Positions 1 to 64,000 of a stretch of 64,000 nucleotides of DNA are shown here, piece after piece. Where the stretch lies: positions 1 to 64,000 of the forward strand of contig MVQP01000001.1 of the NCBI GenBank assembly GCA_002067235.1. Direction: 5' to 3'. Below the pieces are notes generated by a model. That model was not told where the DNA came from, did no database searches, and saw only the letters and a program-made list of their open reading frames with translations. The stretch is from Syntrophorhabdus sp. PtaB.Bin047 (GTDB lineage: Bacteria; Desulfobacterota; Syntrophorhabdia; Syntrophorhabdales; Syntrophorhabdaceae). Both the position numbers and the translations under genes were made by a program. The stretch's first letter is position 1. Every line of letters starts with the position of its first letter.

Positions 1-73
1 TGCAGCCTCCTGTATCGCAAATATACCTATTGTATCTCATCTGCCCATCTCCGTCAAGAAAGCCTTCCTCCAT
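1..73 (-). CDS. possible 5' end of an ORF running off the left edge
   Basis: From an ATG at 73, or a second in-frame ATG at 40, the minus strand stays open to the window edge, giving at most 24 codons. The ATG at 40 has a GGAG eight bases upstream, so it is the better start. It follows the lytic transglycosylase gene on the same strand and could be the next gene of the pilus operon. Too little is visible to suggest a product, and the frame may be open by chance. Confidence 0.2.
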   Translation of the reverse strand, partial: MEEGFLDGDGQMRYNRYICDTGGC

Positions 74-178
74 CCCTTCTGATGTGCCCGCTAAAGATCA
101 TGTCGCCACATGGGGAAAGCACTCTCGACCCTGTCCGCTTCGACGACAAGGTGGTCCGGATCTACCGGCCGCTTTTGT

Positions 179-889
179 TCACATGCTCATTCCCTGGCCG
201 CACCAATAGCCGTTGCGTTCGTCCTCTGACTCCAGTTCCCCCGGCAATAGAGAAGACACATCAGCACAATCGTTGGAACCCTCACGGGATTGTTCCTTCA
301 CTCCCGGCACATAATTCGGATTTAGCGCGTCTTCGATCTTATGTATCCATTCACTGACGCCGTCCGGTTTATTGAAGTTTGCCGTACCACCATAATCCTT
401 GCCATCGGAGTTCAAGCCGTCGTGGTAGTATTTGTAAGTTCTGGCATCTTTTCCGGTACCATACAAACCTTCGCTTTCTGCCTTCTTTTTGCACTTCATG
501 TAATACTCTACGACTGCTCCGGCATTGGACGGTATGTCAAACATATCCTTTTTGTCGACCCCATGGTCCTCTCTCGTGCCATCCAAGAATTGCCCAAAGC
601 CGGCCGCCGATTCACTTGATGCGGCATCGGGATTGAATCCCGACTCTGCCCGCACGATTGCCAGGATCCTTGCCGTATCGCTTGTGTTTAAACCATGCTG
701 CTGGCTTGATTCGATCAAGGCCTGTATCACCTGCTCCTGGACCGCAGGCGATGCATCGCCCCACCTTCTGCTGTTGCCGGCCGGTCTGCCCTGTGTACGT
801 TCTATGGGATCATTGTAATGAGAATGGGATTTTACCTCCTTATAGCCTTTCTTCCTGCTTGTGGCCATAATGGAATCATATGCAGCCAT
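179..889 (-). CDS. lytic transglycosylase-like protein at the end of the pilus operon
   Basis: A 236-residue protein with a lysozyme/SLT-like fold signature. Around residues 80-100 it has RAESGFNPDAAS followed by AAGFGQF, matching the catalytic glutamate and the downstream G-x-x-Q-F block of family 23 transglycosylases, which cut peptidoglycan. R64-type thin-pilus operons carry an equivalent gene (pilT). The start at 889 has GAGGAGG six bases upstream. The N-terminus is polar and shows no signal peptide or membrane segment, which is odd for an enzyme that must reach the periplasm; a phage-tail-like or alternative export route is possible. It lies 28 bp after the preceding gene, so it is probably co-transcribed. 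The enzyme class is fairly secure; the pilus role is inferred from position. Confidence 0.75.
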   Translation of the reverse strand: MAAYDSIMATSRKKGYKEVKSHSHYNDPIERTQGRPAGNSRRWGDASPAVQEQVIQALIESSQQHGLNTSDTARILAIVRAESGFNPDAASSESAAGFGQFLDGTREDHGVDKKDMFDIPSNAGAVVEYYMKCKKKAESEGLYGTGKDARTYKYYHDGLNSDGKDYGGTANFNKPDGVSEWIHKIEDALNPNYVPGVKEQSREGSNDCADVSSLLPGELESEDERNGYWCGQGMSM

Positions 890-917
890 GCTGACCCTCC
901 TCTTTTTCTATTCGCCG

Positions 918-1502
918 CTACCTGCCGGTCTTGAAAAGCCGTATACGTTTGAACGCATCGCGCGGCCACGGAGCAGGTAGTCCCAACTGGTTATACGCCT
1001 TCTTGAACCTGCCAATTTGTTCGTCCTTTTCGACATCCGTCTGGTCGTACGAATCCCTCTCTCCCGCAAGACGACGACCTTCAAGCGAGTATATTTCAAC
1101 CCATTCTCCCTCTGTTCCACCGCTCTGATACGTGACCAACAGATATGATCCCCTGGCACCCCGGACACAGGCCCAGGAGACGGCAAGGGCATCAAGGTAG
1201 TTGCCCGTCAACCTGCCGTCGGGTCCGAAGTGGGCCACATTCCTGCCCGAACATTCAACAACAACCGCTTTGCCGGTCGTCTTGTCAAAGAACGAGAAAT
1301 GTTGCCTTGCGCATTCCGACAAAGGTATGATGCTGTCCTCAGGAGGACATTCCGTGAACACCTTTACCACTGCATCGGAACACGCTATCTCATCAACGCT
1401 CGTAAAGAGTTCCTTTCCATTCACAGTTCCCGCAAACACGCAGGAGAGCAAAATAAGAACAAAGACAACACCGGCACAACGCTCAATGAAGTTCGCTTTC
1501 AT
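918..1502 (-). CDS. secreted protein of unknown function in the pilus operon
   Basis: A 194-residue protein with an N-terminal signal peptide (charged n-region, hydrophobic core VVFVLILLSCVFAG). The mature part has several cysteines (DEIACSD, TECPPED, ECARQHF, VECSGR), consistent with disulphides in the periplasm. I recognise no family. The ATG at 1502 is preferred over the TTG two codons upstream because GAGGG sits six bases before it. It lies between the minor pilin and the transglycosylase on the same strand, so a role in pilus assembly or adhesion is plausible but only inferred. Confidence 0.7.
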   Translation of the reverse strand: MKANFIERCAGVVFVLILLSCVFAGTVNGKELFTSVDEIACSDAVVKVFTECPPEDSIIPLSECARQHFSFFDKTTGKAVVVECSGRNVAHFGPDGRLTGNYLDALAVSWACVRGARGSYLLVTYQSGGTEGEWVEIYSLEGRRLAGERDSYDQTDVEKDEQIGRFKKAYNQLGLPAPWPRDAFKRIRLFKTGR

Positions 1503-1640
1503 GATCAACCCTCGCTCTTAAGGCAGTTAGTGCATCTTTCCAGCGACAGGGTAACACGGACACCGGCAGTCTCCCGATCATAGTGACATACTCGCTCCCA
1601 ATAGTGACCAGTCAACACGATCTCCACTCGCCGCTCCTTC

Positions 1641-2714
1641 TCACTGCGGATAGATCACCCTCTGCGAATAGACCCATTTCCCCTCACTTGCCACTCCCAC
1701 CGTCCCCCCATAGGGAGGAAGTGCCGCCGACCACGACCATTTCGGGCACGGGACAGGCGGGGCATCGCCCACCGGTGTTCCATCAACCTTCGTTATGAGG
1801 CGCACTGTGATGGGGTTCCCGAAACCGTCTGTGCTATACAGATTGCCGACATTGATAGCGGCGAGGAAGGCCGCGATGGTGCCGGCGGTCGTCGTGTTGT
1901 GCGCGGGTTCAGTGCTCCAGATGGATTTCTCAAAAGCCGCACAGCCGCATCTGGCAGAGGTTGCTCCAGAACACCTCGCATCGGGAGCGCTCCCGACGGC
2001 CTGCCAGATCCAGGGGATCATGATGTCATCGTTGCTCGTCAATCCGCCGTTGGCCCCGCAGGGATTCGATATCGCCTCCGTGGTCAGGCGGCTGAGATGG
2101 TATGACTTCATCGCCCGTGCAATGGTAAGGAGCTTCTCCTGCGAACGGACCATGTACTCGCTGTCGAGGTGGCCTGAAGTCCATGTATCTGCCATCGATG
2201 TATTCCCGCCCGCTGTTATGGTCACGCCGTAAGGTGTGCGGTTATACCCGTTCAGGTAGAGAGTCCCAGCGGTGTGTTCGTTCGCTGCTGCAAAGGTGTA
2301 GTCAGACCCGTATCCATCGATGCAGGTGGCACGGAACGTGGGCGATTCCCCGGAGAGTGTGCAGTTAGCCTCACGAAAAGTGCTCACCGCCCCGTCGCTT
2401 CGGGTGGAAACGATTAGGGTCCTCCCCGATTTATCAGTATCGTCCACAGAGGGAAGGATGGCCAGAGAACTGCAGATAGAATCGGTCCAGCCCTGGCAGT
2501 TCTCTTCCGCGTAGCGGACGTTCTCCCGGTAAAGCACCTCAAAGGCGTCCTCGATCTTCTCGAACCTCTTGATCGTGTCCGCAGTGCCTTTGAAATGGAT
2601 GACCCGGTCCATGAAGGTCACGACGGCACCCATGACGACGGAGGCAACGGCAATGGCCACGATGATCTCCAGCAAGGTGAAACCCTTGCACCTTCTTATG
2701 AGAGTCGTTCTCAT
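1641..2714 (-). CDS. minor prepilin, PilV-like
   Basis: A 357-residue protein with a type IV prepilin N-terminus: short basic leader, then GFTLLEIIVAIAVASVV with the conserved glycine, phenylalanine and Glu5, forming the pilin helix. The large C-terminal part (about residues 60-357) is rich in Gly, Thr, Asn and cysteine (NCQGW, SICSS, RCSGATSARCGC), as expected of a disulphide-bonded tip pilin or adhesin. Position after the major pilin and size match PilV, the minor pilin of R64 thin pili. It overlaps the preceding gene by 4 bp. No shufflon-like inverted repeats are seen at its 3' end. A prepilin peptidase is needed but none is visible in the window. Confidence 0.75.
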   Translation of the reverse strand: MRTTLIRRCKGFTLLEIIVAIAVASVVMGAVVTFMDRVIHFKGTADTIKRFEKIEDAFEVLYRENVRYAEENCQGWTDSICSSLAILPSVDDTDKSGRTLIVSTRSDGAVSTFREANCTLSGESPTFRATCIDGYGSDYTFAAANEHTAGTLYLNGYNRTPYGVTITAGGNTSMADTWTSGHLDSEYMVRSQEKLLTIARAMKSYHLSRLTTEAISNPCGANGGLTSNDDIMIPWIWQAVGSAPDARCSGATSARCGCAAFEKSIWSTEPAHNTTTAGTIAAFLAAINVGNLYSTDGFGNPITVRLITKVDGTPVGDAPPVPCPKWSWSAALPPYGGTVGVASEGKWVYSQRVIYPQ

Positions 2715-3289
2715 CGCAGGTCCACCATGTCATAGAAAGAGCATCCGGAGTCCGTGGCGGGTCTGGAATAGTAGTAATTCCGAACAATGCCCCCTGAGAT
2801 TTCCGATAGCATTCCCTCCGGGATTGCCTCCCTGAAAAGATGCCTGCCGTACCGTGCGTAATCAAGGTCCGTTGCTCCCCTGCAATCAAAGTCCTCCGAA
2901 GCCGGGCCTCCCCGTATCTCGGCTACCGGGCCGCTTTCATTGGGCATGAAGGCCCAGAGGAGGTCCACGTCATCGTTGCCGCATCGGACCTGCAACGTAA
3001 CACAGGTATCGATCATGGCCTGTTCGATCATCGCCTTGCGCCACTGCCTTCCTTCCTGCATCCCCTGGCGCCCGGGAGAAAAATCCAGCTTATCCGCATT
3101 GACAGTAATCTCCCTGCCCAACACCGTAACGATCCCGGCCACCTGTCCCGTCTCGTGAAAAGCGGACCTGGCCCGGTCATTCGCCAGCTTCTCATATTTC
3201 GAGGATGGCAGTCCGCCTATCCCCGCAAGAACGGAGAGAAGCACAAATGGCAAGACTGCAAGCATCAGGTACGCGATGGAAGGCAGCAT
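2711..3289 (-). CDS. membrane-anchored protein between pilin genes, unknown function
   Basis: A 192-residue protein whose N-terminus (IAYLMLAVLPFVLLSVLAGIGG) is one hydrophobic segment, either an uncleaved anchor or a signal peptide; the rest is soluble and carries several cysteines. No prepilin cleavage motif is present, so it is not itself a pilin. It lies between the major and minor prepilin genes, overlapping the latter by 4 bp, so translational coupling is likely. I do not recognise the family. A chaperone or pseudopilin-like assembly role is a guess from position. Confidence 0.65.
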   Translation of the reverse strand: MLPSIAYLMLAVLPFVLLSVLAGIGGLPSSKYEKLANDRARSAFHETGQVAGIVTVLGREITVNADKLDFSPGRQGMQEGRQWRKAMIEQAMIDTCVTLQVRCGNDDVDLLWAFMPNESGPVAEIRGGPASEDFDCRGATDLDYARYGRHLFREAIPEGMLSEISGGIVRNYYYSRPATDSGCSFYDMVDLR

Positions 3290-3313
3290 AAGGTAAGATA
3301 TCTGACCACCGGT

Positions 3314-3790
3314 CTATTTACCCGTGGATTTGCATTTCGCAATTCCTGCAAAGTCCTTGAGAACGCACTGGATGGCAGTCCCTGAGACCGCAGCAGTGGC
3401 ACAAAGATTCTGGTCGACAAGTCTGTCCATGATGGCGCTGGCCACATTTGCGCTTTCAAAGGCGGGGGTTTGAATGGTCACATCGTTCCCGAGACACATA
3501 TAAAGGTGCGCGAGGTCACCGCTCCTGAACTCAGATTCCACATAACTGGCAAGAGCGTCAGGCCATGATCCCACAACATTCTGCGCTGGAAACGAATTCT
3601 TGTACAGGAAGTACTCGGAAAGTCCTGTCGATATGATTCGCAGTCTTTCCTGGGTCGTCGAAACATTCACGGCACTCCTCCCTTTCGTTATGAGAAGTGT
3701 CGTCACACCTATGAGCATGGCCGCAAGCCCGATAACGATCACGAATTCAAGCAACGTAAAGCCCTCGTTGTTCCTCAGATGTTTCTTCAT
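3314..3790 (-). CDS. major type IV prepilin, PilS-like
   Basis: A 158-residue prepilin: basic leader ending in NNEG, then FTLLEFVIVIGLAAMLIG with Glu5 and a hydrophobic helix. The mature part is short and has the C-terminal cysteines (NLCATA, IQCVLKD, AKCKS) that usually form the pilin D-loop. It directly follows a PilQ-, PilR- and PilT-like gene run, the position of pilS in R64-type operons, so it probably builds the thin pilus shaft. GGAGG lies about five bases before the start codon. Prepilin identity is clear; major rather than minor pilin is inferred from size and order. Confidence 0.85.
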   Translation of the reverse strand: MKKHLRNNEGFTLLEFVIVIGLAAMLIGVTTLLITKGRSAVNVSTTQERLRIISTGLSEYFLYKNSFPAQNVVGSWPDALASYVESEFRSGDLAHLYMCLGNDVTIQTPAFESANVASAIMDRLVDQNLCATAAVSGTAIQCVLKDFAGIAKCKSTGK

Positions 3791-3799
3791 AATTCCTCC

Positions 3800-5017
3800 T
3801 TAAATCTTCCCCTGATCGACCCTGTCGAGAAGCTCCATCTTCAGATAGCTGTCTATGACCCCCTTTTGCTCCAGCACCGAGAGGGACATCTCGAATGTCA
3901 CGGCATTCTTTATCGCGTTGCCGCGAAAGGCGCTTTCCACCTCGTTATATGCCCCCCTTTCTACGCCGGCCTTTATCGTTGCCGGAAAGAAGAGGACCTC
4001 GGGGACAAGGATATAACCCGTCTTCTTCGAGCCGTTCACCGTGTATTCCTTGTGGATGAGCTTTTGACTCACGATTGCCGTGAGGCACTGAGCCATCTTC
4101 TTGCGCCATGCGTCGCGGTCGTCTCCATAACCGTCGAGGAGGCGCAGGGTTGTCATGGCGTCGGGGGTGTGGATGCTGGAGATGACGAGGAACCCCTTTT
4201 CCGCGGCGGTGAAGAGCGCCGTGATCTCCTCGCGTGTGCGCACCTCGCCGACAACAAGACCGGCAAGGTTGTTCCGTAAGGCCATCCTCACTCCTTCCAG
4301 GATGCCCGGGATATGGGTGCCGATCTCATACTGGCGAAAGACCGTCCTCTTGTTCTGATAGACATACTCTATGGGGTCCTCGAGGGTATAGACGGCGCCG
4401 TTCATCCGTTCCGCCAGGTGATCGAGTTCCGACGCGATGAGGGTGGTCTTGCCGGAACCAACCACACCTGTATGGAGAATGAGTCCCCGGGGATAGGAGT
4501 AGGAAAAATCGAAGAGGCCCCTGATGCCGGCGAGCATGTTGAAGGGGTCGAGTTCTTCCAGCCCGGGTATCGTGTAGGGCAGGACCCGGGCTGCAAAGCC
4601 AAGCCCTTCCTGCGAACTGGAGACACTCACGCGGAACCTGCCTATGTCTTTCACCGAGAAGGCATATTCGAAGTATCCCTTTCTGATGTGCTTTATGATG
4701 GCCGTGCCCGCATCGATGTCCGTTTCCCCGTCGAACTTCCTCTGGCGGGTCTCCGCAATAGCGGCAAGTATCTCCGCCCTGCCCGGCTTCACGAGAACAC
4801 CGTGACCAACCTCCATGACCTCGCACTTCTTGAGGATGCCTAGCCTCACAGGCCGTTTTTCGACAACGATGATATCCGTGGCGCTTCTTTCCTTTGCATA
4901 GACGAGGACGTCCCGGAACCAGCCGAGATTCTCGATGCTGAGTTCGGCCACGTTGACATTGGCGCCGCCCTTTTCCGCAGCCATATTCAATTCCGTGCTT
5001 GCTTCTTTGCCTTCCAT
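3800..5017 (-). CDS. PilT/DotB-type secretion ATPase (pilus operon)
   Basis: A 405-residue ATPase of the PilT/VirB11/DotB group. It has a Walker A GVVGSGKT, the aspartate box TLEDPIEY, the Walker B-like LVVGEVRTREE and a His box ISSIHTPDAM, all in family order. It lacks the N-terminal and zinc domains of extension ATPases such as PilB or GspE, so it fits a retraction or hexameric motor ATPase of the inner membrane base. Its start has GAGGCGAGC just upstream. It sits between the PilR-like gene and the prepilin gene; classical R64 pil operons have only the PilQ ATPase, so a second one here is unusual. This is one of three GspE/PilT-type ATPases in the T4SS-pilus region. Confidence 0.85.
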   Translation of the reverse strand: MEGKEASTELNMAAEKGGANVNVAELSIENLGWFRDVLVYAKERSATDIIVVEKRPVRLGILKKCEVMEVGHGVLVKPGRAEILAAIAETRQRKFDGETDIDAGTAIIKHIRKGYFEYAFSVKDIGRFRVSVSSSQEGLGFAARVLPYTIPGLEELDPFNMLAGIRGLFDFSYSYPRGLILHTGVVGSGKTTLIASELDHLAERMNGAVYTLEDPIEYVYQNKRTVFRQYEIGTHIPGILEGVRMALRNNLAGLVVGEVRTREEITALFTAAEKGFLVISSIHTPDAMTTLRLLDGYGDDRDAWRKKMAQCLTAIVSQKLIHKEYTVNGSKKTGYILVPEVLFFPATIKAGVERGAYNEVESAFRGNAIKNAVTFEMSLSVLEQKGVIDSYLKMELLDRVDQGKI

Positions 5018-5028
5018 GCTCGCCTCCT

Positions 5029-6051
5029 CTAGAACATTTTGCCCGCAGCCGATCTGTCGATGAATGCGAAAAGCATGGTATACACGGGCGACATCAGGAC
5101 TATGATCTGGACAGCGACAAAGACAAAGGCAACGACATTCACAAAGGACCCTATAACAGCGAATCTCAAGATGGCGTCGTTGATCATCTTGGTGCCTATC
5201 ATGGCGAAACCCTCAGACATGTTCGCCGTGTCTATCTTCACCTTGAGTAATAAATAGCTTTCAAAAGGCAGGTATTCCTCGATCTCGTCAATGACCTCCG
5301 AGAAGCTTCGCGATACCGACTCCTCGGCGACCATCCGGAATATCCGGGTCCAAACGCCCTGGGAGAATTCCGCGACACGGCGGAAGGCACTGGCCGGGGA
5401 GAGACCTGACATGAGTGCGAGAGACACAACTTTGAATGCCTGGCCAAGGACGAGGGAGTTGTACACGTTGCGGATGACAGGCATCCGGTCAGCATTCTTG
5501 GCCACAACGGCGATGACCCCCGCGGCACCTCCCGCATACAAGACGAAGAGGATGCTGCGATGGGCAACGATGAACTGACCCATCTTATAGGGCAATTCCC
5601 TCTCGATACCCGGCAGCTTAAGGGCATTCAGAATATTCCCCAGCACAAAGGTGAGACCATACCCGACCGCTATTGATACCCCCGTCACCACCAGGGGATA
5701 GATGATACCGGAGATGATCTTCTTTTTCGCCGCGGCCAACTCCTCTTCCATGTCGATGAGTTCCTTAAGGACGGTGTTGAGGTTCCCCGTCTGCTGACCT
5801 ATCTCGATAAGGTCCACATATTTTTCAAAAAGACCCACCTCGCGCATCGCCTCGGGAAGCGTGCGGCCCTCTCTACTCACCATGTCGGAGGCGACTGACA
5901 GCCGGTCTGCCATTTCGCTGTCGGGAAGCTTGTCCGCTATCCTGCGCAGCGCCTCCTGAATGGATATGTTTGCGACCATGAGGAGGTGAAGACTCTTCAT
6001 AATCGCTATGTCGCTGACCTTCTTTCCGATATAGCGAGAGAGGATGTTCAT
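5029..6051 (-). CDS. PilR/GspF-like inner-membrane platform protein of the pilus
   Basis: A 340-residue polytopic protein of the GspF/PilC/PilR family. The pattern is two cytoplasmic helical repeats, each followed by membrane segments (IIYPLVVTGVSIAVGYGLTF, ILFVLYAGGAAGVIAVVA) and a C-terminal helix (VNVVAFVFVAVQIIVLMSPV). The first repeat has the family signature in short form (SIQEALRRIAD, then EIGQQTGNLNTVL). The ATG at 6051 overlaps the PilQ stop codon by one base, indicating tight coupling to the ATPase it should contact. It probably anchors the assembly ATPase under the secretin. Confidence 0.85.
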   Translation of the reverse strand: MNILSRYIGKKVSDIAIMKSLHLLMVANISIQEALRRIADKLPDSEMADRLSVASDMVSREGRTLPEAMREVGLFEKYVDLIEIGQQTGNLNTVLKELIDMEEELAAAKKKIISGIIYPLVVTGVSIAVGYGLTFVLGNILNALKLPGIERELPYKMGQFIVAHRSILFVLYAGGAAGVIAVVAKNADRMPVIRNVYNSLVLGQAFKVVSLALMSGLSPASAFRRVAEFSQGVWTRIFRMVAEESVSRSFSEVIDEIEEYLPFESYLLLKVKIDTANMSEGFAMIGTKMINDAILRFAVIGSFVNVVAFVFVAVQIIVLMSPVYTMLFAFIDRSAAGKMF

Positions 6052-7877
6052 CAAAGCAGCCTCGTGACCGCGTCCACGTCTATGGTTCCCAGAGTCAGCT
6101 TGTTGTAGGCATCCATGAGAATGCTGTGGCTCATGTCTGCCGCCTCCACCTTCGCTTCCATGTGGTAACCGGATATCTTTCCGTCGGAAAATTGCCCGGG
6201 TCTGAATTCAATGGCCTCACCGAGGACCGTGCGGCCCGAATAACCGGCGGAGAGCAGACGCCGCCCTCCACCGCGCCCGATCGTCTTCCTGCAGGCATCG
6301 CAGCCGTCGGAAGGGTTCGGGACGTAGAATCTCTTGTTCCTGATACTGTCGAGAAAGAGATCTCTTTCGGGATAGCGCAGCTTCCTCATCCATTCAGGCA
6401 CATTTCCCAATGGTTCCTCCATCTCCTCCTTGCAGGCACTGCAGAGCTTCTTTACCAGGACCTGGTTGACGCCCATGATAAGGTTGTCCGCCACGGCGTC
6501 GATGGAAACCCCGTAGTCCTCCACCAGCATCTGCGGGATCTGCGTGGCCCGCGATACGTGGAGGGTTCCCAGCACCAGGTGCCCCGTTTTTGAAAGGTGC
6601 ACGGCGGTGCTGACCGTTTCTTCGTCTCGCAACTCCCCTATGAAGATAACGTCCGGGTCATGCCTCTTGAAGGCCCGCGCAAACTCCGGGAACCCCACCA
6701 CGTGTATGCTGGCCTTGCCGCCCTTCTCACTGCCCGCATCCTCCACATATTCAAATGTCTGGAACTGCCTTCCGCCGGGTATCTGGTACTCGATGGGATC
6801 CTCGACACAGAGTATGCATTTTGTGGACGGAAGGCCTGCCAGGAGGGTGTTTACCGTTCTCGACTTTCCGCTCCCCGTGGGACCGGTAACGAGGATTATG
6901 CCCCGGTTGCGGCTGACGGCCGTTGCGAACATACCCGCATGGTAGTCCAGATATCCGAGATCCTGGAGCTTCTCGTTGCGGATGTCCGTCTTGGCGAGAA
7001 CGCGGAGTACAACGTCGCTATTTACCCCGTCGGGTTTCCAGATGAGCGACATCCTGAGATCCACGTCCGTGTGCCATCCCACATCCTCCTTCCTGCATAT
7101 GATCTTGCCGTCCAGCGGCCTTCGCTTCTCGTCCGTTTTGAGGGAGGGCGTCATTTCCTTTGCCCAGTTGATAAGCACGTTAACAAGGGAACGTCCCTTT
7201 TCGGCCTTCAAAGCATGGACATCGACAAGGTCGCCAAGGAGCCTGAAACGGATCTTGTATATATCCTGTGTGGGGAGGGGAAAGATATGGATGTCCGTGG
7301 CGCCGTGGACGAGGGCATCCCTGATGAAAGGTTGGATGAAATTTCTCGATACCTGCGTATCGGCCACCACGGCTCTGGCTGGATCCATCGGCCCCGCGAA
7401 CCCGCTTTTGATCTCGATGTTGTGGAAATCATCTTTCCGGAGAAGAAAGAACCTGTCTTCGCCGATATGGTCCATCTCGAGGTCTTTGAGCGCCATGGGA
7501 TGCCAGGCATAGACATGGGTGAAAGAGCCGCCCCGGCCATCCTCTATCGTGGACATGATGAGACTGCCGGCGTTGACATGCCGGATGCGCCCTTGCACAC
7601 TCTGAGCCGTGGGGATCCCCGTAAGGGATTGGAAGACGGTGCGGAGTTCCTCGTAGGTCATTACGTTCTCTATTTCGCAGATGACGTTATAAACGCTCTG
7701 ATCTATGTGTTTTGCCCTGTCAAGGTAGAGGCCAAAGGACTCCGGTGCCATGCCTTTCGTCTCGACGAGATACCGCGATATCGCGTTCTCCACATGGAAG
7801 CGATCGAGCGATCTGATCCGGCAGGCTATCCCGGCTGCAGGGCGCTCACCGGGTATCATCGAGGGTCCATCAGTCAT
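6051..7877 (-). CDS. PilQ/GspE-type pilus assembly ATPase
   Basis: A 608-residue extension ATPase. The N-terminal 190 residues form an N1-like region; the C-terminal half has Walker A GPTGSGKS, the box CVEDPIEYQIPGG, Walker B VIFIGELRDEETV and His box LGTLHVS. It also has a four-cysteine zinc site (CSACKEE and CDACRK), typical of GspE/PilB/PilQ. The start ATG overlaps the stop of the PilP-like gene (ATGA). In R64 the equivalent PilQ powers thin-pilus assembly. Length is somewhat above the approximately 520 residues of R64 PilQ, because of the N-terminus. Confidence 0.9.
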   Translation of the reverse strand: MTDGPSMIPGERPAAGIACRIRSLDRFHVENAISRYLVETKGMAPESFGLYLDRAKHIDQSVYNVICEIENVMTYEELRTVFQSLTGIPTAQSVQGRIRHVNAGSLIMSTIEDGRGGSFTHVYAWHPMALKDLEMDHIGEDRFFLLRKDDFHNIEIKSGFAGPMDPARAVVADTQVSRNFIQPFIRDALVHGATDIHIFPLPTQDIYKIRFRLLGDLVDVHALKAEKGRSLVNVLINWAKEMTPSLKTDEKRRPLDGKIICRKEDVGWHTDVDLRMSLIWKPDGVNSDVVLRVLAKTDIRNEKLQDLGYLDYHAGMFATAVSRNRGIILVTGPTGSGKSRTVNTLLAGLPSTKCILCVEDPIEYQIPGGRQFQTFEYVEDAGSEKGGKASIHVVGFPEFARAFKRHDPDVIFIGELRDEETVSTAVHLSKTGHLVLGTLHVSRATQIPQMLVEDYGVSIDAVADNLIMGVNQVLVKKLCSACKEEMEEPLGNVPEWMRKLRYPERDLFLDSIRNKRFYVPNPSDGCDACRKTIGRGGGRRLLSAGYSGRTVLGEAIEFRPGQFSDGKISGYHMEAKVEAADMSHSILMDAYNKLTLGTIDVDAVTRLL

Positions 7878-8782
7878 TGTGCCGCCACCTTGAGGGTCCT
7901 CCCACTCTTGAGGCGGACCTCGTTTATCGTGATCGACGTAACGGCATCTCCGTCCACAGGGGAACCCACCTTCAGCTCACCCCTGTTCGTCAACGCTATC
8001 GAGGCCTCGCTGGTTTGTATGACTCCCATCACCCTGAGCTCTCCGAGACGTTCACCTCCATCGGCGATATCGGGAAGGATGGGAAGCTCGCCGCCAGCGA
8101 GACTTGATCGCGAAGAACGGGGCACCCGACCGGACCTCGCTGAGCGTCCTTTCTCTTTCAGCGATGATTTCGACGCCTTTGCGTCCTGAAACCTCTTCAG
8201 GAATTTCTCGCGAAAGGGATTGTCATCCCTCAACACAAGCTGACTCAGAAGCGTCTCGGGCTGAGCTGGCGCGGCAGAGGGCTTCGATGGCGCACCATCC
8301 CGGCCGGCTTTCTCCAAGGGCGATGGAATCGTCCCGGGAGGAGGAGATGCCTCCCTCACGGACGGCGTCTCGGACGCAACCTGAGCGCCCGCTCCTGTCT
8401 TTTCGGGCGACACATCACTGACCCGTTTATCCGGGGACGATAGACGGGGAGTTTGCAGGACTTCGCCTGCCTGCCCTTCGACGAACGGCGCCTCCCGCAA
8501 GGCCGGAACATTCTTTTCTCCCCCGACATCAATGGCCCTTACAAGTCCGGATGGATTGCCGGAAATCCTCCTGTTCAACAAGTTGCGGGTGTAGTTGAGG
8601 TAATAGTAACCTCCTGCTGCAATCACAAGAACCAGGAAAACTCCTGTGTAGAGAGCAGCCCTGAACGGGACGCTGCCGCCTTTTTTGGAACCTTTCCCCT
8701 CAACGGCCGGATAATCGTCGCCGGTATATTCATCGCTGAGATCCTTATCTCGATCTTCTTTCTTCACAAATGGAAGTCTCAT
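7874..8782 (-). CDS. PilP-like inner-membrane/periplasmic pilus protein
   Basis: A 302-residue bitopic protein: about 40 polar cytoplasmic residues, one membrane helix (ALYTGVFLVLVIAAGGYYYL), a long Pro/Ser/Lys-rich linker and a C-terminal domain with GELRVMGVIQTSEASIAL then GELKVGSPVDG. That domain resembles the small beta domain of PilP and the homology region of GspC, which contacts the secretin periplasmic domains. Order secretin-PilO-PilP-PilQ matches R64. It overlaps the downstream ATPase by 4 bp. Confidence 0.75.
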   Translation of the reverse strand: MRLPFVKKEDRDKDLSDEYTGDDYPAVEGKGSKKGGSVPFRAALYTGVFLVLVIAAGGYYYLNYTRNLLNRRISGNPSGLVRAIDVGGEKNVPALREAPFVEGQAGEVLQTPRLSSPDKRVSDVSPEKTGAGAQVASETPSVREASPPPGTIPSPLEKAGRDGAPSKPSAAPAQPETLLSQLVLRDDNPFREKFLKRFQDAKASKSSLKEKGRSARSGRVPRSSRSSLAGGELPILPDIADGGERLGELRVMGVIQTSEASIALTNRGELKVGSPVDGDAVTSITINEVRLKSGRTLKVAAQ

Positions 8783-8798
8783 AGCCTATCCCCCGGAT

Positions 8799-9944
8799 CT
8801 AGAACCTGTGGCAGGTCAACTCTCCCGTTGTGCTCCCCTCATTGACGGTGATGGAGTCGATCACGACAGGCGACAGGTAGATGTCGTTGAGTATCCTCAC
8901 AACATTCCGGTAATCCTTCTGGGCCACCGTGAACTTCCACTCCCTGTCGTCCCTCGCCGCAACATCGCAAAGATTCACAAGGGTTTCGAAGGCCTTCGTG
9001 TTCTGTTGCGCCCTCGCCTGTGCTTTCATCGCCGCCGGCATGTCAGCCCTGCGTTTGGTGAAGACGATCTCCTTTCCGAAGACGAAGAGATCGCCGATCT
9101 TCTTGCTTCCTCGAAAAGGATAGAAGGACTCGAACTGAAAAGACAACGTGCCTTTGAGCTCCTGTTCCCGCCCCTTTTCCCGGGGCAAGCCTGCGACGGG
9201 CAGGATGTGGAAGACAGCGCTCCTCAGGGCGATGTCTTCGGGAAGTGTCTCCACGTAAAGTTTGTACTTTATCAGGGCTTCGCCGGTGATGAGTATCGAT
9301 AACGCCCGTATCTCCTGGCGGGTGAGGGGTGGTATTTCCTTCGCCGCCCCGGCCCTGGTTCGGGGTTCCACTTTCTTCTTCGTAAAGAGACCCGCATGGT
9401 TCAGAACTGCACCCATGATAACGGCAACAACGATAAGCACAGCAGCGGCCTGCAGCGGCGTGACCCCGATAGTCACTTCCTTGAGGAGCTTCTCGTAGGA
9501 GATATCAATATAATCCGGTTCCATGGAAAGGGAAACATCACCGAATACTCCGTCATACTGCCTTCCGGCCATGGCCATGAAGTTCCCGGGGCTGCTGTCC
9601 ACGCTCACCATGTACCGCGCCTCGATGGTCATGTTCCCGGCTTTGATCTCCATGAAGACGTACTTGCCGTCCCCGCGGTCAAAGAACCCCGCCAGCACCG
9701 TTTTGTTGTTCTTCACCATGTAATGGGCCATGAGGTATGCGAAAGACACCCGCCGCGACGATATCCACCGGTCGCCTATCCTGTGGGAAAGCTTCTCCCG
9801 CGGCTTGAGTTTCCGTATGGATATGCGCTCTGCAAAGGGAATGATCTTTGCGCCCCGGCCCTGTCTGACCGTCTTCGGATCGACCATCTTCTGCGCAAGG
9901 ACATCGAAGACGACGCTGTCGTCGAACTTTACATAGAGCTTCAC
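8799..9944 (-). CDS. PilO-like pilus assembly protein (type IVb)
   Basis: A 381-residue protein with a cytoplasmic N-terminal half (about residues 1-165, actin-like in some PilO2 proteins), one membrane helix (AAAVLIVVAVIMGAVLNHAG) and a periplasmic C-terminal domain. It starts 2 bp from the secretin stop codon, and its place between secretin and PilP-like genes corresponds to pilO of R64. It probably links the cytoplasmic ATPase platform to the secretin. No catalytic motif is visible. Assignment rests on topology and order more than on a sequence signature. Confidence 0.7.
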   Translation of the reverse strand: MKLYVKFDDSVVFDVLAQKMVDPKTVRQGRGAKIIPFAERISIRKLKPREKLSHRIGDRWISSRRVSFAYLMAHYMVKNNKTVLAGFFDRGDGKYVFMEIKAGNMTIEARYMVSVDSSPGNFMAMAGRQYDGVFGDVSLSMEPDYIDISYEKLLKEVTIGVTPLQAAAVLIVVAVIMGAVLNHAGLFTKKKVEPRTRAGAAKEIPPLTRQEIRALSILITGEALIKYKLYVETLPEDIALRSAVFHILPVAGLPREKGREQELKGTLSFQFESFYPFRGSKKIGDLFVFGKEIVFTKRRADMPAAMKAQARAQQNTKAFETLVNLCDVAARDDREWKFTVAQKDYRNVVRILNDIYLSPVVIDSITVNEGSTTGELTCHRF

Positions 9945-9945
9945 C

Positions 9946-11382
9946 TCATATCTCCCTGTCGAGCTTCTCCTCGACGAAATTGATAAGCACAGTCAGCTCG
10001 GAGGTTCTGTCCCGGGAGCTGCTGTAACCGAACAGATAGGAAAGGACGGGCAGATTGCTCAAAAGGGGTATCCCCACCCGCTTCTTGTCGGCGCTCTTGA
10101 TCTTGAAGCCCGATATGGCAACCGTCTCGCCGACAGACATCTTGATGGGTATCGAAACATAGTTCCGTTCCACCTGAGGAAGCTCGACCTTCTCGACTAC
10201 CTGAAAACCAAGAAGGTTCGAAAGATCGACACTGGTGTTCACGAGATACCCTCTTTCCAGCTTGAGGGGGTTTACGGTCATCCTGAGCCCTACCTCCATG
10301 CTTGCCATCTGGGGTGTCGTGATTGTCTGATTGTTGACAACCTGGATCACGCTGCCTGTTGAGTACCAGACCGTCTGCGACATCTCGAAAGGAAGAACTG
10401 CACCCGAGACGGCCCTTGATTCCCACGAATGGACCACATGGACGTCGCCATAGGTCCCGAGCATCTTGATGAAACCCGCGAAATCTTCATCGATGACCAA
10501 AAGGGTGGCCACGTTGCTGTTACCCATCGTTTGGGTGAAGTTGGCATTGAATTCAATGGAGGGGCTTCTCGATTTGAGCAACGCCCACCAGTTGAGCCCG
10601 GTCTCATACTCGTCCTTGTAATCTATCCGGACAAGGGTGATCTTCATGGTAATGGTCCTGCGTTTCCTGGAGTCGGTATCCAGCATGTCCCTGACCATCT
10701 TGACCCGCGACGGTATGTCCCTCACGTACACGAAGCCGCTCGTCATCGGCGTGACCACGCCCTTGGCCGAAAGCATCTTCTTGATGCTCTCGATGACCTT
10801 CGACATCTCACGGTCTTCCGCCTTGTCCCCCGTCGATGACGTTCCCGATGGATTCCCTGATGTCCCCGAACCTGTGAATCCCACGCCTGCCGACGTTGAA
10901 GACGTTCCGTTCAGCGACCGGTTGTTCGATGACGAGGCTTCACTCAACGATTCCTTGTGCCTCACATACACGTCGTGAACATTGAGGATGGCCTCCTCGT
11001 AAGGGGTGACGACGTATGCCCCGTCGGCTACCTTTCTGTAGGCATAGTCAAGGCCGGAGACTATGGTCTCGATTGCCTCCTCGAAAGACTCTCCCTCGTA
11101 ATAAGCGCTCACCTTCACCTTTGAGGTGTCTATCTCGCGGTCGATGGTAATGCTTGCCCCGGCCTGCCTCCCCAGGGAGAGAAGGGCGTCGTTGAGAGGC
11201 ACACCGTTGAAGTGGAGGTTCACAGTCTTCGCTCCCGTATCCTTCACAACCGCCTCGGACAGGAGGGCTCTCTTAAAGGCCCCATCCGTCGTTTCGGCCC
11301 TGTTCGCACACCATCCTGGGACGCAGATCGCAGCAAGGACCACCATTGCGAGGCCCCACTTGAAGATATTCTTTCCCCTCAC
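9946..11382 (-). CDS. PilN/BfpB-type secretin
   Basis: A 478-residue outer-membrane secretin. After a signal peptide (KNIFKWGLAMVVLAAICVPGWCA) come N0/N1-type repeats (LHFNGVPLNDALLSLGRQAG), a Gly/Ser/Thr-rich loop at about residues 160-190, and the C-terminal secretin barrel with PIKMSVGETVAISGFK and GIPLLSNLPVLSYLFG, the family's VPLLSDIPILG-type signature. The GTG at 11382 is chosen because GGAGGAGG precedes it and it overlaps the upstream stop (GTGA); the frame is open further upstream but that would bury the signal peptide. It forms the pilus exit pore. Confidence 0.9.
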   Translation of the reverse strand: MRGKNIFKWGLAMVVLAAICVPGWCANRAETTDGAFKRALLSEAVVKDTGAKTVNLHFNGVPLNDALLSLGRQAGASITIDREIDTSKVKVSAYYEGESFEEAIETIVSGLDYAYRKVADGAYVVTPYEEAILNVHDVYVRHKESLSEASSSNNRSLNGTSSTSAGVGFTGSGTSGNPSGTSSTGDKAEDREMSKVIESIKKMLSAKGVVTPMTSGFVYVRDIPSRVKMVRDMLDTDSRKRRTITMKITLVRIDYKDEYETGLNWWALLKSRSPSIEFNANFTQTMGNSNVATLLVIDEDFAGFIKMLGTYGDVHVVHSWESRAVSGAVLPFEMSQTVWYSTGSVIQVVNNQTITTPQMASMEVGLRMTVNPLKLERGYLVNTSVDLSNLLGFQVVEKVELPQVERNYVSIPIKMSVGETVAISGFKIKSADKKRVGIPLLSNLPVLSYLFGYSSSRDRTSELTVLINFVEEKLDREI

Positions 11383-12005
11383 TGGATTCCTCCTCCGTCG
11401 GATGTATGTCTCTTTATCCGGCAGACAAATCCGTCGGGCGTTAGAAATGCCCCCTCTTCCCCTGAGAATCCGAGCGCAGCCTTTCTCGTCGATTTCTGCG
11501 GTATGTAGAAAACATTGAAGCCATCCTTCTCGCTCATGATGGTGTAGAATGCCCTGCCTGCACTGAAAGTTCCCCCTGCCGCGGGCACTATATGCAGGAA
11601 AGGTGTTGGGCCCCCGGCAAAAAGCATCCTTACTCTGGGCCACGCGATCTGTTTCGCCCTGTGGACCACGCGTTCTTCGCCGGTGTCGAAGACGGCAATA
11701 ACGAATTTGGCGCCTGGCGCCTCAAGTAATTTAAGGTTGAGACCATCAGGCGGCGGCACGGCGGGTGTGTCGAGAAAGGCGGCAAGTCTCGCCTGCCATT
11801 TTTCACCCTCTGTCAAAGACCGTTCTTCTCCCCCCGAGGCGGTCCCCGGGGCTATTCGGCTCTCACTTCTGACGGTCTGCGGTTTGTCGAGAAAAGCGTC
11901 TTCCAGTTCTGAAGACATTCCTTTCATCGACATGGTCTCGCCCTGCCCTGAATATGCATAAAGACACATGCATGCCGCAAACAGGGTCACAAGAATACGC
12001 CTCAT
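11379..12005 (-). CDS. secreted protein upstream of the secretin, unknown function
   Basis: A 208-residue protein with a signal peptide (RRILVTLFAACMCLYAYSGQG). The mature part has a Pro-rich stretch and a compact C-terminal domain (KFVIAVFDTGEERVVHRAKQ, TFSAGRAFYTIMSEKDG), unfamiliar to me. The ATG at 12005 has GGGAGG upstream and overlaps the stop codon of the lipoprotein gene. It overlaps the secretin start by 4 bp, so it is co-translated with it; a PilM-like or secretin-assembly role is possible but unsupported. Confidence 0.65.
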   Translation of the reverse strand: MRRILVTLFAACMCLYAYSGQGETMSMKGMSSELEDAFLDKPQTVRSESRIAPGTASGGEERSLTEGEKWQARLAAFLDTPAVPPPDGLNLKLLEAPGAKFVIAVFDTGEERVVHRAKQIAWPRVRMLFAGGPTPFLHIVPAAGGTFSAGRAFYTIMSEKDGFNVFYIPQKSTRKAALGFSGEEGAFLTPDGFVCRIKRHTSDGGGIQ

Positions 12006-12727
12006 GGCCTCCCTCCTTCCCGGGAGATGGCGACAAGGGCATAGGTTGAGCTCCATGACAGGCAGAGCACGCAATGATGTTCATGGTTGTATTTCCCTTG
12101 CTGCCTGAGTGTGATCACCAGCTTCTTGAGCTGGGGCACAGTATGAAAGGTCCCGAGTACCTCACATCTCAGGCCCTCCAGCTTGCTCTTAGCATCCATA
12201 AAGGCCACAAGTCTCTGGGTTTCGTTCTCATATGCCTTTTTCATCCGGACAAGGAAATTGCATTTTTCGTCGACGCTCACATCCGCGTTCGAAGGAAACC
12301 ATGACGGATAAAGGGCGACAGGTGTGTAGATGCCGGGTATTATCGCAAGCCTGCCACCGGCCGCATACCCTCCCCCGAAGGGCACGCGGTCCGACGCCGA
12401 TGTTTCCCAGTTGTACGACCTCCGAAAGGATTCAGCCGGCACTATCCGCAATTCTCCTCCGGTGACGACAAGTTTCATGTTGTCGTTGCCTCCCTGCGCC
12501 ATTGACACGACACCCGATTCCCCTTCACTCCCGTCCGCTCTTTTCATCCTGTAGAGGTAGCGGGAATAAGGTCTTGACGCCGCCTCACCATCGAGGATGT
12601 TCCACATGTCAGCGACCGTTGCCGTTGACAATGGATCGGCCGGGCCTTGTTCCGCGTGCTCGAGACCACTACAGCCCGCTACCGCGGCGATGATAATAAG
12701 AACTTGGAGGAGAAGTTTCGTACGCAT
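12002..12727 (-). CDS. predicted lipoprotein at the T4SS-pilus junction
   Basis: A 241-residue protein with a lipoprotein signal (LLLQVLIIIAAVAGCSG; lipobox VAGC), so it is likely lipid-anchored at the outer membrane or periplasm. The mature part contains HEHHCVLCLSW near the C-terminus, a His/Cys cluster that might bind metal. No family recognised. It lies between the VirB10-like gene and the secretin operon, on the same strand with 17 bp and overlapping spacing. A DotD/PilL-type outer-membrane role would suit the position, but no sequence evidence supports it. Confidence 0.65.
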   Translation of the reverse strand: MRTKLLLQVLIIIAAVAGCSGLEHAEQGPADPLSTATVADMWNILDGEAASRPYSRYLYRMKRADGSEGESGVVSMAQGGNDNMKLVVTGGELRIVPAESFRRSYNWETSASDRVPFGGGYAAGGRLAIIPGIYTPVALYPSWFPSNADVSVDEKCNFLVRMKKAYENETQRLVAFMDAKSKLEGLRCEVLGTFHTVPQLKKLVITLRQQGKYNHEHHCVLCLSWSSTYALVAISREGGRP

Positions 12728-12744
12728 CTTTTCTTTTCCCCGAC

Positions 12745-13887
12745 CTACGGTGTGAAATAGATCAACACGGGAACTCCCTTTTCCATAATGAGGGTCGGAC
12801 TCTTTTTCGTCGAGCCTTCCACCTTCTTCGACAACCCCTGAAAGATGGTGTCTCCTGCCGCCAGCCCTCCCTCCCTCAAGCGATCGTCGCTTTTCGTCTG
12901 GCCCGTCACCGTGACGCCTCCGGCCCCCACCTCTACCGTTGTGGTGTCCTTTCTGAGAGCGTTGAGAAATGACGAGACTCCGGCCATGACCCCGCTCGTG
13001 ACTGTGCCGGCGACGTCCTCGTGCTTTACCGCCGATACTATGCCGTCGGTCTCGTCTATCGATGCGACATATCCTTTCATCTGACGATGGATGTTGTCGG
13101 GCCCGAGCGCACCGGACACCTCCACGTGGAACCGGTTATCGGTGAAATTGGCCACGGCCTTGCCCACCACTTTCCAGCCTTTCACGGGAGGCTCGGCCCC
13201 GGTGGCAACAAATGTGGCATTCGCCTGCGCCGATGTAAAGGTCCTGTCCACGACTGCCCGGTAGGGCTTATAATAGCTCACCTTCGGTCCCCCCGCGGCA
13301 TCCGCGGAGCCCGGCTTCTCGCTGTCCTGATCCCTGGGGGCGGGCTGCGTTTTGTTGACAAATCCACCGGAGCTTTTCTGGAGGTAGAGATGCTCCCATG
13401 CTTTCCTCCTTGACTCGCCGTCATCGCCTTCCCCGGCGGCCCTTCCCCCTTTGCCCCGTCCGGCGGCGTCATTGTAAATGTTTTTCCTGCCCCCATCCCC
13501 CGGGCTTGAGGGATTGTCACCATCGGGTTCTTCCATGACGATGTCATCCAGAAGCAGATCGCTTTCCTTTTTCTTCTTTCTCACACCAACGCCGCCGACG
13601 TATCCGCCCTTGTCGCTTTCCTTGAGCATCTGTTGCTCTTTCTTGATGGCATCTCCTATGGTGCTTTCGGTCTTTTTGGCCTCTTCCACGATCCTGGATT
13701 CTTCTTCCTGTCCATCCTTCTCTCCGGCACTCTTCGAGGGGCTGCCGGACCGGTTGACCTCAAGCTGGGAGATGCGTGTCTTCCTGGAGGTGCTCTTCAT
13801 CAGCGTGCCCACGATCAGCGACAGTATCACCGCCAGCACCACCACGCCCAGCGTAATCATCATCGCGGGTCTTGAAAGTTTTCTCAT
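12745..13887 (-). CDS. VirB10/DotG-like T4SS core protein
   Basis: A 380-residue bitopic protein: very short cytoplasmic end, one membrane helix (MMITLGVVVLAVILSLIVGT), a long charged and Gly-rich linker (residues about 35-200) and a C-terminal beta-rich domain. That domain has VKGWKVVGKAV, then NRFHVEVSGAL, MKGYVASIDETDG and a final TLIMEKGVPVLIYF, which follow the order of VirB10/TrbI/DotG C-terminal domains that cap the T4SS channel. Its size is between TrbI and VirB10. It follows a secreted protein and the VirB4 gene. VirB10 group is likely; DotG versus TrbI subgroup cannot be settled by eye. Confidence 0.7.
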   Translation of the reverse strand: MRKLSRPAMMITLGVVVLAVILSLIVGTLMKSTSRKTRISQLEVNRSGSPSKSAGEKDGQEEESRIVEEAKKTESTIGDAIKKEQQMLKESDKGGYVGGVGVRKKKKESDLLLDDIVMEEPDGDNPSSPGDGGRKNIYNDAAGRGKGGRAAGEGDDGESRRKAWEHLYLQKSSGGFVNKTQPAPRDQDSEKPGSADAAGGPKVSYYKPYRAVVDRTFTSAQANATFVATGAEPPVKGWKVVGKAVANFTDNRFHVEVSGALGPDNIHRQMKGYVASIDETDGIVSAVKHEDVAGTVTSGVMAGVSSFLNALRKDTTTVEVGAGGVTVTGQTKSDDRLREGGLAAGDTIFQGLSKKVEGSTKKSPTLIMEKGVPVLIYFTP

Positions 13888-13889
13888 CC

Positions 13890-14432
13890 TCAGAGTCTCG
13901 CCGCCAGAGGCCGAACGATATGTTTCGACCCCGAAAAGAGTATCGCGTTTCCGTTACGTATCCTTGCCGATCCGACGGCACCCCGTTTGTCATTGAAATA
14001 TACCGACAGAGCCCCGGGGCCGTCTGGTCTGACGGCAACCACCACGTCCCCGAGATCGAGGGGTTCCTTTTCATGAAGACAGTAGACGACTTTCAGATTG
14101 TGCTGTGATTGAAGATACTTGTATTCGTCGGGAAAGATCTCGCTCCATCTCCCGTCCACGACGGGCAAACCCTCGCTGTCGAACACGAGGGCGATGATCT
14201 CGCTCCCGCCACGGGGAGCGAAGATCTCTATCCTGTCCGGTATCTCGTATTTCGTGCGCACCCTCTCCAGGAAGGGGTCTCCCCCGGGAAGTGCCTTCTT
14301 TCCACCCGAAAGCATCTTCATTCCTCTGAGAAACTCCCCCAGCGCGTCCATCGCGGAACCATCCGTCTGCGGCTTGTCTGTTGCCGCCACCGGTGAAACA
14401 CCTGCTGCGACGATCAGGACCAGTACGATCAA
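13890..14432 (-). CDS. periplasmic protein upstream of the VirB10-like gene
   Basis: About 180 residues with a hydrophobic signal peptide ending near VSPVAA. The mature part has no motif I recognise; it is predicted soluble and periplasmic. The first conventional start in frame is TTG at 14432, but that gives a signal peptide with no positive charge and no ribosome site. An in-frame ATC at 14450 lies eight bases after AGGAGG and would add IAVLRI, supplying the arginine, so the true start may be that ATC. It ends 2 bp before the VirB10-like gene, so an accessory core-complex role is likely. Confidence 0.6.
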   Translation of the reverse strand: MIVLVLIVAAGVSPVAATDKPQTDGSAMDALGEFLRGMKMLSGGKKALPGGDPFLERVRTKYEIPDRIEIFAPRGGSEIIALVFDSEGLPVVDGRWSEIFPDEYKYLQSQHNLKVVYCLHEKEPLDLGDVVVAVRPDGPGALSVYFNDKRGAVGSARIRNGNAILFSGSKHIVRPLAARL

Positions 14433-14475
14433 TATACGAAGAACTGCGATGTCTCTCCCCTCCTCTTTTCTTCCC

Positions 14476-17226
14476 TTATGAAAAATAGCCGTCTGAGTCG
14501 ATCTTCTTCATTACGGCCCCGATATCGACGGACTGACCGATACTCCCGAGGGGAAGCATGTCCGAGAGAACCTCGACGGCAACCGCCTGAGCACGCCTCT
14601 GCGATACCCCCCTGTCCTTGAGCGCCGATGCCACGGTCTCTCTCAGATAGCGCTCGTCCTTGTGCGTCGTGTAACTCCACCTGGTCCGGGGTGTCTGAAC
14701 ATTGACAAGAACGCCCTTGCCGATGTCCTCGTTGAGCGCCAGGACCTTGGCGTATCTGCCGGGGTAGAATTTGAGCGAGAGGAGAAGTTCCCTTTCCTGG
14801 CTGCCGAGACCTATGATCCTCACCAGATTGTCAATGCCTTCCATCGTCGGATTGTCGGGGGATACGTGGCGCGTAAAATACTTGTTCGATGCGGCGGAGA
14901 TGAAATGTTTGCCCTTCTCTGCTACATCGAGGATGTCCTGTGTCACAAGGTAGGTCGCAAGCCCCAGCGTCCGTTGCTGTCTTGCGTCCTTGTCGAGCAC
15001 GTCCAGAATGGGCTCGTTGTTCTTCAGATTATGGAACTCATCGTAGACAAACAGCTTCGGCCGCCTCTGAGCGGCGAGGACCCACTCGATTGAGTCGGCC
15101 TTGAGAAAAGGCGGCATCTCGCTCGGGAGATAGACCGCCTTCCGATATGCAAAGTCCCGGTAGAGGAGCAACAGGAGCGCTAGTATCTCTTTCCTCTCGC
15201 TCACAAGGCCCATGTGGATGCAGAATATGTCCCTGTCCACCGCGAAGTTCGTTACCCCGTTCAACAGCGCAGCCTGCTCTCCCTGCGCGTACAGATTGAG
15301 GACCCTCCTCATCTCCTCGGCAATTTGCCTGTCCCTGGCATTCGTGTTGATCGCCGGGTCCGATGCGAGGATCCGCATCAGGTCGTTGAGGGTCGGGGTG
15401 GCAAGGCACTGTGCCGTCTCCGCTTTCAGAAAGTCCCTTCTCTCGCCCGTCTTCAGGAACCGTTCGATGTAATGGTTGCGATACTCGACATATGTGTCAA
15501 AGGAGGGCGCATTCGAGAGGAGTTCCTCCTGGGTCTCGTTCGCTATCCTTACATTCCGCACAAGCCGGGGCTCCTCTTTGAAAAGGCTGTCGTACGCCCT
15601 TTTCACGGCACGCCCCAGGATGGATTGGGCCTCCTTGGCAATACCACCGCCCCTTCCATCCTCGCCGAGCATCGCCGTGAAAATGGCGTTGAGGGACAGG
15701 ATCTTCGATCCTGCTGGCTGCTCAAACCCCACCCTCAGGTCGAACATATTGACCCTGTTGTCACTGCTGCCGAAGGTGATGGGGATAAAGCTGCCCCCGT
15801 AGCTGGAGACAACAGGTTCATACGAAGAGGCCTTCGACATGTCAATGATGACAACAACGGGATCATAGGCCATGGCCCCGGCGATGATCCCGTTGGTGAG
15901 AACCGACTTTCCGCTGCCCGTGGGCCCGATGACAAGACCCGCCCATCTGTTCTGTCTCGAACTGAAGGGATTGAGCGCCGTAACTCCGCCGTAGCGGTTT
16001 CTGAGGATGATCGCCGGCTCGGCCCGATCACCGCGGTACATTCCTCGCAGCGGAACAAAGCTCAGCACGTCATGACCGAAGACAACGTGCGGGTCATAGC
16101 TTCTCACGGCACACCCGGGAAGGGATGCAATAAAGGCCCCTTCCTTTCTCATCCACTCGGCAAAAACGCCTGCCCCGTCCACCGCTTTGGCCACGGCCAC
16201 CCGCACGGCCTGGATCTTCTCATGAAGCTTTCCGACATCCTTGTCCCAGACGAGATAGCTGTTGAAGCACTTGACGAGCTTCCAGCCCTGTTTCGCCCGG
16301 TCCTGCAGAAGATCGTCGATGGCGGTGATCTTCTCCTTGTTCTCTATGGCGGCAGCCGTCTTTTTCCCGCTGAAGATATTCGCAAGCAGCCTTTGCCGCG
16401 CCAGATCCCGGGTGATGGTCGACAGGTCCTCGCACAGGATGGTCGTGTTCATTACCATGGGGAAATCCACGTTTTGGAGGACTCTGGAACCTGACCCCAC
16501 CGGAATGGCATTGGGGATGGTGTCCATCACCAGGGTTGCGAAATAGCAGCGTCCGTTGGTCAGGTAGTAATCTTTCGAGTAGAAATCGCTGTTGAAGATT
16601 CTTTTTCTGAGAGGCAGGAGCATGCCGCATTCCGACATCCTCATTTCAGGCGGCGGGTCATCGGGGTTCACTATCCTGGAGATGGTCCGCATCATCTCGG
16701 TGCCTGAAAGCTCTCTTATGGAGTAACCGAGCGGCACCAGCGTGTCTTTGAGCATTGCCGCCGCTTCTCCCATCTGCCTGTCGCGGTTCAGGAAGTCGCC
16801 GCCATCTAAGCGTTTCTTTTTCCTGCCTTCTATGGATGTCTCGGCAGAGAGCGGAACGGTCACGGTGCAGTACAGCGATGTATCGATCACACCGCCGTCC
16901 GACATGAGTTCGGCGATGTTCTCCGTTGCCATCGATTCCGACACAGGATCGGCTTTGAGCTGCCTGTACCGGTCAAACAGTTCCTGGAGGTCGCGGCCGA
17001 AATATGTCGTGAACTGGATGAAGACGTTCTGCGCCGTGAGGTTCTTCAGGAATTGGGAGCACTTGTTCACTTCCATTTCCATGACCGCGCTCTCGACTCC
17101 CTCGGCGGCGGCCTGGGTAATCTCGAACCCCCGGGCCTTCTCGAAGTTTTCGAGGATCAGATAATCGTTACCGACCATGGTGATGGGTATGCGCCGATAG
17201 AATGGAGAAGACCTCTGAAACATCAC
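14476..17226 (-). CDS. VirB4/TraC/DotO-type T4SS ATPase
   Basis: A 916-residue conjugation ATPase. The N-terminal half (about 1-430) is the VirB4 N-domain; then comes RNRYGGVTALNPFS, Walker A GPTGSGKS (about residue 435), VVVIIDMSKAS, the Walker B KLFVYDEFHNL (about 725) and the YLVTQDI motif, in the order of VirB4/TraC/TraU proteins. It is the main energy source of the channel and of pilus or core assembly. It overlaps the upstream gene by 4 bp. Length is near DotO/TraU (about 1,000) and TraC (about 875). Confidence 0.9.
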   Translation of the reverse strand: MMFQRSSPFYRRIPITMVGNDYLILENFEKARGFEITQAAAEGVESAVMEMEVNKCSQFLKNLTAQNVFIQFTTYFGRDLQELFDRYRQLKADPVSESMATENIAELMSDGGVIDTSLYCTVTVPLSAETSIEGRKKKRLDGGDFLNRDRQMGEAAAMLKDTLVPLGYSIRELSGTEMMRTISRIVNPDDPPPEMRMSECGMLLPLRKRIFNSDFYSKDYYLTNGRCYFATLVMDTIPNAIPVGSGSRVLQNVDFPMVMNTTILCEDLSTITRDLARQRLLANIFSGKKTAAAIENKEKITAIDDLLQDRAKQGWKLVKCFNSYLVWDKDVGKLHEKIQAVRVAVAKAVDGAGVFAEWMRKEGAFIASLPGCAVRSYDPHVVFGHDVLSFVPLRGMYRGDRAEPAIILRNRYGGVTALNPFSSRQNRWAGLVIGPTGSGKSVLTNGIIAGAMAYDPVVVIIDMSKASSYEPVVSSYGGSFIPITFGSSDNRVNMFDLRVGFEQPAGSKILSLNAIFTAMLGEDGRGGGIAKEAQSILGRAVKRAYDSLFKEEPRLVRNVRIANETQEELLSNAPSFDTYVEYRNHYIERFLKTGERRDFLKAETAQCLATPTLNDLMRILASDPAINTNARDRQIAEEMRRVLNLYAQGEQAALLNGVTNFAVDRDIFCIHMGLVSERKEILALLLLLYRDFAYRKAVYLPSEMPPFLKADSIEWVLAAQRRPKLFVYDEFHNLKNNEPILDVLDKDARQQRTLGLATYLVTQDILDVAEKGKHFISAASNKYFTRHVSPDNPTMEGIDNLVRIIGLGSQERELLLSLKFYPGRYAKVLALNEDIGKGVLVNVQTPRTRWSYTTHKDERYLRETVASALKDRGVSQRRAQAVAVEVLSDMLPLGSIGQSVDIGAVMKKIDSDGYFS

Positions 17227-18737
17227 CTGACCATCCCTTTCTGGAACCCTTCGGGCAATCCTCTGTCCTCGGCGTACCGGGAAACGTCAGGATCTTCCGT
17301 GGCCAGCGCTTCGGCCATTGCCCGAAGCGCAAGGAGCTTGAGCCTCTGATTTTCCATGTTCAGGAGATAATAGTTGAAGCGTGCCAGGTCTTTCCAGGCC
17401 ATGTCCTCGTAGCCGCGATCTATGGCCGCCGGGTCAAAGCCCGAAAGACCCGACCTGATCGCGGCAGCCATCTCGAGCGATGTCCGGGCGACAATATAGT
17501 GCCTCACGGCCAGCCTTCTGCGCAGCTTTGACGAGTTCCTTCCCGCCAGGAGGACCGCTATCTTCCTGACACCCTCCCGGTCAAGAAACGACACCCCGCC
17601 CTTCTCCCGCGCCACGGCCGCAAGGAAGACGGCATCGCCAAGGAGCCTTTCGGCCTCCCTTTCTATTGCGCTGTAAAGGCGGTCTATGGCACGTTCCTTT
17701 TCCTTTTCCGATGACATGGCACTGTTAACCGCCAGGATGGCTGCGGCGATCCCGTCCTTCATCTTTCTGTTCACTGAGGTCCTCATCCCTTTTGCCATAT
17801 CGGCAAGTTCAGCCGCGGATGTCCGTATATATTCCGAGGGCACGCCCATGGCGGCTTTGTCCACGCTTTCGATGATCTTGCCGAGGTCCTGAGAGGAAAC
17901 TGCGGCTTTGTTCTTAAGGCCGCGAAGTTTCTCAAGACGGGCCGCGAGATACGCACCGCTTGCGCTGCAGAACCCTCTGCTTATCGAATCCGCAAGAGAG
18001 ATCTCTGCAATCCTCGCGATATTCTTCAGCCCCCCTTTTGTGTGTGTCCCGATCTCATCAATCATCTGGCGCGTATTGCCGCTAACCTCAGCGCCTTGCT
18101 TCCCCTGTATGCCGTCAGCTACGTCCATTTTCCCGCCAAGTACCGTCACACGGGAAAGCAATTTTGCCGACACCGGCAGGAAATCAGCCGTCCGGGCCTG
18201 AAAGTCTCCGGCCTCATCCGCATAGGTTGCCAAGGCTCGCCGGGAATTGAGAAACTCTCTCTGATAGTCGCTAAGCACCCCACGGATTCGGCTGTCCTCA
18301 AGTTCAAGTCGCTTCAGTTCCTTGCTCAAGGCCGAGAGCACCGCTTTGTTCAGGCGGGAGGCAAACGCCTCAACGTTCATTCGGGTTTTGACGAAGGCGA
18401 GTTGCGAACCAAGGCCGTCGCTGACAGTATCCTCCACAAGAGATGAAAGATCCGTGGCTTTCCGAAGACCTGTTTCCAGCACCCCCAAACTGCCGGGCAA
18501 GAGTGCAAGGCTCAGCTTCTCAGAAAGGCAGAGTTTAAGTTCCGTGATAAGACGATCCTCAATGAGGTTTCTCAGCAATGCCGAGAAGTACGGGTAATTC
18601 GTCACGGCAATGACAGGTGAACACTTGACGTAGCAGTCACACTTAAGCGGAAGAAGACCGGCGACCAGGAGAATGCCGCCAGCCGCAAAAATGGACGCCA
18701 GAAGCAATACCCGATTTCTGACCCCGGTTCGATTCAT
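17223..18737 (-). CDS. large secreted T4SS protein with the shared C-terminal motif
   Basis: A 504-residue protein with an N-terminal signal or anchor helix (VLLLASIFAAGGILLVAGLL), cysteines just after it (KCDCYVKCS), and a mostly helical body rich in Lys, Arg, Ala and Leu. Near the C-terminus it has FDPAAID, KDLARFNYY and a MAEAL block in the same ungapped register as the two following genes' upstream neighbours (see finding). VirB5/TrbJ proteins are also helical, secreted and end in such a segment, so a channel or pilus-tip role is possible. It lies between the 206-residue gene and virB4, overlapping the latter by 4 bp. Confidence 0.65.
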   Translation of the reverse strand: MNRTGVRNRVLLLASIFAAGGILLVAGLLPLKCDCYVKCSPVIAVTNYPYFSALLRNLIEDRLITELKLCLSEKLSLALLPGSLGVLETGLRKATDLSSLVEDTVSDGLGSQLAFVKTRMNVEAFASRLNKAVLSALSKELKRLELEDSRIRGVLSDYQREFLNSRRALATYADEAGDFQARTADFLPVSAKLLSRVTVLGGKMDVADGIQGKQGAEVSGNTRQMIDEIGTHTKGGLKNIARIAEISLADSISRGFCSASGAYLAARLEKLRGLKNKAAVSSQDLGKIIESVDKAAMGVPSEYIRTSAAELADMAKGMRTSVNRKMKDGIAAAILAVNSAMSSEKEKERAIDRLYSAIEREAERLLGDAVFLAAVAREKGGVSFLDREGVRKIAVLLAGRNSSKLRRRLAVRHYIVARTSLEMAAAIRSGLSGFDPAAIDRGYEDMAWKDLARFNYYLLNMENQRLKLLALRAMAEALATEDPDVSRYAEDRGLPEGFQKGMVR

Positions 18738-18740
18738 GAT

Positions 18741-19361
18741 CTATCTCTCTCCCTCAAGAGCGTCCATCATGTTCAGAAGGGACAACAACCTGAGTTCTTG
18801 CGCCTGGATCAGCCCCCGAAGATGCGCAAGCTTTGCTGCATCTTTCTGTGCCTGGTGTTTGGAGCAGAAGTCGAAGGCCGTGGGGGCGAATCCTTCCAGT
18901 GCCCTCTCCACCCGCGAGGCCTTCGCATAGGCCTTTTCCCCCGAGGAGTATGTTGTCAGTGCGGCACCGGACTTCAGCACCCGCAGTCTGGTTGAGGCCA
19001 TATCTGCCACCCCCCGGTTCTTGAGGTTGACTCGGCGGGCGGCTTTTTCAATTCTATTCCCGATATCTGTTGCTTCTTCCGAAGACCCGAATATCTCCGA
19101 CATCATGGAGGTCTGCCGCAACACACCGGCGACAAGCCTCTGCCTCAGCAGGATGTTGCGGCGCTCATCAAGGTAAGCGCAGTAGGGGGTTTTGAAAGAC
19201 GCAGCCCACTGCTGCGCCATTTGAGCTATCGTTGCGTCGGTGGCGACAGGACACGGCGGAACAACCGCAGAGGCCTTTTGGGCAAAGCCAAACGTCAGAA
19301 CGAGCGATGTGATGACGATAGCGACGATAAGCCGTGAAAGAGCGGGGAGACTCGGTTCCAT
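18741..19361 (-). CDS. secreted helical protein, VirB5-like candidate
   Basis: A 206-residue protein with a signal peptide (LIVAIVITSLVLTFGFAQKASA). Two cysteines follow soon after (PPCPV and TPYCAYL). The body is helical, and the C-terminal 37 residues (QAQKDAAKLAHL then MMDALEG) match the C-terminus of the preceding gene's product without gaps. No enzyme motif is visible. It is separated from its neighbours by only 2-3 bp, so the three genes are one transcription unit. VirB5/TrbJ-like minor pilus component is a reasonable guess. Confidence 0.65.
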   Translation of the reverse strand: MEPSLPALSRLIVAIVITSLVLTFGFAQKASAVVPPCPVATDATIAQMAQQWAASFKTPYCAYLDERRNILLRQRLVAGVLRQTSMMSEIFGSSEEATDIGNRIEKAARRVNLKNRGVADMASTRLRVLKSGAALTTYSSGEKAYAKASRVERALEGFAPTAFDFCSKHQAQKDAAKLAHLRGLIQAQELRLLSLLNMMDALEGER

Positions 19362-19363
19362 CC

Positions 19364-20119
19364 CTACCTGCCTTCCAAAGCCCGGCGCATTTCGCCCTGA
19401 GACATAACGGCAAGTATCTCTGACTGGAGCATCGTGTTGTAGTAGGTGAGCTTCGCCAGATCCTTGACAGCCTGATCGGATTTGGCGCCATCGATATATG
19501 CAGGATCGAAAGAGGATAAATCCTTACGGAATCTTTCCGCCACGAACAAGCCCTCCGCGCCTTTCTCGTAGGCCGCTACCGACGCCTGGTTGAATACGTC
19601 GCGGAGCTTTACCGCCGCGTATTCCGCCGTTGTGAAATGCTTCATCCTGTCGGTGCCGCCGCCCGGAGCACCCGCCAGCAGGATGGATACCTCGCGGATC
19701 TTTTTCTGGAACTCCTTGAAATCCGAATTCGCCGACGGGATCATGGGTGCTGTCTTGCTCTTTGCCGTCTCCGCGAAAAGTTTGCCGTCCCCTTTGGCGA
19801 AGGCCCCCGCATTGTTTTTCATGTACTGGGATACCATTTTGTCCGTGAACGAGGAGATGTTGTATTTGAGGAAAGAGACGGCTTTGGTGTTGATCGTGCC
19901 GGGCTCGAGCTTTACCTTCACCTCTTCGTTCCACACGGCCTTGATCTTATCCGTGATCGCCTGTGTGACCATCTTCTGCACCATGCTCATTAGGGCGGGA
20001 AAGTTGATCACCTGCACCGCGGTCCCATAAGCGCTCGTGGCGAGCATGAAGAAGATCACGACCCCGCAGATGACTTTCCCCATTGTCGTTCCCGGAATCA
20101 TTCTTAGTCTGTTTGTCAT
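19364..20119 (-). CDS. secreted helical protein, first gene of the virB4-pil operon
   Basis: A 251-residue protein with a signal peptide (GKVICGVVIFFMLATSAYG). The body is helical; the C-terminus has SSFDPAYIDG, QAVKDLAKLTYY and RRALEG, the motif shared with the next two genes. The ATG at 20119 is chosen because GGAGGAGAG ends just before it; the frame extends upstream but without a ribosome site. It is the first gene of an uninterrupted minus-strand run down to position 179. VirB5/TrbJ-like role is inferred from secretion, helicity and context. Confidence 0.65.
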   Translation of the reverse strand: MTNRLRMIPGTTMGKVICGVVIFFMLATSAYGTAVQVINFPALMSMVQKMVTQAITDKIKAVWNEEVKVKLEPGTINTKAVSFLKYNISSFTDKMVSQYMKNNAGAFAKGDGKLFAETAKSKTAPMIPSANSDFKEFQKKIREVSILLAGAPGGGTDRMKHFTTAEYAAVKLRDVFNQASVAAYEKGAEGLFVAERFRKDLSSFDPAYIDGAKSDQAVKDLAKLTYYNTMLQSEILAVMSQGEMRRALEGR

Positions 20120-20280
20120 ATCTCTCCTCCGAGATATGTAATAGCCTTCAAAATCGAGAACTCGACCTGGGACGGTCGACAAAAGATTTTATTCGCGCCG
20201 CCAATGAACGCATTGATAGGCTGGAGTAATTCGAGGTCTCCGGTGAGTTCTCTTCAGGATCGACCCCTGCGGAAGACACC

Positions 20281-20317
20281 AACCTTATTATCCGCACCTC
20301 ATGCGGAGAATAAGGTT
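20281..20317. repeat. imperfect palindrome upstream of the Fic gene
   Basis: Arms 20281-20296 and 20302-20317 are inverted copies (16 bp, one mismatch) around a 5-base loop. Each arm carries the TGCGGA-N2-ATAAGGTT core. It overlaps the -35 box of the Fic promoter, so it is a likely operator. The hairpin could alternatively act in RNA from the opposite strand. Confidence 0.75.
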
Positions 20318-20344
20318 GACTTTGCGGAGATTAGACCTTATAAT
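20316..20344 (+). promoter_or_regulatory. sigma-70-type promoter of the Fic gene
   Basis: TTGACT at 20316-20321 and TATAAT at 20339-20344 with a 17-base spacer are near consensus. The predicted start of transcription falls at about 20350-20352, only a few bases before the GTG at 20356, so the mRNA should be leaderless or nearly so. Both boxes overlap inverted repeats, which suggests strong repression by a bound protein. Confidence 0.75.
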
Positions 20345-20351
20345 CTCCGCA
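20323..20351. repeat. 11-bp perfect inverted repeat around the Fic -10 box
   Basis: Arms 20323-20333 (TGCGGAGATTA) and 20341-20351 are perfect inverted copies with a 7-base spacer holding part of the -10 box. The same TGCGGAGATT core recurs at 20357-20366 inside the first codons and in variant form in the upstream palindrome, so several repressor sites are clustered here. Confidence 0.75.
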
Positions 20352-20355
20352 TGAG

Positions 20356-21480
20356 GTGCGGAGATTGACCGCTTACATCCATCAACTGCCCGATTGGCCA
20401 CACTTCTTCTGGGACGATAGGCACTTGTCGCGCCAGCTCGCTCTCGTTCGTCACAGGCAGGGAAGGCTGATCGGCCATATGGAAGCCCTTGGGTTCTCGT
20501 TGAGGACCGAGGCGGTCCTGCGTACGCTGACGCTGGATATCGTGAAGTCAAGCGAGATTGAGGGATCGGTACTCGACACGGTCGAGGTGCGGTCTTCCGT
20601 TGCCCGGCGGCTTGGTGTGGATATCGGCGCTACAACCCCGGCAAGCCGGGACGTGGAAGGCGTCGTCGAGATGATGCTTGATGCCACTCAGAACTACAAC
20701 AAGCCCTTAACGAAGGAACGTCTCTTCGCCTGGCATGCTTCCCTCTTTCCCACCGGCCGCAGTGGAATGAGCAGGATAAAGGTCAATGCCTGGCGCGATG
20801 ACAGCAAAGGCCCGATGCAGGTCGTGTCGGGACCCGTCGGCCAGGAGCGGGTACATTTCGAGGCCCCGGCTGCGATCAGGCTGGAACAGGAAATGAAGGC
20901 CTTTCTCGACTGGTTCAACACGGATGATGACACGGATCTGGTCTTGCGGGCGGGTATAGCCCACCTCTGGTTCGTCACCATCCACCCCTTCGATGACGGT
21001 AATGGCCGCATCGCGCGTGCCACTGCCGATATGACCCTGGCCCGCTCAGAGGCAAGCTCACAGCGTTTTTACAGCATGTCGGCCCAGATCCGCAACGAGC
21101 GGGACATCTACTACGACAGGTTGGAGCAGGCCCAGCAGGGGACGCTGGATATCACGTCCTACCTGGAATGGTTCCTTGCCTGCCTCCAGCGCGCCCTTGA
21201 CGGCGTGGACGGCACTCTCGGAACCGTTATGAGGATGGCCCGTTTTTGGGACACCCACGTCAGCGAAACTTTCAACCAGCGGCAACGTCTGATCCTGAAC
21301 AAACTGCTCGAGAACTTCGAGGGAAAGCTGACATCAACAAAATGGGCAAAGCTGTCCAAGTGTTCCCAGGATACGGCACTGCGCGATATCCTCGATCTTG
21401 TATCAAGGGGAATCCTGGTGAAGGACCCGGGCGGCGGCCGCAGTACGAGCTATTCTCTAGCGAATGACACAACGCGGTGA
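20356..21480 (+). CDS. Fic-family AMP-transferase with built-in inhibitory helix
   Basis: A 374-residue Fic protein, predicted to transfer AMP (or another nucleotide moiety) to a protein target. It has an N-terminal domain of the DUF4172 type (DWPHFFWDD, LIGHMEALGF), the inhibitory motif SSEIEG (S-x-x-x-E-G, about residue 75), the catalytic HPFDDGNGRIAR (about residue 215) and a C-terminal winged helix (WAKLSKCSQDTALRDI) likely to bind DNA. The GTG start at 20356 gives the family-typical N-terminus. It is on the opposite strand to the secretion genes on both sides and has its own promoter and operator-like repeats, so it looks like an independently inserted, self-regulated gene. Inhibitory helix and fic motif are intact. 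Confidence 0.9.
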   Translation: MRRLTAYIHQLPDWPHFFWDDRHLSRQLALVRHRQGRLIGHMEALGFSLRTEAVLRTLTLDIVKSSEIEGSVLDTVEVRSSVARRLGVDIGATTPASRDVEGVVEMMLDATQNYNKPLTKERLFAWHASLFPTGRSGMSRIKVNAWRDDSKGPMQVVSGPVGQERVHFEAPAAIRLEQEMKAFLDWFNTDDDTDLVLRAGIAHLWFVTIHPFDDGNGRIARATADMTLARSEASSQRFYSMSAQIRNERDIYYDRLEQAQQGTLDITSYLEWFLACLQRALDGVDGTLGTVMRMARFWDTHVSETFNQRQRLILNKLLENFEGKLTSTKWAKLSKCSQDTALRDILDLVSRGILVKDPGGGRSTSYSLANDTTR

Positions 21481-21517
21481 CCAGTCTCCGATGAAATCCC
21501 GGTCTTGTTAACGCCCG

Positions 21518-21904
21518 TCACCAGAGGGTCTTTACCTTGTATTTGGCAATATCGGTGTCCCGGGTGACAACAGGCATCTTCTCCAGAATTGACTGGGCTA
21601 CGATAATGCGATCGAAGGGATCCCGGTGGATGGCCTGAAGCCGGGACACATAGAGCGCATGGCTCATCTCTATAGGAAGCGGCTCGATAGCGTTTTTCAT
21701 CAGCTGGCCCGGAATGAATCGATCAGGTCTGTCCGGCAGACGGAGCCTTCCCAGATTGACCTTTATGGCTATCTCCCAGGCGGAAGCCACACTCAGGAAG
21801 AGTTCGTTCGCCGGATTCCTCATGACATCCCGCACGCGAGATGACAGTTGCGGACTATCCACTATCCACCAAAGGAACGCATGGGTATCGAGGATAAGCC
21901 TCAT
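21518..21904 (-). CDS. vapC: VapC-type PIN-domain toxin
   Basis: A 128-residue PIN ribonuclease. The first acidic residue is in LILDTHAFLWW, the central block is ASAWEIAIK with its glutamate, and the later acids are in RDPFDRIIVAQS and VTRDTDIAKY, so the metal site looks complete. PIN toxins cleave tRNA or other RNAs. It overlaps the antitoxin gene by 4 bp (ATGA). The pair interrupts the T4SS operon, next to the Fic gene, though it lies on the same strand as the operon. Confidence 0.9.
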   Translation of the reverse strand: MRLILDTHAFLWWIVDSPQLSSRVRDVMRNPANELFLSVASAWEIAIKVNLGRLRLPDRPDRFIPGQLMKNAIEPLPIEMSHALYVSRLQAIHRDPFDRIIVAQSILEKMPVVTRDTDIAKYKVKTLW

Positions 21905-22131
21905 CCCTCGTACTCGCCAAGGATCGATTCAGGCAATGGTTCGTCGAAGTTCTTTTCGATGATCACCTTCCCTTTGGCCGTTCCTGCCACCCGTTCAGCG
22001 GTCTTGTCCCGAATGGGAATAAGGCGGGCTATTGGTGTCCCCGCCCTAGCTATAATGATCTCCTCCCCGCTTTCCACCCGGTTGAGCAGTTCTGATAATC
22101 TCGTCTTGGCTTCGTGTATATTCACCCTCAT
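21901..22131 (-). CDS. vapB: Phd/YefM-type antitoxin (VapB partner)
   Basis: A 76-residue antitoxin starting with VNIHEAKTRLSELLNRVESGEEIIIARAG, cited here as the Phd/YefM signature in pieces: NIHEAKTRLSELL then GEEIIIARAG. The short C-terminus should wrap the toxin. The ATG at 22131 is used because a near-consensus promoter ends six bases upstream, implying leaderless translation. It precedes and overlaps the PIN toxin gene. Confidence 0.88.
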   Translation of the reverse strand: MRVNIHEAKTRLSELLNRVESGEEIIIARAGTPIARLIPIRDKTAERVAGTAKGKVIIEKNFDEPLPESILGEYEG

Positions 22132-22137
22132 AGACCC

Positions 22138-22166
22138 ATAATAGACTAAGTAGTGGACTAAGTCAA
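22138..22166 (-). promoter_or_regulatory. vapBC promoter with direct repeats
   Basis: On the minus strand TTGACT (22166-22161), a 17-base spacer and TATTAT (22143-22138) form a good sigma-70 promoter. The spacer and -35 box contain two copies of ACTTAGTC spaced 12 bases apart, a plausible VapB/VapBC operator. Only six bases separate the -10 box from the ATG, so the transcript probably starts at the initiation codon. Confidence 0.7.
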
Positions 22167-22240
22167 TATCACCATGTTGTATTGTTTTCCTCGCTCCTGC
22201 CCCTTGCTTCATGTTCCCTTTCACCTTACCCTTATTCTTC

Positions 22241-23311
22241 TCACTCCCTCATGAACAGCGCGGGGTCGTTCGTCGCCCTGCGGGCATCGGCCTCTTCAAC
22301 CTCTTCGGAATCGACAAGAACTCTCAGGCTCTGGTTCAGGGTCCAGCCTATCCGGCCGCTTCGCTGCTGCTGGCGGAGCAGGTCATATCTGCCCCGCACA
22401 AGCAACTCGCGGGTCGCGGCATCCTTCGTGTCCAGGAATTCCGTGGCTAGGACGAGACGCCCCGCCGTCGGCACCAGGACTTGGACCATCGCGGCGAGAA
22501 GAACGTCAGTCAGCTCCTGGATCATCCACTCCTGTTTTTCCACTGGGAACATCGACGCTATCCGTGAAGGGACCTGCGTGGTCATGAGGGTATGGATGGT
22601 CGTAAACACGAGGTGGCCCGTCTTGGCCGCCTGGATCGCCGCCGATGCTGTTTCCGGGTCTCTCACCTCACCTACCAGGATCACGTCGGGCCGCTGGCGC
22701 ATCGCCGCCCTCAACGCCCGCTCGAAGGAAAGCGTCGTCGTGCCTACCTCGCGCTCGATGATGTTGCCCATCCCTTCAGGGATGTCGTATTCAATGGGAT
22801 CCTCTATGGTGACACAGTTGAGGCACCGTGTTGCCACAAGATACGCTATGAGGGAGGCGAGCGTTGTCGATTTGCCGCTGCCTGTGGGGCCGGCGATAAA
22901 GATTATACCTCCCGCCGGACTTTCAAGGACCAACCGGAGAAGATCGCCGGGAACACCGAGGTTGAGCGGGTTCGTCTCCACGGATTTCAAGCGCCTCATG
23001 ACGATGGAAACCCCCTTTTTCGTCATGCACAGGTTGACGCGAAACCTGAAGGTTTTCTTCTCTTTGCCGCTGCCCACCTGTCTCGCATAGGACAGGTCCT
23101 TCTCCTCTCTGTCGTAGAGCTGCGCCCGGGCGCCGGAGACCCTGAGGATGCGCTCTATCGCTTCGTCTATCTCGTATCCTTCGGGAGGGTCGGCGGCGGC
23201 GGCCATGCGCCCGCTTATCCTCAAAAAGACCGGGCTTTCCGATTGGATGTAGATGTCGGACGCGTCCTCCCTGATCGCCGTGTCGATGATATCGTCGAGG
23301 AAATTGCTCAT
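22241..23311 (-). CDS. DotB/TraJ-type (PilT-like) T4SS ATPase
   Basis: A 356-residue hexameric ATPase. Residues about 1-110 form the N-domain (DDIIDTAIREDASDIYIQ); then come Walker A GPTGSGKS, box TIEDPIEYDIPEG, Walker B VILVGEVRDPETAS and His box VFTTIHTLMTTQVPSR. DotB/TraJ and PilT share this layout. Because it directly follows the TraL-, DotC- and DotH-like genes it is most likely the DotB-equivalent that energises substrate transfer. The intergenic space to vapB (22132-22240) holds only the vapBC promoter. Confidence 0.87.
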   Translation of the reverse strand: MSNFLDDIIDTAIREDASDIYIQSESPVFLRISGRMAAAADPPEGYEIDEAIERILRVSGARAQLYDREEKDLSYARQVGSGKEKKTFRFRVNLCMTKKGVSIVMRRLKSVETNPLNLGVPGDLLRLVLESPAGGIIFIAGPTGSGKSTTLASLIAYLVATRCLNCVTIEDPIEYDIPEGMGNIIEREVGTTTLSFERALRAAMRQRPDVILVGEVRDPETASAAIQAAKTGHLVFTTIHTLMTTQVPSRIASMFPVEKQEWMIQELTDVLLAAMVQVLVPTAGRLVLATEFLDTKDAATRELLVRGRYDLLRQQQRSGRIGWTLNQSLRVLVDSEEVEEADARRATNDPALFMRE

Positions 23312-23314
23312 CGT

Positions 23315-23635
23315 CTACCTGCAGCGCAGCCATTCGGCGCCAAAGAGGTATGCGAGATATCTTCTCAGAACGCCCGAGCGGCTGCAGCCTCTCTGCCTGA
23401 CCTCTTCCTTTCGCTTTCGCCGCGCGAAGAAATAGAGAGCCACAGACCCGCACATGCCTGTCGTGATGACGAAAACGCCAATCTCTTCTGACACGTATGA
23501 CAGAATTGAAGCTATGCCGTTGCCCAGCATAGCGGGGCAAATGCAGATGATCAGGTCCTCCAGGGATATATTGAGCCTCGGCACGATAATAGCGCTGTTT
23601 ATGTTCTGGTAGTCATGGCGTGTCCTGGAATCCAT
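23315..23635 (-). CDS. small membrane protein, VirB3/TraL-like
   Basis: A 106-residue protein. It has the pattern of TraL/VirB3 proteins: a basic start, VPRLNISLEDLIICICPAML, a second hydrophobic segment (IGVFVITTGMCGSVALYFF), a cluster of Arg/Lys and then a C-terminal RYLAYLFG. VirB3 proteins sit in the inner membrane beside VirB4. It is separated by 3 bp from the DotB-like gene. An IcmT/TraK-like identity is the alternative, since those proteins also have two helices of this size. Confidence 0.55.
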   Translation of the reverse strand: MDSRTRHDYQNINSAIIVPRLNISLEDLIICICPAMLGNGIASILSYVSEEIGVFVITTGMCGSVALYFFARRKRKEEVRQRGCSRSGVLRRYLAYLFGAEWLRCR

Positions 23636-23641
23636 GGCGAT

Positions 23642-24034
23642 CTATCCCGCGCTCGCCGTCATGGTTGCCTTGATGATCCCGAGGATCGCCGAGGTCGACA
23701 CGAGGCAGCCTCCAAAGGCAACCTTCTTCCACGCACCCTGGGCACCCTGGGGGTTGTTGTCCTTGTTCGCCATCACCACGAAGCCCCATATGATGAGACC
23801 CGTCCCAGCGCAGAAAGAGATCGACAGGAGACCGTACATGATTATGTTGGCGAGGTTGCTCAGGAACTCTCCTGCATCGGTGGTCTCCGTGGCCCACCGG
23901 CTCTCATTGAATGTCTGTGCCCGGGCGCCCCTGATGCGCACGGCGGTGAACGACGACCACAGTGCGGCAAGAAGACAGCCTCTGAATAGTGCCCCGCCTT
24001 TTCCTGTCCTGTCCCTTATTGGTGCCGACATCAT
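23642..24034 (-). CDS. two-helix membrane protein, VirB2/DotP-like candidate
   Basis: A 130-residue protein with a signal peptide ending ARA-QT and two hydrophobic helices (IIMYGLLSISFCAGTGLIIWGF and VAFGGCLVSTSAILGII) separated by a polar loop of about 20 residues containing NKDNNPQGAQGAW. This is the layout of VirB2 pilins, TraQ/TraR and DotP/IcmD proteins. The same layout, with a similar loop, appears in the plus-strand gene at 26978-27232. It lies in the T4SS run, so it may be a membrane pilin or channel subunit. Confidence 0.55.
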   Translation of the reverse strand: MMSAPIRDRTGKGGALFRGCLLAALWSSFTAVRIRGARAQTFNESRWATETTDAGEFLSNLANIIMYGLLSISFCAGTGLIIWGFVVMANKDNNPQGAQGAWKKVAFGGCLVSTSAILGIIKATMTASAG

Positions 24035-24035
24035 G

Positions 24036-24515
24036 CTACCTCCTCTTTTCCCTCTTCACTATGTCACCGAACATGGCCTTCTCCTCGTCGGACTGAAAAT
24101 AGATATCACCCCGGTCAAAGGAAAGGCCTCCATAGAGATATCTTTCAACAGTTCCCTTGAATACCCAGGAAACGTATCCGACCAGGCCTCCGCTGACGAT
24201 AAGCTGGAGCACGGCAACAACGTTGATACCGCCAATGCCCTCCGCATACATCTTGAGGCCGATGCTGCACCCGCCGGCACAAAAGCCTATGAGCAGAAGG
24301 AACAAACCTCCCATCTTCATCCACGTCACGATCCTCTTCTCGCTTGACATGAGAGGGGTGCAGTGCTCAAGCTCGACCTCCTGTCGCTGGCCTTCCCCGG
24401 TTTCGAAGATAAGCCTTCTCCCATCCCCTCCTTCGCGTTCATGGAAGACTATCTTCTTCTGGACGGGTACCGGAATCCCTTCGTCGAACTTACCCGGCAG
24501 GTATCTGACCAGCAT
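24036..24515 (-). CDS. membrane protein of the T4SS block, unknown function
   Basis: A 159-residue protein with a polar N-terminal domain (about 70 residues) and two hydrophobic helices (GGLFLLLIGFCAGGCSIG and VAVLQLIVSGGLVGYVSWVF), then a charged C-terminus. No family is recognised. It lies 10 bp after the DotC-like gene and 2 bp before the two-helix protein. An inner-membrane accessory role is inferred only from its place. Confidence 0.6.
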   Translation of the reverse strand: MLVRYLPGKFDEGIPVPVQKKIVFHEREGGDGRRLIFETGEGQRQEVELEHCTPLMSSEKRIVTWMKMGGLFLLLIGFCAGGCSIGLKMYAEGIGGINVVAVLQLIVSGGLVGYVSWVFKGTVERYLYGGLSFDRGDIYFQSDEEKAMFGDIVKREKRR

Positions 24516-24525
24516 TGCGGGCCTC

Positions 24526-25167
24526 CTATTCCACTTTTATCGCCTGGCGGCCGAGCTTGCGGTAAAATGTCATCACCCCTTCGCACTTCGTTTTGAAGGT
24601 CTTTGCGATCACCGCCCACTTCCCGCCGTCGCCGTGGGGCGCTATCGTCAGGAAAACGTCGTCAGGCTTTGCGGAGCTGCCGAGGAACGAGAAGGCCTCC
24701 GCCTCCGTGGCGAAGGAATCCACGAGGAAATAGCAGAAGTTGGCCCGGTCCCTGCCGAGCCAGTCCCCACCCGATTCATCGGAAACGAACCTGGGCGGCG
24801 ACACGATCTTCCAGACGAGGGTCGGAGCCGAATAACTGCTTCCGTCCCTGCTTATCTTCGCCGGGCTGTAAATGAGCCTCACCTGCGCCGGAATGATGGC
24901 CCCTCCCTTCACCAGTTCGAGGTACAGGAGTTCATCGCGATACTCCCTGACAAAGTCGCGCAGCCTCTCCTCCATTTCCTGCCTGCAAAGGCGCGAGCCT
25001 TCCCGCCTGCCTTCCTCTTTGCCCTCTTCGCGTGCGGTCCGGAGAGATTCCGACTCGATGACATCCTCCGGAACCGCCCGGATGGTAGGGGCACATCCGG
25101 CAGCGGCGAGGAGTATTCCCGCCACGGCCGCGATGCAAATGAGCGAAAGGGTGTGCCTGCTTCTCAT
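24526..25167 (-). CDS. DotC/TraI-like T4SS outer-membrane lipoprotein
   Basis: A 213-residue lipoprotein: signal with lipobox AAAGC near residue 24. The body has TAREEGKEEGRREG, then a helix ending in ELLYLELVKGGAIIPAQV, then SPPRFVSDE and GGDWLG, the order of DotC, whose helical part is followed by a conserved 'PPVI' region and a PARFVS/TWRDYL-type segment. It is shorter than Legionella DotC (about 300) because of a short linker. The ATG at 25167 has GAGG upstream. DotC joins DotD and DotH in the outer-membrane core. Confidence 0.65.
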   Translation of the reverse strand: MRSRHTLSLICIAAVAGILLAAAGCAPTIRAVPEDVIESESLRTAREEGKEEGRREGSRLCRQEMEERLRDFVREYRDELLYLELVKGGAIIPAQVRLIYSPAKISRDGSSYSAPTLVWKIVSPPRFVSDESGGDWLGRDRANFCYFLVDSFATEAEAFSFLGSSAKPDDVFLTIAPHGDGGKWAVIAKTFKTKCEGVMTFYRKLGRQAIKVE

Positions 25168-25174
25168 AGCATCC

Positions 25175-25447
25175 TCATTTCCCGCTGGCCTTCGGATCAT
25201 CGACGGCGACGGTGACCGCTCCCGTTGCCGCCTGTCCCTGGCGAAACTGGTAAGGATATCCCACGGAGAAGGATCTTACGAAGGCGATCTGTCGTGAAAG
25301 GGCGTTTACGGTAGCGGAGGAAACCCTCTCCGAAAAGGGCACGGTGATTCTCTCCTGCGTCTGCGCAAAGAGCGGCGACATTGAACCGGATACCAGCGCG
25401 AGAAAGACCATGCAGCAGCTAACGCTTGCTAGAGAACGTCTTGCCAT
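25175..25447 (-). CDS. small secreted protein at the dotD position
   Basis: A 90-residue protein with a signal peptide (VSCCMVFLALVSGSMSPLFAQ) and a short mature part with no recognised motif. It has AAGGAGG eight bases before its ATG and overlaps the DotH-like gene's end. DotD usually is a larger lipoprotein with a lipobox; this one has neither, so the DotD comparison is positional only. It may be a small core-complex component. Confidence 0.55.
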   Translation of the reverse strand: MARRSLASVSCCMVFLALVSGSMSPLFAQTQERITVPFSERVSSATVNALSRQIAFVRSFSVGYPYQFRQGQAATGAVTVAVDDPKASGK

Positions 25448-26270
25448 CGACTACCCTCCTTACCGTTATTTCCCGGCTCCGTGAGGCCACGACGCTTGTC
25501 CCGTTGCCGAGGTCCAGGGCAAACTCGGCATTGCCCACGGGCATGACCTTTTCGGCGATCATGAAGACATGAAGCTCAGGTTTCACGAGTTTCATCATCC
25601 GTATGAAGGGATAGGTCCCGAGATCTGTCAGTGACGGTGCCCTGCCTTCAAGGAGAATGTCCTCGACGGTACCCTTTTCGGGGATGCGCTGCGTCGTGAT
25701 GATGCGCACGATCGCGTCGGTTATGTCAGCCATACCACCCATGCCCGACCGCCTTACGTTGATGGTGAGGTCCGCCTCTCCCGATGCCCCGTTCTCGACA
25801 AGCAGATAGTGGTGGGGCACCTGGTCCCCCGCCTGCGTTCTTTCAAAAACGATAATGTTCGTTGACTTGAATTCTCTCACCGGAAAAACGATGAGGGAAT
25901 TGCCTCTCGTCTCGATGCTGAATTTCTCCCTCGCGCCGATCGCAATATCGTCGACGGTGAAACTGTAAGGGAGATTGATGACGCTGCCATACCCGTATGC
26001 GAGACGTATAGCTGGCACCACACCCGGCACTTCGTCGATGTCGCGCTCCCTCGTGCGAGTCAACTCACGGTCTTTTTCAATGAGCGGCTTCAAGCGCTGC
26101 GCTTTTTCCTTCATCTCGAGAATGTCCTTCTCCGGAAGATCGAAGGGCGGAACGACGATCTGCTCCTGTGTCTGCTGCTTCGCGGTCTCCGGAGGCTGTT
26201 CCGGTGCGGCCTCAACCACCGGCAGGCTCAGAAAAACGGACAATATACAGGCCGAAAGGGTTTTCCACAC
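25419..26270 (-). CDS. DotH/TraN or VirB9/TraK-like core-complex protein
   Basis: A 283-residue secreted protein: signal peptide ending VVEAA, a helical stretch with PPFDLPEKDILEMKEKA (the N-terminal pattern of DotH/TraN), then a beta-rich domain (LAYGYGSVINLPY, FSIETRGNSLIVFPVREF, NIIVFERTQAGDQ) that resembles the N-terminal domain of VirB9/TraK/DotH. It is a likely component of the outer-membrane channel ring. The GTG at 26270 has GGAG upstream. Overlap of 59 bp with the DotI-like gene suggests coupling. Confidence 0.65.
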   Translation of the reverse strand: MWKTLSACILSVFLSLPVVEAAPEQPPETAKQQTQEQIVVPPFDLPEKDILEMKEKAQRLKPLIEKDRELTRTRERDIDEVPGVVPAIRLAYGYGSVINLPYSFTVDDIAIGAREKFSIETRGNSLIVFPVREFKSTNIIVFERTQAGDQVPHHYLLVENGASGEADLTINVRRSGMGGMADITDAIVRIITTQRIPEKGTVEDILLEGRAPSLTDLGTYPFIRMMKLVKPELHVFMIAEKVMPVGNAEFALDLGNGTSVVASRSREITVRRVVDGKTFSSKR

Positions 26271-26901
26271 TGCGCACTCCTTTGTACAGCTTTATCTCGT
26301 ACGTCTTTACCTTGAGGTCCTCGCTCGCCGCTTCCTCTCCAACCACACGCACGGCATTGAGCCTGACCGAGGCAAGAACAACCGCTTCCCTGCCGCGTAT
26401 CTTCGAGTCCTTGAGGGCATTCCACTCGGCGGTGACGATGAGCTTTTGATCCGACAGGGACTTAAGGTAATTGTCCCGGTACGGCTCATAGAAGGCCTTG
26501 AAAGACGCGGGATCGAAACGCTTCGACACGCGACTTATCCGGTTGGTGAGATCGCTTTGTGATCTCACCTCCACATAGGTCCAGCCGAGGATGTCCCTGA
26601 TCGCGTCCCTGCAGAAGATCTCAAGCTCTGGCCAATGGATCCTGTCGGGATCGTCGACGCGGACGAGAGATGGCCTTCCCGTGGAATCCATGAAGACGAT
26701 CTTGTCCTTTCCTTTTCCGGCAACCACGATGACGATCGATGCCACCACCATGATGATGCTGAGAACCACCGTCGCGACGGGAATGACGAGAAGGGCCCTC
26801 GATGTGAGTTTCAATCCCCGGAATATGCCTATCTCTATTGCAAGGGCCTCTCCGCCATCGGTCAGAGGAACCTTCTTCTTTTCTTTCCTGAAGACTGCCA
26901 T
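26212..26901 (-). CDS. DotI/VirB8-like inner-membrane T4SS protein
   Basis: A 229-residue bitopic protein: cytoplasmic N-terminus of about 30 residues, one membrane helix (LLVIPVATVVLSIIMVVASIVIVVAG) and a periplasmic domain of about 165 residues ending in NPFGLYIVRFSEP. The order (W near the start of the domain, FDPASFKAFYEPYRDNY, then beta strands) suits the VirB8/DotI/TraM fold. The ATG at 26901 has AGGAG upstream and is chosen over the longer frame, which would put a hydrophobic tail from noncoding sequence at the N-terminus. Confidence 0.65.
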   Translation of the reverse strand: MAVFRKEKKKVPLTDGGEALAIEIGIFRGLKLTSRALLVIPVATVVLSIIMVVASIVIVVAGKGKDKIVFMDSTGRPSLVRVDDPDRIHWPELEIFCRDAIRDILGWTYVEVRSQSDLTNRISRVSKRFDPASFKAFYEPYRDNYLKSLSDQKLIVTAEWNALKDSKIRGREAVVLASVRLNAVRVVGEEAASEDLKVKTYEIKLYKGVRSVENPFGLYIVRFSEPAGG

Positions 26902-26977
26902 CCATCTCCTGCTATATGGTAAATAGCACCATCGAACACTGAAATACTTGTACAGTGGGACGTTGGAGGGATTTTTT

Positions 26978-27232
26978 GTGACTGAATTGATCACCAGGCT
27001 GATCAGCAACACACAGACCATGGCCTCTCCCCTGATGCCCGTTCTGGGAACCTTCCTCATCATCAAGGGCCTCATAAGACTTGCCAATGGAAACGAGGCC
27101 GCGAAGGGAGGAGCCGGGGGTGGAAAGATGATTATCATCGGGGCCTTCCTGACATGCTACAAGCTGACCTCGTGGATCGTCATCTCCACCCTCACCCGGT
27201 GCGGCCTGTATCTTGGCAACGCCGGTCTGTAG
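26978..27232 (+). CDS. plus-strand two-helix membrane protein, VirB2/DotP-like candidate
   Basis: An 84-residue protein on the strand opposite to all other T4SS genes. GTG at 26978 lies seven bases after GGAGGG, a strong site. It has helices around MPVLGTFLIIKGLIRL and KMIIIGAFLTCYKLTSWIVI with a loop NGNEAAKGGAGGG between them. Layout and loop resemble the protein encoded at 23642-24034. Its 3' end overlaps the 3' end of the coupling-protein gene by 41 bp. It fills the space between DotI- and DotL-like genes, so it probably belongs to the system. Confidence 0.6.
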   Translation: MTELITRLISNTQTMASPLMPVLGTFLIIKGLIRLANGNEAAKGGAGGGKMIIIGAFLTCYKLTSWIVISTLTRCGLYLGNAGL

Positions 27233-28934
27233 ACCTTCCCTCCTGCAAGGTGTCCACTGTCGCCTTCTTCACATATTTCATCAGTCTCAACTGCTTCACG
27301 TCACCCGTCGGGGGAATGTAGCGCGCTCTAAACCGTCTCACCTCATCTCCGGCAAAGATATATCCTTCACCGACATTGAGCCCGGCCAGGTCTCTCATCT
27401 CTATGCGGCTGCCTTTCTGAAAGGCATAGGTGCCGTCCCAATTACCAAGGCTCTCCATCATCTTGCTGTCGTTCCGGATGTTGGGCATCATGAAGAAGGA
27501 TTCGCCCGCCCGCTCTGCCAGAAATTTCGCCGTGTCCGTATCCTCCACCTTCATAACGATCTTGTAGTTCGTGTTTCCGATGAGCCGCTTTGCGTCCGTT
27601 TCCGACGCCTTGAAGAGCGATGCAAGCTCCTGAACGGATATGATGACGCCAAAACCGAGCGAGCGTCCCTGGGCAAGGATGGTATCGAACCCTTCGACGG
27701 CATAGGAACCGTACTCGTCGGCAATGAGGGTGAAGGGAACCGAGGGCCTGCGGCGGCGGACATCACGCCGTATCTCTTCGTAATTCCCTTCCACTCTCGT
27801 TCCGAGGGCCGTCGTCAAAGCGATCTTGAAGGCATTCAGGGCAAGCCTCCCCAGGGCCTGAAGGGTCGAGATGGAATACGACAGGGAGGGAAGGAGAACG
27901 ACAAGAATTCGGCTGTTTGACACCACGTCGACCATGTCGATCTCGGGCGCGTCGGTATCGAAGATTCTGTTGAAGGTCCCGGCGAGGAGATCAAGGGGGG
28001 CGCCCCACTGCTGAACGAAGAATCCGTATTGCCTGAGGGCCTCCCCGGCCGCGGGAGACATCCGGCCCTGGCCCCTGTTGCGGTATTCCTCCCAGCCGGG
28101 CAGGTCGCCGAGAAGCCCTCTCAGTCGGGCCTTCACCGGCTGCCCGACGTCGTACAGGGGATACCTTTCATCAGCCTCTAGGGATAGGAGTTCATCGAAG
28201 GCAAGATGCTTTCGCACCTCGGACGGTGTGAGGACATACTCTCCAAAGACCTCGGGGTGGTCCCTCCTGTAGACAAGCTGAGTAAGCACTGCTTTCATCA
28301 GTATCTTGCCCCGCTCCTGCCAGTAGACCTGATCCCCTTCAGCCTGCTTCAGGAAACCCGTCATGATCTCGGAGAGGAAATCGGCGTCGCCGTATGTCAT
28401 GAAGTTGAACGTGTGGGACTGGGAAGGGTTGAGGAAATTGAGCACCAGGAGGTCTTCCACGCGGTCGCACTTCTCGATGATCTCGTAGAGCACTTCATAG
28501 GTGTCGGTGACGTCCGACTTGCCGTCGATGAAACAGAAGCCTCCCCCGAGCCTCATGATGGAGTCGGCGATGGTCCTGATGGCTGTCGTCTTGCCCGACC
28601 CTGTCGTGCCGATGAGCATCCCGTGGCGGGTCAGCTCCCCGATGGGGAGCATGACGGGCAGGCCGTACTGGTCCTTCCCGAGAAACACGGCAGTCTCACC
28701 CTCGCGGCGCGCGAAAACGGGGGCGGGTGAATTCGACGATGCCATGAGTTGCACGACAAGCCCGACACCAAATAGACAGCAGGCGGCAAAAGGGCTTAGA
28801 AAGGCGATGGCGATGGAAACAGCCGTCATCATCCAGGGGTTGACCCACCGGATCTTCAGCCATGTTTCGGGACTTAGCCGCGAGGCAGGGGCTATCCTTG
28901 CCCGGTGCGCCCTTTCATCGATGGAACGTGCCAT
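27192..28934 (-). CDS. DotL/TraD-type coupling ATPase (type IV coupling protein)
   Basis: About 580 residues. Two N-terminal membrane helices (MMTAVSIAIAFLSPFAACCLFGVGLVVQL) precede a RecA-like ATPase with Walker A IGTTGSGKTT, the FCFIDGKSDVTD block, Walker B FTLIADEYGS and the motif GFGVIISVQELA. This is the plan of VirD4/TraD/DotL proteins, which hand DNA or protein substrate to the channel. The first in-frame GTG (28988) adds 18 residues; I use the ATG at 28934, although neither start has a strong ribosome site. DotL/TrbC is the nearest type given the neighbours. It is divergent from proS. Confidence 0.85.
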   Translation of the reverse strand: MARSIDERAHRARIAPASRLSPETWLKIRWVNPWMMTAVSIAIAFLSPFAACCLFGVGLVVQLMASSNSPAPVFARREGETAVFLGKDQYGLPVMLPIGELTRHGMLIGTTGSGKTTAIRTIADSIMRLGGGFCFIDGKSDVTDTYEVLYEIIEKCDRVEDLLVLNFLNPSQSHTFNFMTYGDADFLSEIMTGFLKQAEGDQVYWQERGKILMKAVLTQLVYRRDHPEVFGEYVLTPSEVRKHLAFDELLSLEADERYPLYDVGQPVKARLRGLLGDLPGWEEYRNRGQGRMSPAAGEALRQYGFFVQQWGAPLDLLAGTFNRIFDTDAPEIDMVDVVSNSRILVVLLPSLSYSISTLQALGRLALNAFKIALTTALGTRVEGNYEEIRRDVRRRRPSVPFTLIADEYGSYAVEGFDTILAQGRSLGFGVIISVQELASLFKASETDAKRLIGNTNYKIVMKVEDTDTAKFLAERAGESFFMMPNIRNDSKMMESLGNWDGTYAFQKGSRIEMRDLAGLNVGEGYIFAGDEVRRFRARYIPPTGDVKQLRLMKYVKKATVDTLQEGRSTDRRCQDTGRTG

Positions 28935-28994
28935 GTTAACAGGAATAGCAGAGGAAAGGGTTTCAGGTTTCAGGTTCAAAGACTTCACCCCGTT

Positions 28995-29049
28995 TGCGCG
29001 CTTGAGCGCGCAGACCCGTGCGCCCGTCTGCCCGTTTGCGCGAAGCGCA
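28995..29049. repeat. two hairpin repeats in the coupling gene-proS space
   Basis: TGCGCGC (28995-29001) and GCGCGCA (29006-29012) form a perfect 7-bp stem; a second, TGCGC (29037-29041) with GCGCA (29045-29049), repeats the pattern, both followed by AGAC. They lie between divergent genes so they are not simple terminators; they may be REP-like. Upstream at 28961-28978 the CAGGTTTCAGGTTC sequence is another short repeat. Confidence 0.5.
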
Positions 29050-29145
29050 GACTATTGCTCGCAGGGCCAAATCATGGTACATTCTGACGGTTTGGCGGTC
29101 CCGTTTCCAGACGCTCGAACACATATCTCAGTTGAAGGAGCAATC

Positions 29146-30858
29146 ATGCTGTTCTCGAAAATGTTCATCCCCACCGTTAAGGAAGACCCGAAAGAGGCCG
29201 AGGTCGCGAGCCATCGCCTCATGCTGAGGGCCGGGTTTATCAGGCGGCTGGCGTCCGGCGTGTACACCTGGCTTCCGCTCGGGCTCAGGTCGCTGAGGAA
29301 GGTGGAGCAGATCATCCGTGAGGAGATGAACCGGAAGGGCGCCCAGGAGATCCTCATGCCCGCTGTTCAGCCGAAGGAGCTCTGGGTCGAGAGCACGCGG
29401 TGGGAAAAATACGGCAAGGAGCTCCTGCGCTTCGTCGACAGGAACAACCGCGAGCTGTGCCTCGGACCCACCCACGAGGAGGTGGTCACCGACCTCGTCA
29501 GGAGGGAGGTGAAGTCCTACAAGGACCTCCCCGTCAACCTGTACCAGATCCAGAACAAGTTCCGCGACGAGATCAGGCCCCGCTTCGGGATCATGCGCTC
29601 CCGCGAGTTCTCCATGAAAGATGCCTACAGCTTCGATGCCGACGAGCCCGGGGCCGAGAAGAGCTACATGGAGATGTACGAGGCGTACGTCAGCATCTTC
29701 ACCCGGTGCGGGTTCCGGTTCCGCGTTGTCGAGGCAGACACGGGGCAGATAGGCGGGAGCTTCTCCCATGAGTTCATGGTGCTCGCCGACACCGGTGAGG
29801 ACATCATCATTTCCTGCGACACCTGCGGCTATGCCGCGAACCTGGAAAGGGCCGAGGTGGGATTCACGGAAAGGCCCGTCTCCGGGAAGAAAGGCCTCCA
29901 CAGGCGCGTGGAGACACCGAACCAGAGGAAGATAGACGAGGTTTCCTCGTTCCTCGGGATAACGCCGGACAAGCTCCTCAAGACCATAATCTACAACACG
30001 GACAAAGGGACGATCGGCGTCCTCGTCCGGGGCGACAGGGAGATAAACGACACGAAGCTGAAGAACCTCCTTAAGCTGGAGGAAATGGAGCTTGCCGACG
30101 AGAGGACCATCGAAGAAGCGACCGGCGGGCCCCTTGGCTTCTCCGGCCCCATCGGCCTTTCCATTCCCCTTTACGCCGACATGGACCTCAAGTTCATGGA
30201 GGACTTCGTGATAGGCGGCAACGAACGTGATGTCCACGTGGTGGACGTCAACGTGGGCGATTTCACGGTCAAGGGCTTCTACGACATAAAGGTGGCCGTG
30301 GCCGGCGACCGCTGCCCACGGTGCGAGGGCGGGAAGCTCGTCGCGACGCGGGGCATCGAGGTGGGACACATCTTCAAGCTGGGCCTCAAGTACAGCAAGG
30401 CGATGAACGCCACCTTCCTCGACAGCGAGGGCAAGGACCAGTTCATGGTCATGGGATGCTATGGGATCGGCGTCGGCAGGACCGTGGCCGCCGCCATCGA
30501 ACAGGGCAACGACGAGAACGGCATGATACTGCCCCTGCCGATCGCCCCCTTCGAGGTGGATGTGCTGCCCGTGAACACGACCCACGAGGAGAGCATGAAG
30601 GTCGCCCGTCAGATATACGAGGAGCTCCTGGCGAACGGCGTCGACGCCATCCTTGACGACCGCGACGAGCGCCCGGGCGTCAAGTTCAAGGATTGCGACC
30701 TCATCGGGATACCCCTTCGGATCACGATAGGGGAGCGGGGCCTCAAGGAAGGCATCGTGGAGATAAAACGCCGGGACAGCAAGGAATTCGAAAAGGTGCC
30801 CGTAGCAGAGGCGGCACGGAGGGTCATGAACTATGTTGAAGACGCTAAACACTGCTGA
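29146..30858 (+). CDS. proS: prolyl-tRNA synthetase
   Basis: A 570-residue bacterial-type class II synthetase. Motif 2-like GPTHEEVVTDLVRREV, RDEIRPRFGIMRSREFSMKDAY and the C-terminal anticodon domain (PLPIAPFEVDVLPVN) are present, with the YbaK-like editing insertion between about residues 225 and 395. It charges tRNA-Pro with proline. The ATG at 29146 has GAAGGAG eight bases upstream and gives the standard N-terminus; the longer upstream frame comes from the coupling-gene region. It overlaps the next gene by 26 bp. Confidence 0.97.
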   Translation: MLFSKMFIPTVKEDPKEAEVASHRLMLRAGFIRRLASGVYTWLPLGLRSLRKVEQIIREEMNRKGAQEILMPAVQPKELWVESTRWEKYGKELLRFVDRNNRELCLGPTHEEVVTDLVRREVKSYKDLPVNLYQIQNKFRDEIRPRFGIMRSREFSMKDAYSFDADEPGAEKSYMEMYEAYVSIFTRCGFRFRVVEADTGQIGGSFSHEFMVLADTGEDIIISCDTCGYAANLERAEVGFTERPVSGKKGLHRRVETPNQRKIDEVSSFLGITPDKLLKTIIYNTDKGTIGVLVRGDREINDTKLKNLLKLEEMELADERTIEEATGGPLGFSGPIGLSIPLYADMDLKFMEDFVIGGNERDVHVVDVNVGDFTVKGFYDIKVAVAGDRCPRCEGGKLVATRGIEVGHIFKLGLKYSKAMNATFLDSEGKDQFMVMGCYGIGVGRTVAAAIEQGNDENGMILPLPIAPFEVDVLPVNTTHEESMKVARQIYEELLANGVDAILDDRDERPGVKFKDCDLIGIPLRITIGERGLKEGIVEIKRRDSKEFEKVPVAEAARRVMNYVEDAKHC

Positions 30859-32038
30859 TCTCACACCGAAGGAAGAGGTAACGGCGCGGATCGACAAGCT
30901 CCGCAAGGGGATGGTGGAGAAGGGCATAGAGCTCGCCGTCATCCTGCAGAACGTGGACATCTTCTATTTCACGGGAACGGTCCAGCGCGGGGTCCTCGTG
31001 GTGTCGGCCGAACAGGGGCCGGAATTCTTCGTCGAAAAGAGCATCTATCGCGCCGGAATGGAGACGCCCCTCGACGTCATACCCATCAAGCGGGACAAAG
31101 AGGTCAAGGACATCCTCGCGGAGAAGAAGATGCTCCACGGAAGATGCGCCATGGAGCTCGACGTCGTTCCCGTCGCGATCTGCGAACGATGGAAATCCCT
31201 CCTCGGCAGGGACAGGATGGAAGACCTCTCCCAGATCATCAGGGACGTGAGACTCATAAAGAGCGAGTTCGAGGTCGCCCAGTTCCGAAAGTCCGGCGAG
31301 ATCGTGGAGCATGTCTTTGAAAAGGCGAAGGACATCATAAAGGAAGGGATGCGGGAGATCGATATTGACGCCGAACTCGTCGCCGAGGGAAGGAAATGGG
31401 GCCACCAGGGATTCCTCAGGATGCGGGGCCTCAACCAGGAGATGATGAACCTTTACGTCACCCACGGTTACTCCACGACGATCACGTCCGGGGCCGATGT
31501 ACCCATATCCGGGGTGGGCGTGACCCACGCCATCGGCCAAGGGGCCTCCGTCAACGTCGTGAAACGGGGCATCCCCGTGATCGTCGATTACGGCGGCGGA
31601 TACAACGGGTACATCACCGACGAGACGCGGGCATACGCGGTAGGGGGGCCTTTGAAAGAGCTCTTTCAGAAGCCCTTCGAGGTGGCCCGGGACATCATCA
31701 ATGAGACGATTGACATCGCGAAGGAAGGGACCGACGCGACGGAGGTCTTCGGAAAGGCCATGGACCGGGTCAGGGCCGCGGGTCTGGAAGAGCATTTCAT
31801 GGGCCACGGGGAGGGCCAGGTGAGCTTCATCGGTCACGGCCTCGGCCTCGAGATCAACGAGCTTCCCGTCATCACGCCGCGGCACAGGATGATACTCAAA
31901 GAGGGCATGGTCTTCGCCTTCGAGCCGAAGTTCATCTTCCCCGGCGAAGGCGCCATAGGAATAGAGGTGGACTTCGTCGTCAGAGAGAACGGCCTGGAAA
32001 GGCTGACGACGACACCGCTGGATATAGTGTACGTCTAA
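30833..32038 (+). CDS. M24B peptidase, Xaa-Pro aminopeptidase-like
   Basis: A 401-residue pita-bread-fold peptidase. The N-terminal creatinase-like domain (about 1-150) is followed by the M24 catalytic domain with metal ligands in VDYGGGYNGYITDETRA, FIGHGLGLEINELP and the terminal GIEVDF segment; the histidine of the GHG block is present. These enzymes cut an N-terminal residue before proline, or are creatinase/prolidase relatives. It overlaps proS by 26 bp, so the two are co-transcribed. Confidence 0.88.
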   Translation: MLKTLNTADLTPKEEVTARIDKLRKGMVEKGIELAVILQNVDIFYFTGTVQRGVLVVSAEQGPEFFVEKSIYRAGMETPLDVIPIKRDKEVKDILAEKKMLHGRCAMELDVVPVAICERWKSLLGRDRMEDLSQIIRDVRLIKSEFEVAQFRKSGEIVEHVFEKAKDIIKEGMREIDIDAELVAEGRKWGHQGFLRMRGLNQEMMNLYVTHGYSTTITSGADVPISGVGVTHAIGQGASVNVVKRGIPVIVDYGGGYNGYITDETRAYAVGGPLKELFQKPFEVARDIINETIDIAKEGTDATEVFGKAMDRVRAAGLEEHFMGHGEGQVSFIGHGLGLEINELPVITPRHRMILKEGMVFAFEPKFIFPGEGAIGIEVDFVVRENGLERLTTTPLDIVYV

Positions 32039-32070
32039 GGTTCCAGGTTCCAGGCTCCAGGCTCAATATC
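32039..32070 (+). repeat. tandem short repeat after the peptidase gene
   Basis: GGTTCCAGGTTCCAGGCTCCAGGCT is a tandem array of a GGTTCCA-like unit, similar in style to the GTTCAAAG array at 37804. No clear inverted partner is seen nearby. It lies in the spacer before the radical SAM gene; it may be part of a dispersed repeat family. Confidence 0.5.
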
Positions 32071-32160
32071 TTTTTGGCGTTCTGGCCTGTGACCTGCAAC
32101 GTGTTACCCGTGATGCAGGTTTTGTCGCCCGGCCGCACCCCGGCGACGCAGGTGGTATTC

Positions 32161-33468
32161 ATGGCCGATACCGATCTTTCCCTGATAGAGCCTTTTGAGA
32201 TCTGCTCGATCAGGCCTCCAACGGAAAACTTCAGCCTCACATTCCGCCTTACCCGCAACTGCGGATGGAACCGTTGTCTCTTCTGCCCCGTCTACAAGCA
32301 AGGGGTCAAGTTCTCAAGGCGGACAATGGAAGACGTTAAGAAGGACGTCGACAGGGCACGGGCCATCGACGACCTTCTGACCGAGCGGGGCGTCTGCGAT
32401 CCCTATCCGGGAACGGACGTTTACCGGGAGGCGGCAGGCCTCATCGCGGAGATCAACGAGGTCCGGTCGCGCTCGGGCATCGAGGGCGGCACCGGGGACA
32501 GGAGAGCGGCGGCAGGCGGCGGCCCGTCCGGTGAGGGCGAGGACAGCGCCGCCTGGTTTGCGACGTGGTTCAAAGACACCCCCACCATAGAGGACAGCGT
32601 GTATCACCTGGTCTCGTGGCGCGTGAACGGGGGGCAAACCTGTTTCATCGGCGACTCGAACTCCCTCGTTCTGAACCCGGCGTTCTTCCTCGAAGCCGCC
32701 TCCTACATCAGGCAGACCTTCCCGGGTCTTGCGCGCTTCACCATATACGGCAGGACACGCTCGGCAGCCGAGATGCCCCTTCGCGACCTGGAGGTCTTCA
32801 AAGGTGCGGGGCTCGACCGGATACATTTCGGCGTCGAAAGCGGGTGTGACGAGGTCCTCGGTTTCATGAAGAAGGGCGTCACAGGGGAACAACACATCCT
32901 TGGCTGCAGGAAGACCGTCGACGCGGGTATCTCCTGCAGTGTCTACGTCATGCCCGGCCTTGGCGGCACCAGATGGAGCGTACCGCACGCCGCCGACACC
33001 TCCCGGGTCATCACCGAGGCCGCTCCCGACTACGTGAGGCTCCGGACCCTGGAAGTGTTCCCCGGCACGCCGCTGGCCACCGCCGTCCGGAAAGGGACCT
33101 TCACTGAGGCGACGGAGGAACAGATTGTCAGGGAGATACGCACTCTTGTGGAAGAGATAGAAACGGAAACGACGCTCGTGAGCGACAGCGCCTCAAACCT
33201 GCTCGACGTGTCGGGCAGGCTCCCGGGCGACGGGCCGCGCATGCTGGAGGTCATAGACGAATATTTGGCCCTGTCTCCCAGGGAAAAACTGACCTTCAGC
33301 CTCGCATCACGCCTTCAGTCCTTCGTGGGGCAGTATGGCGGCCTCACGCAGGAGATCATGCATGCCGTCATGCCCTTCGTGGCGGGCGACAGGATCGATG
33401 CGAACAGGGCATCAGATGACGAGATAGAGGGCGTCATCCGTCTCATCCGCTCGCGGCTTATGCCATGA
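32161..33468 (+). CDS. radical SAM protein
   Basis: A 435-residue protein with a cysteine cluster NCGWNRCLFC (C-x4-C-x2-C) near residue 40, then a TIM-barrel-like part (RIHFGVESGCDEVLGFMKKG, and DYVRLRTLEVFPGTPL), as in B12-independent radical SAM enzymes of the Elp3/HemN-like superfamily. Residues about 75-135 form an extra Gly/Arg-rich stretch. The substrate is unknown. The ATG at 32161 places the cysteine cluster near the N-terminus; the open frame starts 29 codons earlier in noncoding repeat-bearing sequence. Confidence 0.8.
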   Translation: MADTDLSLIEPFEICSIRPPTENFSLTFRLTRNCGWNRCLFCPVYKQGVKFSRRTMEDVKKDVDRARAIDDLLTERGVCDPYPGTDVYREAAGLIAEINEVRSRSGIEGGTGDRRAAAGGGPSGEGEDSAAWFATWFKDTPTIEDSVYHLVSWRVNGGQTCFIGDSNSLVLNPAFFLEAASYIRQTFPGLARFTIYGRTRSAAEMPLRDLEVFKGAGLDRIHFGVESGCDEVLGFMKKGVTGEQHILGCRKTVDAGISCSVYVMPGLGGTRWSVPHAADTSRVITEAAPDYVRLRTLEVFPGTPLATAVRKGTFTEATEEQIVREIRTLVEEIETETTLVSDSASNLLDVSGRLPGDGPRMLEVIDEYLALSPREKLTFSLASRLQSFVGQYGGLTQEIMHAVMPFVAGDRIDANRASDDEIEGVIRLIRSRLMP

Positions 33469-33527
33469 AGTCCCTGTATCGCTGCGGCTGCCGTCGTTAT
33501 GCCTCTCAGGAAAATGCCGCGGGACGC

Positions 33528-34292
33528 TCAGGACAGGGACTTACATTCCTGCCTTTCCGTGACGCCCATGAGCGTCTTGAACCGCTGGAGCGCTATCCGG
33601 CCCAGGTGGAATGGTTTGTCAATGCCTTCCATGTGGACCTCCCCGTTCCTGTTCCTTTTTCTGAGGAGGCGGATGTGATGCCTGTTGATCAGCAAAGAGC
33701 GGTCCAGGGCCATGAAGATGTCCGATGAAAACCGCTCCTTCCACTCCTTGAGAGGGGAGCGCATTACAAAACATTCACCATCGACGCTGAAGATCCGGAT
33801 ATAGTTCTTCTCCGACATGACTGCGGCGATCTTCATGAGCTCAATGAAGACGACCTTCTTGCCGGTGTTCAGACAGACCCGGTCGTTCTGGGCGATGACG
33901 GAAGGCTGTCCCCGGTCACGACCGCTCGTCAGGAACCTTTCGAGCGAAAGGTTGAGACGGTCCGGGTCGACAGGCTTCAGAAGATAGTCGAAGGCCTTGT
34001 TCGTAAACGCGCCGACGGCGAACTCGTCGTAGGCGGTCACGAATATGACGGACGGCTGCTCTTCCAGTCTGTCGAGGAGGTCAAAACCCGACCCGCCAGG
34101 CATTCTCACATCAAGAAAGACGAGGTCCGGCCTCTCTCTGACGATGGCCTCGCGGGCAGCCGCTGCGTCTGCCGCCTCCCCTATCACATGAACGTAGGGG
34201 TGTTCGCTCAAAAGGTCTCTGAGATTCTTGCGGGCCAGGCGCTCGTCGTCCACGATCACCGTGCGGATCTCCGGTCTAGGATCATTTGACAT
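33528..34292 (-). CDS. LytTR-type response regulator
   Basis: A 254-residue regulator: receiver domain with TVIVDDERLARKNL, phospho-acceptor in VFLDVRMPGGSGFD and KPVDPDRL, then a LytTR DNA-binding domain (VFIELMKIAAVMSEKNYIRIF, LLINRHHIRLLR). LytTR regulators usually pair with LytS-type kinases; none is next to it, but a LytS-like kinase with a paralogous receiver-only protein lies about 18 kb away (52422-55041). The ATG at 34292 has AAGGGG eight bases upstream. Genes facing it on the other side are divergent. Confidence 0.9.
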   Translation of the reverse strand: MSNDPRPEIRTVIVDDERLARKNLRDLLSEHPYVHVIGEAADAAAAREAIVRERPDLVFLDVRMPGGSGFDLLDRLEEQPSVIFVTAYDEFAVGAFTNKAFDYLLKPVDPDRLNLSLERFLTSGRDRGQPSVIAQNDRVCLNTGKKVVFIELMKIAAVMSEKNYIRIFSVDGECFVMRSPLKEWKERFSSDIFMALDRSLLINRHHIRLLRKRNRNGEVHMEGIDKPFHLGRIALQRFKTLMGVTERQECKSLS

Positions 34293-34536
34293 CGCATTCC
34301 CCTTTTTTTGGCTGGTTTGTCGGATCAATCCGATCTGCCATAAAATAACTGGATGCAAGAGCATCAACTGCTCGCATTGTACACGTTACGAGACCTGCCG
34401 CGACACATGATTGGTACTAAAGTGTCTTGACAAGTGCCCAACAGGCTCTCGGTGCACCCCGTCCTCCCCTGTGGTCCGTACCTGGACCTTCCTCACCGAC
34501 CGCTCTTTCGACAAGACCGGCTGCACCTTAATTTCC

Positions 34537-34565
34537 TTGCTCCATCGGGAATGCCCGGATATAAT
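34537..34565 (+). promoter_or_regulatory. promoter of the GlcD-like gene
   Basis: TTGCTC (34537-34542), a 17-base spacer and TATAAT (34560-34565) make a good sigma-70 promoter. The ATG at 34574 follows the -10 box by eight bases, so the transcript is likely leaderless. The remaining divergent space (34293-34536) shows no other feature I can support. Confidence 0.65.
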
Positions 34566-34573
34566 TGACCATC

Positions 34574-35959
34574 ATGTCTTTTGAACAATTCCTGGATGAG
34601 GTGAAGGAATTTCTCGGAGAGAACCAGGTCGTTCTCGATCGGGAGCATCTTTCCCATTTTTCCTATGACGCAACGGAACGGCAGTGCATGCCGCAGGTCG
34701 CCCTCCTCCCGCAGAGCACCGAGGATGTATCGCGCATCATGAAGTGTGCCTGCCTCCATGGAATTCCCGTGACACCTCAAGGCGGAAGGACGGGCCTCTC
34801 CGGCGGCGCGCTGCCGGTCCGCGGCGGAATCGTTCTCTCCTTCACTCGCCTGAACCGTATAGTCGAGATCGACGAGGCAAACATGTTTGCGGTGGTAGAG
34901 CCCGGCGTCATATCCAACGACCTGCAGATCGAACTGGGCAGGAGGGGCCTGTTCTTTCCCCCCGACCCGTCGAGTACCGTCGACAGCACCCTCGGCGGCA
35001 ATGTCGCCGAGAACGCCGGGTATACGCGGGCGGTCAAGTACGGCGTCACCCGGGACTACGTCAGGGGCGTCGAGGCCGTCCTGCCTTCGGGCGACGTGAT
35101 AACCCTCGGCGGAAAGACGGTGAAGAACGTCGCCGGGTACGACCTCATCTCGCTCCTTGTGGGATCCGAAGGGACGCTCGCGATCATAACGAAGATAACG
35201 CTGCGTCTCCTCATGAGACCCCGGGTACGCCGGACCGTCATCGCCTATCTCAACGATCTGCCGGAGGCCGCCGACCTCATCGTCGCTGTCTTTCGCTCCG
35301 GGATCGTTCCCAGCGCCATCGAACTGATGGATAACATCGCCATCAACACCGTGGCTGACCGTCTCGGTGCCGCGCTGCCAAGGGATGCTGCCGCGCTGGT
35401 ACTCATCGAAACGGACGGTCATGGGGAGGGGGAGGTCGAGGCAGAGGCGCTGGAGATCACCGACCTCTGCCGCCGGTCTCCCGGCGTGACAGAAGCCCGG
35501 CTAGCCGCGGACGAGACGGAGGCGGAACGCCTTTGGACTTATCGCAGGGAGGTCTTGCCGTCCCTCAAGGCGCTCGGCAAGGACCACCTCGAAGCGGATG
35601 TCGTCGTCCCCCGGTACAATCTCCCGTTCCTCGTCAGGTTCACGGGTGAACTGGAACACAGCGATGCCATAAAGATCGCCACCTACGGTCATGCCGGTGA
35701 CGGCAACCTTCACGTCACCATCCTGCACCGCCGCAGGAACTTCTCCGAGCTTGAAGAGGCGCACCGCCTCCTGGAGCTTATATACAGGGAAACGATCGCC
35801 ATGGGTGGATCCCTTACGGGTGAGCACGGTGTGGGCCTGACGGTCATGGATTATCTCCCCATGCAGATAGGAGGGGAGGCGTTGCCGCTCATGAGGCGCG
35901 TCAAGGCGGCCTTTGATCCCCGGGGCATCCTGAACCCCGGCAAGATATTCACGGACTGA
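34574..35959 (+). CDS. FAD-linked oxidase, glycolate oxidase/D-lactate dehydrogenase GlcD family
   Basis: A 461-residue FAD enzyme: PCMH-type FAD-binding domain (VTPQGGRTGLSGGALPV, STVDSTLGGNVAENAGYTRAVKYG) then a GlcD-like cap domain with THAT-like YGHAGDGNLHVTI and GEHGVGL near the end. It oxidises a 2-hydroxy acid such as glycolate or D-lactate; the acceptor partner is not adjacent. The start at 34574 is nearly on top of its promoter. Exact substrate is not decided by the sequence. Confidence 0.92.
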   Translation: MSFEQFLDEVKEFLGENQVVLDREHLSHFSYDATERQCMPQVALLPQSTEDVSRIMKCACLHGIPVTPQGGRTGLSGGALPVRGGIVLSFTRLNRIVEIDEANMFAVVEPGVISNDLQIELGRRGLFFPPDPSSTVDSTLGGNVAENAGYTRAVKYGVTRDYVRGVEAVLPSGDVITLGGKTVKNVAGYDLISLLVGSEGTLAIITKITLRLLMRPRVRRTVIAYLNDLPEAADLIVAVFRSGIVPSAIELMDNIAINTVADRLGAALPRDAAALVLIETDGHGEGEVEAEALEITDLCRRSPGVTEARLAADETEAERLWTYRREVLPSLKALGKDHLEADVVVPRYNLPFLVRFTGELEHSDAIKIATYGHAGDGNLHVTILHRRRNFSELEEAHRLLELIYRETIAMGGSLTGEHGVGLTVMDYLPMQIGGEALPLMRRVKAAFDPRGILNPGKIFTD

Positions 35960-35965
35960 ATAGTG

Positions 35966-35995
35966 TTGGAAATGCCCTTTGGCCGGTGATATAAT
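35966..35995 (+). promoter_or_regulatory. promoter of the PAS-GGDEF-HD gene
   Basis: TTGGAA (35966-35971), an 18-base spacer and TATAAT (35990-35995). The chosen ATG is at 36015 and the transcript should begin near 36002, leaving a very short 5' leader with no ribosome site. Confidence 0.6.
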
Positions 35996-36014
35996 GAGTG
36001 GCATCACAAACGGC

Positions 36015-37796
36015 ATGGCACAGAAAATAAGGGAAGATGACGATCTGTACCAGGTTCTTTTCGAATCCTCGGAGATCGCCACCGTTATCGCGGAGCGCGA
36101 CGGAACGATCTTGCGCGTGAACAAGCGGTTCCTGGAACTGTCGGGGTATCGCCGGTCGGACCTGACGGGAAAGAGAAAATGGTCCGAGTTTGTGGTCAAC
36201 GGCGATCTCACGAAGATGACCCGGTACCATGACTTCCTGGACCATGACGCCTCCGTTCCCGCTCACACCTACGAGTTCAAGCTGGCCGTCAGGGACGGTT
36301 CCGTCAGGGACGTTGAGATCCTCCGCCAACCCATCGCCGGCACGAAGCGCACGGCCATACACTTCGTGGACATCAGCGATCTCATGCGCGTCGGCAAGAA
36401 GGTCATCTCAAGCGAGGAAAAATACCGTTCACTCATTGAGTCCACGGATGACTCCGTCTACATGATCGACCGTGAAGGCACCTATCTCTTCGTCAACAGA
36501 CAGGTGCTAGCAAGGTTGCGCGTGACCGAGGCGAACATCATCGGCAAGCGCTACAGTGATTTCCACGACGCCGAGGACACCATGGAATTCTCGGGATACC
36601 TGGAGAAGGTCTTTGAAACGGGATCGTCACATCGCTATGAACACAGGAGCGGCAAGGGCGGGGAACGCTGGATGCTGCGCACGCTGAGTCCCATAGTCGA
36701 AGGGCGCACCGGACAGGTCAGGTTCGTTGCCGTGGTATCGAAAGAGATCACGGACCTCAAGAAAACGGAGGAGAAGCTGAAGTACCTGAGCCTCCACGAT
36801 CCCCTGACAAATCTCTATAACCGGGCCTATTTCGAGGAGGAGATGCATCGTCTCGACAACAACCGGTTCGACATCGTCGGGCTCATAATGTGCGATATCG
36901 ACGGTCTGAAGCTCGTCAATGACACCCTTGGTCACGACAGGGGTGATGACCTTCTCACCGTCGCTTCGCAGGTCATCCGGAAATCGTTCCGCGAAAGCGA
37001 TGTCGTCGCACGCGTCGGAGGCGACGAGTTCGCCATCCTCTTGCCGAACAGTCCCAGGTCGAAGGTGGAGGAGATCTGCGCGAGGATCAGGACCAGCGTC
37101 GTCGCGTACAACAAGAAGAACCCCCGCCTCCCGTTAGGGATCTCCACGGGCTTCGCCATCCGTACCGGTCCCGGCCAGAGCATGGCGGAGTTGTACAGGG
37201 AAGCCGACAACGCCATGTACAAGGAGAAGCTCTTCGGCAGCCAGCATGCACGCAACGTCATCGTGAAGAACCTCCTGAACACCATAGAGACCAAAGGCAT
37301 CACGACGAAACAATCCCTGAAACGCTTGAGGCAGCTCGTGACCGTCCTGGGAAGGGAGGCAGGTCTGCCCGAGAAACGCCTGAAGGACCTCGCGCTCCTT
37401 GCACAGTTCCATGACATCGGGAACATCAGCATCCATGACCGCATACTCCTGAAGCCGGACAGCCTCACCGAAGATGAACTCCTGGAGGTCCGCAAGCATT
37501 GCGATATCGGTCACCGCATCGCCCAGTCAGCCGCAAGCCTGACACCCATAGCTGACTACATTCTGAAACACCACGAATGGTGGGATGGCAGCGGGTATCC
37601 CTTAGGCCTCACGGGCGAGGAGATCCCCCTCGAGAGCAGGATCATGGCCATAGCCGACGCCTATGAATCAATGACCGGCGGGCGGCCTCACCGCAGGGCG
37701 GTATCCAGGGGGGAAGCTCTCAAAGAACTGCGCCGATGCGCTGGCACTCAGTTCGACCCTAATCTCGTAAAGAAATTCGTCAAGATAGTGGCCTGA
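36015..37796 (+). CDS. PAS-GGDEF-HD-GYP signalling protein
   Basis: A 593-residue protein. Two PAS domains (about residues 10-130 and 135-255; SEIATVIAERDGTILRVN and DSVYMIDREGTYLFVN) precede a GGDEF domain with RVGGDEFAIL (about 340), then an HD-GYP-type domain (HDIGNISIHDRILLKP, HHEWWDGSGYP). It should make and/or degrade cyclic di-GMP. The HD-GYP motif reads HDIGNI rather than the common HDIGKI, and the domain starts with LAQFHDI. No membrane segment is seen, so it is cytosolic. It starts 55 bp after the GlcD-like gene, with its own promoter. Confidence 0.9.
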   Translation: MAQKIREDDDLYQVLFESSEIATVIAERDGTILRVNKRFLELSGYRRSDLTGKRKWSEFVVNGDLTKMTRYHDFLDHDASVPAHTYEFKLAVRDGSVRDVEILRQPIAGTKRTAIHFVDISDLMRVGKKVISSEEKYRSLIESTDDSVYMIDREGTYLFVNRQVLARLRVTEANIIGKRYSDFHDAEDTMEFSGYLEKVFETGSSHRYEHRSGKGGERWMLRTLSPIVEGRTGQVRFVAVVSKEITDLKKTEEKLKYLSLHDPLTNLYNRAYFEEEMHRLDNNRFDIVGLIMCDIDGLKLVNDTLGHDRGDDLLTVASQVIRKSFRESDVVARVGGDEFAILLPNSPRSKVEEICARIRTSVVAYNKKNPRLPLGISTGFAIRTGPGQSMAELYREADNAMYKEKLFGSQHARNVIVKNLLNTIETKGITTKQSLKRLRQLVTVLGREAGLPEKRLKDLALLAQFHDIGNISIHDRILLKPDSLTEDELLEVRKHCDIGHRIAQSAASLTPIADYILKHHEWWDGSGYPLGLTGEEIPLESRIMAIADAYESMTGGRPHRRAVSRGEALKELRRCAGTQFDPNLVKKFVKIVA

Positions 37797-37803
37797 GAAA
37801 ATA

Positions 37804-37957
37804 GTTCAAAGGTTCAAAGGTTCAAAGGTGAGAGACAAAAACGGCAACGGATACTCTTGCCCGTGTGCAAATTGCGTTGACAATCGGGCCCCGGTCAAGA
37901 TCTCCTGTACGGCCGCTTTTTCCCTTGAACTTTTGAACCCTTGAACCTTTGAACTTT
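37804..37957. repeat. inverted GTTCAAAGG-type repeat between convergent genes
   Basis: Left arm 37804-37828 has three copies of GTTCAAAG, right arm about 37923-37957 has the inverted series (TTGAACCTTTGAAC). About 90 bases separate them. It lies between two converging genes and could end both transcripts or form a cruciform. Similar AT-rich arrays occur at 39626 and 48806. Confidence 0.65.
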
Positions 37958-37983
37958 CTTTTCTTTTGAGCTCTTGGATGGCC

Positions 37984-39606
37984 TCACAGGAAGACTTCGG
38001 TGAAAGCAAATTTTTCCCCGTCGAAGAGTCCCCTGTCGCTCACTTTGAGTTTCGGGATCACCACAAGGGCCATGAAGGAAAGCGTCATGAAAGGCGCCTT
38101 GAGCGTCGTGCCAAGGTCCCGGGCAAGCAAGGTGAGGCGGCTGTATCTCTCGGCGACGCCGCAGGCGTCCTCGTTCGACATGAGACCCGCCACGGGAAGA
38201 GGCAACACCATCTTCATGTCCTCCGAAACGAGCGAGATGCCGCCTTTCTTCTCGATGACAAGGTTGACGGCATCACAGAGCATCTCATCGCTTGTGCCCA
38301 CAGCGACGATATTGTGGGAATCATGGGCAATGGATGAGGCCAGGGCGCCCTTCTTCAGGTTGAATCCCCTCACGAAGGCGACGGCGGGCGGGCGATCGGC
38401 ATAGCGGTTCACAACGGCTATCTTCAGGATGTCCCTGTCTGTATCGCAGACCACGGCGTCACCGGCAAGGGCGGGAATTTCGACGTGAGCATAGGTCACA
38501 ACCTGATCCTCTATCACGCCGATGACACGGATGGCGTCGGACCTCTTGAGGACCCGAAAATCCTCCGGCTTCCTGGCAGTCGCCCGAAAAACGTTGACCG
38601 GGACGGCAGCGCGGTGCGGAATGCCGCTTTTGCCGGCTTCGGCGACGGTCTCGCCGCGCACTATGGTCTTAAGAACCTCAAGGTTCTCAAGGCTGTCGAC
38701 GACGATCATATCGGCAGCGTCCGAAGGTCTGAGCAGGCCCACACCAAGACCGTAGTGAATGACAGGGTTGACACAGGCACACCTCAAAACCTTCATGACG
38801 TCCACCCCTTTCCCGACGGCCCGGGCGACAAGTGTTTTAATGTGCCCCTTCACGAGGGAATCCGGGTGCTGGTCATCGGTGCAGAGCATGCAGAAGTCGG
38901 GAGATTCGTCAATGAGGGGGTAGAGGGTCTCAAAGTTCCTTGCCGCCGACCCTTCCCGGATCAGTATCTTCATACCCAGGGATATCTTCTCGCGCGCCTC
39001 TTCAAGCTCAAAGGATTCGTGGTCAGTGGATATGCCCGCCGATATGTACCTGCGTAACCCCTCTCCGCGGAGGCCCGGTGCGTGCCCGTCCACCGGCTTT
39101 CCCCTTCGTCTTGCCGCGTCGATCTTCGCCAGGACCTCGGGGTCGCCGCCAATGACGCCGGGGACGTTCATCATCTCACTGAGATACCCCACGCCCTCTT
39201 CGTCAAGAAGGGCTTCCGTCTCGGCGAGGCCCATCACAGCGCCTGACGTTTCGAAGGGACTCGCGGGAACGCAGGAGGGCGCGCCAAATGCAAAGGTGAA
39301 GGGTATTCCCGCGGCGTCCTCCATCATGAAGCGCACACCTTGCGGCCCCAGGACATTGGCTATCTCATGGGGATCGGAAACGGTCGCCACCGTTCCGTGG
39401 ACCACGGCAAGGCGGGCGAAACCGGCCGGCGTGAGCATGGAACTCTCGACATGAACGTGGGAATCCACAAAACCGGGAAGGACATAGGTATCATACCAGT
39501 AGCGCTCCCTGTCAATGCCGGTTATGATGCCGTTGGCGATATGGATTGTTCCAGGAAAAACGGTCTCGTTATGGAGATCGACGATATTACCGGAGATGGT
39601 CTTCAT
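37984..39606 (-). CDS. ade: adenine deaminase
   Basis: A 540-residue amidohydrolase of the bacterial adenine deaminase family. Signs are the N-terminal beta domain, GFVDSHVHVESSM with the metal-binding HxH, FDPHEIANVLG-like VSDPHEIANVLG, MKVLRCACVNPVIHYGL and the C-terminal RHDSHN-like IAHDSHNIV. It hydrolyses adenine to hypoxanthine and ammonia in purine salvage. It is a full-length protein and lies downstream of porG on the same strand. Confidence 0.93.
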   Translation of the reverse strand: MKTISGNIVDLHNETVFPGTIHIANGIITGIDRERYWYDTYVLPGFVDSHVHVESSMLTPAGFARLAVVHGTVATVSDPHEIANVLGPQGVRFMMEDAAGIPFTFAFGAPSCVPASPFETSGAVMGLAETEALLDEEGVGYLSEMMNVPGVIGGDPEVLAKIDAARRRGKPVDGHAPGLRGEGLRRYISAGISTDHESFELEEAREKISLGMKILIREGSAARNFETLYPLIDESPDFCMLCTDDQHPDSLVKGHIKTLVARAVGKGVDVMKVLRCACVNPVIHYGLGVGLLRPSDAADMIVVDSLENLEVLKTIVRGETVAEAGKSGIPHRAAVPVNVFRATARKPEDFRVLKRSDAIRVIGVIEDQVVTYAHVEIPALAGDAVVCDTDRDILKIAVVNRYADRPPAVAFVRGFNLKKGALASSIAHDSHNIVAVGTSDEMLCDAVNLVIEKKGGISLVSEDMKMVLPLPVAGLMSNEDACGVAERYSRLTLLARDLGTTLKAPFMTLSFMALVVIPKLKVSDRGLFDGEKFAFTEVFL

Positions 39607-39625
39607 TCAAAGACCCGAATTATCG

Positions 39626-39717
39626 AATAACCAATAACCAAATTACAACAACCAGGGGAAAGACCTTTGCCGCTGAGCGTCTCTTGACTGGCCATTGGTA
39701 GTTGGTTATTGGTTATT
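39626..39717. repeat. perfect 16-bp inverted repeat upstream of ade
   Basis: AATAACCAATAACCAA (39626-39641) is repeated in inverted form at 39702-39717, with about 60 bases between. It lies between porG and ade, both on the minus strand, so it is within or near the promoter region of ade, or is a terminator for porG. The motif also occurs in the 48806-48950 element. Confidence 0.75.
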
Positions 39718-39728
39718 GTCAGTTTCTA

Positions 39729-40280
39729 TCACTCTGCTTCTATCACCGTCGCTTCGTTGTATGCCCTGGTGTAGGCGTTGATGTTCTTCTGGCCGTTGAC
39801 ACCGAAGCGGTTGCGAACCGGCTCTTCCAGCGTGCTGAGCTCGACGACCCGCGTTGCACGTACGAGGGCTCCGAGCATCGTTGTGTTCGTTATGGGAACA
39901 CCCAGCTCTTCCCTGGCGATCTTCGACGCGTCGACGGCAATGATGTTCTGCCCGGGGAATGTGTTCTTCAGCTCTTCCGGGGACTTGTTGGAATTGATGA
40001 TGATGTAACCGCCTTTCTTGAGACCTGCCGTCGGGTTTGCCGAGGCGATGAGGGTGGGGTCCAGGATGAGAACGCTGTCAGGTTTGTAGACCTTTGACCT
40101 CAGCCTGATGGGTTTGTCGGATACACGCAAAAAAGCCTGAACGGGGGCTCCGCGGCGCTCGGGACCGAAGCTCGGGAATGCCTGCGCGCTCATGCCCTGT
40201 TTGATGGCAGCCTGTGCAATGATCTCGGCGGACGTAACGGCTCCCTGCCCGCCTCTTCCGTGAAATCTGACCTCTAACAT
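39729..40280 (-). CDS. porG: 2-oxoacid:ferredoxin oxidoreductase gamma subunit (PorG-like)
   Basis: A 183-residue protein with FHGRGGQGAVTSAEI at the start and GAPVQAFLRVSD, the signature of the gamma subunit of pyruvate/ketoacid:ferredoxin oxidoreductases, which binds CoA and holds the complex together. The delta, alpha and beta subunits that normally follow are not present here: the next gene downstream is ade. So this copy is isolated. It starts 13 bp after cysS, in the same transcription unit. Confidence 0.9.
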   Translation of the reverse strand: MLEVRFHGRGGQGAVTSAEIIAQAAIKQGMSAQAFPSFGPERRGAPVQAFLRVSDKPIRLRSKVYKPDSVLILDPTLIASANPTAGLKKGGYIIINSNKSPEELKNTFPGQNIIAVDASKIAREELGVPITNTTMLGALVRATRVVELSTLEEPVRNRFGVNGQKNINAYTRAYNEATVIEAE

Positions 40281-40293
40281 ATACTCTCTCCTT

Positions 40294-41739
40294 TTATGAA
40301 ACTGAAGTCTTTATCCGCCACTGTGTGCCTTTGGGTGTGTCGAGAAGTGTGATCCCCTTGTCGGCCAGCATGTTCCTGATCTCGTCGGCCTTCTGAAAGT
40401 CTTTGTTCTTCCTTGCCTCAACACGGTCGTTGATGGCGCCCTCGACAAAAGAAACGTCAAGGCCCATGCGGGCCAGGTGCCGAACCTTCTCCCGGGATTC
40501 CAAAGACGCGAGATCGTCGCCGAGAAGCCCCAGGGTACCGGCAAGCGATTCATAAACGGCCTCCGCGGAAGCGATGAGGGCAACAGCGCTCTCGTCCTTC
40601 TCGTCAACCATCCTGTTGATCTCCTTCGAAAGCTCAAAAACGTGTGAAAGGGCGAGGGCGGTGTTGAAATCGTCATCCATCGCCTCGGTGAACTTTCCGG
40701 CGATGTCGTCGGCCTGCGGATAGGGCCGCTCTTCGAACGTCTTGCCCTTCTGCACCTCGAGCGCCCGTTCCCGCGTGTAATAAAGCCTGTGCAGGGCCGT
40801 GTTGACGTCCTCGATGGACTGGCCGTTATAATCTACCGGACTGCGGTAGTGATTGGACAGGTAGAAAAGCCGAAGAACCTCGGGATGGTACTCCGTGAGG
40901 AAGTCCCTGATAAGCAGCGTGTTGCCTATGGATTTCGACATCTTCTCACGGTCGATGTTGACGAACCCGTTGTGTACCCAGTAATTGACGAACCTCTTTC
41001 CCGTCGCCGCCTCGGTCTGGGCCTTCTCGTTCTCGTGATGGGGGAAGACGAGGTCCTTCCCGCCCCCGTGGATATCGAAGGGGTTCCCGAGGTAAAGAGT
41101 GCTCATGACGGAGCATTCTATGTGCCAGCCCGGCCTGCCCGCCCCGAAGGGGGCATCCCAGGAGGGTTCGCCCTCTTTGGACGCCTTCCAGAGAGCAAAG
41201 TCGAGGGGATTCTTCTTCTTCTCGTCCACCTCGACCCTGGCCCCGGCGACCATTTCCTCGAGAGGGCGCTTGGAGAGTTGGCCATAGTTGCGGAAACTGT
41301 CCACGGAGAAGTAGACATCCCCGCCCGTATTGTAGGCATGGCCTTTGTCTATCAAGGTCTCCACGAGAGCTATCATGTCGGCGATGTGCTCAGTGGCGCG
41401 AGGTTCGTGGTCCGGCCGGAGGACCCTGAGGGCGTCCATGTCCTCATAGAAAGAGCGAATGTACGTCTCGCCCACTTCCTGCCAGGGCACGTTCTCGGCA
41501 TGAGACCTCTTGATTATCTTGTCGTCGATGTCGGTGAAGTTCCTCACATAAGTGGTGTCGAACCCCTTGGAGCGCAGGTATCGGTATATGGTGTCGAAGA
41601 CGATGGCGCTCCTCGCGTGACCGATATGGCAGTGGTCGTACACGGTGACTCCGCAGACGTAGAGCTTCACCCTCCCCTCCGTGACGGGGGTGAAGTCTTC
41701 TTTCCTGCCTGATATCGTATTGTAAACCTTCAGAGCCAT
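40294..41739 (-). CDS. cysS: cysteinyl-tRNA synthetase
   Basis: A 481-residue class I synthetase: YVCGVTVYDHCHIGHARSAI with the HIGH motif, KMSKSIGNTLL with KMSKS, and the zinc ligands including ECSVMS. It charges tRNA-Cys. The ATG at 41739 gives the standard start (MALKVYNT); the frame extends eight codons upstream. It is followed by porG. Confidence 0.97.
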   Translation of the reverse strand: MALKVYNTISGRKEDFTPVTEGRVKLYVCGVTVYDHCHIGHARSAIVFDTIYRYLRSKGFDTTYVRNFTDIDDKIIKRSHAENVPWQEVGETYIRSFYEDMDALRVLRPDHEPRATEHIADMIALVETLIDKGHAYNTGGDVYFSVDSFRNYGQLSKRPLEEMVAGARVEVDEKKKNPLDFALWKASKEGEPSWDAPFGAGRPGWHIECSVMSTLYLGNPFDIHGGGKDLVFPHHENEKAQTEAATGKRFVNYWVHNGFVNIDREKMSKSIGNTLLIRDFLTEYHPEVLRLFYLSNHYRSPVDYNGQSIEDVNTALHRLYYTRERALEVQKGKTFEERPYPQADDIAGKFTEAMDDDFNTALALSHVFELSKEINRMVDEKDESAVALIASAEAVYESLAGTLGLLGDDLASLESREKVRHLARMGLDVSFVEGAINDRVEARKNKDFQKADEIRNMLADKGITLLDTPKGTQWRIKTSVS

Positions 41740-41753
41740 AGTGTTGACCGTAT

Positions 41754-41783
41754 TTTTTACCACAGCTGTCGCGGCCTTGTCAA
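41754..41783 (-). promoter_or_regulatory. candidate cysS promoter
   Basis: Minus-strand TTGACA (41783-41778) and TAAAAA (41759-41754) with an 18-base spacer lie in the short gap after the ParB-like gene. The -35 box is perfect, the -10 box weak. Confidence 0.45.
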
Positions 41784-41793
41784 AGCAATTGAA

Positions 41794-43185
41794 TCAGGCG
41801 TTCTGCCCCGCGAGAGTGAGTTGGCGGGCGCCCTCACGGAAGCTCTGGATGAGGTTCGCGATCCATCCATGGTAATAGGGGATGCTGCCTTCCGCGGCGT
41901 CTGTTATCATTTCGTTCGCCTTCATCGCGTTGGCGTGGTCCCTCAAGGTCCCCGTATCGGGCATCTCGCCGGGGCGAAGCCCGCACTCTCTCCTCCGCAA
42001 TGCGCCGATCTGCCGGGGAAGCTTGCTCTCGTAGAGCATTTCGAAGGCATCGATCACCGCAAGGTACCTCGTGAGGACGTCAGCGGGGAGGTCCTCGATG
42101 ATCCTGTCCTTCCTGGCCACCTGGAGATAATTGCACGTCATATCGACAAACCCGGCGAGGCCGATCATGAAGAAATCCAGTTTGTCGAGGGTTGGGACTT
42201 CCTGGTCCTTTGCCACTTCCATGACAATGGAAGCGACCTGCCTCACCTGCGGCATGAAGACCCACTCGCGCGAGGCGGTCTCGACCTGTTGCAGGATATC
42301 GCTCAAGAGTGCGAAGATATCGTCTTCCGGAAGGTCTCCCAGCCCCCCGCCACCGGACCGCTTCTCAGTCGCCTGATCGAGATCGGTAGGCCTGACAAGG
42401 TGGAAAACGGCGGAAAAACGGGGCGCAAGCTCCTCTTGACGGTCAACGGGGATGCATGCCATGGCGCTGATCAAGGCTTCTGGGACCGAACTCTGCCGAC
42501 CCGAGAGCATGCGGGAAAGAGAGTGGCAGAGTCCATGCGCTCCGGCCGCGGGCCGCGCTCTTTCCTGGAGGTATTTCTGGAAGACGGGATCGACCTTTCC
42601 GGAGAGATCCATTTCTCTTACAAGATGACCGTACCGGCGGGGTTCCTTTCTCGCGGCGGCCACGATCTCCGAGGCCTTTCTCAACGTGTTCTGATGGAGC
42701 CCCACCACCTTCGCCGCCTGGGACCTGGCATGGCCGCACCGGCGGTCTACCGCTCTTCCTTTTGTTTCTGCGCCTTCGGCCCCAACGGCGCCGGATTGAC
42801 CGCCCGCTGCCCGGTCACCTGATCTGCGGGCACCGGACAGGATCTGCCTTTCCATTCCGATCCTCAATTGCTCCTCTTTGACTGCATCGAAGATGGCCAC
42901 TTTTTCCGATATCGTAAAGTCCTTCCTGCAGATGTTCTCGTCATGCTCGCCAAGCACAAGGCTCTCTATATCGACGAGATTGACATGGGTGCCCTCGGCG
43001 AGGGACGTTATGCCAAGCTCCGCGAGGGCTTTGAGCCTCCGATAGCCGGCAACAAGCTCGTTCGTTCCCTTTCGGATCACGATCGGCTGGAGAAGCCCCA
43101 GTTCCGATATGGAGCGCTTCAGGTCCTCCATGTCCCCGAGCTCTTCCCTGTAACGCCTGCCAACAATAATGTCACCGATCTCCAT
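41794..43185 (-). CDS. ParB-like protein
   Basis: A 463-residue protein. The N-terminal ParB/sulfiredoxin domain has GLLQPIVIRKGTNELVAGYRRLKAL (in parts LLQPIVI and GYRRLKAL) and GEHDENICRKDFT, then a helix-turn-helix (QAAKVVGLHQNTLRKASEI). The rest is a long helical part. The region around residues 120-155 is Gly/Arg-rich. Plasmid and ICE ParB relatives use such domains for DNA segregation or for transcription control. No parA is adjacent, so a segregation function is doubtful. The ATG at 43185 has GGGAGGGGG upstream. Confidence 0.8.
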   Translation of the reverse strand: MEIGDIIVGRRYREELGDMEDLKRSISELGLLQPIVIRKGTNELVAGYRRLKALAELGITSLAEGTHVNLVDIESLVLGEHDENICRKDFTISEKVAIFDAVKEEQLRIGMERQILSGARRSGDRAAGGQSGAVGAEGAETKGRAVDRRCGHARSQAAKVVGLHQNTLRKASEIVAAARKEPRRYGHLVREMDLSGKVDPVFQKYLQERARPAAGAHGLCHSLSRMLSGRQSSVPEALISAMACIPVDRQEELAPRFSAVFHLVRPTDLDQATEKRSGGGGLGDLPEDDIFALLSDILQQVETASREWVFMPQVRQVASIVMEVAKDQEVPTLDKLDFFMIGLAGFVDMTCNYLQVARKDRIIEDLPADVLTRYLAVIDAFEMLYESKLPRQIGALRRRECGLRPGEMPDTGTLRDHANAMKANEMITDAAEGSIPYYHGWIANLIQSFREGARQLTLAGQNA

Positions 43186-43502
43186 ATGCCCCCTCCCTCA
43201 CCGGCCGGTTGTTCCCGATCCCACGGCTTTGCACATGATGGTCGTGCCGTGCACTGTATATAATATATCCTCCTCACGCAATATACCGTCATTTCAGGTG
43301 TCTCTCCCCGTCCCCAAAGAGACCCCCCTGTACAATTGAGGCACGGGTCATCGCTGGCCTTCATCGCGTGGATCATTGTGGGTTCGTGGACTATCATGCG
43401 TCGCTCGATGGGAAAGGTGCACGGGGTGCATGTTGGGAACAAATAGCGGCAGGGATCCAGGTCCTCGCCCGCAGCAAGGGACACGAAGCGGGTGTTCCGG
43501 GC
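43186..43502. other. gap between ParB-like and winged-helix genes
   Basis: The 317 bases hold no gene I can support. A minus-strand frame (43484-43119) runs through it and into the ParB gene, with a possible start near 43398 and Cys-rich residues (DDPCLNC), but it overlaps parB by more than 60 bp and has no ribosome site. A small AT-rich stretch (TATATAATATATCC, 43256-43269) may hold the parB promoter. Confidence 0.4.
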
Positions 43503-43868
43503 TCACCGTTTCTCGATGGATACGGGGTCAGACCATCTCTCCACGGGGAGAAAATAGTAATGATTCTTGTTCCCCCGTCCTTTTCCCCTGCGTTGCACGA
43601 TCATCCACCTGCCCTTGAGGATCTTGAGGGCATCGATGGTCTTCCGCCTTGATATTCCCGCAGCATCGGCGATCTCGTTGATAGACAGATCCCTGCTTCT
43701 TATCAGCCCCTTCTTCCGTCTTCCGGCATCAGATCTAAGGAGAAGAATGAAGAAGACGGAGCTCACATACGGGCCAAGTCCTGCCATGTAATGGTCCACG
43801 TAAGATAACAGGATATCCTCAGTCCCGGGACTACCCCTTTCCGCCGTCTTCGTCGCCTCGCCTGTCAC
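43503..43868 (-). CDS. winged-helix DNA-binding protein
   Basis: A 121-residue protein with a helical start (YVDHYMAGLGPYVSSVFFILL) and a winged helix-turn-helix (INEIADAAGISRRKTIDALKILKGRWMIV in parts: EIADAAGISRRKTID). It resembles replication-initiator or regulatory helix-turn-helix proteins of mobile elements. It overlaps the sigma-like gene by 4 bp (ATGA), so they are translationally coupled. Role unknown; control of the island is likely. Confidence 0.7.
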   Translation of the reverse strand: MTGEATKTAERGSPGTEDILLSYVDHYMAGLGPYVSSVFFILLLRSDAGRRKKGLIRSRDLSINEIADAAGISRRKTIDALKILKGRWMIVQRRGKGRGNKNHYYFLPVERWSDPVSIEKR

Positions 43869-44530
43869 ATCTTCTCCGATCGCGAGGAACCGAATATGGA
43901 AAGGACATTGCGTTCGCTCTTGCGCGCTCCCAGGGCGGCGGTCGCCGGTCCCTTATCAGCCGCCTGAGCGTCCTGCCAGAATCCGCCGGCTGGCACCCCT
44001 TCCATGGCCGAACCGGTCGGGCAACATCCTCCCGCCCATCCCGGGTTCCAACCGCTGAGGGTCCCCTCATCCACGGCAACACCACCGGCGGAACCCTCGA
44101 TGTCATCCACCGTTTCCAGGAGAGAGAACCTCCAGCGTTGATCCTTCCTCGCCATTCTCTTGACCCTCTGCTCTATCCACAGACAGATGTAAGAAGCGAT
44201 TTCTCCCACGGATTTCGTGAGGTCAAGTTTCTCCTGACTGGCCAACTGCATCAGAACCACCGTCGCGTCCTGGATGTAGTCGTTCAATTGATCGCCGACA
44301 CAGTGTCCCCTGTCCACCCTGCCGAGGATCGTCCTGACGACACAATCAATGACCTTCCTGGAATACAAGCTCTCCACCAGCCACAGCTGACCCGATGATC
44401 TGGCGTTCTCCACCATCAGGCTGAACTCATCAGCATCCATGGACCTAAAAAAAGCCCTGGCATAGGAGGCAATTGCCTGCGCCCGCTCCCCGACAGATGC
44501 CACCGGGGATAATCCGTGCTCCGTATTCAT
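43865..44530 (-). CDS. sigma-70 region-2-like protein without region 4
   Basis: A 221-residue protein. Residues about 60-125 resemble sigma-70 region 2: LNDYIQDATVVLMQLA in the place of the 'DLIQEG..GLMRA' block, then DLTKSVGEIASYICLWIEQRVKR in the place of the FSTYA-WWIRQAIxR block. The C-terminal third is Gly/Ala-rich and shows no region 4 helix-turn-helix. It may be an alternative sigma factor, an anti-sigma decoy, or a relative. It overlaps the winged-helix gene by 4 bp, so the pair may act together. Resemblance is by eye and moderate. Confidence 0.55.
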   Translation of the reverse strand: MNTEHGLSPVASVGERAQAIASYARAFFRSMDADEFSLMVENARSSGQLWLVESLYSRKVIDCVVRTILGRVDRGHCVGDQLNDYIQDATVVLMQLASQEKLDLTKSVGEIASYICLWIEQRVKRMARKDQRWRFSLLETVDDIEGSAGGVAVDEGTLSGWNPGWAGGCCPTGSAMEGVPAGGFWQDAQAADKGPATAALGARKSERNVLSIFGSSRSEKM

Positions 44531-44535
44531 TGTTC

Positions 44536-45249
44536 TCAGATCTCCTTTCCGTTCTTATTTCCACAGATCCCGCCGTCCGTCTCCTCACGGGCGAAGGTGA
44601 CCCGGACCTTTCCGTATCCCAGGAGAGCCATGCGCTCCGGCGTACCCGGCTTGAACAGCCGCGCGACAACCGAACAGGGCATGTTCACCTTCGTCCGGAC
44701 AGAGCTGAAAGCGTCGGCGAGGTTTTCGGGCGTCGGCGCCTTCTTCAGACAGGCAGCCGTATCGGGCTCGAGATACCTCCCTGTCATCCCGAGAAAGCCC
44801 TCAATTCCCATCCTTCGCGGGACACGCACGTTCTCCCGGCTGTCATACAGCCTGCCGCGCACCCTGGCGGTTCGTATCGCCACGAAGGATCCCACCCCGC
44901 ACAGAAGGATGCATGTCAGGACACGTCCTGTGCCTTTCGTCCTTCCGGAGGCGGCGACCGTCGCCTTCCTGAGGGCCCCCGCGTTGATCCTGGAATAATT
45001 GCCCGTCCTCTCGACCTCGGTATCGACAATGGCAATGATGTGCTCGATCCTGCGCAATTCCATCCCCTGGCCTTCGCCAATTGGACAACAACTATAGATC
45101 TTCGCCTGTATTCGAAGAAGCGGCAATTCTATCTTGTGGAGCACCACAGGGCTCCGCGACGCAAGGAAGGCGAGAACACCGAGTACAAAGATGCCGGCCA
45201 CAAGGAATATCCCATGATCCGAAACCTTTCCATCTTGCCGTTCCACGAC
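44536..45249 (-). CDS. two-helix membrane protein, possible DotM/TrbA-like
   Basis: A 237-residue protein with an N-terminal helix (GIFLVAGIFVLGVLAFLA), a basic amphipathic stretch (VVLHKIELPLLRIQAKIYS), a second hydrophobic helix (VLTCILLCGVGSFVAI) and a cytoplasmic C-terminal part. DotM/TrbA, partners of the coupling protein, have two or three N-terminal helices followed by a cytosolic domain, and the second helix followed by RTAR fits. But no unambiguous DotM motif is seen. The GTG at 45249 has GGAGG eight bases upstream. It heads the operon that ends with ParB. Confidence 0.5.
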   Translation of the reverse strand, partial: VVERQDGKVSDHGIFLVAGIFVLGVLAFLASRSPVVLHKIELPLLRIQAKIYSCCPIGEGQGMELRRIEHIIAIVDTEVERTGNYSRINAGALRKATVAASGRTKGTGRVLTCILLCGVGSFVAIRTARVRGRLYDSRENVRVPRRMGIEGFLGMTGRYLEPDTAACLKKAPTPENLADAFSSVRTKVNMPCSVVARLFKPGTPERMALLGYGKVRVTFAREETDGGICGNKNGKEI

Positions 45250-45530
45250 AAATCCCTCCTTTGAGAACAACAAAAGTCAAGCGTAGGTATGGATTATCCT
45301 GCGAAGAAATTACTTTGTGCTTTGGAAATCTATGAAAGTACATTTGAAGCGATGTTGTCAATACAAAAGGCCCCGAAGAGGCCGTTTCACGGTTCAAAAA
45401 GACCAAATGCAGGATCTCCGTGGCCGACACGAGAGTCCCAGCCTTCGCTTGCCTTTCGGGCTGTCGAGGTCTTCGCCCCGAGATCCCCGCGGCCGGCGCT
45501 ATTTATTCCATAGAATCGGATGGGAGAATC
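45250..45530. promoter_or_regulatory. divergent intergenic region
   Basis: This 281-base space separates the two divergent arms of the island and should hold both promoters. A minus-strand TTGACA at 45361-45356 and a plus-strand AT-rich stretch at 45290-45350 are candidates, but no well spaced pair of boxes is obvious. It is AT-richer than its surroundings. No RNA gene is seen. Confidence 0.4.
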
Positions 45531-45896
45531 ATGACGACTGGGAACAAAATGCCCGACGCCTTCGTGGCCAGAAGGTCCGAGGGTTTCGAGATAGTCCTTC
45601 CACGGGTGGCTATAGAAAGAGCTGCGAGGCAGCTTGCCGAAGTCACCAATGCTGCAGGTTTCCACGACGCGCTGGAACTCGCCTGGTTCAGACTTGATCC
45701 CGGGACCGGCAGGGAGATGCTCGACTGCGTTTCCATGCTCCTCACGCTTTACCGCTGTTCACTGGATGGGAACGTCAGGCCCGCTCTTGACCTGGAGGAG
45801 TTCTACGAACACGCCTTCAACGAGATTCAGGCCGAACATGGCAACCTTCCGGATGGGCGGACGCCATGGCACTCTCCCGATCGCCCCGGAGGATGA
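45531..45896 (+). CDS. hypothetical protein of the island
   Basis: A 121-residue soluble protein with no signal, no membrane helix and no motif I recognise. It is helical, acidic at the C-terminus. It starts at the ATG at 45531 with GGGAG seven bases upstream; the longer frame is in the intergenic region. It ends 1 bp before the transglycosylase start, so the genes are co-transcribed. Confidence 0.55.
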   Translation: MTTGNKMPDAFVARRSEGFEIVLPRVAIERAARQLAEVTNAAGFHDALELAWFRLDPGTGREMLDCVSMLLTLYRCSLDGNVRPALDLEEFYEHAFNEIQAEHGNLPDGRTPWHSPDRPGG

Positions 45897-45897
45897 G

Positions 45898-46545
45898 TTG
45901 CGGGCACGAAAAGCCATGATCGTCATCCTCTGTGCTTTCGGTATCTCACTGTATTCCGGGGCGAAGGGGCATTGCGGACCGGGCGGCGGCAACGAGGACG
46001 CAGGCCTGCCTGCCGAATTCGAGGTCATGAAGAACGATAATCCTGACAAGTACCGGGATTTCCGCCATGTCCTGCGGCATATCCGCAGGATGAACAGGAA
46101 ACAGAATGAAAAGACATCCCTCTCCGTCGCAAAGGCACTCGTTGACCACGTCTATTGGGAGAGATATAGTTTCGCTTCCCGGGAACACCGGCTCAATTTC
46201 CTCTCCGTCATCATGGGCATCGTGCGCGTTGAGAGCGGCTTCGACCCTGCGGCGGTAAGCAACAGGAACGCCCGGGGACTCATGCAGGTCCACTGGCCGA
46301 CGTGGAAACGGTATTTCTCCTCACCCGAGGAGGCGCATGACCTCCGCAGGAACCTTACCGTGGGCACAGGCATTCTCCGTCTCTACATGCGCCAGTCGAA
46401 GAACGACCTGCGCCGCGCCCTGTACAGGTACCTCGGGGCACCGGACGACCGGTATGCCGACAAGGTTATCGAGAGTGCAGCCGCGTTCAAGGCCCGTGTG
46501 TTGTCGGACCCCTTGGAGCAGACCGCGGGAGGGAAGGAACCATGA
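45898..46545 (+). CDS. secreted lytic transglycosylase (SLT family)
   Basis: A 215-residue protein with a signal peptide (basic LRARKA, then MIVILCAFGISLYSG) and a C-terminal SLT domain: VRVESGFDPAAVSNRN with catalytic Glu, RGLMQVHWPTW and RALYRYLGAP. It cleaves peptidoglycan for assembly of a secretion channel, the role of VirB1/IagB-type enzymes. The TTG at 45898 has GGAGG five bases before it and directly follows the upstream stop; the longer frame (from 45634) overlaps the previous gene. Confidence 0.85.
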   Translation: MRARKAMIVILCAFGISLYSGAKGHCGPGGGNEDAGLPAEFEVMKNDNPDKYRDFRHVLRHIRRMNRKQNEKTSLSVAKALVDHVYWERYSFASREHRLNFLSVIMGIVRVESGFDPAAVSNRNARGLMQVHWPTWKRYFSSPEEAHDLRRNLTVGTGILRLYMRQSKNDLRRALYRYLGAPDDRYADKVIESAAAFKARVLSDPLEQTAGGKEP

Positions 46546-47021
46546 GGTATTTCGCCGTTGCCTTGCGGCGGCCCCAGGGAAAGCATTCGAGCACGGCAGG
46601 GTTCACAGGAAAACAGGGAACGTTCATCCTTGGCCTCCTCCTCTCTTTTTGCCTTTTCGGCCTTGCGGCAATGGAGCAGAAGGCGTGCGCGGAAGCCGTC
46701 TACATCATACCGCCCGCGCCGGAAAGCAGCGCTGTGCTGAAGTATAAGAGCGTGCATTACAGCGGTACAATCCTGGACAAACCCTCATGCGACCCAGGGA
46801 TGACAGCGAAGATATTCGTAACTCCCGTGCGCATGCTCGGAGGGTCGTCGACCACGATCGTTCCCATCGCCGGAGTGAGCACCTTCGCCACCGATAACGG
46901 AAACGGGAAGTGGACGGTCAGGGGCCAGGTCAAGACAGCCGACAACGGCCTCCTGGAGGATAGCAGTGCTATCGTCCTCGTCGTGGAGGTCTACTGCTGT
47001 TTCAATGAATTTTGCAGCTGA
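46542..47021 (+). CDS. secreted protein of unknown function
   Basis: A 159-residue protein with a long basic N-terminus and a hydrophobic signal (FILGLLLSFCLFGLAAMEQKACA). The mature part is beta-rich (KYKSVHYSGTIL, GKWTVRGQVKTADNG) and ends in CCFNEFCS. It overlaps the transglycosylase stop codon (ATGA). No family recognised. A pilus- or adhesion-related role is a guess. Confidence 0.6.
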   Translation: MRYFAVALRRPQGKHSSTAGFTGKQGTFILGLLLSFCLFGLAAMEQKACAEAVYIIPPAPESSAVLKYKSVHYSGTILDKPSCDPGMTAKIFVTPVRMLGGSSTTIVPIAGVSTFATDNGNGKWTVRGQVKTADNGLLEDSSAIVLVVEVYCCFNEFCS

Positions 47022-47043
47022 CGGGCATTTCGCAAATGGAGCT

Positions 47044-47084
47044 GCCGGGCTGCCGGGATCCCCTGTGAATCCCGGCAGCCCGGC
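47044..47084. terminator. strong hairpin between convergent genes
   Basis: Arms 47044-47059 (GCCGGGCTGCCGGGAT) and 47069-47084 are a perfect 16-bp inverted repeat with a nine-base loop. It sits between the end of the island (+) and the protease gene (-), converging. There is no long T-tract on the plus side, so termination by hairpin alone, or factor-assisted, is likely. Confidence 0.7.
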
Positions 47085-47105
47085 ATCGGGAGAAAGGGGC
47101 CTCTT

Positions 47106-48596
47106 TTAGCCCCTGGCGAGCTTTACGACTACGTAGATGTTGTTCCCTTGCCTGTGGATGAGAAACAGAACGTTCTTCTTTCCGCTTTCCTCACTCATCT
47201 TCTTGACAAAGCCCTCCACGTCTTTTACTTGAGTTCTGTTAACTTCACGAATGACGTCGCCTCTCATGACGCCCGCTTCTTCCGCCGGACTCCCCGGCTC
47301 AACGGAGGCGACGACCACGCCTTGCCGTGTCTTCAGCTGAAGGGCCCTCGCCACCTCTGGAGTGATGGCCTGGACCGTTATTCCGACCTTATTCTCGCCG
47401 GATGCTTGTCCGGATACCCCTGCCACGGTGTCTTCCATCCGCGCTATCCTGACGGTTTTGCTCACCGTCTTCCCGCCGCGGAGCAGTTTCACCGACACAT
47501 CCTTGCCCACCGGCGTTGCCGCGACGACTCGCGGGAGATCGTTGGAGGTAGCGATATCCTTGCCGTCAAATTCCACGATCACATCGCCCTGGGCTATTCC
47601 TGCTTTATCGGCAGGCCCATCCTTGACCACGTCGGCGACGAGGGCCCCTTTTCTGTCAGTGAGCCCGAAAGAGGATGCCAGTGCCGGGGTGATCTCCTGT
47701 ATGCTCACGCCGAGCCAGCCGCGGGTGACCCTCCCGCTTCCCTTCAACTGCGCGATCACGCTCCTGGCCGTATCAACGGGGATCGCGAAGCCTATCCCCT
47801 GCCCTGAGGCAACGATCGCCGTGTTGATTCCGATCACCTCCCCTTTCATATTGATGAGAGGGCCACCGCTGTTTCCCGGATTTATGGAGGCATCCGTCTG
47901 AATGAAGTTGTCATAAGGCCCTGAGCCGATGATCCTGCCCTTGGCGCTGACGATCCCGGCCGTCACCGTCTGTTCGAGACCGAAGGGGCTGCCTATCGCA
48001 ACGACCCAGCTGCCAACCTTGAGCTCCTCCGAATTGCCCATCGTTATCGGCGTGAGGTTCGATGCGCCCTTGATTCTGATGAGGGCAAGGTCTGTCTTGG
48101 GGTCCCTGCCGACAATGCTCGCGTCGAACTCCCTTCCGTCCGCCAGTTTCACCTTGATTTCGTTGGCGCCGTCCACGACATGGTTATTGGTCACGATATA
48201 TCCGTCCCCGTCGACAATGAACCCCGAGCCAAGACTCTTCTGACGGAAATCCTCCGGTGATCCGTTTCCTCCCCGGCGGCCGAAGAACTCTTCAAAAGGA
48301 TCCTGCCCGCCGAAGGGGCCTTCCTTACCGAAAGGGTTGCCGAAGAAGTGGCGAAAGACCCGTCCGTCTCCCTTGAGTGTCTTGACCGTTTGAATGTTCA
48401 CGACGCTGGGCCGGACCTTTTCCGCCAGCTCCGTGAAATTGCCGGGGACCATGATGGGCACGGCGGAGCCCTTCGAAGACGCCGCTGTGTTATCCGTTCC
48501 CCTGACAGCCTTAGAAACCCCATAGCCTAGCCCCACCGTGAGGGCAATGGTCGCAAGTGTAATGAAAATGGCTCTGATTATCCTTCTTCGTCCCAT
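47106..48596 (-). CDS. HtrA/Deg-type periplasmic serine protease
   Basis: A 496-residue protease. The N-terminal helix (IIRAIFITLATIALTVGLGYG) is a signal or anchor. The trypsin-like domain has catalytic His in TNNHVVDGANE, Asp in DPKTDLALI and Ser in NPGNSGGPL. Two PDZ domains follow (GWLGVSIQEITPAL and KVGITVQAITPEV). It degrades misfolded envelope proteins. The loop with FGNPFGKEGPFGGQ is Gly/Phe-rich, as in many Deg proteases of this group. Confidence 0.93.
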   Translation of the reverse strand: MGRRRIIRAIFITLATIALTVGLGYGVSKAVRGTDNTAASSKGSAVPIMVPGNFTELAEKVRPSVVNIQTVKTLKGDGRVFRHFFGNPFGKEGPFGGQDPFEEFFGRRGGNGSPEDFRQKSLGSGFIVDGDGYIVTNNHVVDGANEIKVKLADGREFDASIVGRDPKTDLALIRIKGASNLTPITMGNSEELKVGSWVVAIGSPFGLEQTVTAGIVSAKGRIIGSGPYDNFIQTDASINPGNSGGPLINMKGEVIGINTAIVASGQGIGFAIPVDTARSVIAQLKGSGRVTRGWLGVSIQEITPALASSFGLTDRKGALVADVVKDGPADKAGIAQGDVIVEFDGKDIATSNDLPRVVAATPVGKDVSVKLLRGGKTVSKTVRIARMEDTVAGVSGQASGENKVGITVQAITPEVARALQLKTRQGVVVASVEPGSPAEEAGVMRGDVIREVNRTQVKDVEGFVKKMSEESGKKNVLFLIHRQGNNIYVVVKLARG

Positions 48597-48805
48597 ACGG
48601 ATCTCCTTGACATGTATTGGCCAGGCATCGCCTTGCCCTTGCCGTTACCGTAGTCTACATCGCGAAGTTCATCAGAACATGACGGGAAGATTACAAATTG
48701 GTAATGAAGACGGGTGATAGGTAATGGGTGATGGATCACATCTGTCCAGAATACAGTCTACGGCAACGGACATGCTGACGCTCGGGAGTAATCGAGAGAA
48801 ATAAA

Positions 48806-48950
48806 AATGACCAATGACCAAATTCCAATGACCAATGAAAAAGATAATAACCAATTGAACAAAGCGAAGGGCGGACTGCCTGTATCGTTTTTCTTTGGTT
48901 ATTGGTTATTGTCTGTTTATCTGGTCATTGGAATTTGGTCATTGGTCATT
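48806..48950. repeat. 28-bp perfect inverted repeat with nested repeats
   Basis: AATGACCAATGACCAAATTC-type arms at 48806-48833 and 48923-48950 are perfect inverted copies. Inside them a second inverted pair, AATAACCAA (48846-48854) and TTGGTTATT (48895-48903), gives a nested cruciform. It lies in the 500-bp space between the protease and the kinase. The rest of that space (48597-48805 and 48951-49096) shows no gene; a short GGGTGATAGGTAATGGGTGATGG repeat occurs at about 48711-48734. Confidence 0.8.
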
Positions 48951-49096
48951 ATCCTCTTCAGAAGAGACCAACCTCGTCCGGAATGGAGGACGTACCTGTC
49001 CTGAACCGTTGCCTTATAAGAAGGGCATTCCGGGAAATGAATTGTTTTGGACAGCAGTGGGTCATGGGTTATGGGAAGGACGGGTCTTTTTGCCCC

Positions 49097-50518
49097 TCAA
49101 GCGGTTTCGACCGTCTTGCCGGGAAGGGTTACGGTGAAGGTGGTGCCTTTGTCGGGAGCGCTTGTCACGGCAATGTCTCCGTCGTGAGCACGGGCGATGG
49201 CCCGCGCGAGGCTGAGGCCGAGGCCCAGGCCCGCTTCCGAGCGGCTCCTGTCGCCGCGGTAGAACCTGTCGAAGATGTGGGGAAGGTCTTCGGGGGAGAC
49301 ACCCATGCCGCTGTCACTCACGGTAAGCAGAATGTGGTTCGATACGTCCCGCGAAAGGCGGACGTCGACGCTCCCGCCGGAAGGGGTGTACTTGATGGCG
49401 TTGTCGATGAGGTTCGCGACCATGCGCCGGATCATCCTCTTGTCCCCTGCCACGTCTACCGCTTCCTCAATCTCGCAGGTCAGAACGACACCCTTGTCGG
49501 AGGCGGCAGGCTCGTAGAGATCGCATGCCTCGCGCACGAGTTCGGCCGTCTTTATCCTCTCCTGCGGGGGACGGTCCACTCCGGACTCCGTCCTCGATAT
49601 CATAAGCATGGTGTTGATGGTGTCCAGAAGGCGGTCGCATTCCTCGATGGTGCTCGCAGCCATGTTCTCGAACTCTTCGGGGGACCCGGATGTACTCAGC
49701 GTCACCTCCGCCGCTCCCCGTATCCGGGTTATCGGGCTCTTCAGGTCGTGGGCGATATTGTCGCTCATCTCTTTCATCTCCCGGACAAGGGCCTCGATAC
49801 GGTCGAGCATCTCGTTGAAGGTAACGGCCAACTGGTCGATCTCGTCGCCCCGCATGTTGACGGGCACCCTTTGACCAAGTGTGCCCGCGGATATCTCCCG
49901 CGCCGTGCGCGTCACGACCTCCACCCCCGATACCGCCCGCCTTGCCATGAACCATCCGATACCGGCAGCAAGGAAGATGAGAAGCCCCATCGTCACGATA
50001 AAGATCCGTCTGAAGGCCTCAAGAAACCTTGACGATCCCTCGACGGCCTCGCCGATCTGGAGGATGATGTTGGGGCCGAGCATCACGTACAGGATACGGA
50101 CCTCATCACGGCGCTCGGGCAGGTCCATCGTCTCGAAAACATGGTCGGCCCCTTCCACCAACTGGCGGATCGCGCTCACGTGAATACCGATGTCCTTCCA
50201 GTAGGACATGTTCGACGAAGAGAACGCCACCCCGTCGGCATAGAGCATGCGAAAGAAGACCTTTCGCACGCCCGCGGCCTGGGTCTCCACGACGGCGGCC
50301 TTCTTGGCCTCTTCCAGCCCCTCCGTCGACGCAAGGACGACATAGCGTCGGGCCTCACTCATAAGCTCCTCGTCCGTCCGGCCACGGACAACGGACGTGA
50401 CAAGCGTGTAGAAGAGAAAGAAGGCGACAAAGGAGGACACGGTGAATATCCCCGCGTACCAGAGGGTCAGTCTAAAGGCCAGCGTATTACGGACCTTACG
50501 GGTTTTCCCTGAGGACAT
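49097..50518 (-). CDS. sensor histidine kinase (EnvZ/CusS type)
   Basis: A 473-residue kinase: membrane helix (LTLWYAGIFTVSSFVAFFLFYTLV), periplasmic domain, a second helix (IFIVTMGLLIFLAAGIGWFM), HAMP domain, H-box NIAHDLKSPITRI and ATPase motifs (NLIDNAIKYTP, DSGMGVSPEDLPHIFDRF). It is the partner of the OmpR-type regulator immediately upstream, which overlaps its start by 23 bp. The signal is unknown. Confidence 0.93.
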   Translation of the reverse strand: MSSGKTRKVRNTLAFRLTLWYAGIFTVSSFVAFFLFYTLVTSVVRGRTDEELMSEARRYVVLASTEGLEEAKKAAVVETQAAGVRKVFFRMLYADGVAFSSSNMSYWKDIGIHVSAIRQLVEGADHVFETMDLPERRDEVRILYVMLGPNIILQIGEAVEGSSRFLEAFRRIFIVTMGLLIFLAAGIGWFMARRAVSGVEVVTRTAREISAGTLGQRVPVNMRGDEIDQLAVTFNEMLDRIEALVREMKEMSDNIAHDLKSPITRIRGAAEVTLSTSGSPEEFENMAASTIEECDRLLDTINTMLMISRTESGVDRPPQERIKTAELVREACDLYEPAASDKGVVLTCEIEEAVDVAGDKRMIRRMVANLIDNAIKYTPSGGSVDVRLSRDVSNHILLTVSDSGMGVSPEDLPHIFDRFYRGDRSRSEAGLGLGLSLARAIARAHDGDIAVTSAPDKGTTFTVTLPGKTVETA

Positions 50519-51173
50519 AGCCTACCCCCCGCACCGTGTGGATGAGCTTGCCGGGAAAATCCCTGTCGATCTTGTCCCGAAGTCTGCATATCCTTGCCTC
50601 CACCACGTTCGTCTGGGGATCGAAGTCATAGTTCCAGACGTGCTCCATGATCATCGTTCTGGAGACCACCCTGCCTGCGTTGCGCATGAGGTATTCGAGG
50701 AGCGAGAATTCCATGGGCTGGAGATCGATGTTCCTGTCGGCCCGCTTCACCTCCCTGCTTACTAGGTTCACCGAGAGGTCTCCCACGGCAAGCCGCGTCG
50801 GCTCGGTGATGCCGCTCGCCCGACGCACCAGCGCCTGGACCCTCGCAAGAAGCTCGGTGAAGGCAAAAGGCTTCGTGAGATAGTCGTCGGCGCCGGTCTG
50901 CAATCCCTTGACGCGGTCTTCCACGGAACCCCGGGCACTGAGGATGATAACGGGCGTCGCCACCTTGCTCTTTCGCATTTCCCCGACCACGGACAACCCG
51001 TCGAGGCCGGGAAGCATGATGTCGACGATGGCAGCGTCGTAGGGTTCCGCCGTCGCCAGCGTAAGGCCCTCCCTGCCGTCGGCGACGTGATCGACGGCAC
51101 ACCCCGCGGCCTTCATCCCTTTTATGATGAACGACGCGATCTTTTCATCATCTTCAACGAGCAGTATTCTCAC
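50496..51173 (-). CDS. OmpR-family response regulator
   Basis: A 225-residue regulator: receiver (RILLVEDDEKIASFI, AAIVDIMLPGLDGL, KPFAFTELLARV) and a C-terminal winged helix (LTNAGRVVSRTMIMEHVWNYDFDPQTNVVE in family-typical order). The GTG at 51173 gives the usual short start; the frame extends eight codons further. It is the first gene of the pair with the kinase and should regulate the same response. Confidence 0.94.
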   Translation of the reverse strand: MRILLVEDDEKIASFIIKGMKAAGCAVDHVADGREGLTLATAEPYDAAIVDIMLPGLDGLSVVGEMRKSKVATPVIILSARGSVEDRVKGLQTGADDYLTKPFAFTELLARVQALVRRASGITEPTRLAVGDLSVNLVSREVKRADRNIDLQPMEFSLLEYLMRNAGRVVSRTMIMEHVWNYDFDPQTNVVEARICRLRDKIDRDFPGKLIHTVRGVGYVLRENP

Positions 51174-51269
51174 GGCGCTTTCCCGCGGGCCCACCATGGG
51201 TCATCATCGGATACGGGGCCCTTCATTATCCTTGCACAGACGGGTGATATTCGTCAATCGGCGGACGGA

Positions 51270-51938
51270 TCATATCCGGCTCTCCCCGTCTACAATCCTC
51301 AGAAGGTCGAGGGGATGCTCGAGCAGGGATCCCGCCCCATGAGCAATCAATTCCTCTCTTGTCCGAAAACCCCAGAGAGCGCCGGCCGGGTACATCCCAG
51401 AGTTGTGCGCGGTCTCCATATCGACGTCGGAATCTCCCACATATATCAAATGTTCAGGTTCGATCCCCAGCTGCCGGGCGACAGACAGAACGCCTGTGGG
51501 GTCAGGTTTCTCCGGCATTCCGGCCCCGGCCCCGACGACAACCGGAAATAGCCTTCCGGGAAAAAGCGCCTCCACGATCCTCTTTGTCAGGTGATCGATC
51601 TTGTTGGAAAAGACGGCCCTCTTGATCCTTCGCCTGTCGAGCCCGTCAAGGAGATCGGTGATACCCTCGTAAGGCCGGGTCTTTTTCAGGCAGTTCATGC
51701 TGTATTCCTTCAGCAACGAGTCACGGCAGAGGGCAATGCGGGCTTCGTCTCTCGCCTCCTCAGGCAGAGAGCGCACGACAAGATTCCTCATCCCCCCGCC
51801 GACGAAGGCCTTGTATTCCGTGGGTCCATGCGTCGGAAAACCATATTCTCCCAGGACACTGTTCATGGAATCCGCTATGTCTTCCAGCGAGTTGACCAGC
51901 GTTCCGTCGAGATCAAAGATCACTCCCTCGAGCTTCAT
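51270..51938 (-). CDS. HAD-superfamily phosphatase, phosphoglycolate phosphatase-like
   Basis: A 222-residue HAD hydrolase: motif I VIFDLDGTLVNS with the nucleophilic Asp, motif II near AVFSNKIDHL, Lys in GMPEKPDPTG and acidic motif IV in YVGDSDVDMETA. The helical cap is small, as in Gph. Phosphoglycolate phosphatase is the nearest group, which fits the presence of a GlcD-like enzyme, but substrate is not proven. GGAGGGAGGC precedes the ATG. Confidence 0.88.
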   Translation of the reverse strand: MKLEGVIFDLDGTLVNSLEDIADSMNSVLGEYGFPTHGPTEYKAFVGGGMRNLVVRSLPEEARDEARIALCRDSLLKEYSMNCLKKTRPYEGITDLLDGLDRRRIKRAVFSNKIDHLTKRIVEALFPGRLFPVVVGAGAGMPEKPDPTGVLSVARQLGIEPEHLIYVGDSDVDMETAHNSGMYPAGALWGFRTREELIAHGAGSLLEHPLDLLRIVDGESRI

Positions 51939-52421
51939 GATGCCTCCCTCCGTTTTCTGACCCTCAGTTTCACGGGAAAAGTCTCACTCATGAAGATCGA
52001 GGGTCTTGCATTTAGTTAAACCATGGAACTGTGGAGCTTTGAAACACTTAATGACAACAGCCGCGGCGCCCGCCCTGCGTGCCGTCACCCGCCCGCATTT
52101 TTCTTACTCGGGGTATGCGCCGGGGTGGCCGGGGTGGCCGTGCCCGTCAATTACGGTCTTCATGCACGGCAACAGTTCTCGAGAACTGGAGTGTGAAGAC
52201 GATTTCCGCATCACCTTCGCACCACAATGCGGCCGATTCGTCCCGTACTGTGTCTCCTCTGTTACATACCTGTCCTGAGGAACAGGATCGTACCGTAAAA
52301 TCTCCTCATTGATCGACCATTTTCTTCGGAGTGGAAGGGATAATGAAACGGGGCATGGGGTAGACGATTCTCCGCAAGGGGACATTCAAGAACCCCCTTC
52401 GCCCGGGAAAGAAGGGGACCC
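51939..52421. other. divergent gap, no gene supported
   Basis: The 483 bases between the phosphatase and the LytS-like kinase hold several small frames (for example 52006-52278 +) but none has a ribosome site or a sensible protein. A GGGGTGGCC tandem at 52120-52140 is the only repeat noticed. Promoters for both flanking genes should be here; I do not see a convincing pair of boxes. Confidence 0.4.
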
Positions 52422-54539
52422 ATGAACTTTCGCACCAGACTTCTCATTGTCGTTGCGGTGATGATCGTTGTCAGCGTCTTTTTGTCCTCGGCCATCACCT
52501 ACGTATCCGCCAGACGACACCTTGAGTCAGCCGCCAGGAAGCAGATGGAACAGACGGTGGCTCTCATCGCCAAACAGAGCCAGATGGGTCTCGACAGGTT
52601 CAAGATGGATATGGAACTGCTCGCGGAATCACGCCTCGTCCGTGACATCGCCAGATCCCCGAAGAACGAAACACTCGTACGGGAGACGAACCTGCGTTTT
52701 CTGGACATCGTCAGGAAGAACAACGTCTATACGTCCATAAACCTCATCGACCGGGACGCCTGGTGCATCGCGTCCTCTTATCCCGACCGCATAGGATATT
52801 CCCCCATGCGTCAGATGGTCGCCACACGTCCTGATTTCAAGGCGGCCGTCGCCGGAGAGGCAACGATCTCGCAGGTGATCCTCAGCCACGGCACGGGGCG
52901 CCCCATCATAGCGATCAGCGTCCCCGTCAGGGAAGACGGCAGGGTTCTGGCCGTGGTGCGTTCCACGCTGGACCTTGATCACATCAATACCTATTTCCTC
53001 GCTCCCCAGGAGACAATACTTGGAGGCAAAGCCTACGTCTACGATCCGTGGCTGGACATGAGCCTGCCCAAGGGCTGGGTGGTCCCCAACATAATACGGT
53101 CCAAACCATACATGCGGCCCGACATTCCCAACCTGCCGGAGTTGGCGACAAACCGCAGCGGCATTGTCAGCTATTCCACGAAATCGGGCCGGCGCCTGGC
53201 TGCGTTCCTAAAAACATCCGACCCTGAATTTCTTTTCGTGGTCGAAAGACCCCTCAGGGATGTTCTTGCGCCTATCGAGACGATGGGTAAGATTACGCTT
53301 GCAACCCTTGTCGCCATGCTCTTTGTAATCAGTGTCGCCGTCTTCAGAATGGCCAACCCCTTCCTGAGAAAGCTGGAGGGATGCATGGCCTTTGTCCGGG
53401 ACATCAAGGCCGGGATTCTTGACAGGAGACTGGAGACAAAGGACAACGACGAGATCTCCGGGCTTGCCCGGGGCCTCAACACCATGGCGCAGAGCCTCGA
53501 GGAGAACCGCAACGCTCTGGAAGAGGCAGAGCGTTTGTACCGCGGGCTGTTCGAGAACGCGGTAGAGGGAATATTCGTGACCGATCTGGAAGGTATCGTG
53601 CTCAACGCCAACCCGGCCTTCGCATCCCTTCTGGGTTACAGCTCCCCGACGGAAGTGGTCGGCAGAAATGTGTCGCGCTATTACTCCTCCACGAGGCGCA
53701 GCCGACTGCTGGATATGCTTGAGACCCATGGAACGGTCAAGAATTTCGAGGTCCTCTTTTACCGGTGTGACGGATCCCAGAGGATAGGGTCCATATACGC
53801 CCGGGCGGACAAGGACGAGAAAGGAAGAACATTTCGGATCCAGGGTATCCTCGATGACATCACGGAACAGAGGGAGATCGAGAAGGAGAGGCGCCGTGCG
53901 GAAGATGCAGAGCTTCGGTCCGTTCAGGCAAAGCTTGAGGCCCTCAGGTACCAGATCAATCCTCACTTCCTCTTCAATGTCCTCAATTCCTTGAGCGCCC
54001 TCGCCAGGATAAGCTCGCGACAGACCGACCAGCTTATTCAACAGCTTTCCCGCTATCTGCGCTCCACCATCTCCTCCAGTGAATCCGGCCTTGTGCCCCT
54101 GAGTCAGGAAATGGGAACCATCGAGAGCTATCTCAGCATCGAGAAGGTCCGTTTTGAGGATGACCTGATGGTCAACATAGACCTGCCCACGCAGGCCATG
54201 GATGTGCGGGTCCCCGAACTCATACTTCAGCCTATCGTGGAAAACGCCGTCAAGTACGGGACGAAGACATCGGACCTGCCGCTTAAGATAACCATCGAAG
54301 GCTCGATCACCGGTGACCGCCTCCTTCTCCTCAAGGTCACCAACACGGGGCACTGGGTATCGACAGAAGACGGGAACAAGAGCAGGAAAGGGGTCGGCAT
54401 CGATAACCTCCGCAAGCGCCTCACCCTCATCTATGCCGATCGGTACCTCTTAAGGACGGAGGAAGACAGCGGACTGGTTCGTGTTGTCATCGGGGTACCG
54501 CTGGAGACGGGAACCAGGCAAGCACAGTCTCAAGCATGA
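52422..54539 (+). CDS. LytS/YehU-type sensor histidine kinase with extracytoplasmic sensor
   Basis: A 705-residue kinase. A first membrane helix (LLIVVAVMIVVSVFLSSAITYV) and a second (ITLATLVAMLFVISVAVFRM, about residue 290) enclose a dCache-like periplasmic sensor. Then come a HAMP domain, a PAS domain (GLFENAVEGIFVTDLEGIVLN) and a His_kinase (PF06580-type) domain with YQINPHFLFNVLNSLSAL, the histidine likely phosphorylated, and an HATPase region (LILQPIVENAVKYG, GVGIDNLRKRL). Such kinases signal to LytTR regulators. The next gene supplies a receiver domain only. Confidence 0.93.
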   Translation: MNFRTRLLIVVAVMIVVSVFLSSAITYVSARRHLESAARKQMEQTVALIAKQSQMGLDRFKMDMELLAESRLVRDIARSPKNETLVRETNLRFLDIVRKNNVYTSINLIDRDAWCIASSYPDRIGYSPMRQMVATRPDFKAAVAGEATISQVILSHGTGRPIIAISVPVREDGRVLAVVRSTLDLDHINTYFLAPQETILGGKAYVYDPWLDMSLPKGWVVPNIIRSKPYMRPDIPNLPELATNRSGIVSYSTKSGRRLAAFLKTSDPEFLFVVERPLRDVLAPIETMGKITLATLVAMLFVISVAVFRMANPFLRKLEGCMAFVRDIKAGILDRRLETKDNDEISGLARGLNTMAQSLEENRNALEEAERLYRGLFENAVEGIFVTDLEGIVLNANPAFASLLGYSSPTEVVGRNVSRYYSSTRRSRLLDMLETHGTVKNFEVLFYRCDGSQRIGSIYARADKDEKGRTFRIQGILDDITEQREIEKERRRAEDAELRSVQAKLEALRYQINPHFLFNVLNSLSALARISSRQTDQLIQQLSRYLRSTISSSESGLVPLSQEMGTIESYLSIEKVRFEDDLMVNIDLPTQAMDVRVPELILQPIVENAVKYGTKTSDLPLKITIEGSITGDRLLLLKVTNTGHWVSTEDGNKSRKGVGIDNLRKRLTLIYADRYLLRTEEDSGLVRVVIGVPLETGTRQAQSQA

Positions 54540-54660
54540 GGCTCCATCGGGACATTTCGGCTTCCCAGCGTGCCTTGAGGCCCCCACCGCTTCCGTCGGG
54601 GTGGACACGATATGATTGCCCTGGTGGGGATGGCGTATTACAATTGAGGTCGAGACAACC

Positions 54661-55041
54661 ATGAAGGAAGAACAGGAAAGAGAGATCAGAGTACTCATCG
54701 TGGACGACGAACGCCTCGCCCGGGTAAACCTTAGAGGACTTCTCGGCGAGCATCCTTATGTCCGCATTGTGGGTGAGGCCAGAAACATTGCAGAGGCCCG
54801 GCAGATACTGGATGAAACACCGGTCGACCTCATCTTCCTCGACATCCAGATGCCCGGAGGGTCAGGATTCGATCTGCTGGAAGCCCTGGAGCGCCGGCCG
54901 CATGTTGTCTTCGTTACGGCCCACGACCACTATGTCACGCAGGCGTCGGCGTCACAGGCCCTCGATTTCCTTCTCAAGCCCGTTGATCCTGATCGCCTGG
55001 GCGAATCCCTCCAAAAAGCCCTGAGTTATCGCGAAGGCTAA
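54661..55041 (+). CDS. stand-alone receiver domain protein
   Basis: A 126-residue single receiver domain: VLIVDDERLARVNL, LIFLDIQMPGGSGFDLLEAL and LKPVDPDRL, closely similar to the receiver of the LytTR regulator at 33528-34292. It has no output domain; the stop codon at 55039-55041 follows the receiver directly. It is downstream of the LytS-like kinase on the same strand. It may be a phosphate shuttle to the LytTR regulator. The ATG at 54661 gives a usual start. Confidence 0.88.
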   Translation: MKEEQEREIRVLIVDDERLARVNLRGLLGEHPYVRIVGEARNIAEARQILDETPVDLIFLDIQMPGGSGFDLLEALERRPHVVFVTAHDHYVTQASASQALDFLLKPVDPDRLGESLQKALSYREG

Positions 55042-55077
55042 GACCATCCACCGGCTTTCCTCAGCCATGGTGTGCCA

Positions 55078-55788
55078 TCACCTGTCCCTGTGGTGGGGAG
55101 GCACGGGAGAGGGTGGGGCTTTATTGCTTCCCGAGGGTGGCTCACCTGGTCCCTTCGATGGCAAAGGTCTCGAAGGGCGAGGAGAAGGCGGGGCGGCGGG
55201 CGGAGTGGGGGAAGAAGAAGGGGACCGCGGAGAGGACGGCATCGCCTCGGCAGGAGCAGACGGGGCATTCTTGCCGCCGCGCTTTGCCTGATCCATAAGA
55301 TACACGGACACGCTCTGCTCGCCCCGGGTCAGAATGATGCTGTCGTTGTTTATCTCCGTCACCGAATAACCCGCGTATACAGAACCCTTCCTCAGTTCCG
55401 CCTGTCTCTTCCCCCGGCCGGGAGATGTCGTCGGATTCTTCTTGTCTTCGACGAAGGCGACACGCTGGTTCCCATACATGATTATGCCACACAGAAAAAG
55501 CTCCGGTTTCGGCAGCTCCTTCTTCGCATCGATAGGTATGACCCTTTGGGGATGGAAGAGGTTCATTTCAGTGACGACGGCATAATCGGTGGGAAGGGGC
55601 TGAGCAACCTCTTCCGCAGGTTTTTCCGGCAAGACCGTCTCTTTCGGAACAATCCGCGGAAGCTTAAGACGGTTGTTCACGGACATCGCCGGACAGATGA
55701 TGCCGATACCTGCCATGACCAGGGCGACAGCCAGAAGGACGTTGAGGAGGGTCACATTGCGCGGGATGGACCGCAGCACCTTCATCAT
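55078..55788 (-). CDS. gspC: GspC-like type II secretion protein
   Basis: A 236-residue bitopic protein: membrane helix (LLNVLLAVALVMAGIGIICP), then the homology region (LFLCGIIMYGNQRVAFVEDKK, GSVYAGYSVTEINNDSIIL) typical of GspC, and a C-terminal Pro/Ser-rich tail with no PDZ or coiled coil. GspC connects the inner-membrane platform to the GspD secretin. It is the last gene of the cluster, unlike in most bacteria, where gspC is first. Confidence 0.8.
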   Translation of the reverse strand: MMKVLRSIPRNVTLLNVLLAVALVMAGIGIICPAMSVNNRLKLPRIVPKETVLPEKPAEEVAQPLPTDYAVVTEMNLFHPQRVIPIDAKKELPKPELFLCGIIMYGNQRVAFVEDKKNPTTSPGRGKRQAELRKGSVYAGYSVTEINNDSIILTRGEQSVSVYLMDQAKRGGKNAPSAPAEAMPSSPRSPSSSPTPPAAPPSPRPSRPLPSKGPGEPPSGSNKAPPSPVPPHHRDR

Positions 55789-55789
55789 G

Positions 55790-56344
55790 TCACTTTCCTC
55801 CCGCCAGTGAAGACAGGCGCAGCTTCACCATCAGTTCCCTGGGGTCGCGGAAGTTCCGCACCCGCGTGTCTATTTCCCGCACAACGATGTAAGGCGTATG
55901 GGTCTCGATGCCGAAGAGGACGTCACTGAGCGCTCTTGTGTCGGGCAGTGCCGCGTCGACGGTTATAGTCACCACCTGGAATCTGCCCGATTCCTCCGTT
56001 TTTTCCACACGCTCGCTGGCAATGGACCCTCCCCGCCCTGTGATTATACCCTTGACCGCCTCCTGCAGGGCCGCCGCACTCAGTGTAGGCGTCTGCGCCT
56101 CGATGGTCTTTGATGCGGCAGCCTTCCTCTTCTCCTTCAGGGCGTCGAGCCTCTCTTCGATCCGGGACCTTCCGGCGATCGTTTCCATACACTTCATGAG
56201 TGCCCTTTCCCGTGCGGCCCTCGTCTCCCTGAGAGAGACCATTTCCTTGCGGGCGTTCACAAAACCATACTGATAGACGGTGAGGACGGCGAGAACGATG
56301 ATCGCGGGAACCGCGTATATGAGGATCCTATTTTCCTTTTTCAT
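55790..56344 (-). CDS. gspM: GspM-like type II secretion protein
   Basis: A 184-residue protein: short N-terminus, one membrane helix (ILIYAVPAIIVLAVLTVYQYGFV), a coiled coil and a small periplasmic domain with VVTITVDAALPDTRALSDVL, the layout of GspM/PilO. It partners GspL in the inner-membrane platform. It overlaps the gspL gene end by 17 bp. Confidence 0.78.
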   Translation of the reverse strand: MKKENRILIYAVPAIIVLAVLTVYQYGFVNARKEMVSLRETRAARERALMKCMETIAGRSRIEERLDALKEKRKAAASKTIEAQTPTLSAAALQEAVKGIITGRGGSIASERVEKTEESGRFQVVTITVDAALPDTRALSDVLFGIETHTPYIVVREIDTRVRNFRDPRELMVKLRLSSLAGGK

Positions 56345-57887
56345 CCTTCTTCACCGTCCCTTCCGTCTTTGCCTCCTGTTTTTTGAACCCTTCCAGCTCC
56401 ATCCGAACGACAAAACGCTCCCCGTTGAGCCGTGCGTCCTTCATCGTCGGTGAGGCGAATTCGACCTTTCTGAAAAGGTCCGACTGCTCCAGAATGGAGA
56501 GCACCCCCGTCGCCGATGCGGCATAGCCCTCGATCTCTGCCGTCTCTTCCGTGATTCTCGTTCTTGTGAGCCACACCGTTTTCGGGAGGAGCGAGGTCAG
56601 CCCTTTAAGGATATTGAGCGACATGGGCCTCTTCTTCTTGAATTCTTCCATTTGATCCAGCTCGCCCTGCAAAGCCTCCGCCTCCTTTTTCAAACGTTCC
56701 ACTTCCATCACATCCTTCCTGCGGGATCTTATCTGCTCCTCAATAGCGGTGATCTTGCGCTTCTCGATCTCAAGAGGTACGACAACGTAGGGGATCAGCA
56801 TCATGACAAGGAGCGCGGCAAGCACGTAAGAGGTGATCCGGGGCCCCTTCTTCTTTTCCCCGGCACCGCTGCGTGCAAGATCGAAGGTTTTGAGGCCCGG
56901 GGAAAGGGCCTCATGGAGCATTGCCGCGGGAGCAAAGGGGACATTCTTCCGGCTTCCCCCGAAGAGTGACATCGTTTCGCTATCCCCGATCTGTCTGTGC
57001 GCGATGTCCGGCAGCACGTCTCCGGCCCCGACACCGTTCTCGGCAACAAGGTACGCGGGCCGCGACCCATCGGCTGCGCCGGCTGCAGCAAGGGCAGCCC
57101 TCACATCTTCGTAGCGCCTCTGCGGGTCCTCTTCATCGCCGCACGAATCAAAGGAACCGTAGAAATTACCCGCCAGGTTATCCTCTTCGACCGACCAGCC
57201 TTCGTATCCATAAGGGTCAACGTGAAGGGACACGAAGGTCCTGCTCCCGGCAAGGCGCCCGCACAACCGTGCCATCTCCACCGAAGGCGTCGATACCTTC
57301 ACGGGCGGGAGCCCCCTTTCCCTCAGTGCCGCCAAACAGGGATTCAATCTCTCTTTTCTCGCGGCCATGAGGGTTATGGCGATCCTTTCATTCCTTTCTG
57401 CGCCGACAACATGATCGTACATGGCATCGGCGGCCGTGAGGGGAGTAAGCCTGTCGATCTCGTACGTCACTACAGGTCCCATGTTCTCTTTCACAGTTGA
57501 GGGCATGTCCGCAGTCCTGATGACAACCCATTCCCGGGGAACACCCAAGAGCACCTTCGAGCCTCTATGCCCCAGTTCCTTCATCGCGCGGGACGCGGCG
57601 GCGGCAAGATCGTCGGGGGTCGGATATCCATCTTCTTCAAGAGCATACCTTGCAAACCCCGTGAGCCGCCTGCGGTTGAGAAAGCGCTCACCCGCTGCCG
57701 CCGACACGCATCCCCGCTCCATGCAGACAGCCAGGAAGCGCTCGGGCAAAATGATACCTTCAACGAGGTTGCAGTTCAGCACTGCCCATATTCTCAGGCA
57801 CAGGGGTTCAACTTTTGCCCTCACGGTCCTCACGTATGCGATGCCTTTCTCAATGGCGGGGCTCAGAGCTAAGGATCCAATTCTCAT
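56328..57887 (-). CDS. gspL: GspL-like type II secretion protein
   Basis: A 519-residue protein: N-terminal actin-like cytoplasmic domain of the PilM type (VLLGVPREWVVIRTADMPS, YEIDRLTPLTAADAMYD), a membrane helix (ITSYVLAALLVMMLIPYVVV) and a coiled-coil plus PilN-like periplasmic domain. It recruits the GspE ATPase to the membrane. It overlaps gspK by 4 bp. Confidence 0.85.
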   Translation of the reverse strand: MRIGSLALSPAIEKGIAYVRTVRAKVEPLCLRIWAVLNCNLVEGIILPERFLAVCMERGCVSAAAGERFLNRRRLTGFARYALEEDGYPTPDDLAAAASRAMKELGHRGSKVLLGVPREWVVIRTADMPSTVKENMGPVVTYEIDRLTPLTAADAMYDHVVGAERNERIAITLMAARKERLNPCLAALRERGLPPVKVSTPSVEMARLCGRLAGSRTFVSLHVDPYGYEGWSVEEDNLAGNFYGSFDSCGDEEDPQRRYEDVRAALAAAGAADGSRPAYLVAENGVGAGDVLPDIAHRQIGDSETMSLFGGSRKNVPFAPAAMLHEALSPGLKTFDLARSGAGEKKKGPRITSYVLAALLVMMLIPYVVVPLEIEKRKITAIEEQIRSRRKDVMEVERLKKEAEALQGELDQMEEFKKKRPMSLNILKGLTSLLPKTVWLTRTRITEETAEIEGYAASATGVLSILEQSDLFRKVEFASPTMKDARLNGERFVVRMELEGFKKQEAKTEGTVKKDEKGK

Positions 57888-58861
57888 TTCGTTGTCTCCG
57901 CGGGGGTCTTGTAATAGACATACTCGTATGTCCCTCCCGTCCTGACGAGGAGTGTGGCCCGGATACCGTGGCCATCTTCGGCGCCACCTCTGAAACCCGT
58001 CGACTCTACGGTATAGCCGACGGATTCAGCGACGTCTATGTAGGATGATGCGCTGCTGTATCCCCCTCCCATGATGCCCTTAACATCATCGATGGTTTTC
58101 AGCTCCGCCTGCTTCCTTCGATCGATGATCTTTGCCGCTCGGTCCTCCGACGCGCCGGGCAGTGCCATGATGACCTCTTTCGCTGCAAAATTCACGTTTA
58201 TCTTCGACGCATCCCCATAAACGGTGACGAAGTGGATGAGCCCTTTATGCTCTTTTGTTCCGAAGAGGATGTCGGGAGTCACACCTTTTACCAGAAGGAG
58301 TTCCTCCACCGTATCAAAGGGCCCGTTCTTCGCCCTGTAAGGGTTGGGGAGGGACTGGTAGTAGTCGTCTTCGGCGCCGTTCAGACGGTGGAGGATGTCC
58401 TTATCCATCCAGTCGAGAGCCGAATCCACGACGGTGTCCGCCGTCTCCTTCGGAACTCCGAGGTTGACGAGAAGATTGTCGAGGATGATCTTGTTCCCAT
58501 CGTTCATGGTATTGAGATTGATCCGCCCCGCCTCGTTGAAGATCCTGACGACATACCTGCCATCACCGACATCGCCCTCGATAGCCGTGCCGTCGACCCT
58601 CAAGGTCTCTCCGCTGTCGGGGACGACGGTCTTGTTCAGGTTCTCCTGCCGATAGTATATCTCCAGGATCGCCCGCTCCAGCCCGGCCTGCGCGAGAAGG
58701 CCCTCTACCAATGAATCTCGAAAGAGGAGGGCCGCCCTGCTTTCGGTCTTCGCCAGGACGGAAAAGGACATGACGATGACCATGAGGATAATGATCACCC
58801 AGAGCACCATGATGAGGGCAAAGCCCTTCTCCTCGTGAAGAAAGCGTTTCTCTCTTCTCAT
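57884..58861 (-). CDS. gspK: GspK minor pseudopilin
   Basis: A 325-residue protein with a prepilin-like N-terminus (EEKGFALIMVLWVIIILMVIVM, where the usual Glu5 is replaced) and a large globular domain containing RINLNTMNDGNKIILDNLL and KINVNFAAKEVIMAL, the helix-hairpin-helix-like repeats of GspK. The lack of Glu5 is a family feature. It caps the pseudopilus tip. Confidence 0.9.
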   Translation of the reverse strand: MRREKRFLHEEKGFALIMVLWVIIILMVIVMSFSVLAKTESRAALLFRDSLVEGLLAQAGLERAILEIYYRQENLNKTVVPDSGETLRVDGTAIEGDVGDGRYVVRIFNEAGRINLNTMNDGNKIILDNLLVNLGVPKETADTVVDSALDWMDKDILHRLNGAEDDYYQSLPNPYRAKNGPFDTVEELLLVKGVTPDILFGTKEHKGLIHFVTVYGDASKINVNFAAKEVIMALPGASEDRAAKIIDRRKQAELKTIDDVKGIMGGGYSSASSYIDVAESVGYTVESTGFRGGAEDGHGIRATLLVRTGGTYEYVYYKTPAETTK

Positions 58862-59505
58862 GTCCCACTCTCTTCATCAGGGTCATTCCCCGGCGGCTTC
58901 CTGCTTCGCAGGGGTATCGTGAGAGAGAATTTCCTGGCGCCTTTTTCCAGGTGGAGCTTTACCTTTTGCGGGAGATGGGTGGTGTCCGCCAGTTCGTCCG
59001 ACCAGCCACCCCCTCCCAGCCCCTTTATCTTTGCGGATTGAAGGTATTCAAACCGGATGTCGTCGAAACCGTCGAGAAGTTTCGCTTCCCTTGCGTTCTC
59101 CATACCTATCGTGGCCTCCTTCAGATAGAGCGCCAGCTTTCCCTCTTCATCCTTTTCGATCCTGTATGAGGCTATGGCATACCCCTTCCGGCCGCCAAAG
59201 AGAGAGCGGTTAGATGCGAATGTCATCGAATCGCGCGCACCTATGAACACCGATCTCTTGAGGTCCTTTTCCTCCTTCACTGTGAGTGGGAGGCAGGACT
59301 GCAACTGGGAATCGACGAGCCTCATGGAGACCCTGAGGCGCTCCATCCACTCTGCCTTTCTCTCGCCCCCCTCGAGGGAGCGGTGTCCGGCTCGCATTGA
59401 GGCGGCAAGAATAACTACGATCATGACAACAAGTACGATGGAGATCATGAGTTCCAGGAGCGTAAACCCCCCCGACCGGGAAAGGCTGTCCTTAAATCTT
59501 CTCAT
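58858..59505 (-). CDS. gspJ: GspJ minor pseudopilin
   Basis: A 215-residue pseudopilin with SGGFTLLELMISIVLVVMIVV, then the GspJ pattern (a helix with ERKAEWMERLRVSMRLVDSQLQ and beta strands, FIGARDSMTFASNRS). It overlaps gspK by 4 bp and gspI by 14 bp. Part of the tip complex with GspI and GspK. Confidence 0.85.
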   Translation of the reverse strand: MRRFKDSLSRSGGFTLLELMISIVLVVMIVVILAASMRAGHRSLEGGERKAEWMERLRVSMRLVDSQLQSCLPLTVKEEKDLKRSVFIGARDSMTFASNRSLFGGRKGYAIASYRIEKDEEGKLALYLKEATIGMENAREAKLLDGFDDIRFEYLQSAKIKGLGGGGWSDELADTTHLPQKVKLHLEKGARKFSLTIPLRSRKPPGNDPDEESGT

Positions 59506-59929
59506 TTTTGATCACCTCTCTCCTGACTGTTTTGAAGGTTTTCAGGGAAAATGACCTTTTCCTCGCCCCCTGCTGCCAGGAGACATTGAGCACCACCTCG
59601 AACATCTGCCACGAGAAACCCTTCGTGCGCTCCCCAAGCGCCTCCGTTACGGTCATATCCATCACATAGCCATCCTTCGTCTCGGTTGAGGTGCCCTCCT
59701 TCAACTGCCCACCCTCAAGTAGTTCCCTCATCCTTATATCAGCAAGCACCGTTGCCGTGAGGTAGTCGTCTGACATCGAGAGCGTCTTGAGATTCGCCGA
59801 GAACAACTGGAGGACGACAGTGACCACAGTGGCAAGAATAACGAAGGCCACAAGGATCTCGAGGAGGGTGAAACCCTCCGGACCTGCGGGAAAGCGGCGC
59901 CTTCCTGATCTTTCAGTCTTCTTTCGCAT
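59492..59929 (-). CDS. gspI: GspI minor pseudopilin
   Basis: A 145-residue pseudopilin: PEGFTLLEILVAFVILATVVT and a short globular domain (TAVLADIRMRELLEGG) typical of GspI, which has an A-x-x-x-A-R-M-type region. It overlaps gspJ by 14 bp and gspH by 17 bp. Confidence 0.83.
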   Translation of the reverse strand: MRKKTERSGRRRFPAGPEGFTLLEILVAFVILATVVTVVLQLFSANLKTLSMSDDYLTATVLADIRMRELLEGGQLKEGTSTETKDGYVMDMTVTEALGERTKGFSWQMFEVVLNVSWQQGARKRSFSLKTFKTVRREVIKNEKI

Positions 59930-60368
59930 AACCCTTCACGACCACGGACCCGATCACAGGATCGATCTCGATCCTCAAGGTCTTCTTTTTGGTTCCGAGA
60001 ATGATCTCACATGGCTCAACCGTTCCCGACGCATCGGCGATGATGTCGTATTCTCCCCCGTAGACCCCGCCCCTGACAGGGTCCACCACACTGATGGCAA
60101 CACCCTCCGGAACCGCGCGGCGGGCCGCTCCTTTGAGGCCATAGGTCCTGCGGTTAAGGTCGATCGTCACACGCCGCTCTCCCCTTACGCTCATCGCCTC
60201 TATGCGCGCCATGCGGATGAGACCCGAAAGTTCCCGCGCCGTACCGTCAAGCTTCGCCGAGGGCAGACGGTTCGCGAAATGCACGCCCGACAGGCCAAGA
60301 AAGACCACCATGAGGGTCATGACTATCACCAGTTCGAGAAGCGTGAAACCACTATCGTTCACCTTCAA
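59913..60368 (-). CDS. gspH: GspH minor pseudopilin
   Basis: A 151-residue pseudopilin: SGFTLLELVIVMTLMVVFLGL, then LSGLIRMARIEAMSVRGERRVTIDL, the GspH pattern in which a helical SxARxEAxxRG block precedes beta strands. It starts within the 3' end of gspF (4-bp overlap). A GspG major pseudopilin would normally sit between them but is absent. Confidence 0.87.
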   Translation of the reverse strand: MKVNDSGFTLLELVIVMTLMVVFLGLSGVHFANRLPSAKLDGTARELSGLIRMARIEAMSVRGERRVTIDLNRRTYGLKGAARRAVPEGVAISVVDPVRGGVYGGEYDIIADASGTVEPCEIILGTKKKTLRIEIDPVIGSVVVKGYAKED

Positions 60369-61561
60369 AACGGCAGCTCCAGGATACCGAATATCGCAAC
60401 GAGCATGGAGACGACGATGAAAGCGATGACGAGCCCCATGGTAAGGATGATCGCGGGCTCAAGAAGACCCATGAACCGTTTGACCGAGTCTTTGAGGCTC
60501 TTCTCGTAGGTTGTCGCCACCTTGAGCAGCATGGTATCGAGCTGCCCCGTCTCTTCGCCTACCTTTATCATGGACAACGCCAGCTGAGGGAAGACCTTCG
60601 CCTCGGTGAGCGGCACGGCAATGCCCTTGCCTTCCTTCACGTCCCTGGCCACCGCACCGATCGCGGAAGCAACAACGCGGTTCCCGATAACGTCTTTGGA
60701 GTTCTGCAGGGCCTGCAGGAAAGGAACGCCGCTTTTTATGAGGGTCCCCATGGTTCTGCAGAATCGGGCCGTTTCGAGCTTGCTCACGACGTCCCTGAGG
60801 AACCTGAACTTTATCTTGTCCCAAAGGATCCCGCCCCGCTCGGTCTTTATAAACCGCCACACCACAAACGCTCCCGATACAGCCGCCGGAAGAAGGATCC
60901 ACCAGAGGTCCCTCAGGAAGTTACTGAAGTGAAGGATCATCTGCGTGGATGCTGGAATCGTCCCGCCCATCTCTTTGAAGAGAATGGAGAAGCGAGGTAT
61001 GACGAAGGTAAGGAGGATGACGATCGAAATGCTTCCCGTGACCCCGAGGATCACGGGGTAGATCATGGCCGAGTAGACACTGTCTTTCAGTTCTTTCGCT
61101 GTTTCGAGAAACTCGCCCAGCTTTTCGAGGACGATCTCCAGAACACCACCCGTTTCACCGGCCCGGACCATATTCACGTAAAGCCTGGGAAAAACCCCGG
61201 GATGTTTTTTCAGGGCATCGGAAAAGGAACTCCCTTCGCGTATGAGTTTCAGAACGGAATTGACCACCTCCTGCATCTGCCTGCCTTCAGAGACCCCGGC
61301 CAGGATGTTGAGGCTCCGGTCGAGGGGAAGGCCCGCTCCGATAAGCGCCGACAGCTCGGCTGTGAAGGTAAGAAGATCGCCCTTCGATGAGTGCAGCGAC
61401 ACGCCCTTTCTGAGGGCCCCCTTTCTCGGCGACGTGACCTTCAAAGGGATGGCGCCCGAGTCCTTGATCCTCGTGAGAGCAAGGCCTTCATCAGGCGCCT
61501 CGATGGTGCCTTCGATGATGGCGCCTTCAAGGGTTGTCGCCTTGTACGAATATACTCCCAA
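60365..61561 (-). CDS. gspF: GspF inner-membrane platform protein
   Basis: A 398-residue polytopic protein of the GspF/PilC family: two repeats (FTAELSALIGAGLPLDRSLNIL and FCRMTGTLIKSGVPFLQALQ-like CRTMGTLIKSGVPFLQAL), GETGGVLEIVLEKLGEFLE and GEETGQLDTMLLKVATTYE, with membrane helices in between and LEPAIILTMGLVIAFIVVSMLVAIF at the end. Confidence 0.94.
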   Translation of the reverse strand: MGVYSYKATTLEGAIIEGTIEAPDEGLALTRIKDSGAIPLKVTSPRKGALRKGVSLHSSKGDLLTFTAELSALIGAGLPLDRSLNILAGVSEGRQMQEVVNSVLKLIREGSSFSDALKKHPGVFPRLYVNMVRAGETGGVLEIVLEKLGEFLETAKELKDSVYSAMIYPVILGVTGSISIVILLTFVIPRFSILFKEMGGTIPASTQMILHFSNFLRDLWWILLPAAVSGAFVVWRFIKTERGGILWDKIKFRFLRDVVSKLETARFCRTMGTLIKSGVPFLQALQNSKDVIGNRVVASAIGAVARDVKEGKGIAVPLTEAKVFPQLALSMIKVGEETGQLDTMLLKVATTYEKSLKDSVKRFMGLLEPAIILTMGLVIAFIVVSMLVAIFGILELPF

Positions 61562-63094
61562 TTAATCCTCCCTCGTGACCCGAAAGACCTCGTCGAGGGT
61601 GGTCACCCCCATCCGGATCTTCTCCATCCCGTCTTCGAGAAGCGTCTTCATGCCCGACCTTCTCGCCTGTGCCCTGATCTCTCCCTCGTCGGCGCCCTTC
61701 AAGGTCAGCCGCCTCAGATCTTCATCGACAACGAGAAGCTCGAAGAGCCCCGAACGCCCGAAAAACCCAGTATGCCCGCAGACCTCGCAGCCTGCTCCCC
61801 GCCAGACGGGCACGCCGCTGCCCATGCCGAGAGCCATGAGTTCCTCGACGTCATCGGATACGCCTGTTTGGCGCCTGCAATCGGGGCAGATCATCCTCAC
61901 GAGCCTCTGGGCGAGGATGCCCCGGACCGTGGACGATAGAAGAAAGCTCTCCACGCCCATATCAAGAAGGCGTGTGATCGCACTCGGCGCGTCGTTCGTG
62001 TGAAGCGTCGAGAATACGAGATGCCCCGTCAGTGCCGACTGGATAGCTATCTGAGCGGTCTCCAGGTCCCGGATCTCGCCTATCATGATAATGTCCGGGT
62101 CCTGTCTGACGATGTGGCGCAACGTGCTGTTAAAATCGAGCCCGATCTGGGGCTTCACCTGGATCTGGTTGACACCTTTCAGCTGGTACTCCACGGGGTC
62201 TTCCACGGTGATAATCTTCTTCTCCGGCGAATTTATCTTGTCGAGTGCCCCGTAGAGGGTCGTTGTCTTACCGCTGCCCGTAGGCCCCGTCACAAGGATG
62301 ATACCGTTGGGCTTCGTGATGAGCCTATCGAGGGACATGAGCATGGCCTGTGAAAAACCCAAACTGGCAAGGTCAATGACGATGCTTTCCCTGTCGAGCA
62401 ACCTCATGACGATGCTCTCCCCATTCACGATGGGGATGGTGGAAACCCTGATGGCGATCTCCTTCTCGCCCACACGCAGCCGTATCCTTCCGTCCTGGGG
62501 AAGCCTGCGCTCGGCAATGTTGAGTCTGGCCATGATCTTGATGCGCGAGACGATGGCCGCCTGAAGTCTCTTCGGTGTCGATTCCACGTCATTGAGGACG
62601 CCGTCTATGCGGTAGCGGATCTTCACCTCGTCTTCGAAAGGCTCGATATGGATGTCGCTCGCCCTTAACTCCACGGCACGGGTGATGAAGAGGTTCACGA
62701 GCCTGATGATGGGTGCCTCCGACGCAAGGTCCTTGAGGTGGCCTACATCCTCCTCTTCCTCATCACGCATGAACTCGTAGCCCTCCCGTTCGTCGATCCC
62801 CTCTATGATCTTGTCGAGGTTCTGCTGGTCCTTGCTGTAGAACCGGGAGATGTGCTCGTCGATGACAGCTGGGTCCCCGGTATGGACGAGGACGTCGCTT
62901 TCGGTCACCGCCCTCAGCGCGTCGACAAGCTCCTGCCTTGAGGGATCGGCCATAATGACCTTGAGTGCACCATCCTTCCACTCAAAGGGGATGATCCTGT
63001 TCTCCCTGATGAAACGCGTGGCTATACCGTCCACGACAAGAGGCACCCTGGGGAACTCCTCCGGAGCGAGATGTATTATCGTCTTGCCGTTCAC
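61562..63094 (-). CDS. gspE: GspE type II secretion ATPase
   Basis: A 510-residue ATPase: N-domain, SDIHIEPFEDEVKIRYRIDG, Walker A GPTGSGKTTTLYGALD, TVEDPVEYQLKG, Walker B IIMIGEIRDLETAQ and His box FSTLHTNDAPSA. The zinc cysteines (ICPDCRR and CEVCGHTGF) are present. It powers the pseudopilus. It overlaps gspD by 4 bp. Confidence 0.95.
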   Translation of the reverse strand: MNGKTIIHLAPEEFPRVPLVVDGIATRFIRENRIIPFEWKDGALKVIMADPSRQELVDALRAVTESDVLVHTGDPAVIDEHISRFYSKDQQNLDKIIEGIDEREGYEFMRDEEEEDVGHLKDLASEAPIIRLVNLFITRAVELRASDIHIEPFEDEVKIRYRIDGVLNDVESTPKRLQAAIVSRIKIMARLNIAERRLPQDGRIRLRVGEKEIAIRVSTIPIVNGESIVMRLLDRESIVIDLASLGFSQAMLMSLDRLITKPNGIILVTGPTGSGKTTTLYGALDKINSPEKKIITVEDPVEYQLKGVNQIQVKPQIGLDFNSTLRHIVRQDPDIIMIGEIRDLETAQIAIQSALTGHLVFSTLHTNDAPSAITRLLDMGVESFLLSSTVRGILAQRLVRMICPDCRRQTGVSDDVEELMALGMGSGVPVWRGAGCEVCGHTGFFGRSGLFELLVVDEDLRRLTLKGADEGEIRAQARRSGMKTLLEDGMEKIRMGVTTLDEVFRVTRED

Positions 63095-64000
63095 GACTCC
63101 CCCTGGCTCCGGGGCGCTACCTTCGGCACAGGTTCCTCTCCCGCCGCCCGGGGCGCGGGTTCTTTTCCTGCCGGATCGTCTCGTGCCGGTGGCGCCTCTG
63201 TGTGCATCATCTCGTGTTCCCTTGTTTTCCGCCCTTCCCTGATCTCGCCGGCATCATTCTTCCCGTCCTTGTCCTGCCGGGGAACGTCGCGGATAAGTTC
63301 TTCCTTCTTCAGCTTTCCCTTGCCTGTCTTCGTTATATCGTCAACATAGGAGGATGTGGCCTTCCGGGCATCGTGCTGGTTCTTGATGACGCGCGGGGTG
63401 AGGAGTATGATCAGCTCCTTGCGGTGATTCTCGTCTGTAGTACTGCCGAAGAGATATCCGAGAAGCGGTATCTTGCTGAGGTACGGAATGCCCGATCGCG
63501 CCGCAGATATGTCCTCCCTGATAAGCCCTCCGATGAGGATCGTCTGGCCGTCCTGAACCACAAGGTTCGTTGTCGCCTCCGTCTTTTTCACAATGATGTT
63601 GGTCTCGCCGTCGAAAAGGGTGATAGTGTCGTAGGAAGAGACTTCCTGGGCGAGGTCGAGAGTGACAAGTCCGCCTTCATTGATGCGGGGCTTTACCTTG
63701 AGAATGATACCGATGTCCTTGTACTGGATGGTCCGCTGAGCGTTGGTGGTGGTGGACGCTATCGTTTCCGTTGTCACGATGGGGACCTGCTCACCCACCT
63801 GGATCCGAGCCTCCTTGTTATCCGTCACCAGTATACGCGGCACGGCAAGAAGCTTCGCCTTCGATTGCGTCGCAAGCGTATCGATGACCGTCTTGAAGTC
63901 ACCCCCGACGGTCCCCGCAAAGGTGAATGTCCCACTCCCTGTCGTGCTCGTCGCTGTCGCGCCGGGCACATCGAATCCAACGGTCCCGTCCACTGCCCCC
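63091..64000 (-). CDS. gspD: GspD secretin, C-terminal part (truncated by window edge)
   Basis: About 300 residues of the C-terminal secretin domain run to the right edge. Signs are LLAVPRILVTDNKEARIQVGEQVPIVT, LKVKPRINEGGLVTLDLAQEVSS, VVQDGQTILIGGLIRED and GIPYLSKIPLLGYLFGS, in parts the signature of type II secretins. A Lys/Glu-rich C-terminal tail of about 80 residues replaces the usual S-domain for pilotin binding. The 5' part lies outside the window. Confidence 0.95.
   Translation of the reverse strand, partial: GAVDGTVGFDVPGATATSTTGSGTFTFAGTVGGDFKTVIDTLATQSKAKLLAVPRILVTDNKEARIQVGEQVPIVTTETIASTTTNAQRTIQYKDIGIILKVKPRINEGGLVTLDLAQEVSSYDTITLFDGETNIIVKKTEATTNLVVQDGQTILIGGLIREDISAARSGIPYLSKIPLLGYLFGSTTDENHRKELIILLTPRVIKNQHDARKATSSYVDDITKTGKGKLKKEELIRDVPRQDKDGKNDAGEIREGRKTREHEMMHTEAPPARDDPAGKEPAPRAAGEEPVPKVAPRSQGES

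Follow-up and report, generated by a model that had tools for sequence, protein, structure and literature searches.

Do three neighbouring genes on the minus strand of the window (the whole 64,000-nucleotide stretch of DNA analysed) encode related proteins, and what might these proteins do in the secretion machine encoded around them? The three open reading frames, here p251, p206 and p504, lie where the preliminary description had placed them, and the features that matter for the first question are the following.

19364..20119, minus strand: p251, exported helical protein of 251 aa (open reading frame list; orthologues in 7 genomes of the genus)
19367..19645, minus strand: C-terminal module in p251 (profile match 3.8e-40, with a model built from these sequences)
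18741..19361, minus strand: p206, exported helical protein of 206 aa (open reading frame list, orthologues)
18744..19025, minus strand: C-terminal module in p206 (profile; independent match with p251 alone 5.5e-7)
17223..18737, minus strand: p504, with a hydrophobic N-terminal segment, a p251-like N- and C-terminus and an insert of ~275 residues (open reading frame list, orthologues)
17292..17549, minus strand: C-terminal module in p504 (profile; independent match with p251 alone 1.8e-5)

The genes are separated by gaps of a few bases, and the gene for a VirB4-like ATPase lies directly downstream of p504; a longer frame of p251 starts at 20182. Each of the three proteins has one N-terminal hydrophobic segment. 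Judged from the sequence, a cleavage site is plausible in p251 and p206, and p504 has no obvious signal-peptidase site. All three proteins had earlier been called secreted; because it lacks an obvious cleavage site, p504 may be membrane-anchored rather than secreted. In the orthologue alignments, the invariant cysteines are C37 and C61 in p206 and C35 and C39 in p504.

The three proteins had been described as ending in the same register of 35 positions. This register is exact, i.e. A2, K4, D5, A7, L21, M29, A32 and L33 are common to p251, p206 and p504, and p251 and p206 are identical at 15 of the 35 positions, as counted earlier (p251/p504, 11/35; p206/p504, 12/35). The best ungapped windows of 35 residues contained 15 (p251/p206), 18 (p251/p504) and 13 (p206/p504) identities compared to maxima of 11, 13 and 13 in 200 shuffles; by this crude count the p206/p504 pair is not beyond chance, whereas by blastp and profiles it is. 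Pairwise blastp among the three proteins gave 2e-11 (92 aa, ungapped), 1e-8 and 8e-6. The preliminary description had named failure to recover the other two copies above background as one result that would refute the module; when the whole genome was searched in six frames with p251, exactly p206 (5.5e-7) and p504 (1.8e-5) came back, and the module was thus not refuted. Moreover, profile-profile comparisons of the orthologue sets gave 8.5e-11, 6.6e-10 and 2.3e-6, and those of the C-terminal segments alone 1.4e-12 to 1.3e-8, scores that 0 of 40 column shuffles reached; with 16 other families of the gene cluster as decoys, the best E-value was 0.0038.

In p251 and p206 the homologous stretch covers ~93 residues; in p504, which extends 24 residues past the module, it covers ~60-78. 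The C-terminal homology is therefore confirmed, with an extent of ~93 residues rather than 35. Similarly, the upstream motif FDPAxID is present in p251 and p504, as proposed, but is not confined to them: p206 has FAPTAFD in register, and an F-x-P...D motif lies upstream of K-D in all three proteins. Over 21 sequences, A36, L43, D52, K61, D62, L78 and M86 (C-terminal segment numbering) are invariant. In each family, conservation is highest in the 35-residue motif, with mean pairwise identities of 0.90, 0.80 and 0.74 versus 0.76, 0.51 and 0.59 in the N-terminal parts; this conservation and the functional precedent of CagH, CagI and CagL make the suggested interaction or docking module plausible. 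The N-terminal bodies had been reported to differ. In profile comparisons, the N terminus of p206 indeed has no detectable relation to those of p251 and p504, but the latter two align over 66 columns (E=2.5e-4; score reached in 0 of 60 shuffles). Because the N termini align as well, p504 can be described as a p251-like protein with the long insert.

All three C-terminal segments are probably helical, and similarity between helical, low-complexity C termini can be coincidental; the compositionally adjusted E-values, the shuffles, the decoys and the residues invariant over 21 sequences argue against coincidence, which the profile tests refute and to which we give a negligible chance. In total, the blastp, profile, shuffle and decoy tests give good support to a common C-terminal module that occurs in triplicate in one operon, and on this sequence evidence it is near certain that p251, p206 and p504 are paralogues.

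The second question depends on the genes around the trio, which are these.

179..11643, minus strand: type IVB (IncI thin-pilus-like) pilus genes (family matches)
12745..13887, minus strand: 380-aa membrane-anchored protein, probably VirB10/DotG-like (from its sequence; no family match)
13890..14432, minus strand: 180-aa exported protein of the same operon (open reading frame; orthologue in the same order)
14476..17226, minus strand: VirB4/TraC/DotO-like ATPase (NCBIfam TIGR02746 2.7e-22 and TIGR00929 3.3e-20, below cut-offs)
22241..23311, minus strand: PilT/DotB/TraJ-like ATPase (T2SSE 4.4e-48; pilT_fam 5.8e-76; TraJ 1.2e-38)
23642..24034, minus strand: pilin-like two-TM protein of 130 aa (weak matches, DUF6750 0.015 and T4SS_pilin 0.11)
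24526..25200, minus strand: DotC/TraI-like lipoprotein (weak; T4SS_TraI 0.018)
25419..26270, minus strand: DotH/VirB9-like protein (DotH 0.0058; VirB9 3.1e-4)
26212..27138, minus strand: DotI/IcmL (VirB8-like) protein (T4BSS_DotI_IcmL 5.5e-5)
27192..28988, minus strand: coupling protein, TrbC/TraD/DotL-like (TrwB_AAD_bind 1.9e-13; TrbC_conju 3.9e-63)

The pilus gene set comprises a secretin, a GspE/PilQ-like ATPase, a T2SSF/PilR-like protein, a second T2SSE ATPase, an N-methylated prepilin-like protein and an SLT transglycosylase; the second T2SSE-type ATPase (405 aa, 3803-5017) adjoins the PilR-like gene, and the GspE/PilQ-like one lies at 6054-7877. The best Pfam/NCBIfam matches of the cluster are to the DotI, DotH, DotC, DotB, DotO and DotL families; because several of these matches are below the curated cut-offs, the cluster is to be regarded as a distant relative of T4BSS/IncI systems. 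By its best family matches, the region from 179 to 28988 on the minus strand can be read as a chromosomal T4BSS/IncI-like secretion system together with a type IVB pilus, with a conserved place in the genus. Across 12 genomes of the genus, no match to the DotA/TraY family (TIGR04346) exceeded its cut-off, TrbL/VirB6 likewise had no match in the genus that passed, and the only polytopic protein encoded in the cluster is the PilR-like one; since the genomes are draft MAGs, the lack of VirB6/DotA is to be taken as provisional. A relaxase was not noted among the genes of the cluster, and the relaxase genes found in the genus are on other contigs. Between the DotB-like gene and p251, a Fic-domain gene on the plus strand and an antitoxin-like/PIN-like toxin-antitoxin pair on the minus strand occupy 20356-22224, and are present between these genes in the related genome G008 as well. 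Two further minus-strand frames (29131-30960 and 30848-31885) were discarded as antisense to conserved plus-strand genes.

The trio is intact and in the same order in 7 of the 12 genomes of this Syntrophobacterales-type genus; the public records of its loci are MAGs that carry the labels Syntrophobacterales, Deltaproteobacteria or proteobacterium. A profile search found exactly three copies of the module in each genome with an intact trio, all in the operon. In a tree of the C termini, the sequences fell into three groups, one per gene, with supports of 80-100. Because each gene forms its own group, the duplications are older than the sampled species, and by this tree the trio is a set of ancient duplicates. 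Each orthologue set has just seven members, all closely related, and this limits the sensitivity of the profiles as well as the structure models. No copy of the trio was detected in other genomes of the class, profile searches found no relatives in 395 genomes of the phylum, searches of plasmids and of viral contigs found none, and PHROGs gave no match; outside the genus, a neighbour search led by VirB4 returned only distant VirB4s.

On one side of the cluster, the flanking genes (for adenine deaminase, a response regulator, a PepP-like protein and a 594-aa protein) are conserved in both the window and G008; in G008, G010 and G014, the opposite end of the cluster has a gene for a MarC-like membrane protein. 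Three genomes (G015, G016 and G011) contain partial clusters or stumps. From the conserved flanking genes and these partial clusters, the simplest reading is that the cluster is a chromosomal system inherited vertically, with losses. The decayed cluster of G015 stops inside p251 (L032 12252-12892 with L088 1-7900), that of G011 consists of stumps of the coupling protein gene and of a 241-aa gene (L089 66-1113), and that of G016 has both ends with a broken middle (L033 7580-10294), a short p251-like stretch remaining between the PilV-like and 196-aa genes.

AlphaFold2 models of p251 and p206, built from 14 and 21 sequences, are of low confidence (mean pLDDT 50 and 66). They have the same order of helices, in which the signal is followed by a long helix and then by short helices, and a second long helix is linked by a loop to a long helix at the C terminus (p251: 40-71 ... 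164-202, loop, 214-249; p206: 42-77 ... 118-155, loop, 168-203), and in both of these low-confidence models the F-x-P...D motif sits in the loop between the last two long helices. Foldseek searches of the PDB with the models gave nothing at E<=0.001; among structures in the PDB, TrwJ (7o3v_J) was at E 2.8 and CagL (3zci) at E 3.0 for these all-helical, low-confidence models. A sequence search of the PDB with the profiles of p251 and of the C-terminal segment gave nothing credible.

The preliminary description had suggested that the C-terminal helix is VirB5/TrbJ-like. This attribution found no support in sequence comparisons: Pfam PF07996 matched 0 of 14 p251 and p206 members at E<=1, did not match p504 and had no match in the organism's own genome, and in hhalign comparisons the profiles of the C-terminal segments scored no better against nine VirB5 proteins than shuffled columns did. 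The same comparison with nine TraW-like proteins was also no better than shuffles. Two alignments of the C termini made by eye, both convincing in appearance, one with VirB5 ('AKDxKESQDLAN') and one with TraW-like proteins ('WYxxI...GLLREL...LLxxxAM'), were rejected after these profile tests; a match of whole p206 to VirB5 at E=0.0047 was rejected as lying within the decoy range (DotC versus p504, 0.0038). The VirB5 slot is so variable that sequence usually fails to find its occupant, and as a functional guess the VirB5/TrbJ assignment remains reasonable given the adjoining VirB4 gene, the export signals and the topology of a helical hairpin. Like the trio, VirB5/TrwJ/TrbJ (PF07996) is an exported helical protein encoded beside VirB4, and TraW/IcmX are exported helical proteins encoded near VirB4 in the same class of machine. 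The trio differs from the former in that it lacks a Pfam match, its profiles score no better than shuffles and no VirB6 was found, and from the latter in having no profile similarity and no DotA/TraY partner found; moreover, its genes lie upstream of VirB4, whereas those for TraW/IcmX lie downstream. By analogy, the odds are about even that the trio works like a VirB5-slot protein, as opposed to being a member of that family.

VirB5-slot proteins normally sit on a VirB6/DotA-type partner. Named as occupants of the slot in a recent review are CagL, TrbJ, TrwJ, TraW of R64 and IcmX of Dot/Icm (PMC12624023); VirB5 and VirB6 form a pentameric stalk (PMC9259494), IcmX and DotA have been reported as a pentameric protochannel (PMC12981334), and tandem copies of TrwJ (VirB5) occur in Bartonella (PMC2883598). 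In the Cag T4SS of H. pylori, CagH, CagI and CagL are adjacent exported proteins that have a common C-terminal motif and co-purify; deletion of the motif abolishes CagA translocation, and CagI and CagL need it for pili (PMC3164655). Likened by description, the Cag trio and p251/p206/p504 are each three neighbouring exported T4SS proteins of one operon with a common C-terminal motif. In Cag, however, the motif common to the three is six residues, with CagI and CagL sharing more of the C terminus (PMC3164655, PMC10194873), versus a homologous segment of ~93 residues here, and the Cag system is VirB-type with host-cell targets whereas the present cluster is T4BSS/IncI-like and belongs to an environmental bacterium. 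A megaplasmid of Teredinibacter purpureus (L062 3362-6839) encodes three consecutive TraW-like exported proteins in a T4BSS cluster, beside DotA/TraY, an apparent parallel to tandem VirB5-slot proteins; a plasmid of Desulfosarcina ovata (L059 2332-4588) encodes two consecutive TraW-like proteins that are near-identical over most of their length and have different N termini.

That the three proteins have kept a common, coiled C-terminal segment suggests that they assemble together in the machine. From the Cag motif precedent, the reviews of the VirB5 slot and the tandem TrwJ and TraW-like copies, we favour, with a probability of roughly 0.5, that three paralogous helical subunits co-assemble via the C-terminal hairpin in the VirB5 (stalk/tip) slot, as CagH, CagI and CagL do with their common motif. 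Each protein would be exported to the periplasm, with p504 perhaps held by an anchor in the inner membrane, and would fold into long helices, the last of which form a helical hairpin at the C terminus. The common hairpin would be an assembly surface by which the three pack together or onto a common ring of the machine, forming a stalk or pilus-tip sub-assembly, the role that VirB5, TrbJ, TraW and IcmX have elsewhere, and the divergent N-terminal parts would give every subunit its own position or partner. The missing sequence link to VirB5, TraW or IcmX, the missing VirB6/DotA partner and the weak models count against this slot.

The same observations, i.e. no sequence relation to VirB5 or TraW/IcmX, restriction to one genus in the searches made and no VirB6/DotA partner found, would fit hairpin-held, lineage-specific accessory subunits of the periplasmic/outer-membrane core, comparable to the Dis proteins of Dot/Icm and located away from the stalk or tip. 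The trio genes adjoin VirB4, however, and the best precedent for a common C-terminal motif in tandem exported proteins is the pilus-biogenesis trio of Cag; we consider accessory subunits possible though rather unlikely. T4SS substrates commonly have C-terminal signals, and the module sits C-terminally, so that it might be a sorting or translocation signal and the trio substrates delivered by the system; a sorting role was also weighed for the Cag motif (Shaffer et al., PMC3164655). Against this, all three proteins carry a hydrophobic export segment at the N terminus, the module is no short tail but spans ~93 residues predicted to be helical, further residues follow it in p504, and no other protein of the genome has it, whereas a substrate signal should be dispersed. 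A role as substrates is thus improbable.

The p251-like ends and long insert of p504, its hydrophobic segment without an obvious cleavage site and the lack of a polytopic channel gene in the cluster and of above-cut-off DotA/TraY or VirB6 matches in the genus also raise the idea that p504 is an inner-membrane-anchored stalk base replacing VirB6/DotA, with p251 and p206 stacked on top. However, p504 has a single hydrophobic segment, as against several hydrophobic helices in VirB6, and a diverged VirB6 could be encoded elsewhere in the genome, making such a replacement a long shot. Joining this base to co-assembly in the stalk/tip slot would give a machine of the T4BSS type that lacks VirB6/DotA; its stalk would be a hetero-oligomer of the three paralogues, which have one C-terminal docking hairpin in common, with the insert-bearing, membrane-anchored p504 as the base. 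We regard this combination as very doubtful.

Diverged paralogues with one strictly conserved hairpin separate the part that would dock on the machine from the variable parts, and they offer a small set of invariant residues for testing (K-D-x-A, F-x-P...D, L and M). If co-assembly via the hairpin is true, a C-terminal docking module common to several exported T4SS subunits, known from Cag, would extend to a different kind of machine.
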